From: Thermoplasmatales archaeon | GTDB lineage: Archaea > Thermoplasmatota > Thermoplasmata > Methanomassiliicoccales > Methanomethylophilaceae | Direction: 5' to 3' | Assembly (NCBI GenBank): GCA_012515075.1 | Contig: JAAYZC010000010.1 | Span: forward strand, 1 to 35,843 | Length of the DNA: 35,843 nt | Part shown: one piece after another, positions 1 through 35,843 of the stretch | How the letters are laid out: every line of letters begins with the position of its first letter | Position numbering within the stretch: the stretch's first letter is position 1 | Program-made: the position numbers and the translations under genes | The notes under the pieces: generated by a model | Databases searched by the model: none | Seen by the model: only the letters and a program-made list of their open reading frames with translations | Told to the model about the DNA's origin: nothing

Positions 1-127
1 TCAGTATGTTCGGGCAGTCGCTCTTCACATCCAGCTCGACAAGGCCCATGTCGTTCTGCTTCGCGTGTATGGTGGTTATCATCTTGCATACCCCCGCGTC
101 GACTCTCACATTGCATTCGTTGACCAT
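1..127 (-). CDS. Truncated small conserved archaeal protein (N-terminal 42 residues only)
   Basis: Only the first 42 codons lie in the window; the gene runs off the left edge. The reading frame begins MVNECNVRVDAGVCK and contains KSDCPNIL near the edge. The ATG at 127 is preceded by GGAG about 9 nt upstream, a good ribosome binding site. The pattern of a short beta-strand start with VDAGVCK and a later SDCPN resembles a small family of uncharacterised methanogen proteins with conserved cysteines (possibly the DUF6951 group), but I cannot confirm this from 42 residues. It is divergent from the HxlR-type regulator at 213, so it could be a target of that regulator. No function is assigned. Confidence 0.6.
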   Translation of the reverse strand, partial: MVNECNVRVDAGVCKMITTIHAKQNDMGLVELDVKSDCPNIL

Positions 128-150
128 CTCGATAACTCCGTGATATACTA

Positions 151-167
151 TTAATACCTGGTATTAA
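151..167. promoter_or_regulatory. Perfect 17-bp palindrome between divergent genes, candidate operator
   Basis: TTAATACC-T-GGTATTAA is an inverted repeat with 8-bp arms and a one-base centre. It sits in the 85-bp gap between the truncated gene starting at 127 (minus) and the HxlR regulator starting at 213 (plus). AT-rich stretches overlapping and flanking it (about 143-155 and 162-188) are the only plausible TATA boxes for both genes. A dimeric winged-helix protein such as HxlR would bind a symmetric site of this kind, so autoregulation and control of the divergent gene is a reasonable inference. Confidence 0.5.
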
Positions 168-212
168 ATGGATATCATGTTATATATTCATCTAAGTTTC
201 CGGAGATATATT

Positions 213-569
213 ATGGACCACTCGTGCACCGTATACAAGACCATGGACTATCTGGCCAAGAAATGGACGATCATGATACTGCTGGAGTTGCACAAAGGCC
301 GGGAATGGAAGAGGTTCTCAGAACTCAAGGCATCCATGAAGGATATCACGCCCAAGGTCCTTTCATCGCGTCTGAAGGAGCTCGAAGACGAGGGCCTGGT
401 GGAGAACCGCATGGACAGCACCGCCTTCCCGGTGAGAAGCGAATACAGACTGACGGAATCGGGGAAGGACCTCATGAATGTGATACACGATATCAAGATG
501 TGGGCGCTGAGATGGAAGATACAGAACGAGCCCTGTAAACATCTGGATTGCAGACTCTGCGTGCTCTGA
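213..569 (+). CDS. HxlR-family winged-helix transcriptional regulator with extra cysteines
   Basis: A 118-residue protein with the HxlR layout: an N-terminal Cys (C5) in DHSCTVYK, a winged helix-turn-helix at about residues 12-80 (KKWTIMILLEL, RFSELKASMKDITPKVLSSRL, LKELEDEGLVENR) and a C-terminal dimerisation helix. I chose ATG 213 because GGAG at 202-205 lies 7 nt upstream; an in-frame ATG at 168 would add 15 residues but has no ribosome site and overlaps the palindrome. The C-terminus adds C108-X4-C113-X2-C116. Together with C5 this makes four cysteines, which suggests metal, Fe-S or thiol redox sensing (inference). The gene ends 10 nt before a HdrD-like iron-sulfur protein, so the two are likely cotranscribed. 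Confidence 0.88.
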   Translation: MDHSCTVYKTMDYLAKKWTIMILLELHKGREWKRFSELKASMKDITPKVLSSRLKELEDEGLVENRMDSTAFPVRSEYRLTESGKDLMNVIHDIKMWALRWKIQNEPCKHLDCRLCVL

Positions 570-579
570 GCGTGATTCT

Positions 580-1560
580 TTGGATATAAGGGAAGATATC
601 GCTGACCTGATGGCCGGATGCGTGGGATGCGGACAGTGCCGGGAGGTCTGCCCTTCGCTTCCTTACGGAGGTTCCGACCCCATGGCCGTCATGAACGGGG
701 AGGACGGCAACGTTTTAAGCTGCATGGGGTGCGGCAGGTGCTCTTCGACTTGCGGGTTCACCGACCCCCACAGGGTGATGATGTATATGAAACACCGTGA
801 ATCGGGTGCCTCCGTACCTGATTCCTTCCTCCGATCCGGGTTCGTGATGCCTGTGGCCGATCATCCCTCACGCGGAGAGCTTTCTCCAGAGTGGAGAGGG
901 GATGATGTGCTCCTGATGGCCGGATGCACCGTGGAATGCAGACTCCCGTTCCTCAAACATGCCGGCGCGAAGGCGCTGGAGGCCATCGGTATAGCCTGCG
1001 GCGATCTTCCAGGATCCTCCTGCTGCATGTTCCCCGTGCCTCTGAGAGGCCTCACCGAAGGTGAGCGGGACTCCTATAAACAAAGGATGGGTCGTTCCGC
1101 CGGAGGGAAGGGCATCGTCACGCTCTGCCCCGGATGCTCCCACGAGCTCTCCGAATCCGGGGTGAGGGCCGAGAACATCGTTCACACCCTGTCCAGGAAT
1201 ACTTACAGGATATCCGGGTTGAACAGACTGTCACTAAAGGTCGCCATACAACCGGGATGCCGCGACGATGTGACGGTCGAGGACATCAAATCGATTGTTC
1301 TGGCTACAGGCGCCTCCTATTCTGGCAACAGCACAGGATGCTGCGGTAAGACAATCAAAGGGATATCCGAGGTGCTTATGAAGGAGAGACAAAGGGAGAT
1401 GGAGGGAGCCGACGCGGTTGTGGTTGCCTGCCCTTCATGCTTCTCCAGATACGACTCCGCTACCGATGGAGTACCTGTCCTGCATGTCTCCGAGCTCGTG
1501 GCCCTGGCGTATGGCGACCGGTCGACCCTGAAGTACCACATGATACCTCCTGACTTCTGA
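580..1560 (+). CDS. HdrD-like iron-sulfur protein with two 4Fe-4S ferredoxin motifs and two CCG domains
   Basis: A 326-residue protein of the heterodisulfide reductase HdrD / (Fe-S)-binding CCG family. Two ferredoxin-type clusters are visible (C14, C17, C20, C24 and C48, C51, C54, C58). These are followed by two cysteine-rich CCG domains: C116-X31-C148C149-X33-C183-X2-C186 and C227-X26-C254C255-X28-C284-X2-C287. In HdrB/HdrD such CCG domains bind non-cubane 4Fe-4S clusters that reduce CoM-S-S-CoB. Here the first CC is followed by Met (SSCCMFP) instead of Gly, and the protein is shorter than typical HdrD (about 400 residues), so it may be a paralogue acting on another disulfide or electron carrier. 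The start is TTG 580, weakly supported by GTGAT at 572-576; ATG 610 would cut just before the first cluster. It is convergent with fpoN. Confidence 0.78.
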   Translation: MDIREDIADLMAGCVGCGQCREVCPSLPYGGSDPMAVMNGEDGNVLSCMGCGRCSSTCGFTDPHRVMMYMKHRESGASVPDSFLRSGFVMPVADHPSRGELSPEWRGDDVLLMAGCTVECRLPFLKHAGAKALEAIGIACGDLPGSSCCMFPVPLRGLTEGERDSYKQRMGRSAGGKGIVTLCPGCSHELSESGVRAENIVHTLSRNTYRISGLNRLSLKVAIQPGCRDDVTVEDIKSIVLATGASYSGNSTGCCGKTIKGISEVLMKERQREMEGADAVVVACPSCFSRYDSATDGVPVLHVSELVALAYGDRSTLKYHMIPPDF

Positions 1561-1614
1561 CCCATAAACAGCAGCACGCGTCCGACCGCGGGCACCTCCG
1601 GTATAATTCGGATA

Positions 1615-1625
1615 TCAGAAAAATG
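1615..1625 (-). terminator. Possible T-rich terminator of the fpo operon
   Basis: About 35 nt beyond the fpoN stop codon the minus strand reads CCCCATTTTTCTG. Archaeal RNA polymerase terminates at short T-runs, and this is the only one in the 98-bp gap between the convergent HdrD-like gene and fpoN. No strong hairpin accompanies it. Confidence 0.3.
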
Positions 1626-1658
1626 GGGTTTGGGTTAAAGGGTTTTCCGGGGACGTCC

Positions 1659-3134
1659 TCAGAAGAACGCCGCTGCCGCATTCGCACAGAGATCGAGGAT
1701 CAGTTGCGGATAGACTCCCAGCACTATCACGAACACCAGACACAGCACCATGGCCGCCATGAAGGTCTTGGGTATCTGTATCTTCTCGGCATCGTCCTTC
1801 GGCTTGTCTATGTACATGGTCTTGACGACCTTCGTGTAATAGTACAGCGAGATTGCGGAGTTCAGTATCGCAATGAATGCGAGCCAGACCCATTGGGACA
1901 TCACACCGGTGGCCGGATCGTATATCGCTGCGGAGAACAGGACGAACTTCGATGTGAACCCTGCCAGCGGCGGGATGCCCGCCAGGGAGAACAGGAACAG
2001 CATCATCGCGAAAGCTATGAGCGGTGCCCTCTTGGCGAGTCCTTTGTAGTCCGATATCCTCTCTCCGAGACCGACGTTGATCAGTGCCGCGACCACGATG
2101 AACGCTCCGCCCTTCATGAAGACGTGCGTGAACATATGGAAGAGTCCGCCTGTGAGCGCGTACTCGTTCATGACCGCGAGGACGATCATTATGTAGCCGG
2201 CCTGTGCGATACTGGAGTATGCCAGCATCCTCTTGATGTTCGTCTGGGTTATCGCCACGACGTTTCCTACCGTCATGGTTATGGCCGCGATTATAGCGAA
2301 CACGTACTGTATCTCGGCTGTGGCGAACGCGGTCTGTGCGACGACGAACAAGATAAGGAATATCTTGAAGAACACGACCAGACCCATCTTCTTGGAACCT
2401 GTTGCCAGGAACAGAGAGACGGGGGTCGCGGCCCCTTCGTACACATCCGGTGCCCACATATGGAACGGAACAGCCGCTATCTTGAACCCGTAACCCGCGA
2501 TCATCGTGATCATCGCGATGACGAAGGCCCAGGAGAACTGGGCGGTGGCCAGGGCGGCTCCGATATCCATCAGGTTGGTGGATCCGGTAACTCCGTACAG
2601 CAGGGATATACCGTAGACGGTCAGAGCCGTCGACAGACCTCCGATGATGACGTACTTGACCGCTGCCTCGGCGGCGCGGGGGTCGTTCCTCTTCATGGCC
2701 ACAAGCGCGTAGGACGAAATGCTCACGACCTCCACTCCGACGAATATCGCTATCAGATCGGAGGCTGTCGCAACGAACATCATGCCTGTTGTGGCACCGA
2801 GCAGCAGGGAGTAATAGGCTCCCACATGCATCCGGGTGGTCTCGATGCTGGATCCGGAGATCAGCACCGCCAGGAACACCACTGTCTGGAACAGCAGCAG
2901 CATCAGACCCGAGAACGCGTCGAAGGTGAACAGGGACCCGTATGTTCCCGTGTATCCGGCTTCTAGCATCAGGAAGGTCATTATCGCAGATGCTGCGATC
3001 ACGACCAGTGATGCAGCTGGCAGCAGCCTCCTGCTCTTCGTGATGAAGTACAGGGCGGGCATCACCAGTGCGCCTATGATCATTATGACCATGGGCATCA
3101 TGGGTGCGAAACTCCCGAACATGTCCGTTATCAT
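1659..3134 (-). CDS. fpoN: F420H2 dehydrogenase-like subunit FpoN (NuoN homologue, proton-pumping antiporter-type subunit)
   Basis: A 491-residue polytopic membrane protein of the NuoN/Mrp-antiporter-like family. It has about 14 hydrophobic segments and the family core with conserved lysines around LLYGVTGSTNLMDIG, FKIAAVPFHMWAPDVYEG and TNIKRMLAYSSIAQAGY. The lysine of ATGSKKMG lies in another expected channel position. In complex I relatives this subunit carries one of the proton channels driven by electron flow through the hydrophilic arm. The ATG overlaps the end of fpoM by 4 nt, and this is the last gene of the fpo operon; fpoO, which follows fpoN in Methanosarcina, is absent. Length is normal for the family. 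Confidence 0.95.
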   Translation of the reverse strand: MITDMFGSFAPMMPMVIMIIGALVMPALYFITKSRRLLPAASLVVIAASAIMTFLMLEAGYTGTYGSLFTFDAFSGLMLLLFQTVVFLAVLISGSSIETTRMHVGAYYSLLLGATTGMMFVATASDLIAIFVGVEVVSISSYALVAMKRNDPRAAEAAVKYVIIGGLSTALTVYGISLLYGVTGSTNLMDIGAALATAQFSWAFVIAMITMIAGYGFKIAAVPFHMWAPDVYEGAATPVSLFLATGSKKMGLVVFFKIFLILFVVAQTAFATAEIQYVFAIIAAITMTVGNVVAITQTNIKRMLAYSSIAQAGYIMIVLAVMNEYALTGGLFHMFTHVFMKGGAFIVVAALINVGLGERISDYKGLAKRAPLIAFAMMLFLFSLAGIPPLAGFTSKFVLFSAAIYDPATGVMSQWVWLAFIAILNSAISLYYYTKVVKTMYIDKPKDDAEKIQIPKTFMAAMVLCLVFVIVLGVYPQLILDLCANAAAAFF

Positions 3135-4642
3135 ATCATCACCCCCGAGATGAATCCCTGCGAGAACGTCTGGATCACTCCGAGGGCCAGATCAGGCCAG
3201 AGACCAAACAGCGCAATGAGTGCGCACACGACTCCGAGGGCCAGTCCTTCGGACAGGCTCACATCGTGAACGTGAGCGACGTCTATCTTATCGGTCTCCT
3301 TCCCGAAAAGCGTCCTCTGCATGGCCCAGATGTAGTATCCGGATGTCAGCAGAAGCGACAGCAGGCAGAAGATTATCAGCCATATCATGTCGATGGACAC
3401 GGTGTACTCGTAGAACGAGAATATTACGCCGAACTCACCCCAGAACCCGACCAGTCCAGGCAGACCCAGGGATGCCATGAACCCGAACATCATGAACGCC
3501 GAATATATCGGCATCTTAGCCGCGAGTCCTCCGAGGAGAGGGATCTCCCTCGTACCGGCGTTGTGACCGGTAAGGCCGCATACCATGAAGAGGACCGTGG
3601 TTATGAGTCCGTGGGCGAACATCTGGAATATGGCGAAAGTGACCCCTGCATCGGAAAGGCATCCGATACCGAGAAGCACCATGCCCATGTGGCTTATGGA
3701 GGAGAACGCGACCATCTTCTTGAGATCGGTCTGCGCTATGCATGCGAAAGCTCCGTAGACTATGGAGAGCAGGGCAATCAGTATCACGATCGGCTGCCAC
3801 CAGACGGCCCCCTCGGGGAGCACCTCCAGACAGACTCTTATGATACCATAGGAACCCATCTTCAGCATGACGGCGGCCAGAATGACGGACCCTCCGGTGG
3901 GTGCCTCGACGTGCGCGTCGGGTAGCCATGTATGGAAGGGCACTATCGGCATCTTGACCGCGAATCCGAAGAAGAGCAGCCCGAACACCAGGATCTGGAA
4001 CGTTGTGCCGAACAGCGGGGACGCCGCGGCGACAGCAGCGAACGAGAAGTCCGCGAGGTATCCTCCTCCGGTGATCGCGGCGGCGTTGAACGCCAGCGCG
4101 AATATCCCGATTAGCATGACCAGGCTCGCCACATGGGTGTATATGAAGAACTTGATCGCCGCGTAATGCCTTCTGGGGCCTCCGTACCAGGAGATCATGA
4201 AGTACATGGGCACGAGCGTAAGCTCCCACATGATGTAGAACAGGAAGTAATCCTGCGCCATGTAAACTCCCAGCAGTCCGACCTCCATAGCGAGGATCAG
4301 GGTGTGGAAGTAGTTGGGCCTGTCCTTCTCAGCCGCGGAGAACAGTATCACCAGGAAAACCGTCACCGAGGTGAGGAACACCATCAGCATGCTGAGGCCG
4401 TCTACACCCAGAGCGAAGGACATCTTCAACCCGGCGGTGTCAATCCATCCGTAGCATTCGTCGTAGAACGAGAGGTCGTTGGCGAAGAACAGCAACAGGG
4501 ACAGCAGCGCGGTTATACCCGCGAATGCCCCGGCCACGTATTTCGCCGATTTCGCCCTCTCGCCGCCCATGAAGAGCGTCGCTATGGCCCCTATGAAGGG
4601 AAGCACGAGCAGTATCGTCAGAAGCGGAATCTGCACTTCCAT
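3131..4642 (-). CDS. fpoM: F420H2 dehydrogenase-like subunit FpoM (NuoM homologue)
   Basis: A 503-residue membrane protein of the NuoM antiporter-like family with about 14 transmembrane helices. Diagnostic stretches are YIMWELTLVPMYFMISWYGG (the conserved Glu of helix 5), VKMPIVPFHTWLPDAHVEAP, GGSVILAAVMLKMGSYGI and DLKKMVAFSSISHMG, which hold the channel lysines and histidines. It forms one of three parallel proton-translocating modules in the membrane arm. It starts 1 nt after the fpoL stop and overlaps fpoN by 4 nt. Length and motif spacing are standard. Confidence 0.95.
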   Translation of the reverse strand: MEVQIPLLTILLVLPFIGAIATLFMGGERAKSAKYVAGAFAGITALLSLLLFFANDLSFYDECYGWIDTAGLKMSFALGVDGLSMLMVFLTSVTVFLVILFSAAEKDRPNYFHTLILAMEVGLLGVYMAQDYFLFYIMWELTLVPMYFMISWYGGPRRHYAAIKFFIYTHVASLVMLIGIFALAFNAAAITGGGYLADFSFAAVAAASPLFGTTFQILVFGLLFFGFAVKMPIVPFHTWLPDAHVEAPTGGSVILAAVMLKMGSYGIIRVCLEVLPEGAVWWQPIVILIALLSIVYGAFACIAQTDLKKMVAFSSISHMGMVLLGIGCLSDAGVTFAIFQMFAHGLITTVLFMVCGLTGHNAGTREIPLLGGLAAKMPIYSAFMMFGFMASLGLPGLVGFWGEFGVIFSFYEYTVSIDMIWLIIFCLLSLLLTSGYYIWAMQRTLFGKETDKIDVAHVHDVSLSEGLALGVVCALIALFGLWPDLALGVIQTFSQGFISGVMI

Positions 4643-4643
4643 C

Positions 4644-6704
4644 TCAGATGCCTCCCATGAAGTAGAAGAGGGCCACGGCGATCACCGCTAGGATGATCGT
4701 TCCGCCCACGACTACGCCCGCATAGGAGTGGAGGTTACCGGTCTGAGCTCTGCTCAGCACCTCCCCTCCCCCTACCACGGAGCTCGAAAGGCCGTTCACT
4801 GTTCCGTCTATTATCTGTTTATCTATGAAATCCACTCCGCATGCGGTCCCGTATCCGAGCTTCAGCGAAAGCTGGTCGTAGAATTCGGGGAACCACCATC
4901 TGTTGGCGAAGAGCCTGTAGATGAAGGACTGGCCCTCCTTGTTGAACCTGCCGGGGTTGAGCGTCTTCTTGTTGTACATGAGATAGGCCACATATATGCC
5001 GAGCAGAGCCAGCAATATGGTGACATATGTGTACACGTTGGTGAAGATGTGCTCAAGGTAGTACATCGCATCGTGCCCGTGTCCGTTGCCGACGATGAAC
5101 TTGGTGCCGTCGAACCCTATGCAGACGGTGTCTCCGAAACCGAAGAGTATCAGGAGGCCCGATGCGGCCGCGAACACGGACAGTATCATCAGTGGCAGGG
5201 TCATGGTCCTGGGCGATTCTCCGTGGCAGTGCTTGGCCGCGTGCCCCTCCTCGCCGTGGAAGGTCATGTACCACATGCGGAACATGTAGAAGGCGGTCAT
5301 CAGGGCCGTGATCACAGCGAGCGTCCACAGTATGACGAACACCCAGCCCACCGGCTCTGTGAAGGCATCCATTACGGATTCGAGAATCAGGTCCTTGGAC
5401 CAGAATCCGCTCAGCAGGGGGAATCCTGCTATAGACAGGGATCCGATCAGCATCGTCTTGGAGGTTATGGGCATGTGTTTGGCCAGGCCGCCCATCTGCC
5501 TCATGTCCTCCGTGCCCACTGCATGTATGACCGAACCCGAACCAAGGAACAGCAGTGCCTTGAAGAACGCGTGGTTCATCATGTGCAGACATGCCGCCAC
5601 GTATCCGGCGGCGCCTGCAGCTATGAGCGCGGGGTCCCCGTGCTTTATTCCGATGGCCATGACGTACCCTCCGGCACCCAGGCCGAGGATCATGTATCCC
5701 AGCTGGGAGAGGGTGGAGAACGCCAGAACCTTCTTTATGTTCATGTTGTTGAGAGCCATCGTGGCCGCTATGAAGGCTGTCACGCCTCCGATGACCGCCA
5801 CGAACAGCATCACGTATTCGACCTGCACGAACAGGGGGAAAGCCCTTGCCGTGAGGTACACTCCTGCCTTGACCATCGTGGCCGCGTGTATGAGGGCGGA
5901 GACGGTGGTGGGGCCGGCCATTGCGTCCGGAAGCCAATCGTGCAGGGGGAACTGTGCGCTCTTCCCTATGACACCTCCGAACACCAGTAGCATCGCGAGA
6001 GCGATCATGTTGGAATCCACGGCCGCGATGTTGTTTACATCGAACAGCACCGTGTAGTCCAGGCTCTGGAATGCGTAGAGCAGGACGAACAGACCCCCCA
6101 TGAGGGACACGTCGCCCAGGCGGGTGACCAGGAAGGCCTTCTTCGCGGCGGAGGCCGCGTTGATCGAGGCCGCATCCCCCTCAGGGTGCTTGAAGCTCCA
6201 GAATCCGATTAGCAGATACGAACAGAGTCCCATGATCTCCCAGAAGATGAACATCTCCAGGAAGTTGCTGGAAACCACGAGCCCGAGCATTCCGCTCAGG
6301 AACAGGGAGACCTCTGCGTAGTACCTCCTCTTCTTGTTACCCTCGTGGCTCATGTATCCCACCGAGTAAATGAATATCAGCAGGGATATGAACGACGAGA
6401 ACAGCATCATCATGCATGCGAGGCTGTCAATGTAGACTCCCACATTCATGACGAAGCTGCCGGTCGTGGACGTGAACGCGAACCACTCCATGCTCGCCAC
6501 ATAGGGCACGCCGGAAGCGAACGCCGCGCTTGTCCAGTACTCATAAGAGACAAGGACGGCTATCAGGGTGGAGACCGCCGCGCCGGCGATCGCCAGATAA
6601 CCTCCGCCCTCGTGCATTTTCGTCCCGAAGAAACCGATTATGACGAAGCAGAGAAGCGGTATCAGCGGGATAAGCCATGAGAATTCTATGAACACCTTTA
6701 CCAC
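4644..6704 (-). CDS. fpoL: F420H2 dehydrogenase-like subunit FpoL (NuoL homologue with lateral helix)
   Basis: A 686-residue NuoL-type membrane protein, the distal proton-pumping subunit. The antiporter core is seen in FWEIMGLCSYLLIGFW, KSAQFPLHDWLPDAMAGPT, STLSQLGYMILGLG and AFFKALLFLGSGSVIHA. The C-terminal extension (about residues 550-686) matches the long lateral helix and final transmembrane segment of NuoL. The open frame begins at GTG 6704, overlapping the fpoK stop by 7 nt. A second GTG at 6695 has GAGGTGG just upstream and may be the true start, giving a protein 3 residues shorter. Confidence 0.94.
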   Translation of the reverse strand: MVKVFIEFSWLIPLIPLLCFVIIGFFGTKMHEGGGYLAIAGAAVSTLIAVLVSYEYWTSAAFASGVPYVASMEWFAFTSTTGSFVMNVGVYIDSLACMMMLFSSFISLLIFIYSVGYMSHEGNKKRRYYAEVSLFLSGMLGLVVSSNFLEMFIFWEIMGLCSYLLIGFWSFKHPEGDAASINAASAAKKAFLVTRLGDVSLMGGLFVLLYAFQSLDYTVLFDVNNIAAVDSNMIALAMLLVFGGVIGKSAQFPLHDWLPDAMAGPTTVSALIHAATMVKAGVYLTARAFPLFVQVEYVMLFVAVIGGVTAFIAATMALNNMNIKKVLAFSTLSQLGYMILGLGAGGYVMAIGIKHGDPALIAAGAAGYVAACLHMMNHAFFKALLFLGSGSVIHAVGTEDMRQMGGLAKHMPITSKTMLIGSLSIAGFPLLSGFWSKDLILESVMDAFTEPVGWVFVILWTLAVITALMTAFYMFRMWYMTFHGEEGHAAKHCHGESPRTMTLPLMILSVFAAASGLLILFGFGDTVCIGFDGTKFIVGNGHGHDAMYYLEHIFTNVYTYVTILLALLGIYVAYLMYNKKTLNPGRFNKEGQSFIYRLFANRWWFPEFYDQLSLKLGYGTACGVDFIDKQIIDGTVNGLSSSVVGGGEVLSRAQTGNLHSYAGVVVGGTIILAVIAVALFYFMGGI

Positions 6705-7000
6705 CTCATAGTCGTTAGCTCGTCAACGTCAGTAGTCTTCTTCGACTTGTATGCGTTGAGAAGAATGGCTATTCCTACGGCCACCTCCGCCGCTGCGACG
6801 ACGATCGTCATCATGACGAAGGTCTGCCCCAGCACGTCGCCGTTGTATGCGGCGAATGCCACGAAGTTTATGTTGGCCGCGTTGAGCATGAGCTCGATGC
6901 ACATGAGTATCACGATGGCGTTGGTCTTCGTGAGCACGCCGTAAGCGCCTATCGCGAAGAGTATGCCGCCGAATATCAGGAAGAACTCAATCGGAATCAT
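6698..7000 (-). CDS. fpoK: F420H2 dehydrogenase-like subunit FpoK (NuoK homologue)
   Basis: A 100-residue protein with three transmembrane helices and the NuoK signature: ILMCIELMLNAANINFVAF, with the membrane-embedded Glu used in proton translocation, and a second Glu in VVAAAEVAVGIAILL. I chose ATG 7000 because AGGAGG lies 9 nt upstream. The in-frame ATG at 7009 abuts that ribosome site with no spacer. The resulting length equals the usual NuoK length of about 100. The start overlaps the end of the second fpoJ gene by 14 nt. Confidence 0.93.
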   Translation of the reverse strand: MIPIEFFLIFGGILFAIGAYGVLTKTNAIVILMCIELMLNAANINFVAFAAYNGDVLGQTFVMMTIVVAAAEVAVGIAILLNAYKSKKTTDVDELTTMRW

Positions 7001-7268
7001 CGTACTCATCCTCCTCTCTAGCTATGCATACGCCGCCCACAATCGCCCCGAACATCAGGATCGACAGAACGAGCAGCAGGGGCCCGTAATCCTCGAAGAC
7101 AGAGTAGTTGAGGCTGTTCTCGGACAGCACACCGTCCTCTCCGGGAGCGAAGGGTATGCCGACGGGCTCGTCGTAGGCTGTGTCCCACTGGGTGGCAAAT
7201 ACGCCCGCCCCGATGACGACAAGCAGCGTCATGGCCAGACCTGCGCCGATCAGTACCTTCTTGTTCAT
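6987..7268 (-). CDS. fpoJ: F420H2 dehydrogenase-like subunit FpoJ, C-terminal half
   Basis: A 93-residue protein with two transmembrane helices (about residues 5-26 and 62-82), corresponding to the C-terminal part of NuoJ. The last helix, GPLLLVLSILMFGAIVGGV, matches the conserved NuoJ ending, and the tail is acidic. The ATG overlaps the TGA of the N-terminal half (ATGA). In Methanosarcina the operon is also written fpoABCDHIJJKLMNO, with J as two adjacent genes. The split is therefore an ancestral trait and not a recent frameshift. Confidence 0.88.
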   Translation of the reverse strand: MNKKVLIGAGLAMTLLVVIGAGVFATQWDTAYDEPVGIPFAPGEDGVLSENSLNYSVFEDYGPLLLVLSILMFGAIVGGVCIAREEDEYDDSD

Positions 7269-7600
7269 TTAAGCTCACACTCCTTCACGGAGGCCTTTAT
7301 CTTTCTCCTAGTCAGCATTATGCTGAACGCGAACAGTATGGTTATGGCACCGACATACACGAGCATCTGTATCACGCCGATGAACTCCGCCTCCAGGAAG
7401 AAGTACGTTACAGCGACGCACACGAACACCAGAGCCAGATAGAACGCGCTGTGGATGACCTCTGGATCTACCACAACGTGTATGGCCGCAGCGATAGCTA
7501 TGGCCGCCAATATGACGAATGCCAGCATATCGGGGTTGTCCCATACGAATCCGGCGAAGCTGCATATGCCGTCCCATATATCATTGATGAAGCTCATCAT
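7265..7600 (-). CDS. fpoJ: F420H2 dehydrogenase-like subunit FpoJ, N-terminal half
   Basis: A 111-residue membrane protein covering the first three helices of NuoJ. It has the conserved stretches DPEVIHSAFYLALVFV and AEFIGVIQMLVYVGAITIL, the latter containing the pi-bulge helix region (YVGAI) that couples quinone-site events to proton pumping in complex I. ATG 7600 overlaps the fpoI stop (ATGA), and an adjacent ATG at 7597 is an equivalent alternative. It overlaps the C-terminal half by 4 nt, implying coupled translation of the two halves. Confidence 0.9.
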   Translation of the reverse strand: MMSFINDIWDGICSFAGFVWDNPDMLAFVILAAIAIAAAIHVVVDPEVIHSAFYLALVFVCVAVTYFFLEAEFIGVIQMLVYVGAITILFAFSIMLTRRKIKASVKECELK

Positions 7601-8337
7601 AGCACCTCTTTGATGTGGAGACAGCTCTTGGGGCAGTCGTCCACGCAATTCTTGCAGCAGATACATTTGTCGGTGTCAATCCTGGGGATCTTCTTGGGCT
7701 TCCCCTTCTCGTTGACGCCGGCCTCGTACATCTCGATGGCTCCTACCGGACACACCTTGAAGCACTTCTGGCATCCTATGCACTTGGCCTCCTCCAGCAC
7801 CGGTCTGTCCACTTCGAAGGCGGAAGTCGGCTGATCGAGTATCCCTTTCTGCACGTTGGATATCAGATGTTCCTCGATGTGGACCTCCATCATCTCGTTG
7901 ACTCCCTCGAACCTGAGTCTGCGGGGGCCGTATATCAGGTCCTCCCTCGTGTACTCTGCCAATTCTATCTCGGGGGTAACGGTCATCGCGTCGACCGGGC
8001 AGTACTCTGCGCAGTAGCCGCACATCATGCACCTTCCCAGGTTGACCTGCGGTCTCTTGACCTTCTTGCCCTCGTCGTCAGTAGTCTCCACGAGGCATAT
8101 GCATGCAGTGGGGCACATCCTGGCGCAAAGCCCGCATCCGACGCACTTGTCGAACTGCAGGCCCGGGCGTCCGCGGTAGTTGTCAGGGATCCACTCCTTC
8201 TCGTAAGGGTACATTATAGTCATGGATCTCCTGGGTATGACCTTGGCGAAGAGCTTCATGACGGTCCACATGGGCTTCACGACCCACAGGCCCTTGGCTG
8301 TGTCCTTCGGATACTTATCCAGATATTTCATTGCCAT
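7597..8337 (-). CDS. fpoI: F420H2 dehydrogenase-like subunit FpoI with an extra C-terminal dicluster ferredoxin domain
   Basis: A 246-residue NuoI-type iron-sulfur subunit. The N-terminal half is standard: an amphipathic start, then clusters at C65, C68, C71, C75 and C103, C106, C109, C113, corresponding to N6a and N6b of complex I, and the NuoI-typical stretch AEYTREDLIYG. Usual FpoI/NuoI proteins end soon after this. Here about 100 further residues carry a second ferredoxin unit with C186, C189, C192, C196 and C225, C228, C231, C235, giving four 4Fe-4S motifs in all. The frame is continuous and no stop or frameshift is visible. The start ATG 8337 overlaps the fpoH stop (TGATG). The added domain is a candidate entry point for electrons from ferredoxin or another donor in a complex that lacks FpoF (inference). 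Confidence 0.93.
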   Translation of the reverse strand: MAMKYLDKYPKDTAKGLWVVKPMWTVMKLFAKVIPRRSMTIMYPYEKEWIPDNYRGRPGLQFDKCVGCGLCARMCPTACICLVETTDDEGKKVKRPQVNLGRCMMCGYCAEYCPVDAMTVTPEIELAEYTREDLIYGPRRLRFEGVNEMMEVHIEEHLISNVQKGILDQPTSAFEVDRPVLEEAKCIGCQKCFKVCPVGAIEMYEAGVNEKGKPKKIPRIDTDKCICCKNCVDDCPKSCLHIKEVL

Positions 8338-9509
8338 CAGAACACACCTCCGAACTTGAGCAGCACGACAATCAACAGGTTGATTACCGCCAGCGGGGTG
8401 AATATCTTCCATCCTATGTTCAGGATCTGATCGGTCCTGACACGTGCGAGTGTGGCCCTTACCCAGATCATCATGAAGAACATGAGCCACGTCTTAAGCA
8501 GGAAAACGATCTCGGGCATGGCGTTGTTTAGGTCGCCTATTCCCGGGAGCATCCATCCTCCGAAGTACAGTATGACTCCCATCGCGCATGCGACGTAGCC
8601 TCTGAAGTAGTCGGCCAGCATGATGAGGCCCCACTTCATTCCGGCGTACTCGGTCTGCCATCCCTCGACGAGCTCGGCCTCGGCCTCGGCCAGGTCGAAC
8701 GGGACCCTTTCGGACTCCGCTATGGAGCACCAGAAGAAGGTGATCATACCGATTACCTGGGGTATGAAGTACCACACGGTGTCGTACTGGGCATGGACGA
8801 TGTCGCTTATGTTGAAGCTTCCGGCCATGAGTATTACGGTGCCGATGAGGATGAGCATCGGTATCTCGTAGGATATCATCAGCTCGGCGGCCCTCATCCC
8901 TCCGATGAGGGAGTACTTGTTGTTCTGAGCCCATCCGGAAACCAATATGAAGAAGGGCGCCAGGGCGAACAGGGCCATGATTATGAGGAGGCCGGTGTCG
9001 TAGCTCACCACGAACCATCTGTCGGACAGAGGGATCATACAGGCTATCAGCACGGAAGTGCCGATGACGAGGGACACCGTCCACATATACGTCATCTTGT
9101 CTACTTTCTTGGGAACGACGTTCTCCTTCATGAAGGTCTTCAGACCGTCGGCCACGCACTGCAGGAATCCTTTCAGACCCACCTGCGTACCGCGTCTGTC
9201 CATCATCCTTCCGAGGACCTTGCGCTCCTCCCATAGCGAAAGCAGCGTGCCCACGAAGACCACCAAGAAGATGATCAGCATGAACAACAGCAGGGCGAAT
9301 ACGTTGACCACCTGGTCCGATATCAGCCAGGTAGAGACGACGTTGCCCGGGAACAGGAGGTTTATCAGCCAGGCCACCAGGCCGCCGAGGAACTCCCATA
9401 TCTTGTAGGCCCAGTCATAGGGCAGGTTGTACAGATCCCCGAACGGGTAGAACGGGTTATCCATGGGGTTGTGGAACGTTATCCACTCCAAAATACTGCT
9501 GTATGACAT
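8337..9509 (-). CDS. fpoH: F420H2 dehydrogenase-like subunit FpoH (NuoH homologue)
   Basis: A 390-residue membrane subunit that forms the quinone/methanophenazine chamber at the junction of the two arms. The family marks are EERKVLGRMMDRRG near residue 95 and the acidic loop ESERVPFDLAEAEAELVEGW, followed by GGMRAAELMISYEIPM-type segments and about eight core helices. The ATG at 9509 lies 4 nt after the fpoD stop. About 95 residues precede ERKVLG, compared with about 40 in typical NuoH, so there is an N-terminal extension with at least one additional hydrophobic segment (about residues 40-55). The usual IGPNR motif reads RRGTQVG. Confidence 0.94.
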   Translation of the reverse strand: MSYSSILEWITFHNPMDNPFYPFGDLYNLPYDWAYKIWEFLGGLVAWLINLLFPGNVVSTWLISDQVVNVFALLLFMLIIFLVVFVGTLLSLWEERKVLGRMMDRRGTQVGLKGFLQCVADGLKTFMKENVVPKKVDKMTYMWTVSLVIGTSVLIACMIPLSDRWFVVSYDTGLLIIMALFALAPFFILVSGWAQNNKYSLIGGMRAAELMISYEIPMLILIGTVILMAGSFNISDIVHAQYDTVWYFIPQVIGMITFFWCSIAESERVPFDLAEAEAELVEGWQTEYAGMKWGLIMLADYFRGYVACAMGVILYFGGWMLPGIGDLNNAMPEIVFLLKTWLMFFMMIWVRATLARVRTDQILNIGWKIFTPLAVINLLIVVLLKFGGVF

Positions 9510-9513
9510 GGTC

Positions 9514-10647
9514 TCACCTGTCGGTCTCCCCAAGGCACATGTCGACCATGGCCATGACTGCCGGCACATCGGCTATCCTGCATCCCTGAACCATAGGCTT
9601 GGCTGCGGAAACGTTCACGAATATCGGGGAGCGCACCTTGAGCCTGTATGGCTTGTCCGTCCCATCCGATATGAGATACATCAGGCTCTCCCCGCGCGGG
9701 TCCTCGAGCCTGGCGAAATGGGTCCCCTCTGGGACCGCGGAAGGCACCTTGAGCCTGTAGGGCGCGGATCTTGGCATGTCCTGTATCTTCTTCATCGCCT
9801 GACGGATTATCTCGCAGCTCTGGAACATCTCCTCGATCCTTACCATGTACCTGGCGTACGTGTCGCCTTCCTTCAGCACAGGAACCTCGAAATCCATCTC
9901 ATCGTATCCGTCGTAAGGATCGTCGCGGCGTATGTCGAAATCTACTCCGCAGCCTCTCATCGCGGGTCCGGTGACTCCGAGGTTGGCGACCTGCTCCCTC
10001 GTCAGACGGGATATCCCCTGCATCCTGGATACGAACACGGAGGAATCGTCAACCAGGGCTATGATGTCCCACAGGCGCTTCTCGAAGCGCTCCACGCACC
10101 TCATGCAGTCCCTGTCGAAGTATTCGGTGGTGTCGTTCCTGACTCCGCCGATGCGGGGGTAGTTGGTGGTCATCCTCGCTCCGCAGAGCCTGACGTTGAG
10201 GTCCAGGAAGAACTCCCTCTCCCTCATCGCCCAGAGGAAGACGGTCAGGTTTCCAAGGTCGGTACCGACGGCCGCCAGCCACATCAGGTGGGATTGTATG
10301 CGGCATATCTCGTCGGCGACTATCCTAAGGTACTTCGCCTTGTCGGGTATATCGACGTCCAGGGCCTTCTCCACCGTCATGCAGTATATGTGCGACCATG
10401 TCATGGAGGCCGAATAGCACAGACGGTCGGCCATGGGGATGATCTTGGGATAGGTCCGGTTCTCGCATTCCTTCTCCCAGCCGCGGTGGAGGTAACCTAT
10501 GATGGGTTCCGCATCCGTGACTATCTCCCCGTCGACCTCGACCTTCAAGGTCCAGAGACCATGGGAGAACGGGTGCTGGGGACCCATTATTACAGTCATC
10601 CTGTCGGTGTTCATACTGTCAAGTTTTATTTCGGGTTCCGGCATCAT
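9514..10647 (-). CDS. fpoD: F420H2 dehydrogenase-like subunit FpoD (NuoD, 49-kDa homologue)
   Basis: A 377-residue hydrophilic subunit of the NuoD / NiFe-hydrogenase large-subunit family. It shows MGPQHPFSHG at the start, then EPIIGYLHRGWEK, GDTYARYMVRIEEMFQS and the family ending IADVPAVMAMVDMCLGETDR. The hydrogenase Ni-binding cysteines are absent, as expected for the complex I lineage, so it helps form the electron-acceptor binding pocket. The long upstream open frame is not coding: the start ATG 10647 overlaps the fpoC stop (ATGA) and gives the usual length. Confidence 0.95.
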   Translation of the reverse strand: MMPEPEIKLDSMNTDRMTVIMGPQHPFSHGLWTLKVEVDGEIVTDAEPIIGYLHRGWEKECENRTYPKIIPMADRLCYSASMTWSHIYCMTVEKALDVDIPDKAKYLRIVADEICRIQSHLMWLAAVGTDLGNLTVFLWAMREREFFLDLNVRLCGARMTTNYPRIGGVRNDTTEYFDRDCMRCVERFEKRLWDIIALVDDSSVFVSRMQGISRLTREQVANLGVTGPAMRGCGVDFDIRRDDPYDGYDEMDFEVPVLKEGDTYARYMVRIEEMFQSCEIIRQAMKKIQDMPRSAPYRLKVPSAVPEGTHFARLEDPRGESLMYLISDGTDKPYRLKVRSPIFVNVSAAKPMVQGCRIADVPAVMAMVDMCLGETDR

Positions 10648-11111
10648 TCCTGCCCCCTGAGCTTGTAAGATTTCCTGAAGGGGTAGAACTCGTAGTTGCT
10701 CGGTGTGAGCAGCCTCTCGAGCTTCGGATGGCCCTCGAACACGATGCCGAAGAGCTCGTAAGCCTCCCTCTCGTGCCAGTTGGCCCCTCCCCATATGGAG
10801 GCGACTGATGCTATACGGGGATCGTCCGAGGGGACGTCCGACGTGATCTCGATCATCACTCCGTTTTCGTAGTTGGAAAGGTGGTATACCACCTGGAAGG
10901 TGGACTCCCTGTCGACTCCGGATAAGGAGCTGCAGTGCTCGAAGTTGAGATTGTCGTGTATGAACGTGCAAAGCTCGAATATCGAATCCCTGTCCGCCGT
11001 GGCGTAGACCCTGCGGGCCTCTGTCCTTGTCACCTGTAGCGAAGGGAACTCCTTCACGAGGATGCTCTCGATCTCGCTGACAGTAGGTGCCTGATAAACA
11101 TCTCCGGGCAT
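10644..11111 (-). CDS. fpoC: F420H2 dehydrogenase-like subunit FpoC (NuoC, 30-kDa homologue)
   Basis: A 155-residue hydrophilic subunit of the NuoC family. The signature is ASIWGGANWHEREAYELFGI followed by FEGHPKLERLLTP and a C-terminal FRKSYKLRGQ. It is a structural partner of FpoD in the connecting arm. ATG 11111 lies just downstream of the fpoB stop and gives the standard length. The end overlaps fpoD by 4 nt. Confidence 0.94.
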   Translation of the reverse strand: MPGDVYQAPTVSEIESILVKEFPSLQVTRTEARRVYATADRDSIFELCTFIHDNLNFEHCSSLSGVDRESTFQVVYHLSNYENGVMIEITSDVPSDDPRIASVASIWGGANWHEREAYELFGIVFEGHPKLERLLTPSNYEFYPFRKSYKLRGQE

Positions 11112-11113
11112 TT

Positions 11114-11677
11114 TCAGTCCTCCAGGAAAACCCCTCTCTTGAAGTAGTCCTCTATCTTCTTCTGAAGCAGCATGAAACCGTCGATCATCGCGTCGGGTTT
11201 CACCGGACATCCGGGTATGTATAGGTCGACGGGAACAATCTGGTCCAGTCCCTGGACGATGTTGTAGGAGTCGTACCAGGGTCCGCCGGATATGGCGCAC
11301 TCGCCCATCGCCACAACCCACTTGGGGTTGGGTATCTGCTCATAGAGGCGCCTTAGGTCCGGGCGGATCTTCTTCGAGATCCATCCGTTGACCAGGAGTA
11401 TGTCCGTCTGTCTCGGGGAAGAGCGGTAGATCATACCGTAGCGCTCGGCATCGTGCTTGGGTGCGGATGCGGCGGCCATCTCCAGGGCGCAGCAGGCGAG
11501 CCCCCAGTGCAGAGGGTGCATGGAGTTCTTCATAGCCCAGGACCAGACAGGTCCGGTGAGCTTGTCCACGGTCCTCTTCGTACCGGAGCTCAGCATGTCG
11601 TTGATCATCGCGGATGACCAAGACATGAATTCATCAGCACTCATTGCAACAGCGTGAGGGTAGAGACTCATATCCAT
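11114..11677 (-). CDS. fpoB: F420H2 dehydrogenase-like subunit FpoB (NuoB, PSST homologue)
   Basis: A 187-residue subunit that ligates the terminal 4Fe-4S cluster (N2 equivalent), the last redox centre before methanophenazine. The ligands are visible as the tandem cysteines of HWGLACCALEMA, the Cys of AMGECAISGGPW and the Cys of YIPGCPVKPDA. The start ATG 11677 overlaps the end of fpoA by 10 nt and follows AGGAGG; a second in-frame ATG at 11671 is possible. The long N-terminal extension of the open frame runs inside fpoA and is not coding. Confidence 0.95.
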   Translation of the reverse strand: MDMSLYPHAVAMSADEFMSWSSAMINDMLSSGTKRTVDKLTGPVWSWAMKNSMHPLHWGLACCALEMAAASAPKHDAERYGMIYRSSPRQTDILLVNGWISKKIRPDLRRLYEQIPNPKWVVAMGECAISGGPWYDSYNIVQGLDQIVPVDLYIPGCPVKPDAMIDGFMLLQKKIEDYFKRGVFLED

Positions 11678-12030
11678 ATGCTTTCCTCCTTTTTCAGAGC
11701 ATATGTCACGCCCAGAAGAAGAACTCCCAAGAAGATCAACATCCACATCTGCGCCGAAGGCGACAGGTTGGAGAATGCAACGGCCCATATCATCATGAAC
11801 GTCGTGACCAGGTCGAAGACTACGAAGATTATTGCAAAAGCGTAGTATTGGAACCTGAACTGCACATGCGCATCGCCTATGGGTTCGGAACCGCATTCAT
11901 ATGTTGTCTCCATCCAGTGAGTAGGTTTCCTGGGCCTGATAAATCTCGATGCCCACCACGCCAGGGGTGCGAAACCAAGGGCAATAATGCCCACGAACAC
12001 CAGCGGCATGTAACTCGCTATTAGTGACAT
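11668..12030 (-). CDS. fpoA: F420H2 dehydrogenase-like subunit FpoA (NuoA homologue), first gene of the fpo operon
   Basis: A 120-residue membrane protein with three helices and the NuoA loop motif TTYECGSEPIGDAHVQFRFQYYAFAIIFVVFD, quoted here only in part as YECGSEPIGDA and QFRFQYY. It starts the 12-gene cluster. No Shine-Dalgarno sequence precedes ATG 12030, but a TATA box about 26 bp upstream (12051-12060) places the transcription start at or next to the A of the ATG, so the operon mRNA is probably leaderless. Confidence 0.94.
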   Translation of the reverse strand: MSLIASYMPLVFVGIIALGFAPLAWWASRFIRPRKPTHWMETTYECGSEPIGDAHVQFRFQYYAFAIIFVVFDLVTTFMMIWAVAFSNLSPSAQMWMLIFLGVLLLGVTYALKKEESIWI

Positions 12031-12050
12031 TGCCGAGCGTGATGGCGTGT

Positions 12051-12060
12051 GGTTATAAAA
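12051..12060 (-). promoter_or_regulatory. TATA box of the fpo operon
   Basis: The minus strand reads TTTTATAACC, centred about 26 bp before the fpoA ATG at 12030. This is the usual archaeal distance from the TATA centre to the transcription start, so the start should fall on the ATG. Confidence 0.55.
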
Positions 12061-12080
12061 CGTTTTAGGGGGCGCGAGAG

Positions 12081-12097
12081 TTTATTATTATATAAAG
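12081..12097 (+). promoter_or_regulatory. TATA-like AT-rich element upstream of proC
   Basis: TTTATTATTATATAAAG on the plus strand. The core TTATATAAA, centred near 12092, predicts a start near 12118. That leaves a leader of about 40 nt with GAGG at 12149-12152, 7 nt before the proC ATG. The element lies between the divergent fpo and proC genes. Confidence 0.5.
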
Positions 12098-12159
12098 GGA
12101 TGCGGTAAGGCACCAAGGTTATTAACGGCTATGCCTTTGGAAGGGGAAGAGGTTCTCGG

Positions 12160-12969
12160 ATGGCATTGAAGATAGGATTCATTGGGGCGGGCAAGATGGC
12201 GGAAGCGATGATAGAGGGCATACTGGCCAAAGACCTCTTCAGCTCAGAGGAGATCGGAGCATGCGCCCCCAGCATCTCGACCCGGGAGCGTATGGCCTCC
12301 GAACACGGCATAGCGGTGTTCGAAACGGCGGCGGAGCTGGCCGAAAAGACCGATTTCCTCGTTCTCGCGGTCAAACCGGCCCAGGTGGAAGGCGTTTTCA
12401 GGGAGAAGGGATTGGAAATAGGTCCGGAACACCTTGTCATGAGTATTGTAGCGGGATTATCCACAGAGGTTTTGGAATCATATGTGCCAGGTGGCAGAAT
12501 TGTACGTGTTATGCCCAACCACTGCTGCATGGTTCTCGAGGGAGCATCGGGTTATTCTCCGGGAAAGAACGCAACAGAGGCGGACCTCGACAGGGTCGAA
12601 TCGGTGCTGGAGGCAGTCGGGTCCGCTTTCGAGGTCAGGGAAAGCGACATGGACGCCGTCACCGGCGTCAGCGGAAGCGGTCCGGCCTACGTCTACATGA
12701 TGATCGATGCGATGGCGGACGGGGGCGTCCTATGCGGACTCCCCAGAGAGGTCGCGATCGAACTTGCGGCTCAGACCGTCCTGGGAGCCGCCAAGACTGT
12801 TCTGGAGACCGGCCAGCACCCGGATGTGCTCAAGGACTCCGTTTGCTCCCCGGGGGGCACGACCATCGAGGGGGTGCGTGCTCTGGAGGACAGGGCGATC
12901 CGCTCGGCCTTCATAGACGCCGTAAGGGCCAGCGCGGAGAGGTCCAGAAGGATGGGCAAGGGCAACTGA
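12160..12969 (+). CDS. proC: Pyrroline-5-carboxylate reductase
   Basis: A 269-residue enzyme of proline biosynthesis that reduces 1-pyrroline-5-carboxylate with NAD(P)H in the cytoplasm. The N-terminal Rossmann motif is GFIGAGKMAEAMIEG. Family marks further on are AVKPAQV, VRVMPNHCCMV (usually MPNTP), VSGSGPAYVYMMIDAMADGG and DSVCSPGGTTIEGVRALE. Length is typical. It stands alone on the plus strand, divergent from fpo and convergent with the radical SAM gene. No other proline gene is in view, so the precursor genes must lie elsewhere. Confidence 0.94.
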   Translation: MALKIGFIGAGKMAEAMIEGILAKDLFSSEEIGACAPSISTRERMASEHGIAVFETAAELAEKTDFLVLAVKPAQVEGVFREKGLEIGPEHLVMSIVAGLSTEVLESYVPGGRIVRVMPNHCCMVLEGASGYSPGKNATEADLDRVESVLEAVGSAFEVRESDMDAVTGVSGSGPAYVYMMIDAMADGGVLCGLPREVAIELAAQTVLGAAKTVLETGQHPDVLKDSVCSPGGTTIEGVRALEDRAIRSAFIDAVRASAERSRRMGKGN

Positions 12970-13015
12970 TCCTCCCATTCTTCAAATCTATCTATGTTCT
13001 AGGTAAGGAAGGCGC

Positions 13016-14731
13016 TCAGCGGAGCATTGAACGGAGCAGTCCTGAAAGGACCCTCGGGGCATTAGACCATATGGATCCGGCGGCCCAGCTGAGATCCGAC
13101 TTGTCGCATACTGTCGAGTGCATCAGGCGTTCCCCCTCCTCCTTGTTCTCCCAGAGCCGGGAGGTGCGCTCACCCTCGTCCTCTATCTTCAGTATGGAGT
13201 CCACCCTGTGCATCAGGCCGCGGGCGATCTCCGTCCGCGCCGTGCGAGCGTCCAAGGTATCCTTTGTTATGCGACCGCTCTCGTATTCCATGGTCGCCAG
13301 CTCCACGGCCGCGTCGTAGGAGGTCTCGGCTATGTCGTCCCTGGACATCCATTCAGTCTCGTAAGAGAGTACATGCTTCCATGAGGGACTGTCCAGGAGC
13401 CTGCGGTGATCCTCCAATGTCCTGGCAAAGAACCTGTAACCCCACCTGCCGGGATCCTCGAAGGCCCTGCTCCCCGGATCGACGAAGGGCGCGAAGGGCG
13501 CGTTGTATATGAAAAGGCGGTCCTCTTTACCGACGAGCGACCAAAGCCTCTTGGACGCGCGGGCGCTCTCCAGAGCTGACTCCCTGTCCTGGAACGGCAG
13601 ACCGGTCATGTAGAACATGTCGAACCTGTCGCATCCGTACCCGAAGGCCGCCCTCACCGTGCTCTCTATCGACGGGTTGTCGTATCCCTTTCCCAGCGCA
13701 TGGCGGACCTTCTCATCGTGAGAATCCGGGGAGAACTCTATGCTCCACTCCCCGAAGGTGCGGTCTATCTTGCGGAAGTAGTCTTCGTTGGCCGGGGTGA
13801 AGAGCTCGATGACCACATGATTGTCTATGCCCCTCTCCCGGACCTCCTCCATGAAGCGGTCTGCGTACCCCATGCTGTGCTGCCTCAGGTCCCCGACCAG
13901 GAATATCGGTGTGTTCAGATAGCTCTGTATGGTCTCCAGGTCCTCCGCCAGCTTCTCGGGGCTGCGCCAAGCCGGGCGCGACCTGCACGCGATCCTCCCG
14001 TTGGCGTGGTGCGACCCCCCGCACTCGGCGCAGTTCATGGAGCATCCGCGAACCGTGAACGCCGAGGTCAGAGGCAAACGGTCCCACCCCAACCACGGCA
14101 GGGCCCCTTTTATGTCCATGTGGCGGATGGTGTTCTTTATCATGGCCCCGTAATCGAAGAGTATGTCGTCGAGATCCTCGGCCACATAGGTCAGCCCGTT
14201 GTCGTGTACCTTGCCCCCGGCATCCTTCCAGACCAGGTTTGGAACCGATGAAAGGTCGTCCCCTTTGGACAGGGCCTCCATGAGCATCACCGTGGGGGCC
14301 TCGGTAGTGTCCCCGCGCATGACCATGTCCACCTCCGGCCTGAGGATCAGCTCCTCGTGGAAATACGAGGAGGTGAAACCCCCCAGCTCCACCTTTGCAT
14401 CGGGATGGTGCTTCTTCACTATCTTTGCCAGCTCCAGAGCCCCGTGTGCATGGGGCATCCAATGTAGATCTATGGCGAACACCTTGGCATCGAGCCTGCG
14501 TATGCGCCTCTCCACGTCGAACCTGGGGTCCTGCAGCATCTGAACGGCTATGTTCACGATGCGCGTCCGGAATCCAGCCGCCTCGAGGTGAGAGGAGATG
14601 GTCATGAACCCTATCGGGTACATCTCGAACACCGGCGAAGACGGTATCACATCGCTGACCGGACCGTAGAATATGGGCTTCTTCCTGAAATCATAGACGC
14701 TGGGTGCGTGAAGGAAAATGACGTCCTCCAT
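13016..14731 (-). CDS. B12-binding-domain radical SAM protein
   Basis: A 571-residue protein. The N-terminal part (about residues 30-160) resembles a cobalamin-binding Rossmann domain with VELGGFTSSYFH and MVMRGDTTEAP. A radical SAM core follows, with the cluster motif C230-X3-C234-X2-C237 in VRGCSMNCAECGGSHH. Features such as IEFSPDSHDEKVRHALGKGY fit the later barrel strands. It resembles an archaeal family labelled B12/radical SAM, Ta0216 type, whose reaction is unknown to me. It is last in the run folD-tpt1-mmp11-uppS-rSAM, starting 4 nt after the uppS stop. Substrate unknown; a methyl transfer or C-C bond reaction on a lipid or tRNA is only a guess from neighbours. Confidence 0.82.
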   Translation of the reverse strand: MEDVIFLHAPSVYDFRKKPIFYGPVSDVIPSSPVFEMYPIGFMTISSHLEAAGFRTRIVNIAVQMLQDPRFDVERRIRRLDAKVFAIDLHWMPHAHGALELAKIVKKHHPDAKVELGGFTSSYFHEELILRPEVDMVMRGDTTEAPTVMLMEALSKGDDLSSVPNLVWKDAGGKVHDNGLTYVAEDLDDILFDYGAMIKNTIRHMDIKGALPWLGWDRLPLTSAFTVRGCSMNCAECGGSHHANGRIACRSRPAWRSPEKLAEDLETIQSYLNTPIFLVGDLRQHSMGYADRFMEEVRERGIDNHVVIELFTPANEDYFRKIDRTFGEWSIEFSPDSHDEKVRHALGKGYDNPSIESTVRAAFGYGCDRFDMFYMTGLPFQDRESALESARASKRLWSLVGKEDRLFIYNAPFAPFVDPGSRAFEDPGRWGYRFFARTLEDHRRLLDSPSWKHVLSYETEWMSRDDIAETSYDAAVELATMEYESGRITKDTLDARTARTEIARGLMHRVDSILKIEDEGERTSRLWENKEEGERLMHSTVCDKSDLSWAAGSIWSNAPRVLSGLLRSMLR

Positions 14732-14735
14732 CGGA

Positions 14736-15515
14736 TCACGTCCCGTATCTTCTGCTGCGCTGCTGATACGCCCTTATCGATCTCAGGAAATCTATGTACC
14801 TGAAACCTGGCCAGTAGACATCGGTGAAGTACAACTCCGAATAGGCCATCTGCCAGAGCAGGAAGTTGGAGATCCGCACCTCCCCCGAGGTCCTGAGCAC
14901 CAGGTCGGGGTCCGGCATGCTGCTCATGTACATGTGCCCGGACAGTGTCCCCTCCGTGATGTCTTCGACATCCATGGCCCCTTCCTTCACCTTGCGCGCG
15001 ATCTCCTTCACCGCAGTCACTATCTCCTGCCTGCCGCCATATGCCACGGCCATGTTTAGATGGTGGTCTGAGTAGCCGGAGGTCCTTTCATCCGCGTAGG
15101 ATATGGCCTCGAGCATGCTCTCGGGAAGCATTGACGGGTCCCCCAGGACACCCACCCTCACCCTGTTCTCGTGGACCCTGGGGTCGTCGGCGAAATCCCG
15201 GAGGGCCTGGGATATGAGGTCCATCAGAAAGGATACCTCCTCCTGGTCGCGGTTGAAGTTCTCGGTGGAGAAGGCGTAGACCGTCAGGACTTTGATGCCT
15301 GTGTCCATGCACCACCCGAGGACCTCCTCCAGCTTGGCGCGACCCATTATGTGCCCTTCCCTGGGCTCCGCCTGGAGAACCTCCTTGGCATACCTGCGGT
15401 TGCCGTCCATTATAATCGCCAGGTGCCCCGGTACGGGGCCGGCCAGGACCTCCTTCTCAAGCTGTGACTCGTACGTGCTGTACGCGGCGTTCGATATGAT
15501 CTTCGGAAGGGCCAT
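14736..15515 (-). CDS. uppS: cis-Prenyltransferase (undecaprenyl/polyprenyl diphosphate synthase family)
   Basis: A 259-residue Z-type prenyltransferase. It makes long polyprenyl diphosphate from isopentenyl diphosphate; in archaea the product serves as the dolichol-type carrier for glycosylation. Diagnostic motifs are HLAIIMDGNRRYA at residues 31-43 with the catalytic Asp37, TVYAFSTENFNRD, LNMAVAYGGRQEIV and the C-terminal LRTSGEVRISNFLLWQ with YSELYFTDVYWPGF. Length is normal. It starts 4 nt after the mmp11 stop and is followed 4 nt later by the radical SAM gene, so it is part of one operon. Confidence 0.94.
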   Translation of the reverse strand: MALPKIISNAAYSTYESQLEKEVLAGPVPGHLAIIMDGNRRYAKEVLQAEPREGHIMGRAKLEEVLGWCMDTGIKVLTVYAFSTENFNRDQEEVSFLMDLISQALRDFADDPRVHENRVRVGVLGDPSMLPESMLEAISYADERTSGYSDHHLNMAVAYGGRQEIVTAVKEIARKVKEGAMDVEDITEGTLSGHMYMSSMPDPDLVLRTSGEVRISNFLLWQMAYSELYFTDVYWPGFRYIDFLRSIRAYQQRSRRYGT

Positions 15516-15519
15516 CTTA

Positions 15520-16470
15520 TCACTCGAAGTCCTCGGGAACGCCCGAGGACCTCAGACCCATGTCGAAGCATCCTATGGCAGCCACCGCGCCGATGACACC
15601 CTTGGTGCCCGTTACGTCTATGACCTGGACGCCGTTCCTCCCGGCAACGGCCAGCGCATCCTCCTCTGTGAAAAGGGTGCTCTTGGCCTCCCAACCGAAC
15701 CTGGAGAGCTCCTCGGGTATGCGTAGTCCCTTGAACACAGTGGCCACGGTGTCCTGGGAAAAGGAATCGGATCTTATGAACTCGGTGCAGTACTCGATGA
15801 GCTCGGGGACCTCTTCCTCCTTCACGGCGAAGGAGACCGCTGCGGAGCAGCAGTTCGTGGTCTTGTTGGGAGCTTTTGGATTCAGCTGTACGATCTTGTG
15901 GTCCAGGAATCTCCCTACGGGGGACTGCCTGCCCAGCTTCATGGCCGTGACCCATGTGGCCCCCTTCTCGCGGGTGTCCGTGTCATCCATTCCCACGATC
16001 ACCCTCACCATCCTCGGGGTGACGATTTCGACCTGCAGGTGGTTCGCCCCCCCTATCTTGTAGCCGTCCGGATAGACGGTCTCTATTACATCCCTGCACT
16101 GGGGAAGGCATGCGCCCACACCGACGCTGGCCCCGGCGAGGCCCGCCCAGGTGGTCCTGACCCTGTCGCCGTCCACCCTGAGGGCGCTCACGCCCTGGCC
16201 GCCCAGTTCCGCGGACACGGGTCCGAAGTTCAGGGGCCTCTCCCCTATGATCGTGTCCATTATTATGGTGTATCCGTCCACACGGATGTCGGTTATGATG
16301 CCCCCTGTGCGTTTCCTGTTGACCACGTCCCATTCTATGGGCCCCCTGGAGATGCACCTCTCCACGATCTGGGCGACACCGTTCTCCTCGTCGACCAGGG
16401 TGTAGAGTCCTTGGCAGAAGAGGTCCCCGTATTTGGCGCGCACCTCGTCCGGCCTTATTATCTGAGGCAT
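15520..16470 (-). CDS. Methanogenesis marker protein 11 (TiaS-like GxDDTDT domain)
   Basis: A 316-residue protein matching the methanogen-specific marker family 11: an early LVDEENGVAQIVERC stretch, IEWDVVNRKRTGG, and VGMDDTDTREKGATW at about residues 159-173. The DDTDT segment is the ATP/nucleotide-handling motif also found in TiaS, which modifies the wobble C of tRNA-Ile2, so a nucleotide-dependent reaction on RNA or a cofactor is possible (inference). The family is found almost only in methanogens, and its role is not established as far as I know. It lies 4 nt after the RNA 2'-phosphotransferase gene and 4 nt before uppS. It supports a methanogen host. Confidence 0.82.
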   Translation of the reverse strand: MPQIIRPDEVRAKYGDLFCQGLYTLVDEENGVAQIVERCISRGPIEWDVVNRKRTGGIITDIRVDGYTIIMDTIIGERPLNFGPVSAELGGQGVSALRVDGDRVRTTWAGLAGASVGVGACLPQCRDVIETVYPDGYKIGGANHLQVEIVTPRMVRVIVGMDDTDTREKGATWVTAMKLGRQSPVGRFLDHKIVQLNPKAPNKTTNCCSAAVSFAVKEEEVPELIEYCTEFIRSDSFSQDTVATVFKGLRIPEELSRFGWEAKSTLFTEEDALAVAGRNGVQVIDVTGTKGVIGAVAAIGCFDMGLRSSGVPEDFE

Positions 16471-16474
16471 CCGA

Positions 16475-17116
16475 TCATTCTCCCTCTTCCTCGTGGGCCA
16501 TGCGCAGGCACTCCGCCGGCACCTGCCTGCAGAGGAAGACCGTCTTGGCGGCCCTGCATATGCTGAACCCGCGGTCTATGCAGGACACCGTGTCGATCGC
16601 GAGTATGACGGGGTCTTCCACGCGGACAGACCCCGCCCGGAACGCGTCGTTGTACGTCAGGGAGAGATGGACCATTGACCTGTCGGAAGGAAGAAGACCC
16701 ACCTCCAGTATTATGTCGGCCTCCTCCGGAGTGGTGGGGTAGAACAACTCTTCGGGCACCCCGTCCGTCGGAAGTTTGAGATCGAGTTTTATGGTGTGCC
16801 CGTAGGTGGCCCTTACGGCCGAACCGCCGGTCTGGTACCTGCCTTTCGGATCTGTCTCCACCAGGGCCTCTATGTGATGCGGCCTCAGCCAGCCCATGCG
16901 GGGGTTGTGCTCCTTGGTCACGGAAACTATGTCGCGGATCTCCACGAAACCCTGTTCATCCATGTCCAGGTCGAACCTGCCGTGTCTCAGTATTCCCGCA
17001 AGTGTCCTTCCGAGCTTCTCGACCTCGAAGTCGCTCATGAGGAACTTCCCCTCTTCGCCGCAATAAGGGCACGTCTCGTCACGGAAGTATCCGTGTTCGC
17101 TGCACTCTCTGATCAT
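16475..17116 (-). CDS. kptA: RNA 2'-phosphotransferase Tpt1/KptA with N-terminal zinc-ribbon-like segment
   Basis: A 213-residue protein of the Tpt1/KptA family, which removes a 2'-phosphate from RNA using NAD+. An N-terminal segment with C5, H8, C16 and C19 may bind zinc, as in other archaeal members. Family motifs are LGRTLAGILRHG (usual KxLSxxLRH), VRATYGHTIKLD (usual IRxxxGHS) and VHLSLTYNDAF. The usual LYHGT reads LFYPT at residues 124-128, so one active-site histidine is missing and activity could be altered. ATG 17116 has GGAGG 7 nt upstream; the open frame extends further but overlaps folD. Second gene of the folD operon, 17 nt after the folD stop. Confidence 0.86.
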   Translation of the reverse strand: MIRECSEHGYFRDETCPYCGEEGKFLMSDFEVEKLGRTLAGILRHGRFDLDMDEQGFVEIRDIVSVTKEHNPRMGWLRPHHIEALVETDPKGRYQTGGSAVRATYGHTIKLDLKLPTDGVPEELFYPTTPEEADIILEVGLLPSDRSMVHLSLTYNDAFRAGSVRVEDPVILAIDTVSCIDRGFSICRAAKTVFLCRQVPAECLRMAHEEEGE

Positions 17117-17133
17117 GTTCTGCCTCCGTTTGA

Positions 17134-18015
17134 TTATGGATTTGCCCTCTCCGCGGCCCTGACGGCATTGGCCATCAGCATGCATATCGTCATCGGCCCC
17201 ACCCCGCCCGGAACAGGGGTTATCGCGGATGCGACCTCCCTGACGCTTTCGAAGTCCACATCCCCTGCAAGCCTATATCCCTTGGGATGCGAGGGGTCCT
17301 CCACCCTGCTTGTCCCCACATCTATGACCGTCGCGCCTTCCTTCACCATGTCGGCGGTCACGAATCCTGGCTTCCCCATGGCGACTATCAATATATCCGC
17401 CTGACGGGTCATGGAAGGAAGGTCCCTCGTCCGGGAGTGGACCAGAGTTACGGTGGAATCCGCACCTTCGCCTTTCTGCATCATGATCGCGGCCATCGGT
17501 TTGCCGACGATGTTGCTCCTCCCCACGACCACCACGTGCTTGCCGGAGGTCTCCACCCCGGAGCGCACCAGCATCTGCTGCACTCCCGCGGGCGTCGCCG
17601 GGAGGAATTCGGGGTTGCCTATCAGGACCCTCCCCACGTTGGCCGGGTGGAAGCAGTCCACGTCCTTTCTCATGTCTATCGCCGCTATCACGGCTTCCTC
17701 GTCTATGTGCGCGGGGAGAGGGAGCTGTATCAGGAACCCGTGGACGGATGGATCCCCGTTCAGCTCGGCGACCTTCTGAAGCAGTTCCTCCTGACTTGTG
17801 CGGGCGGGCATTATGCACGTGACAGAATGCATCCCGAGCTCCTCGCACTTCCTGCCCTTCATCCTTACGTAGGTCTGGGATGCCGGGTCGTCCCCTACGA
17901 GCACCACTGCAAGGCCGGGGGTCACGCCCTTCGATCTCAGGACCTCTATCCTGGACCTGAGCTCTGCGTATATCTCCTCGGAAACATCCTTGCCAAGAAT
18001 CAATCTAGCTGACAA
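17134..18015 (-). CDS. folD: Bifunctional methylene-THF dehydrogenase / methenyl-THF cyclohydrolase FolD
   Basis: A 293-residue cytoplasmic enzyme interconverting 5,10-methylene-, methenyl- and 10-formyl-tetrahydrofolate with NAD(P). All family motifs are present: the catalytic Tyr49 and Lys53 (SQTYVRMKGRKCEELG), GFLIQLPLP, KDVDCFHPANVGRV, VVVGRSNIVGKPMA and ITPVPGGVGPMTICML. No ATG lies near the conserved start. I chose TTG 18015, which has GGTGA 4 nt upstream and a TATA box (18047-18056) about 36 bp upstream. The longer frame upstream contains the TATA box and is not credible. FolD is a bacterial-type folate enzyme, in keeping with a methanogen that handles one-carbon units on tetrahydrofolate and not only on tetrahydromethanopterin. 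Confidence 0.94.
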   Translation of the reverse strand: MSARLILGKDVSEEIYAELRSRIEVLRSKGVTPGLAVVLVGDDPASQTYVRMKGRKCEELGMHSVTCIMPARTSQEELLQKVAELNGDPSVHGFLIQLPLPAHIDEEAVIAAIDMRKDVDCFHPANVGRVLIGNPEFLPATPAGVQQMLVRSGVETSGKHVVVVGRSNIVGKPMAAIMMQKGEGADSTVTLVHSRTRDLPSMTRQADILIVAMGKPGFVTADMVKEGATVIDVGTSRVEDPSHPKGYRLAGDVDFESVREVASAITPVPGGVGPMTICMLMANAVRAAERANP

Positions 18016-18046
18016 ACCGTCACCGAGCGGAAATAAGGTCCAGTTT

Positions 18047-18056
18047 CTATATATTT
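18047..18056 (-). promoter_or_regulatory. TATA box of the folD-tpt1-mmp11-uppS-rSAM operon
   Basis: The minus strand reads AAATATATAG. A start about 26 bp downstream (near 18025) would leave a 10-nt leader carrying GGTGA before the TTG start of folD. The box lies just past the stop codon of the upstream deacetylase gene. Confidence 0.55.
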
Positions 18057-18058
18057 GT

Positions 18059-18874
18059 TTAGGGGGTGCCTGACACGGACCCCACGGCATCCGCCGCCCG
18101 GGAGACAGTCTCGGCACGGTATCCCATGTCGAGCAGCCCTTCCAGCACCTTTTTCATGTTCTCGATGTTGCGCTCGATTTCCGGGGTGTCCATGACTCCG
18201 GACGAACGGGATTCGCAGACGTGCCAAGTGTGGGTCGCGAGGACGAACACCCCCTCCAGGACCTCCGATGCCATCCCCAGGTAGTCCTCCGGGGAGCGTC
18301 TGCCCTCGTGCATCGGCCATAAGTAAGCTGAGATCTTCTTCCCGTTACTGTCGGTCCCTTCCGGGACGGGGATCTCGGTGACCCGCCCTCCGGCCACGGT
18401 GTAAGGAATCATGGAAGGCGAAAGGGGCGAATAGCGGGAGGAGTCCACCTTTATGCCGGCATCCGGCAGCGCATCGGATATCCTGTCGGACGGGCGCATG
18501 TAAGGGGCGCGGAAGCTTGTCGCCGACCTCCCGGTGACGTCCCTCACGGCCGCCTTCGCCCGTTCGATTATCGAACGCACGTCATCGTCACCGCAGCGCT
18601 CCAGGTCCTCATGGTCATAGCCGTGCACCCCCACCTCATGGCCGCCGAAGACGGATGGGTCGCCCGCCACCTCCAGCGTCCTCCCCTCCGCGAAGTATGT
18701 GGCGGGAACCCCGATTTCATCCAGCAATCCGGACAGCATGCGTGCCCCGCGTACGGAGGATGAGAATCTGGCATCCGTTCCGGAGCCGCGGTCCAGGGAG
18801 CCCGCCTCGGCCCTGCCCGGGATCGCGAGGTTGACGTCCCTGTCGAAGTCGACCGTGAAACACATGATGCGCAT
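18059..18874 (-). CDS. Polysaccharide deacetylase (NodB-domain) family protein
   Basis: A protein of about 271 residues with a NodB-type metal-dependent deacetylase fold. It shows CFTVDFDRD with the catalytic/metal Asp, the metal-binding HGYDHEDL (His-X3-His), SFRAPYMRPSD and a C-terminal ATHTWHVC with the catalytic His region. No signal peptide or membrane segment is seen, so it is probably cytoplasmic. The substrate is unknown: an N-acetylated sugar or another amide. I chose ATG 18874 because a GATATATC box centred near 18896 puts the transcription start next to it; ATG 18865 is an alternative. It diverges from metV and is followed by folD with its own promoter. Confidence 0.85.
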   Translation of the reverse strand: MRIMCFTVDFDRDVNLAIPGRAEAGSLDRGSGTDARFSSSVRGARMLSGLLDEIGVPATYFAEGRTLEVAGDPSVFGGHEVGVHGYDHEDLERCGDDDVRSIIERAKAAVRDVTGRSATSFRAPYMRPSDRISDALPDAGIKVDSSRYSPLSPSMIPYTVAGGRVTEIPVPEGTDSNGKKISAYLWPMHEGRRSPEDYLGMASEVLEGVFVLATHTWHVCESRSSGVMDTPEIERNIENMKKVLEGLLDMGYRAETVSRAADAVGSVSGTP

Positions 18875-18966
18875 GATGTCCGATGCCTGAAGGAGATATA
18901 TCATGTCTGCGGCCGTGCATTACCATTTTAACGAATCAAAGCATTGGACGGCTTCGAGGCACGTCC

Positions 18967-19638
18967 ATGATCGTAGGCGAACAGAAACCCCCGCGGGAAG
19001 TATTCGATCTCATATCCATCTACGGAGGTGGCAATGTGCTGATCCTCGGTTGCGACTCCTGCGTTTCGGTCAGTCTCGCCGGAGGCAAGGAGGAGGTTAA
19101 GGAGATGATCTCCGCCCTTCAGAGGATATGCGAATCCGAGGGCATGGGATGGACCTTCACCGGGGCTACCGTCAGGAGGCAATGCGAGAAACGCTTCCAC
19201 GGGGAGGTGGCCGATCTGATAGCCGAGAGCGACGTGGTGGTTTCGATGGGATGCGGAGTGGGCGCCCAGGTCCTGGCGGAGAACAACCGCATGAAGAACG
19301 TGGTCCCCGCAGTCAACACATCCAACATGGGGGCCCAGGTCAAACACGGCGTCTTCAAGGAGAAGTGCGTGGGGTGCGGGGACTGCACCATACACCTCAC
19401 CGCGGGCATATGCACGTTGGCGAGATGCGCCAAATCCCTGCAGAACGGGCCCTGCGGCGGATCCATCGATGGGAAATGCGAGGTGGATCCGGACACTGAA
19501 TGCGCCTGGTACCAGATATACGAGGCTCTCAGGCAGAAGGGGCAGACCGAGCTGATGACCCGGGTCATGCCGCCTAAAGACTGGTCCAAGAGCCACAGCA
19601 GAGGCGCCAGGACCGTCAAGAAAGAGGGGAACAGATGA
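18967..19638 (+). CDS. metV: MetV-type methylenetetrahydrofolate reductase partner (zinc/Fe-S, MTHFR C-terminal domain)
   Basis: A 223-residue protein of the MetV / MTHFR C-terminal family found with MetF in acetogens and some archaea. The first part holds VLILGCDSCVSVSLAGG and VVSMGCGVGAQVLAE. The C-terminal cysteine-rich section has EKCVGCGDC, a further ICTLARC, NGPCGGSIDGKCE and ECAW, giving at least nine cysteines for iron-sulfur and zinc sites. In acetogens MetV is the electron-transferring small subunit that MetF needs for methylene-THF reduction. ATG 18967 has GAGG about 8 nt upstream. It overlaps metF by 4 nt (ATGA), which supports a MetVF complex. Confidence 0.9.
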   Translation: MIVGEQKPPREVFDLISIYGGGNVLILGCDSCVSVSLAGGKEEVKEMISALQRICESEGMGWTFTGATVRRQCEKRFHGEVADLIAESDVVVSMGCGVGAQVLAENNRMKNVVPAVNTSNMGAQVKHGVFKEKCVGCGDCTIHLTAGICTLARCAKSLQNGPCGGSIDGKCEVDPDTECAWYQIYEALRQKGQTELMTRVMPPKDWSKSHSRGARTVKKEGNR

Positions 19639-20552
19639 CCGGCAGCCTCCTGAAGGAGAAACTGGAACGCGGGGAGTTCGCGGTCACCGCGGAGATAGGT
19701 CCTCCGAAATCGGCCAGCGGAGAGGACATACTCGCAAGGGCCAAGATGATCAAGGGATGCGCCGACGCCTACAACATAACGGACAACCAGACGGCGACCG
19801 TGAGACTCTCCAGCCTGGCGGGTTCGGTCTTCATAATGAAGGAGGGGATGGAACCCATACTGCAGATGACCTGCAGGGACCGGAACCGCATCGCCCTGCA
19901 ATCCGACGTCCTGGGTGCCAACGCCCTGGGCATACGCAACATCCTGTGCCTGTCCGGGGACCACCAGTGCTTCGGGAACCAGCCGGACACGAAGAACGTC
20001 TACGACGTGGATTCGACACAGGAGATTATGATATTCAAGAGGATGAGGGATGAGGGGACCCTTTGGAGCGGGGACAGGCTGAAGGTCGCTCCGGACCTCT
20101 ATCTGGGTGCCGTCTCCAACCCCTTCGGAGACCCCCGTGAGATGCACGTCATGAGATTGAGGAACAAGGTCTCGGCGGGAGCGCAGTTCATACAGACACA
20201 ATCGGTCTTCGACCTGGACGCATTCGAATCCTGGGTATCCGAGGTCAGGAGGGACGTTTCCCTGAAAGACGTGAAGATACTAGCCGGGATGCTGCCACTC
20301 AGGACCCTGAAGGCGGCCAGGTACATGGCGGAGAGCGTCCCCGGGACCTGCGTGCCTCCCGAGATCGTTAGGAGGATGGCTGCCGCACCCGACGAGGAGA
20401 AGGAGGGGCAGAGGATAGCCTCGGAGATACTTGACGGCATAAGGGACATGAAGGGGGTCTCGGGAGTGCATATCATGCCCGTTAACTGGTACTCCGCGGT
20501 CAGACCCCTTCTGGAGAGGGCGGGACTCCTTACAGGTCACTCCCTCAGGTAA
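19635..20552 (+). CDS. metF: Methylenetetrahydrofolate reductase, catalytic subunit MetF
   Basis: A 305-residue flavoenzyme with the MTHFR TIM-barrel. It reduces 5,10-methylene-THF to 5-methyl-THF. Family marks are FAVTAEIGPPKSAS near the start, AYNITDNQTATVRLS, ILQMTCRDRNR, NILCLSGDHQ and AGAQFIQTQSVFD. The enzyme is of the short form that works with MetV, with which it overlaps (ATGA). The last 16 bp overlap the end of the convergent acsE-like gene. Together with FolD and the AcsE-like protein it supplies and uses methyl-THF. Confidence 0.94.
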   Translation: MTGSLLKEKLERGEFAVTAEIGPPKSASGEDILARAKMIKGCADAYNITDNQTATVRLSSLAGSVFIMKEGMEPILQMTCRDRNRIALQSDVLGANALGIRNILCLSGDHQCFGNQPDTKNVYDVDSTQEIMIFKRMRDEGTLWSGDRLKVAPDLYLGAVSNPFGDPREMHVMRLRNKVSAGAQFIQTQSVFDLDAFESWVSEVRRDVSLKDVKILAGMLPLRTLKAARYMAESVPGTCVPPEIVRRMAAAPDEEKEGQRIASEILDGIRDMKGVSGVHIMPVNWYSAVRPLLERAGLLTGHSLR

Positions 20553-21316
20553 TCGGCGCAGTATAGACTGCTGCCCAGCAGCACATCGGCTGTCTTGGCG
20601 GCCTCCATCAGCGCCCGGTCCTCGGGATCGGCTATGGCGGCCGTCAGACCCGCGCCGGCCAGCATCGCCAGGTAGGTCCTGTTTAGAAGGGACCTGTCAT
20701 TGGCGCCGTTAGATACGTTGCTGAGCCCGACGATGGTCCTGGGAGACGGATCGTTCATGGCCTGGAACATCTTTACCGCCTCGATCACCTTCCTGCCCTG
20801 GTCCTGGGCGGCCGACACAGGAAGCACCAGCGGGTCTAGCAGAACCCTCTCGGGCGATACTCCCAGATCCATGGCCGTCGTCATCATGAGCATCGCCATC
20901 TCCGCGCGGCTGTCGGCGTCGTTGGGTATGCCCTTCTCATCCATCGTCAGGCAGATTATGTCCGCATCGTGATCCGCCGCAAGGGGGAAAAGGGCCCCCA
21001 TCTTGGCGGCCTCGGCTGTGGTGGAGTTGATGATTACGGGGTTGTCGCATGCCTCCAGGCCTGCCTGCATCGTCCTTAACCCCGGCGAGTCTATGCACAG
21101 GGGCAGGTCCGTCACCTCCTGAACCGTCCTGACCAGCCATTGCATGGTCTCGGGGCCGTCGGAGCCCCTCCCCGGACCTATGTTGATATCGAGGGCGTCC
21201 GCCCCGCACTCCATCTGCCTAAGGACCGCCTTCTGTATCGCGGAAGCGTCCCTGGAGTCTATGGCTCCGCCTATGGACCTGAAGAGCCCGTTTATCCTCT
21301 CGCTTACTATGAACAT
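20537..21316 (-). CDS. acsE: AcsE-like methyltetrahydrofolate:corrinoid protein methyltransferase
   Basis: A 259-residue pterin-binding TIM-barrel. By eye it aligns throughout with AcsE of acetogens, which moves the methyl group of methyl-THF to the cobalt of a corrinoid iron-sulfur protein. Shared stretches are ERINGLF, ECGADALDINIGP, CIDSPGLRTMQAGL, INSTTAE, DPLVLPVSAAQD, TIVGLSNVSNG and LLNRTYLAM. Key polar residues D76, N97, D161 and N200 are at the expected places, N200 matching the catalytic Asn of AcsE. A TATA palindrome 26 bp upstream suggests a leaderless start at ATG 21316. No corrinoid protein or CO dehydrogenase/acetyl-CoA synthase gene is in this window, so the methyl acceptor is unknown. 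MtrH is a more distant relative. Confidence 0.88.
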   Translation of the reverse strand: MFIVSERINGLFRSIGGAIDSRDASAIQKAVLRQMECGADALDINIGPGRGSDGPETMQWLVRTVQEVTDLPLCIDSPGLRTMQAGLEACDNPVIINSTTAEAAKMGALFPLAADHDADIICLTMDEKGIPNDADSRAEMAMLMMTTAMDLGVSPERVLLDPLVLPVSAAQDQGRKVIEAVKMFQAMNDPSPRTIVGLSNVSNGANDRSLLNRTYLAMLAGAGLTAAIADPEDRALMEAAKTADVLLGSSLYCADYLRE

Positions 21317-21335
21317 GGCCTACCCAATCCGGTGC

Positions 21336-21347
21336 GTTTAATTAAAC
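21336..21347 (-). promoter_or_regulatory. TATA box of the acsE-like gene inside a 12-bp perfect palindrome
   Basis: GTTTAATTAAAC is a perfect palindrome centred about 26 bp before the ATG at 21316. This is the expected archaeal TATA-to-start distance for a leaderless mRNA. It lies in the 53-bp gap after deoA and gives the gene its own promoter. Confidence 0.5.
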
Positions 21348-21360
21348 CCGTCAGTCGGGT
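21346..21360 (-). terminator. Short hairpin followed by T-rich tract after deoA
   Basis: On the minus strand ACCCG-ACTGA-CGGGT forms a perfect 5-bp stem with a 5-nt loop, followed at once by TTTAATTAAA. It begins 9 nt after the AMP phosphorylase stop codon. It may separate the AMP/RuBisCO transcript from acsE. The T tract is shared with the acsE TATA element. Confidence 0.4.
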
Positions 21361-21369
21361 ACTCCGGAA

Positions 21370-22887
21370 TCACTCCCTCACGGATACCGAGGTGAACTTC
21401 TTGATCAGCATCCCCTCGATCTGCAGCGGCTGCAGTCTCACCGCGATGTCACGGGCCCTCTGCGCCTTGGACTCCACTTCGGCGTATATCTGGAAGAGGA
21501 CATCGCCCCTCTCCACCCGCTGGCCCTTCTTCCTGAGCAGCAGTATGCCTGCGCCCTTGTCCGAGGGAGAGCCCGCCGCCCTTGCGATGGACACCAGATC
21601 CTTGTTGTTCACCGAATGCACGTATCCCGCCTTGGTCGAGAAGACCTCCACCATGTGCTTACCGGGTTCCAGGTCCTCGGACTTTATATCGTAGTTGCCT
21701 CCCTGGGCGGCCACGATCTCCCTGAACTTCTTCATGGCCGCACCGGATTCGAGAATCCTCCTGGCCTCCGCGGAGCCGTTGGGTATCCCGCCCATCTCCA
21801 GTATTATGCCGGCGAGGTCGCAGGATTTCTCCACCACGCTTGAGGGGTGTTTCTGGCCCTCGAGGATGCGTATGCATTCCCTGGCCTCCAGCTTCGGGCC
21901 TATGGCGTTGCCCACCGGCTGGTCCGCATAGGTTATGGCGCATTCGACGTGGATCCCGAGCCTTTCGCCGATGTCCATGAAGTCCCTGGCGTAGCCCTTT
22001 GCCTCGTCTATGGTCTTGACCTTCGTTCCGGTTCCGGTAGGTATGTCCACGAGAAGATGCGTGGCGCTTATGGCCATCTTCTTGGACATTATGGATGCGA
22101 TCATCTGGGCCCGGGGGTTTATACCGAGCGGGTACTCGACCTTTATCACCATGTCGTCGACCGGGGCCAGGTTCATGGAGCCTCCCCAGGCCAGCACCCC
22201 TCCGGTCTCCTCCGCGATGCTCTTCAGCGTGTTGGCGTCCAGCTCCACGTCGCAGAACGTCTCCACGAAGTCGGACGTTCCGCAGGCGCTGCTGATCGCG
22301 CGCGAGGATGTCTTGGGGAGCATGAGGCCCGCGGCCGCCACGATCGAGACCACGATGGGCGTGACCTTGTTGCCGGGGACGCCCCCTATGCTGTGGAAGT
22401 CGAAGACCGGGGACCTGTCGAATATGACCCTGTCCCCGGTGTCGACCATGGCCTGGGTGAAATACGCTATCTCCTCGGAATCCATGCCGTTGATGTAGAG
22501 GGAGGTCAGCCAGGCGGATATCTCTATCTTGGCCAGCTTCCCGTCCCTTATGTCGAAGACGATATTGCGTATCTCCTCCTTGCTGAGCTTCTCGCCGTCC
22601 ATCTTCTTCCTTATGCCCCTGACCGAGTCGGGCTTCGCGGAGTAGACCACGTTGACCTCGTCACCGCAGGCCGCGCCCAGCGAATCGATGAGGGAATCGG
22701 GCATCTTCACCTCCCCCCTCTCGACAAGGGTGTCGGAGCGGTTCACCAGGGCCGTGGCCGATCTGGCGGGCCCGTCGATGCGCACCCGGTCATTCTCCTT
22801 GACCCCTAGCTCTATGCAGTCGTCGTCGTGCAGGAGCACGATGGGCTCCGATGCGTCTATGTCCAGATGCGATATTCTCAGCTTCAT
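21370..22887 (-). CDS. deoA: AMP phosphorylase (archaeal nucleoside phosphorylase-family DeoA)
   Basis: A 505-residue enzyme that phosphorolyses AMP (also CMP and UMP) to the base plus ribose-1,5-bisphosphate. The first about 90 residues form the extra N-terminal domain typical of archaeal AMP phosphorylases. The pyrimidine-phosphorylase core follows: FHSIGGVPGNKVTPI at 164-178, PKTSSRAISSACGTSDFVET at 191-210, SMNLAPVDDM and DIPTGTGTKVKT. The C-terminal PYNP domain ends near the stop. ATG 22887 overlaps the rbcL stop (ATGA) and gives the normal length. The open frame runs on far upstream, but that part is the antisense frame of rbcL. It is the first enzyme of the AMP pathway, with the other two just upstream. 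Confidence 0.95.
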   Translation of the reverse strand: MKLRISHLDIDASEPIVLLHDDDCIELGVKENDRVRIDGPARSATALVNRSDTLVERGEVKMPDSLIDSLGAACGDEVNVVYSAKPDSVRGIRKKMDGEKLSKEEIRNIVFDIRDGKLAKIEISAWLTSLYINGMDSEEIAYFTQAMVDTGDRVIFDRSPVFDFHSIGGVPGNKVTPIVVSIVAAAGLMLPKTSSRAISSACGTSDFVETFCDVELDANTLKSIAEETGGVLAWGGSMNLAPVDDMVIKVEYPLGINPRAQMIASIMSKKMAISATHLLVDIPTGTGTKVKTIDEAKGYARDFMDIGERLGIHVECAITYADQPVGNAIGPKLEARECIRILEGQKHPSSVVEKSCDLAGIILEMGGIPNGSAEARRILESGAAMKKFREIVAAQGGNYDIKSEDLEPGKHMVEVFSTKAGYVHSVNNKDLVSIARAAGSPSDKGAGILLLRKKGQRVERGDVLFQIYAEVESKAQRARDIAVRLQPLQIEGMLIKKFTSVSVRE

Positions 22888-24125
22888 TTTATTCCCCACT
22901 TGTCCAGAGCCTCCCTGAGCTCCCGGTGATCCTCGGCGTAATCCCGGACGTGTACACCCAGGAAAGCGGCGTCGACGGCTTGGCACATGCCCCTGGCCCC
23001 CGACCTTACTCCTCCGGGGTGACCCGCCACGCCGCCTCCGGCCTGGATCTGCACGTTCATCCCTGATTCTTCTATCATCCTGCCCACCATGCCGGGATAG
23101 ACTCCTCCCGAACACACGGGCATTACCGTAGCATACGGGGATCCGCCGTCCAGACATGCTTCCAGACTGTCGTGGTCCCCTTTGCCTCCAGACATCTTTC
23201 CTACGCCGAGGGTGCCGATGTGAAGGGCGTCGCCCCCGCACATGCGGACGAGCCTTGTTATTGCGAGCATTGATATCCCGTGCAGGGGGTCCCTGGTTAT
23301 CGCCCCGTGCATGGTCCTGTGCACATGGATGGGGACCTTGATGGAAGGATCCTCTGCCAGGGCCTGAACGGCCGCGAAACCGCAGGTTATGACATCCACC
23401 ATTATCTGCTTGGCTCCCCAGGACTGGACCTTTTCCGCGAGCTCCAGGATCCTGTGGCCGCCGGTGCTTATGTTCACCGCGTGCACCATGCGGTGGCCCT
23501 CCTCCTTCAGCCTGTCCAGTGATTCCGCCACGGCCTTGGTGCGGTCTTCTATGGGGCAGAACCTCTGATCGACCAGGGTCTCGTCGTCCTTGCTGTTGGT
23601 CAGACCTCCCGCCCCGGCCTCGTACACGTACTCCGCCGTGTCCTCGGGCGATAGGCCGATCTTCGGTTTCACGATCGTTCCCACTAGGGGCTTCTCTGGA
23701 CGGCCCAGTATCCTCCTGAGGCCTTCGGCCCCGAACCTCGGCCCCGAGAACTGCTCCTGTATGCAGCTCGGGAAGCGCACATCCTCGAGCCTCAGCTTGC
23801 CTATGGACTCCAGTCCGAACAGGTTCCCGGCTATCACGCTGAGTATCTGGGGCACGCCGCCCACGTCGATGCTGAAATCCTCGGCCGGGTAGGCCACCTC
23901 GACCAGGTCCCCTTCGATCCTGGTCACTCTGGCCCCGTATCTCTCGAACACGTCGTCTCTGAGCGTGGAAATGCCTGTCCAGGTGCCCGTGGACTGTTCG
24001 GCGGCTATGGCCGAAGCCGCATTCTCCATGGGCATGTCCGTGGTCACTCTGTACTCGCACACCACGTATCCTTCGGGATCCGTGCTCTCATCCAGATGCA
24101 GATATGAATAGTCCTTCATCATCAT
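22884..24125 (-). CDS. rbcL: Form III ribulose-1,5-bisphosphate carboxylase/oxygenase, large subunit
   Basis: A 413-residue archaeal RuBisCO. Active-site features are present: VGTIVKPKIGLSP with Lys153, SKDDE at 178-182 with the carbamylated Lys179, HVHRTMHG at 267-274, loop 6 GVGKMSGG with Lys310, VCSGGVYPGMV at 337-347 and QAGGGVAGHPGG at 361-372. In this context it carboxylates RuBP from AMP breakdown to two 3-phosphoglycerates and does not run a Calvin cycle; no phosphoribulokinase is seen. Three tandem ATGs (24125, 24122, 24119) can start it. I used the first, which overlaps the isomerase stop (TGATG). Confidence 0.96.
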   Translation of the reverse strand: MMMKDYSYLHLDESTDPEGYVVCEYRVTTDMPMENAASAIAAEQSTGTWTGISTLRDDVFERYGARVTRIEGDLVEVAYPAEDFSIDVGGVPQILSVIAGNLFGLESIGKLRLEDVRFPSCIQEQFSGPRFGAEGLRRILGRPEKPLVGTIVKPKIGLSPEDTAEYVYEAGAGGLTNSKDDETLVDQRFCPIEDRTKAVAESLDRLKEEGHRMVHAVNISTGGHRILELAEKVQSWGAKQIMVDVITCGFAAVQALAEDPSIKVPIHVHRTMHGAITRDPLHGISMLAITRLVRMCGGDALHIGTLGVGKMSGGKGDHDSLEACLDGGSPYATVMPVCSGGVYPGMVGRMIEESGMNVQIQAGGGVAGHPGGVRSGARGMCQAVDAAFLGVHVRDYAEDHRELREALDKWGIK

Positions 24126-25054
24126 CACTCCGCCCGGAGGGCTCTCTCCCCGAGCATTCTCACCATCGTGCCGTAGACGGAACCCGGGGACATCATCCCC
24201 AGCTCCGTGATTATGGCATCTATGTATTCGGTGGGAGTCGAATCGAAGACCGGATTGAACACCTTGACTCCCTCCGGGATCTCCCCCTCCCTTACCATCT
24301 CCCCGCTGCCTCTCTCCTCGATCGTGACCATGTCGCCGAAGATGGTCATCGGCGAGAACTTGTATGTCTCGCTGCAGACGTAGAACTGCACCCTCGCCTC
24401 CTTGGCCGCCAGGGCCAGCTGCGAGGTGCCGATCTTGTTTATCAGCGCCCCGTGGGACGTTATCGTGTCCGCCCCGACGAAGACCGCGTCCACCCTCTTC
24501 ATCACCGTGCGGACCGCGCTGTCGATTATCAGCGTGGTGTCCACTCCCGCCTGGTGAAGGTCCCTCACGGTCAGCAGGCCCTGCCTCCACGGGCGGGACT
24601 CCGTGGCGAACACCTTGACGTCCTTGCCCTGGGAGTGCGCGGTCTTTATCACGCTCAGCGCCGCGCTGCTGTTGCAATGTGTCATCACGGTGTCGCCGTC
24701 CCGGATCCTCTTCGCTCCTATCCGGCCTATGGTCTCCACCGCTTCCAGGGACTGAGCCGAGAACCTCTCTGCGTTAGCTATCACCAGAGACGCTGCCTCT
24801 CCGGTGTCCCTGCACTCCTCCACACCCCTCACCGTGGCATGAAGCCCGTTCCACAGGGACACGGCCGTGGGCCTGGACTCCAGGAGCGTCCTCTTGGCCG
24901 AATCCAGATCCGAAAGGAACCTCTCCATGTCCGTCCCGCTGTACCTCCTGGCGAAATCGGCCAGGGCCATGGATCCGGCGCGGGCTATCTTTCCAGCCCC
25001 CCTTATGCTCATGTCCCTTATCGCAGCAGCCGTACCCTCGATATCATTCGACAC
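24125..25054 (-). CDS. e2b2: Ribose-1,5-bisphosphate isomerase (eIF2B alpha-like family)
   Basis: A 309-residue protein of the eIF-2B alpha/beta/delta superfamily that converts ribose-1,5-bisphosphate to ribulose-1,5-bisphosphate. It has IRGAGKIARAG at the phosphate-binding start, the catalytic Cys127 in MTHCNSSAAL, ESRPWRQGLLTVRDL, Asp196 in VFVGADTITSHGALINKIGT, and YVCSETYKFSP. The location between RNase III and form III RuBisCO, with a TGATG overlap to rbcL, identifies it as the AMP-pathway isomerase and not a translation factor or methylthioribose-phosphate isomerase. It begins 23 nt after the rnc stop. Confidence 0.93.
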   Translation of the reverse strand: MSNDIEGTAAAIRDMSIRGAGKIARAGSMALADFARRYSGTDMERFLSDLDSAKRTLLESRPTAVSLWNGLHATVRGVEECRDTGEAASLVIANAERFSAQSLEAVETIGRIGAKRIRDGDTVMTHCNSSAALSVIKTAHSQGKDVKVFATESRPWRQGLLTVRDLHQAGVDTTLIIDSAVRTVMKRVDAVFVGADTITSHGALINKIGTSQLALAAKEARVQFYVCSETYKFSPMTIFGDMVTIEERGSGEMVREGEIPEGVKVFNPVFDSTPTEYIDAIITELGMMSPGSVYGTMVRMLGERALRAE

Positions 25055-25077
25055 GTCCGACGGATGAGGATGTGCGG

Positions 25078-25665
25078 TTAAAATAGCATCGACGACCGTC
25101 GCGGCGCTTCCGCCCGGAGAGCCTGGCTTCCTCTGATTCGGCGGCCCTCGGCGGGCAGAGCCGTGGGTTCCAGGAGCACCTCGCGGACTATCCTGCGGGT
25201 CTCGTCCATCCCCTTTAACAGGTAAACGGCGGCTATCAGGGCCTCGAAGACGTCCGCGCGCATGCCCTCCTCGATCCTGTTGGCACCCGTGTGGGGGTCC
25301 CTGTGTCCATGGCCCACGAGAATCATATCGTCGAGACCCAGGCCCGATTCGAGTATGCGCTCGGATATGCTACGGTTTGCGACCACGCTCTGCTTGTAAT
25401 CCGTCATGCTGCCTTCCTCCAGGTCCGTTTCCCTGTACACTCTCTCGCATACCAGGAACTCCAGGACGGAGTCCCCCAGGAACTCCAGCCTCTCATAGGA
25501 CGGGACCGAGCACGACGGATCGACGTCCCTCGCCTCGTTGGAGAAGCTGTCGTGGGTGAAGGCGCAGCGGAGCGTGTCCAGGTCGCTGTGGCTCAGGCTG
25601 CGGTAGCAGAAGGGAGGTCTCGCCATGAACTCCCTTATGGATCTGTCTATGCCATCTGACAGCAC
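25078..25665 (-). CDS. rnc: Ribonuclease III catalytic-domain protein without dsRNA-binding domain
   Basis: A 195-residue protein with a complete RNase III catalytic domain. The signature ERLEFLGDS is at residues 58-66, with E61 and D65 as metal ligands, and ADVFEALIAAVYL supplies D138 and E141. LTHDSFSNE-like text at 35-45 matches the usual HxS motif. After about residue 155 there is only a 40-residue basic tail, so no dsRNA-binding domain is present. RNase III is uncommon in archaea, where rRNA precursors are usually cut by the splicing endonuclease. The start is GTG 25665, with a TATA element 26 bp upstream (25689-25695) implying a leaderless mRNA; ATG 25626 behind GGGAG is an alternative. 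It heads the AMP/RuBisCO gene run. Confidence 0.86.
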   Translation of the reverse strand: MLSDGIDRSIREFMARPPFCYRSLSHSDLDTLRCAFTHDSFSNEARDVDPSCSVPSYERLEFLGDSVLEFLVCERVYRETDLEEGSMTDYKQSVVANRSISERILESGLGLDDMILVGHGHRDPHTGANRIEEGMRADVFEALIAAVYLLKGMDETRRIVREVLLEPTALPAEGRRIRGSQALRAEAPRRSSMLF

Positions 25666-25686
25666 AGGGGGGCATTGCGCTTCCGG

Positions 25687-25697
25687 GGTAATAACCG
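25687..25697 (-). promoter_or_regulatory. TATA-like element of the rnc/AMP-pathway operon
   Basis: The minus strand reads CGGTTATTACC, centred about 26 bp before the GTG start of rnc at 25665. It is the only AT-rich box in the short divergent gap on this strand. Confidence 0.4.
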
Positions 25698-25718
25698 TTG
25701 CTGAATAAGGAAACAGGG

Positions 25719-25726
25719 TTTATTAT
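25719..25726 (+). promoter_or_regulatory. TATA box of the gene at 25749
   Basis: TTTATTAT, centred near 25723, is 26 bp before ATG 25749. The transcription start should fall on the ATG, which argues against the upstream TTG at 25698 and for a leaderless mRNA. Confidence 0.5.
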
Positions 25727-25748
25727 CCTGCAGACACATGGGGTTCGC

Positions 25749-27251
25749 ATGGCCGGAAAGAAGAGGGTAAGGTTCAGAGGCACCAAGCACACCTCCAAAA
25801 GACTCGAATCCGACATCCTGGAACGCTCCAGGAGCCTTGCGGAGAACCCTGGCCTGCTAAGGCCCATGTGCGCGGGCAACTGCAGGAAGTGCGCCTTCGA
25901 CAAGACCTTCAAGACCATAGACGCCATATCGAGGATCAGGAGCGCGGACGCTCTTGTTAAAGAGGCTTCCAAAGGAGGGGACGACATAGCCAAGGCTTAT
26001 GCCGGGACCGTGTCACTCCAGGCCGCGGGAAGCGTTCCCATGCTTGCGACGGCCAAGCTCGGCGGGGAGACGGTCTCGTTCGCGATACGCGGACAGGTAG
26101 GCAACGACAAGCTCATAGGATGCCAGCACTACGACGACCCCAAGATCAGGCTGCTCCTGTACAACCAGTTCGTCAAGAAGAACAAACTTCATCTCTATTC
26201 CTTCGAAGGCGGACTGGTGTGCTCCGATGCCCCCAACATGCCCGAGGACTACCTTTACGAGACGTTCTGGGAGACGCCGTATGAATTCAGGGACGACGGC
26301 CTCGACTGCGGCCACGACTCCCCCGCGGCCCTGGTTATCCGCGTGAAGTCCCTGGATCAGCGCATACGCATATGCTCCGACTGCGCCAGGGAGGTTTCGT
26401 CCCTGCAGTTCATCATATCGCAGATGTGCGCTGTGGACCCGTTGGACGACATAGAGGTCTGGGTGGAGCACAAGTATCACGAGTCCGGAGGGGACGGCAG
26501 GGACATGCTGCCGAAGGACAGCCTTCAGAAATACGCCCGCGGTGAGTTAAACGACCGCTCCGTCCTGTCCCTGGTAACCAGGGACCGTCTGGTGGATCTC
26601 AAGAAGAGCGGGAGGGCCACATACATCGTGGGAAGCTCCAACTACGGGTCCGATCTGAAATCTTTCATGGCCTCGCTGTCCGGAACGGAACATGAGAAAG
26701 CCGCCCTGGAACTGTTCCTCTCCGATAACAACGAATCCCTTGTGCTCAAGAGTCCAAGGGCCTCCGAGGCCCTGTGCATGCTCTGGTCCCAGAGCTGGAA
26801 GGACATAATCTCCAGGTACACCTCCGATGAGAACCTCGCTTCCCTGGGCGACATGTCCAGAACCAATCCCGCCCAGGCCTTGGCGGAGGCCCGTTACAGA
26901 TTCATAATGTCTGATGTGGTCTCGTCCCTCCCGGTGTTCAAGAGGCCGGGGCCGGTAACCAGACTGGCGGACGTGCTTGCGAAGGCCGCGAAGGTGGGCG
27001 GCGCGGAGATGGTCAGGAGAGAGGTTTCCTCCATCAACCCCCGCGACTCCGCGGGCCGCATCATGTCGGCGGCATTCATCAGGGCTACCGATCCGGAAGG
27101 CCATCCGCCCTGGAAGCCCAGCAAGGACGAGGATGAGTACAGCGCCTTCATCATGCCCTTCGTGGAGAAGGTCATAGAAGCGGAGCCCGGGAGATACGCC
27201 GATGCGATGAACACCCTGCTCACCGCAAGCGGATCGGGGGAGTCCGTTTAA
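25749..27251 (+). CDS. Unrecognised 500-residue cytoplasmic protein with cysteine motifs
   Basis: I do not recognise a family. The N-terminus is strongly basic (AGKKRVRFRGTKHTSKRLES), which suggests nucleic-acid contact. A CX3CX2C motif follows in MCAGNCRKCAFDK, then later CGHDS and CSDC about 20 residues apart, which could form a zinc site. The rest appears globular, mixed alpha/beta with long helices toward the C-terminus, and has no transmembrane segment or signal peptide. Codon use resembles the neighbours, so it is not an obvious recent import. The start is ATG 25749, from the TATA spacing. It is divergent from rnc and overlaps the end of the convergent taw2 by 4 bp. Possibly restricted to this order; function unknown. 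Confidence 0.72.
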   Translation: MAGKKRVRFRGTKHTSKRLESDILERSRSLAENPGLLRPMCAGNCRKCAFDKTFKTIDAISRIRSADALVKEASKGGDDIAKAYAGTVSLQAAGSVPMLATAKLGGETVSFAIRGQVGNDKLIGCQHYDDPKIRLLLYNQFVKKNKLHLYSFEGGLVCSDAPNMPEDYLYETFWETPYEFRDDGLDCGHDSPAALVIRVKSLDQRIRICSDCAREVSSLQFIISQMCAVDPLDDIEVWVEHKYHESGGDGRDMLPKDSLQKYARGELNDRSVLSLVTRDRLVDLKKSGRATYIVGSSNYGSDLKSFMASLSGTEHEKAALELFLSDNNESLVLKSPRASEALCMLWSQSWKDIISRYTSDENLASLGDMSRTNPAQALAEARYRFIMSDVVSSLPVFKRPGPVTRLADVLAKAAKVGGAEMVRREVSSINPRDSAGRIMSAAFIRATDPEGHPPWKPSKDEDEYSAFIMPFVEKVIEAEPGRYADAMNTLLTASGSGESV

Positions 27252-28273
27252 CCTATGCGGACTTCCGCGACATAATGTGATATCAGGGGGGCGAAGGACT
27301 TTACCTCCCTGATTTCCAGGATCTCATAGGGCACCGGGCCACATGCCTTGTCGAGGGCTCTCGCGATTCTCTCGCGATGCTCGTGAACGTAGAAGGTGTC
27401 GTGATAGTGCACTATACCCCCCGCCCTGAGAAGGGATATGGCCTTCGGAAGGAAATCGGATGTCCTCTGGACGTACCCCATTATCACACGGTCCGCTAAA
27501 TGCTCCCCGACCAGGTCCCGGTTGTCCCCATGGACGGGGATGACCCTGTCACCTACCCCGTTGAGCTCTATGTTCCTCAGCAGGAAACGGTAAGAATCGG
27601 GGTTCTTCTCGCAGGCTATGACTCTTTCGGCGCCCGAGTATTTCGCGATGGGCAGCGTGAAATAGCCGATGCCCGCGAACATGTCAACCACGGTCTCGCC
27701 CTTGCAGTCCATCTCTCCCATGCGACGCCTCTCGGCCACGTTCCCGGATGCGAACATGACCTCGGCCACGTCCATTGCGTAAAGGATGCCGTTCTCCAGT
27801 CTGACCGATTCGGTCCTGTCCCCGTGTATGACCTCCACGTCGGGCCGGCGGAACTCCCCCGCCACGCCCCCCCGGTCCACGCATACTGTGGAGACACCGA
27901 GCACGTCCGCGTAGACCCTGCCTATGAGGTCCTTGCATGGGTCGCACGCACGGTCCATCCTGATTATCGCTATGTCCCCGACGAACTCCCACTTCCACGG
28001 AAGGAGCTCCTTTATCTCTGGCGGCAGTCCGGACAGCCTGTCGGCTATGATCTCCTGGGGGGTTCTGCGCTCTATCTCGTGGGCGTCCTCCATGACGACC
28101 TCGAATCCCATCTCCTCGGCCCTCCTCTCGTTACCCGGGAGCAGGGGCACTGCACGGAAATCCCCCCTGCGGCTTATCCTGGCCCCTCTGTCCACCATAC
28201 CCAGCGACATCATCTCCGGTATGGCTGTAGCGGCGCGCCCGCAGGGCACCAGGGCTGAAGGGATGCTCCTCAT
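27248..28273 (-). CDS. taw2: tRNA(Phe) wybutosine-pathway aminocarboxypropyltransferase Taw2 (TYW2-like, Trm5 fold)
   Basis: A 341-residue class I SAM-dependent enzyme. The SAM-binding motif is VVDMFAGIGYFTLPIA, followed by VIACEKNPDSYRFL. The active-site segment is DRVIMGYVQRTSDFLPKA. The MGYVxRT form matches TYW2/Taw2, which transfers the aminocarboxypropyl group of SAM to the modified G37 of tRNA-Phe. In Trm5 this position has an N(L)PP-type motif, so Trm5 is less likely. An N-terminal domain of about 150 residues corresponds to the tRNA-binding part. It overlaps the geranylgeranyl reductase gene (ATGA) at its start and is last in the TFS-PCNA gene run. Confidence 0.86.
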   Translation of the reverse strand: MRSIPSALVPCGRAATAIPEMMSLGMVDRGARISRRGDFRAVPLLPGNERRAEEMGFEVVMEDAHEIERRTPQEIIADRLSGLPPEIKELLPWKWEFVGDIAIIRMDRACDPCKDLIGRVYADVLGVSTVCVDRGGVAGEFRRPDVEVIHGDRTESVRLENGILYAMDVAEVMFASGNVAERRRMGEMDCKGETVVDMFAGIGYFTLPIAKYSGAERVIACEKNPDSYRFLLRNIELNGVGDRVIPVHGDNRDLVGEHLADRVIMGYVQRTSDFLPKAISLLRAGGIVHYHDTFYVHEHRERIARALDKACGPVPYEILEIREVKSFAPLISHYVAEVRIG

Positions 28274-29418
28274 AGCAACCCCTTCAATGCAAGCGGCATG
28301 AGCCCAACGAGTGCCGGTACGTCCTTCGCGATCTCCCTCGCAACGGACGAGGGATGGTCCAGATCCAGGTCCCCCAGCGCATGGCGCGCCCGTGGCCTGC
28401 AGAGCACGCGGCCCGCCCTGTCCAGGTCACCGTCGCTCATCTTGCGGTACATCTTCCTCAGTGCGTAACCCCGTCTGAGTTCACGGCCGATCTCCCCCTT
28501 CCAGCCCTTCTCGTACCGGGACAGCGAACGCGGGGAGAAGTTCTCGGACGAGAACGCCCTGTCCGCGGCCTCTTTCAAGAAGGGGGCCGCCTTGAAGGCG
28601 GGATACAGGCCGCCTCCGGACACGGGCTTGACCTGTCCGGCCGCGTCCCCTATCAGCAGCATGCGCTCCCCGTATGTACGGCGCCTGCCTCCGATGGGTA
28701 TCTTCCCGCTGTATCTCCGGATGACCTCCCTGTCTGCCAGCCCTGATATCCTCAGAAGCGATGAAAGATAGGTTTTCGGGGGGCCGGCGGACCATTCTGT
28801 GCAGAGCCCCACACGTGTGAAATCCCCGAAGGGGATCTCCCAGGAGAAGAAACCTGGAGCGACCGCCGATCCCAGTCTGAGGGTCATGGTGTCATCCTCC
28901 TCGCATCTGCTCCTAACGTCCACCTGTATCCCTCGAATGTATTCCGCCGGACCGTTGTCGGTCAGGGAGAGGGCCGTTGCCGAGGAATGCCCGTCCGCAC
29001 CTATCAGCAGACGGGACCTGATGTTCCCCGCGGAGGTCTCTATGCTGACGTGACCGTCTTGTAAGGAATGTCTCCCGTACCTGGTGCCGAAGGCGAACTC
29101 GGCACCCGCTGAGGCGGCCGCATCGGCCATCATGCCGTCGAAGGAACCGCGGTCTATCAGACGGGCAAAATGCGATCGGGACCTGACGGTCACCCTGCCC
29201 CCGCCGGGGAAGAGGACATGGGCGCCCGAGATGGTGCTTAGTATGTCCGGTCTGACGCCCGACATGCGGATGACTTCGTCGGTTATCAGGCCCGTGCATT
29301 GGACGGGACTCCCCGGAACGTCGTGTTCCTCCAGAACCATCACGTCCCGGTCGGGGGATAGCAGGGCGGCTGCCCTGCAACCGGCGGGTCCGGCGCCGAC
29401 CACGACGACATCGCGCAT
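28270..29418 (-). CDS. Geranylgeranyl reductase family FAD-dependent oxidoreductase
   Basis: A 382-residue flavoprotein. The N-terminal dinucleotide-binding motif is VVVVGAGPAGCRAAALLS, then LEEHDVPGSPVQCTGLI with the Cys typical of archaeal geranylgeranyl reductases, LLIGADGHSSATA and LIGDAAGQVKPVSGGGLYPA, the FAD-binding GD motif of the family. Such enzymes saturate the geranylgeranyl chains of archaeal membrane lipids, or related isoprenoids. A related cis-prenyltransferase gene lies at 14736-15515, but in another operon. It lies between transaldolase and taw2. A more exact substrate cannot be read from the sequence. Confidence 0.88.
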   Translation of the reverse strand: MRDVVVVGAGPAGCRAAALLSPDRDVMVLEEHDVPGSPVQCTGLITDEVIRMSGVRPDILSTISGAHVLFPGGGRVTVRSRSHFARLIDRGSFDGMMADAAASAGAEFAFGTRYGRHSLQDGHVSIETSAGNIRSRLLIGADGHSSATALSLTDNGPAEYIRGIQVDVRSRCEEDDTMTLRLGSAVAPGFFSWEIPFGDFTRVGLCTEWSAGPPKTYLSSLLRISGLADREVIRRYSGKIPIGGRRRTYGERMLLIGDAAGQVKPVSGGGLYPAFKAAPFLKEAADRAFSSENFSPRSLSRYEKGWKGEIGRELRRGYALRKMYRKMSDGDLDRAGRVLCRPRARHALGDLDLDHPSSVAREIAKDVPALVGLMPLALKGLL

Positions 29419-29429
29419 GGGGTCCCCGC

Positions 29430-30074
29430 TCAGTTCTTGGACTTGTTGTAGTCTGCCAGGAACTTGGCTATCCCCTCATCGGTCTTGGGGTGGGACACCA
29501 TCTTCACGAGTACGTCGTAGGGTATGGTCGCTATGTCGCATCCAAACTCCGCGGCCTCGAGGACGTGCACGGGGTGCCTTATGCTGGCGGCTATGATCTC
29601 TGTCCCGAAATCGTAGTTGTAGAACACGTTGACGATCTGCGCGAGGGTGTCCGTGCCGGTCTGCCCGATGTCGTCCAGACGTCCCACGAAGGGGGAGACG
29701 TACCTGGCCCCCGCCTTTGCGGCCAGGAGAGCCTGCTGCGGGGAGAAGATCAGGGTCATGTTGACGTCTATCCCCTCGGAGGAAAGCACCTTGGTCGCTT
29801 TCAGGGATTCCAGGCACATGGGCAGCTTCACGTTTATGTTCCCGTGTATGGAGGCGAGCTCCCTGCCCTCCTTCACCATGCCTTCGGCGTCCATGGACAT
29901 GGCCTCGGCGGATATGGGTCCGTCGACGATCTCCGATATGCGCTTAACGCATGTCCTCAGATCGGTGCCCTCCTTAGCTATCAGGCTGGGATTGGTGGTC
30001 ACTCCGTCCAGTATGCCCCAGCTGTTGACTTCCTCTATCCTCTCTATGTTGGCAGTGTCTATGAATATCTTCAT
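29430..30074 (-). CDS. tal: Transaldolase, small TalC/MipB-type
   Basis: A 214-residue class I aldolase of the short transaldolase / fructose-6-phosphate aldolase family. The start [15 protein letters not shown] and [16 protein letters not shown] are typical, NVKLPMC holds the Schiff-base lysine, and [13 protein letters not shown] is the phosphate-binding region. It acts in sugar-phosphate interconversion together with the split transketolase directly upstream. ATG 30074 follows the transketolase stop by 5 nt; the longer frame upstream runs inside that gene. A fructose-6-phosphate aldolase activity cannot be excluded from sequence alone. Confidence 0.92.
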
Positions 30075-30079
30075 CTTGA

Positions 30080-31030
30080 TCAACCCTTTCTCTTGAGTGC
30101 CATGGATCTCTTGGCCGCATCGATCACATCCGGCACGGCCAGACCGTACTTCACGAAAAGTTTCTCCGGATTGCCGGATTCCCCGAAAGTGTCCTTTGTA
30201 CCTATCTTCACGACCGGCGAGGGCATCTCCTCGCACAGGAGCTCCGACACCGCGGAACCCAGCCCCCCTATGACGCTGTGCTCCTCCGCGGTCACGGCGC
30301 AGCCCGTCCTTCCCAACGACTCCAGCAGGGTCTCCCGGTCAAGAGGTTTTATGGTCGACATGTTGATGACCTCTGCACTGATCCCTTCCGAGGCCAGTGC
30401 GTCGGCGGCCTCGAGGCAGGACATCACCAGCTGCCCTGTCCCTATGAGCGTGACATCGCCGCCTTCCCTCATGACTGTGGCCCTCCCTATCCGGAACTCC
30501 GTGTCCATGGGCATCACGGTGGGGAACTCGCTGCGACCGAGCCTCATGTACACCGGCCCGTCGTATTCGGCTATCGCCTTGGTGGCCGCGAAGGCCTCGT
30601 AGGCATCCGACGGGGATATGACGACCATGTTGGGTATGCTGCGCATCAAGGATATGTCCTCGAGCGCCTGGTGCGAAGCTCCGTCCTCGCCCACGCTTAT
30701 GCCGCAGTGGGTGGACACGATCTTTACGTTCAAACGCGGGTACGCCACGGAGAGCCTTATCTGCTCCCAGCAGCGGCCCGAAGCGAACACGGCGAACGTG
30801 GATGCGAAAACCGTCTTCCCGGATGCCGCCAGACCGGAAGCGACCCCGATCATGTTCTGCTCCGCTATCCCGACCTCCACGAACCTCTCGGGACACACCT
30901 TCTCGAACTCGGAGGTCTTGGTGGAGCTTGCCAGGTCCGCATCCATTACGACCACGTCGCCGCGCGAGCGGGAGAGCTCCGCGAGGGCCTTACCGTAGTA
31001 GTTGCGCTGTGCCAGCTTCTGGACCGTCAC
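30080..31030 (-). CDS. Transketolase, C-terminal subunit
   Basis: A 316-residue protein with the pyrimidine-binding and C-terminal transketolase domains. It shows [35 protein letters not shown] with the catalytic Glu, [20 protein letters not shown] and VITPS-like [12 protein letters not shown]. It pairs with the separate N-terminal subunit, a split that is usual in archaea. Its GTG start overlaps the stop of the N-terminal subunit gene (GTGA), which ensures balanced synthesis. Role: interconversion of pentose and other sugar phosphates, supplying ribose and erythrose phosphates. Confidence 0.93.
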
Positions 31031-31842
31031 AATCCCTCCTTCAGTTCCTTGAGTGCGCGCGCGGTCTCCTCGCAGTTGCAGGCCTTACCGTGGAATCCCG
31101 CATTGTTCTCCATGAATGACACACACTTGCCTTTGATCGTGTTCATTATTATGGCCCGGGGCCCGTCGGACCTCTTCTCCAGGGCCGAGGTCAGGGCGTC
31201 TATGTCATGGCCGTTGACGGTCTCCACGTCCCATCCGAAGGATCTGAACTTCTCGTCCAGGGCCCCCAGCGACATGCATCTCTCGGTGTCCCCCGTTATC
31301 TGCAGACGGTTGCGGTCGACTATCGCCGTAAGGTTGTCGAGTCTGTAATGGGATGCGAACATTGCGGCCTCCCAGTTCTGCCCGCTCTGCATCTCCCCGT
31401 CGCCCAGCAGACAGAATACACGGTAGTCCTTGCAGTCCATCTTGCCGGCGAGGGCGATACCGCAGCTCATGCTCAGACCCTGTCCGAGTGAACCGGTTGA
31501 CATCTCCACCCCGGGGGCCTTCCCCCTTACAGGGTGACCCTGGAGCCTGGAACCCATCTTCCTAAGGGTCATGAGCTCTTCCACGGGGAGGTACCCCGAT
31601 TCGGCCAGGGCCGCATAGAGCAACGGGGCCACGTGGCCCTTGGAGAGGATGAAACGGTCCCTGTCCGCCCAGTCCGGGGACTTCGGGTCATGCCTCATAA
31701 CTCTGAAGTAGAGCACCGCGAGCAGATCCGCCGAGGAAAGGGATCCCCCGGGATGGCCCGAACCCGCGGCCGAAGTCATCTCTATCACATGGACCCTTAG
31801 TCTGTTGGCGATCCTCGACAGATCCTCTGAGCTGTATCCCAC
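31027..31842 (-). CDS. Transketolase, N-terminal subunit (thiamine diphosphate-binding)
   Basis: A 271-residue protein with the TPP-binding half of transketolase. SAAGSGHPGGSLSSADLLAVL, quoted in part as GSGHPGGSLSSADLL, is typical. So are DRFILSKGHVAPLLYA, STGSLGQGLSMSCGIAL and the Mg-TPP motif LLGDGEMQSGQNWEA ending in NLTAIVDRNRLQ. The GTG start at 31842 is 22 nt after the PCNA stop. With the C-terminal subunit it forms a complete enzyme. Confidence 0.93.
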   Translation of the reverse strand: MGYSSEDLSRIANRLRVHVIEMTSAAGSGHPGGSLSSADLLAVLYFRVMRHDPKSPDWADRDRFILSKGHVAPLLYAALAESGYLPVEELMTLRKMGSRLQGHPVRGKAPGVEMSTGSLGQGLSMSCGIALAGKMDCKDYRVFCLLGDGEMQSGQNWEAAMFASHYRLDNLTAIVDRNRLQITGDTERCMSLGALDEKFRSFGWDVETVNGHDIDALTSALEKRSDGPRAIIMNTIKGKCVSFMENNAGFHGKACNCEETARALKELKEGL

Positions 31843-31864
31843 GTCCCGTATTCTCCTGTTGTCT

Positions 31865-32602
31865 TTAGTCGCTCTCTATCCTCGGCGCCAGCAGATACCT
31901 TACGGATCCGTTGCCGTCCGCCAGGCTGAAAACCAGTTTCACAGGGTAGTCGTTGTCGAGCTCTACGTTCACCACGGTCTCCGAGGGTACGGCCTTCACC
32001 AGATTGGAGAAGTAGTCCAGGGGGAACAGGCTGCAGACCTTGGAGGATGCTTCGAGATGCTCCAGGTTGTCGGAGTCGATCTTGAGGCTGGCCGAGTCGG
32101 TGTCCCCCTCGCAGGAGAGTTCGAAGGACTCGGAATCCGCCGTCAGTGCTATATGGTCCGAGATGGACTCGGCGGCCCTGATACCTTTCTGAAGCTCCGA
32201 GGCTACCACGCCGATGTTGGCCGACAGCGTCAGCTGCGGTACTTTCGGATCGCTCATACCGGATGTGTCAACCAGGTTCATGCGCCGGGTTATGTTGCCC
32301 ACCTTGAAGATCAGTCTTCCGCGGTCCTCGTCCTGCTCCATGGTGATTATGTCGCCGGCGGAAGCAAGCTTGAGGACCGTCTTTATCTTGTCCAGATCCA
32401 CTCCGATCTCGGTCTCGTTCGCTACGAAGGACTCGAACGCCTTGGCGCCGATCTCCATTTCAATCATCGCTACGTGTGCCGGATCCACGGCCTTGAGGCT
32501 CATGCCCTCCGAATCGATGGTGAACTTCACTTCGTCGATCAGAGTTGAAATGATATTGACCAATCCCTTCAGCGTTTCGGATTTAATCTCTGCCTTGAAC
32601 AC
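31865..32602 (-). CDS. pcn: DNA polymerase sliding clamp PCNA
   Basis: A 245-residue protein that forms the trimeric replication clamp and binds PIP-box partners. Recognisable stretches are MSLKAVDPAHVAMIEMEI, EIGVDLDKIKTVLKLA with the usual clamp spacing, and the C-terminal YLLAPRIESD. The start is GTG 32602 with GGTGA upstream. An ATTTATACTC box at about 32632-32641 may give it its own promoter in addition to read-through from the TFS gene 38 nt upstream. Confidence 0.95.
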   Translation of the reverse strand: MFKAEIKSETLKGLVNIISTLIDEVKFTIDSEGMSLKAVDPAHVAMIEMEIGAKAFESFVANETEIGVDLDKIKTVLKLASAGDIITMEQDEDRGRLIFKVGNITRRMNLVDTSGMSDPKVPQLTLSANIGVVASELQKGIRAAESISDHIALTADSESFELSCEGDTDSASLKIDSDNLEHLEASSKVCSLFPLDYFSNLVKAVPSETVVNVELDNDYPVKLVFSLADGNGSVRYLLAPRIESD

Positions 32603-32640
32603 TTATTCACCGTCCCAACATCCTTTTCACGAGTATAAAT

Positions 32641-32940
32641 TTAATACTCTCTCCAAGAGTGGTTGCACTTGCAGCAACGGTATATCCGGGTTTCGGGTTC
32701 GTCCGCGGCGCGGGTCTGCCTTATGACGAAATAAGCCTCGATGTTCCCGCATTCGGGGCAAAGTATGCGCGTCTTTGGTAGGGTCGCCACATTCTCCGTT
32801 ATCACCGTGGTCTCCTTGGTCTTGGAGTCGGTGACGAAGTGCTGCGACTGGCCAGCAATCTCCTTGGTGGCGCCGCAGGCGTTACAGACGTACCTCCCGT
32901 CTTTGGGGAACATTATAGAACCGCATGAAGGACAAAACAA
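32641..32940 (-). CDS. tfs: Transcription factor S (TFIIS-like cleavage factor)
   Basis: A 99-residue two-zinc-ribbon protein. The N-terminal ribbon uses C3, C6, C19 and C22 and the C-terminal one uses C61, C64, C90 and C92, or nearby cysteines. The acidic pair D80-E81 in TRAADEPET is the catalytic tip that stimulates transcript cleavage in stalled RNA polymerase, so this is an active-type TFS. The start is TTG 32940, with GAGG 8 nt upstream and a TATA box at 32976-32988. It heads the run with PCNA, transketolase, transaldolase, geranylgeranyl reductase and taw2. Confidence 0.94.
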   Translation of the reverse strand: MFCPSCGSIMFPKDGRYVCNACGATKEIAGQSQHFVTDSKTKETTVITENVATLPKTRILCPECGNIEAYFVIRQTRAADEPETRIYRCCKCNHSWREY

Positions 32941-32975
32941 GCTATCAGCCTCTGTGCTACCACTATCGGCTGACC

Positions 32976-32988
32976 CTATAAATATGTT
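32976..32988 (-). promoter_or_regulatory. TATA box of the tfs-pcn operon
   Basis: The minus strand reads ACATATTTATAGG. A start about 26 bp downstream (near 32955) leaves a 15-nt leader that carries GAGG before the TTG start of tfs. Confidence 0.55.
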
Positions 32989-33019
32989 TTTTACGCGCTG
33001 TCAGTACAGTACAGACGTC

Positions 33020-33862
33020 TCACTTACGGTCTCCCCCAGCATCCTGCCTCCTGCGCTCGGACCTGCTGAGTATGTCGGCGAACGGGCTCTCCGTCTTGGT
33101 GCCTGCCTCGGTGTCCGAGGTTACAGTGGTCGTCACTGTCTGGACCGTATTGCCGACCGGGCGCCCCCCTGTCGACGGCCTGGGCCCCTTGGCGACCGGC
33201 CCCTCATCCGTGTTGTTGGCGTTCACAGTCATCCTCTGGGAAGCTATACAGTCATCGAAGGATTTGAAACCTAGTGTCTTGTCGCGGTCGTAGAGGCTCA
33301 GGGACCTGGCCTTGGACCTCAGCGCTTCCCCTACGGCACCGGTGGCCATAAGCACGGCCGCCTCCTTGCGCGCCTGACCGGACATCACCCCTCCGACGAA
33401 ACCGAATGCGGCGGAAGTGCCCACCAGACCCAGTGCGACATCCGATGTCCCGGGGGTGTAGAACACCGAGAGCCAGGATGCGAGGTTGCTCAGCCATGCG
33501 TCCTGAGCGGCCAGCGCCTGGGATATGGCTGCAAGATCCATACCGGGGAACCCATAGCCCCCGTACCCGAAGACTGCGTAGGAGACGGCATATACGGACG
33601 CGACGGCCAGTCCCGAGCCCAGGGCCGCGAAGACCAATCCCCTCAGCGGGGTCCCTGCCTTCCTGCCCGCCACGTACCCGACCGTCATCGGACCCAGCAA
33701 GGGGATCCACCAGAGAACGACGGACAGGACGTACCCCAACAGCACAGAGGAGCGAATATCGTAAAGGGAATCCGACCCGTTACCGAAGGTATACCTTCCA
33801 AACCAAGATGCCGTGCGCTTAGCGCCAGCGCAGACTCTGTCCACGTAATCCTGCAAGTGCAT
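33020..33862 (-). CDS. Unrecognised membrane protein with disordered charged tail
   Basis: A protein of about 280 residues. Three hydrophobic segments are clear: VLLGYVLSVVLWWIPLLGP, GLVFAALGSGLAVASVYAV and VALGLVGTSAAFGFVGGVM, with GYVAGRKAG after the first, a pattern seen in several small archaeal membrane families. The last about 90 residues are polar (SFDDCIASQRMTVNANNTDEG through SRSERRRQDAGGDRK) and probably disordered in the cytoplasm. The start could be ATG 33862 or ATG 33877; a TATA box at 33909-33918 places the transcript start near 33888, so both fit. It lies downstream of the DUF998-like gene but has its own promoter. No function can be given. Confidence 0.7.
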   Translation of the reverse strand: MHLQDYVDRVCAGAKRTASWFGRYTFGNGSDSLYDIRSSVLLGYVLSVVLWWIPLLGPMTVGYVAGRKAGTPLRGLVFAALGSGLAVASVYAVSYAVFGYGGYGFPGMDLAAISQALAAQDAWLSNLASWLSVFYTPGTSDVALGLVGTSAAFGFVGGVMSGQARKEAAVLMATGAVGEALRSKARSLSLYDRDKTLGFKSFDDCIASQRMTVNANNTDEGPVAKGPRPSTGGRPVGNTVQTVTTTVTSDTEAGTKTESPFADILSRSERRRQDAGGDRK

Positions 33863-33908
33863 CCCCCATCGCGGCATTAGACCGGCGGTGTTGCATCGGC
33901 ATACCTGT

Positions 33909-33918
33909 TTATAATATT
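33909..33918 (-). promoter_or_regulatory. TATA box of the membrane protein gene at 33862
   Basis: The minus strand reads AAATATTATAAACAGG across this stretch. The expected transcription start near 33888 is 10-26 nt before the two candidate ATGs. Confidence 0.5.
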
Positions 33919-33972
33919 TGACCAGCGGCGGGGCTGGCACATGATGATTCGCGGAAAGCGTGGAACCGCCCA

Positions 33973-35208
33973 TCACTTCCTGCGTTTCTTGGATGCCGCC
34001 TTGGCGGCGCGGAGGTTCGCCTTCACCGCGGAGTTTATCTCCTCCGCCTGCACCTTACCGTCGCTGACAGCGGCCTCGTCGTACCTGAGGACCTTCCATC
34101 CCTCGGATTCCAGCATCCCGTCCTTTTCCCGGGGGGCATCTGCGGGCTCCACGAAAACCGCCACCTTGCCTTTGACGAATGCCACAGGTATCCTGTGCTC
34201 GCCGTAGTCCCTCCTGCATCTCAGACCCTTGTTCCAAGCCGCCCTTCTGACCAGCGCGCCGGGTGAATTGTCGGTGAAGAAGTCCTCTGCGGCAGAAGGG
34301 TTCGATTCTTCCCCGTGTATTTTGGCGAATGCCGGCAGGGGCGATCCAGCGACACCTTCCGAGGTATCTTCCTCCTGCTTCTCCGCCAGAGGAGCCACGA
34401 TGGTTTCCTCATCCGACGGACCGGGTTCTGTTGAGGGTTCGGCCGCCGGCAAGGATTCGGATGATGTTGGATCAGCCTTCTCCTCCTTTGGCAGGACCTG
34501 CACGGATGCCTCCTTCCCGGGGTTGCCCCCGTCCTGCTTGGGATCCTTCGGTTTCTCTTGGGCTCTTTCCTCGGAATCTCTCGCCTTCCCGCTTTCGGAC
34601 TCATGGCGTTTCTGCTTGGAGCGGCCGGCAGGGGCCGCCTTCCTGACGGGTGCGGCATCGGGGGCCAGGAACAGTGCGCCCTGGAACATCGCCCATATCG
34701 CCAGCACGAAGGCGAATGCCGCCCCCTTGAGAGCATCTGTGAACAGCACCAGGGCCAGTATGATGAGCAGGGCCCCCGATATGACAGCAAGGACGTAGGT
34801 CCTGTCGATGATCGAGCCGACGGTCTCGGCCAGGACCACCGCCGTGGCCACTCCGCAGAACATCAGGGAGATGCTGACGTTGAGGTCGCCCGCGCCCGCC
34901 GTTAAACCCAGGGCCACGAGAAGAGCTGCCGCGACCACCACCAGGAGCCCGCATACCTTATGCACCGCATTGACCTCGCGCAGGGAGAATCCCAGGCCGA
35001 ACAGAATTGCCAGGGCCCCCGATATTACGCAACCTGCAGTGTAGTAGGCCGCTGAACCCCCGATTGTGCCAAGCTCCGAAAGTCTGTTCACACCCAGGGT
35101 CCAGCCGCCTGCGCTGTTCATGGCAATGAGCAATAGGACCAGGAACACCAGGGCGGAAACCGCACCCATGGAGCCTAGAATCCCGGCGTGCTTCACGATC
35201 GATCCCAT
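33973..35208 (-). CDS. DUF998-like six-helix membrane protein with C-terminal degenerate restriction-endonuclease-like domain
   Basis: A 411-residue protein in three parts. Residues 8-182 form about six transmembrane helices of DUF998-like type (NRLSELGTIGGSAAYYTAG). Residues 185-305 are a low-complexity linker rich in Lys, Glu, Pro and Ser. Residues 317-400 resemble the Vsr/DUF559 PDDEXK nuclease fold: ALVRRAAWNKGLRCRRDYGE, VAFVKGKVAVFVEP and EGWKVLRYDEAAV. The catalytic Asp expected in the first core strand (PDIVF or VDF) is Ala here (IPVAF), and the FWH motif of Vsr is absent, so it is probably not a nuclease. The tail is basic (AAKAASKKRRK). A TATA box about 24 bp before ATG 35208 suggests a leaderless start. 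Function unknown; a membrane-tethered nucleic-acid-binding role is a guess. Confidence 0.75.
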   Translation of the reverse strand: MGSIVKHAGILGSMGAVSALVFLVLLLIAMNSAGGWTLGVNRLSELGTIGGSAAYYTAGCVISGALAILFGLGFSLREVNAVHKVCGLLVVVAAALLVALGLTAGAGDLNVSISLMFCGVATAVVLAETVGSIIDRTYVLAVISGALLIILALVLFTDALKGAAFAFVLAIWAMFQGALFLAPDAAPVRKAAPAGRSKQKRHESESGKARDSEERAQEKPKDPKQDGGNPGKEASVQVLPKEEKADPTSSESLPAAEPSTEPGPSDEETIVAPLAEKQEEDTSEGVAGSPLPAFAKIHGEESNPSAAEDFFTDNSPGALVRRAAWNKGLRCRRDYGEHRIPVAFVKGKVAVFVEPADAPREKDGMLESEGWKVLRYDEAAVSDGKVQAEEINSAVKANLRAAKAASKKRRK

Positions 35209-35225
35209 GGCTGCAGTACCAGCAT

Positions 35226-35237
35226 ACTATAATTTTA
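35226..35237 (-). promoter_or_regulatory. TATA box of the DUF998-like gene
   Basis: The minus strand reads TTAAAATTATAGTA, centred near 35232, about 24-26 bp before ATG 35208. This implies a leaderless or nearly leaderless mRNA. Confidence 0.5.
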
Positions 35238-35261
35238 ACCTAATCCCTGCCCGGGTCGCGG

Positions 35262-35294
35262 TTAGTGCGGTTACACGGTCTTGGACCGCATTAG
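35262..35294. repeat. Inverted repeat between two divergent promoters
   Basis: TTAGTGCGGT at 35262-35271 can pair with ACCGCATTAG at 35285-35294 (six Watson-Crick core pairs plus A-U, U-A and two G-U), with a 13-nt loop. It lies between the TATA box of the DUF998-like gene (minus) and that of the beta-CASP nuclease gene (plus). It could be an operator for both, or an RNA hairpin if transcribed. I found no tRNA features in it. Confidence 0.4.
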
Positions 35295-35299
35295 CAACA

Positions 35300-35307
35300 T
35301 AAATATA
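35300..35307 (+). promoter_or_regulatory. TATA box upstream of the beta-CASP nuclease gene
   Basis: TAAATATA is a strong archaeal TATA match. The predicted start near 35330 leaves a leader of about 120 nt before ATG 35450, much longer than at other promoters in the window. Confidence 0.5.
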
Positions 35308-35337
35308 CCGTCAGAAGATTGCCTTTGTAGTCGTCGC

Positions 35338-35425
35338 GGCGCTGACGCCCGGCGCTTCACTGATCACTGTCGAGGAGGCCTGCCCTGAGCAGACCTCTTT
35401 TCACAAAGTCCTCCGCATCGGGAGG
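35338..35425 (+). promoter_or_regulatory. Structured leader with terminator-like hairpin upstream of the beta-CASP nuclease gene
   Basis: Three hairpins can be drawn. GGCG-CTGA-CGCC lies at 35338-35349. GAGGcCTGC and GCAGaCCTC (35375-35383 with 35389-35397, one mismatch, 5-nt loop) is followed at once by TTTT at 35398-35401, like an intrinsic terminator. CCTCC-GCATCG-GGAGG lies at 35410-35425. The CCTCC arm could also pair with the ribosome site AGGAG at 35436-35440. No short open reading frame is present in the leader. Attenuation or RNA-based control is an inference. Confidence 0.35.
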
Positions 35426-35449
35426 CGACATCAAAAGGAGATATGAGTA

Positions 35450-35843
35450 ATGAAGATGAAATTCGAATTCCTCGGCGGAGCCGACATCGTCGGCCGCATG
35501 GGGATGACCATGAAAGGCGACGGCAAGAACATGCTCGTCGAGTACGGACTGAGCCCAAACAAACCCCCGGAATACCCCCTTCCCGTCCCGGAAAAGGTGG
35601 ACCACATGTTCCTCACCCACAGTCACCTCGATCACTGCGGGATGGTGCCGCAGATATGCGGCAGGGACATGTGCGAGCTTTTCACTACACCCCTGTCCGC
35701 GGAGGTGAGCGAGATAATGATGTACGACAGCCTGAAGATAGCCAAGGCCGAGAACTTCCCCCAGCCCTACACAGGAGGGGACATAGAGAGGACCATGAAG
35801 AACGTGGTTCCACTGACATTCGGCGATACCATAGAGCTCGGCA
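35450..35843 (+). CDS. Truncated beta-CASP metallo-beta-lactamase ribonuclease (aCPSF2-like), N-terminal part
   Basis: The first 131 codons are in the window; the gene runs off the right edge. It begins with MKMKFEFLGGADIVGRMG, then LVEYGLSP, and the metal motif THSHLDHCG with H57, H59, D61 and H62 of the HxHxDH signature. There is no N-terminal KH domain, so it corresponds to the aCPSF2-type archaeal nucleases and not to aCPSF1 (FttA), which is the termination factor; an RNase J relative is the alternative. The expected beta-CASP domain lies beyond the edge. AGGAG ends 9 nt before ATG 35450, supporting this start over ATG 35443 in another frame; ATG 35456 is in frame as well. Confidence 0.85.
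   Translation, partial: MKMKFEFLGGADIVGRMGMTMKGDGKNMLVEYGLSPNKPPEYPLPVPEKVDHMFLTHSHLDHCGMVPQICGRDMCELFTTPLSAEVSEIMMYDSLKIAKAENFPQPYTGGDIERTMKNVVPLTFGDTIELG

Follow-up and report, generated by a model that had tools for sequence, protein, structure and literature searches.

Introduction

Elsewhere, HdrD has HdrE as its membrane partner. In the Methanomassiliicoccales, hdrD is listed for three genomes, and the same source gives no hdrE homologue in three genomes (PMC4153887). The wiring of HdrD to the membrane in this order, where no HdrE has been found, is unsettled in the available parts of the literature (PMC4153887; PMC6147122; PMC10658910). Reuse of a Vsr-like domain without catalysis is already known from the FASTK/RAP proteins: FASTKD4, which is Vsr-like, had no nuclease activity in the study concerned and binds the poly(A) tail of an mRNA (PMC11879112).

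Here a further reuse of the Vsr-like domain is described, one that occurs in archaea and on new carrier proteins and that involves a loop deletion and tandem amplification. The same dead Vsr-type domain is found on a membrane protein and on HdrD and is a family-wide module in Methanomethylophilaceae. The window, by which is meant the whole stretch of 35,843 nucleotides analysed, corresponds to contig C49 of a genome assembled into 61 contigs (988,185 bases, 78.55% complete) and contains one gene for such a membrane protein. A first-pass annotation of the window had recognised a membrane-anchored dead module, which is confirmed, but the module is not peculiar to this one gene, the annotation having missed that HdrD and tandem arrays carry the same domain.

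Architecture of the membrane carrier

The gene lies at 33973..35208 on the minus strand, starts with ATG and encodes a protein of 411 aa, in which the open reading frame (ORF) and an AlphaFold2 model delineate a DUF998-type membrane part with six transmembrane (TM) helices, a disordered linker and a dead Vsr-type C-terminal domain (CTD). The membrane part comprises residues 1-186 (34651..35208, minus strand). In the full-length model, built from a 22-sequence alignment with a mean pLDDT of 74.8, six long helices are predicted between residues 8 and 181 (8-32, 53-77, 81-102, 107-134, 138-157 and 159-181), in keeping with the six TM helices of DUF998 (PF06197). In Pfam the window protein scored 8.3 bits for DUF998, under the cut-off of 30, while one of nine other N-terminal parts of this carrier type scanned, that of orthologue L077, was over the cut-off with 32.4 bits, and the N-terminal part from the window matched a place in its own genome (E 5.3e-11) that scores 66.9 bits for DUF998. 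The predicted helices and these matches fit the DUF998-like six-helix domain proposed at first pass. When the full model was compared using VIA-align, the membrane part resembled generic helical bundles (TMEM45A, Z 12.0, 171 aligned, 3.8 A). When the 22 proteins are aligned, no invariant or 90% column holds a His, and so there are no conserved haem-ligand histidines like those of an HdrE-type cytochrome b anchor.

The acidic linker occupies residues 187-309 (34282..34650, minus strand), with a net charge of -16 in the 100 residues preceding the CTD. The model has pLDDT below 50 over nearly all of this stretch and becomes confident from about residue 316 to 410, such that the disordered linker of about 120 residues claimed earlier is upheld at some 123 residues. 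A short conserved motif, PKLKVMSSREAAAAR, occurs within the disordered linker of 16 of 53 non-HdrD ORFs (for example L012 1492-2955 and L148 1275-3077, both minus strand), whereas neither the window protein nor any of the 39 HdrD ORFs has it; a DFMSKLVSSKDA-type stretch resembling it is found in proteins of genus g4. This linker motif of TM-CTD proteins could be a second binding site.

Residues 311-409 (33982..34278, minus strand) form the CTD, a loop-deleted Vsr/PD-(D/E)XK fold according to Pfam matches, the model, fold matches and profile alignment. Modelled alone from 54 sequences with AlphaFold2, the CTD gave a pLDDT of 89.7 and a pTM of 0.78 with the secondary-structure order H-E-E-E-H-E-H. 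The best match among solved folds was 3hrl (NGO0050; Z 10.5, 88 aligned, 2.6 A), followed by I-Bth0305I (3r3p; Z 10.2, 86 aligned, 2.1 A), and the comparison with Vsr itself (1cw0; Z 8.3, 88 aligned, 2.8 A) likewise identified the Vsr-type PD-(D/E)XK fold. Structure prediction and fold comparison thereby agree with the C-terminal PDDEXK fold first suggested from the letters of the sequence. Foldseek placed 3r3p first (E 2.1e-3, TM 0.72) with nothing at E 0.001 or better, and a PDB profile search gave no match at E ≤ 10. Among the fold matches was the Toxoplasma mitoribosome chain 9g6k_L9 (Z 7.7, 91 aligned, 3.6 A), such chains being, we assume, RAP proteins; at E ≤ 1 the 54 CTD members matched 20 families, of which the RAP model is not one.

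In Pfam, 31 of 54 CTD copies, a set omitting 7 loci that duplicate others, matched DUF559 at E ≤ 1 (best 4.6e-5) and 27 matched Vsr (PF03852; best 5.2e-5), with the window CTD alone scoring 13.1 and 13.6 bits against DUF559 (PF04480), below the curated cut-off of 20.6. Methanomethylophilaceae genomes also encode Vsr-like proteins with PD and FWHG motifs (WHG in all eight read), and hhalign of the CTD profile with eight of these Vsr-like proteins gave 99.2% probability (E 1.3e-19, 30% identity, 73 columns). The profile and fold comparisons show the CTD to be a stripped-down relative of Vsr-type nucleases.

Loss of catalytic residues and the basic tail

In Vsr the catalytic His lies in a WHG motif on a loop that follows strand 3, and the alignments reveal that about 28 residues bearing this motif are deleted from the CTDs. 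The corresponding loop of Vsr grips the DNA. Profile alignment to the Vsr-like proteins and a column census place Pro341 (codon 34186..34188, minus strand; I-P-V-A-F) at the catalytic Asp position; the earlier statement that the Asp had become Ala was mistaken, this Ala sitting two residues further on. Over the 54 copies the Asp column reads Pro in 34, Thr in eight, Asp in four, Gln in four, Asn in two and His and Glu in one each, the four copies with Asp all coming from tandem arrays and also missing the His loop. At the active-site position that comes next, 52 of the 54 have F or Y, and the second acidic position is unconserved. As such no aligned copy retains the catalytic triad, the CTD itself being conserved in orthologues, and with the Asp lost from most copies and the WHG loop deleted the verdict of a dead nuclease stands. 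Judged by its aligned residues, the CTD is a catalytically dead PD-(D/E)XK/Vsr-type domain.

The net charge of the CTD core has a median of -2 and a range of -10 to +12 over 115 distinct copies, compared with -1 to +9 in the eight Vsr-like proteins. A charge of at least +5 was found in 11 of the 115, nine of these being from the tandem arrays of genus g9, which include strongly basic copies of +5 to +12. The CTD ends in a Lys/Arg-rich tail, residues 404-411 in the window (33976..33999, minus strand), and a census of 102 distinct CTD ORFs found at least five K/R within the last 12 residues in 97.

Distribution and carriers

The CTD profile was matched at E ≤ 0.001 in 88 of 102 Methanomethylophilaceae genomes, the window's own included. 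In four of the 88 (G093, G097, G098, and G105) the best match was weak (3e-8 to 8e-4), leaving 84; the match of G105, the one of these four that was read, is a Vsr-like protein (L137). In a 400-genome sample of the class, strong matches were confined to Methanomethylophilaceae with weak matches (E 1.8e-6 to 0.006) in nine genomes outside, and a pattern scan of a named collection of 84,980 species found 76 loci; the spread outside the family is taken from these two surveys, both of which distant relatives could escape. The matching records are titled Methanomethylophilaceae, Methanomassiliicoccaceae, Methanoplasma, Methanomethylophilus and similar, or Thermoplasmata, Euryarchaeota or archaeon.

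Once ORFs sharing identical last 90 residues were merged, 102 distinct CTD ORFs comprised 39 with HdrD (HdrD-CTD), 49 with at least four predicted TM segments (TM-CTD) and 14 that were unclear or cut, the TM class being assigned by hydropathy such that an Ala-rich ORF like L041 may be mislabelled. In the ORFs read the CTD is never a separate enzyme but a module at the C-terminus, present once or several times in succession. The window's own genome has two CTD places, one on the 6-TM protein and one on an HdrD-like reductase (L034) with CCG (4.2e-34) and Fer4 domains, to which HdrD in most genomes is about 60-75% identical. The best NCBIfam match of L034 was TfrB with 216 of 385 bits, below cut-off, and HdrD-like is the safe name for this carrier. 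No report of a CTD fusion to HdrD was found in the open-access literature searched, most subscription papers lying outside that search.

HdrD was without a CTD at all 16 loci fetched from genera g2, g4, g8, g10, g11, g13, and g14, indicating that the CTD is unnecessary for the reductase reaction. The 6-TM gene that G011 has at the corresponding position stops after 207 aa, none of the frames nearby encoding a CTD, and HdrD in that genome carries one, which together with the varying loci indicates that the CTD and the carrier genes are gained and lost separately.

In genus g9, seven of eight genomes have four to seven CTD matches in one open frame. The array is joined to HdrD in six of the g9 genomes with four to six copies each; in G008, G019, and G029 the HdrD part was read in the same ORF as the array, and in G074, G075, and G076 the HdrD and CTD matches share one open frame. 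The seven-copy frame of G073 starts near a contig end with no HdrD part visible, and in G064 a frame that runs into a contig end contains three copies. Arrays of six (L033 3213-6419, minus strand), five (L031 1002-4277, plus strand) and four (L032 259-3117, plus strand) tandem CTDs follow HdrD-like proteins, and in these three arrays the catalytic position of the last copies is still an Asp and a number of the copies are basic.

Gene neighbourhoods

The divergent neighbour of the window gene, at 35450..35843 on the plus strand and cut by the window end, is a beta-CASP (aCPSF-type) ribonuclease-like gene identified through its homologue L084 (TIGR03675, 2.3e-68, 231 bits, below the equivalog cut-off of 580). 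This neighbour is found at 46 of 49 TM-CTD loci (one without, two with too little DNA) and at none of 39 HdrD loci, 13 of them with too little DNA. Fourteen genomes were selected for having no TM-CTD gene beside it; all 14 had the beta-CASP gene too, and one of them (G014) has the CTD ORF L041 elsewhere. Downstream lies a gene for a membrane protein (4TM; 33020..33862, minus strand), whose start, to go by an inspection of homologues by eye, is probably the ATG of MHLQD rather than the upstream GTG of the ORF listing. Of 49 TM-CTD loci, 20 have a homologue of this gene immediately after TM-CTD (28 without, one with too little DNA), and nine of the 14 beta-CASP loci from the genomes chosen for no adjoining TM-CTD gene also have it. 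Neither Pfam (E ≤ 10) nor NCBIfam (E ≤ 0.1) yielded a match for the 4TM protein, which has a C-terminal stretch like SPFADILSRSE (compare L160, L167, and L172).

At HdrD-CTD loci a helicase-like gene of about 930 aa, called Lhr-type by eye, follows in 35 of 39 (two without, two with too little DNA). The same gene was present at 14 of 16 control loci with a CTD-less HdrD, directly after HdrD at 13, so that this gene order is uninformative about the CTD. Gene order was considered as evidence for a role in RNA metabolism and rejected, since both the helicase-like and the beta-CASP neighbours persist without the CTD. An HdrD-like gene directly before a helicase-like gene (as at L034 3-2792, minus strand) is in itself a strange partnership between an enzyme of energy metabolism and a helicase, and it occurs at most loci read, with or without the CTD. 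A defence role, raised at first pass, found no backing, in that four proteins scanned gave no PADLOC match at E ≤ 0.01 and the gene order is conserved.

Elsewhere in the window, both on the minus strand, ORFs that resemble, by eye, AMP phosphorylase, form III RuBisCO, and ribose-1,5-bisphosphate isomerase are clustered at 21370-25054, and what appears by eye to be an fpo-type complex I operon lies at 1659-12030, about 20 kb from the CTD gene.

Selection and co-occurrence of the carriers

In nine HdrD pairs the dN/dS of the CTD was 0.028-0.369 compared with 0.026-0.22 for the enzyme core, and in nine of eleven TM pairs, those in which it was computable, the CTD gave 0.041-0.204, dS being high or undefined for some pairs in these comparisons. 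Across the eleven TM pairs identity was 75-100% in the CTD and 35-99% in the membrane part taken by itself, the CTD value being higher in ten and equal in one; among pairs further apart, identity of the membrane part fell to 35-56% with the CTD still at 75-88%. The CTD is, on these sequence comparisons, under purifying selection, and the TM protein has evolved as if the membrane part were a loosely constrained anchor and the CTD the working end.

Among 45 good genomes, ten had both carriers, nine HdrD-CTD only, 18 TM-CTD only and six neither, with two (G064 and G072) excluded from the classes as unclear. The classes were assigned by hand with HdrD-CTD defined as both matches in one open frame, while also counting as HdrD-CTD G020 and G031 (HdrD and CTD adjacent in two frames) and G036 (HdrD a fragment at a contig end); in the TM-only class the locus was translated for 14 of 18 genomes, with G091, G100, G101, and G108 judged by ORF length and a separate place. 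Co-occurrence was not above chance in the 45 genomes (odds ratio 0.37, p 0.20, uncorrected for kinship), and was rejected as a general sign of pairing between HdrD and the TM protein. In the 11 genomes used with both carriers, the two CTDs of one genome were no more similar than across genera (0.56 and 0.55), giving no sign of co-evolution. A CTD tree (119 rows, 99 columns; 19 rows ungrouped, being three Vsr outgroup rows and 16 unclassified copies) has five label changes between carriers and only suggests exchange of CTDs between them, because it is poorly resolved, with 45 of 116 inner branches starred.

Possible functions of the C-terminal domain

A conserved, selected and family-restricted tail common to HdrD and a membrane protein provides a handle on how HdrD is wired in this order. 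We tentatively favour the CTD as a non-catalytic docking module for a partner common to both carriers, a reading to which we give somewhat less than an even chance. The flexible linker would allow the folded CTD, along with the basic tail, to reach and retain this cytoplasmic partner, most likely a protein assembly, with the 6-TM protein bringing this partner to the membrane, HdrD joining the same kind of assembly through its own CTD and tandem copies raising avidity. Because HdrE has not been found in this order, machinery near the Fpo-like membrane complex is a first guess at the partner. The near-neutral median charge of the core, together with the loop deletion, favours protein over DNA as ligand. 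Against docking are the 16 of 16 HdrD loci elsewhere without the CTD, the lack of excess carrier co-occurrence, the missing sign of co-evolution between the two CTDs of a genome, the RNA binding of the Vsr-like FASTKD4 and the 11 of 115 cores at +5 or above, which would suit nucleic acid; the often basic g9 array copies weigh docking slightly down and nucleic acid slightly up.

Binding of RNA (or DNA) without cutting, by the dead Vsr fold and the basic tail in the manner of FASTKD4, is the alternative to consider first, and we regard it as possible but on the unlikely side. On this view the membrane carrier would keep RNA at the membrane, and the HdrD fusion would moonlight as a regulator. The fold is that of nucleic-acid enzymes, the Lys/Arg-rich tail is kept in 97 of 102 ORFs with g9 array copies reaching +12, and a beta-CASP gene adjoins TM-CTD at 46 of 49 loci as a helicase-like gene follows HdrD-CTD at 35 of 39. 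This gene-order argument is weakened by the neighbour controls without the CTD, and the median core charge of -2 over 115 copies, the deleted WHG loop and the absence of a RAP match at E ≤ 1 also count against nucleic acid.

Unlikely, to our mind, is that the CTD would act as a lineage-specific assembly tag of methanogen energy metabolism, recruiting the terminal heterodisulfide reductase together with a membrane site into a single assembly and so supplying an HdrE-like attachment. A direct tether, with the CTD of HdrD pairing with that of the 6-TM protein and so attaching the reductase to the membrane in place of HdrE, is distinctly improbable. The same rare domain does occur on a soluble reductase and a membrane protein in the window's own genome and in ten of 45 good genomes, and no hdrE homologue is reported for three genomes (PMC4153887). 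Set against this, nine of 45 genomes have HdrD-CTD only and 18 have TM-CTD only, HdrD in G011 has a CTD where the 6-TM gene has none, and the CTDs within a genome show no particular similarity. In the window's own genome, which has both carriers, direct HdrD/6-TM pairing is possible; it is not general.

That the CTD is a neutral passenger tail without function could be read from its being missing in several genera, and is very improbable given dN/dS values of 0.03-0.37, a CTD no less identical than the membrane part in any of the 11 pairs and a basic tail kept in 97 of 102 ORFs. Least credible of all is a nuclease with a relocated active site, for which the intact fold and an Asp in the right column of four of 54 copies are outweighed by F or Y at the next active-site position in 52 of 54, the unconserved second acidic position and the deleted WHG loop.

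Comparison with known systems

At the 16 loci fetched from other lineages HdrD always lacks the CTD, whereas the carrier described here has an extra linker and one to six C-terminal CTDs. In the case of DUF998 (PF06197), the other ORFs that the N-terminal part matches mostly have a length of some 200 aa, and the window protein adds the long linker and the CTD. The nuclease structures 3hrl and 3r3p are the best fold matches and DUF559 is matched by 31 of 54 copies at E ≤ 1, but the acidic active-site residues are unconserved in the CTD. With Vsr (PF03852) the CTD shares fold and order, and 30% identity over 73 columns with Vsr-like proteins of the same archaeal family, but it mostly lacks the catalytic Asp, is without the loop of about 28 residues with WHG and is a C-terminal module rather than a separate enzyme. 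The RAP domain of FASTKD4 shares a Vsr-like fold at the C-terminus of a protein and a non-cutting use, but that protein is mitochondrial and has a positively charged cavity (PMC11879112), whereas the CTD core is mostly near neutral and without a RAP match at E ≤ 1. The CTD clearly exemplifies how the fold of a repair nuclease, once its active site is lost, can be put to new use as a module and be amplified in tandem, in parallel with the mitochondrial Vsr-like FASTK proteins.
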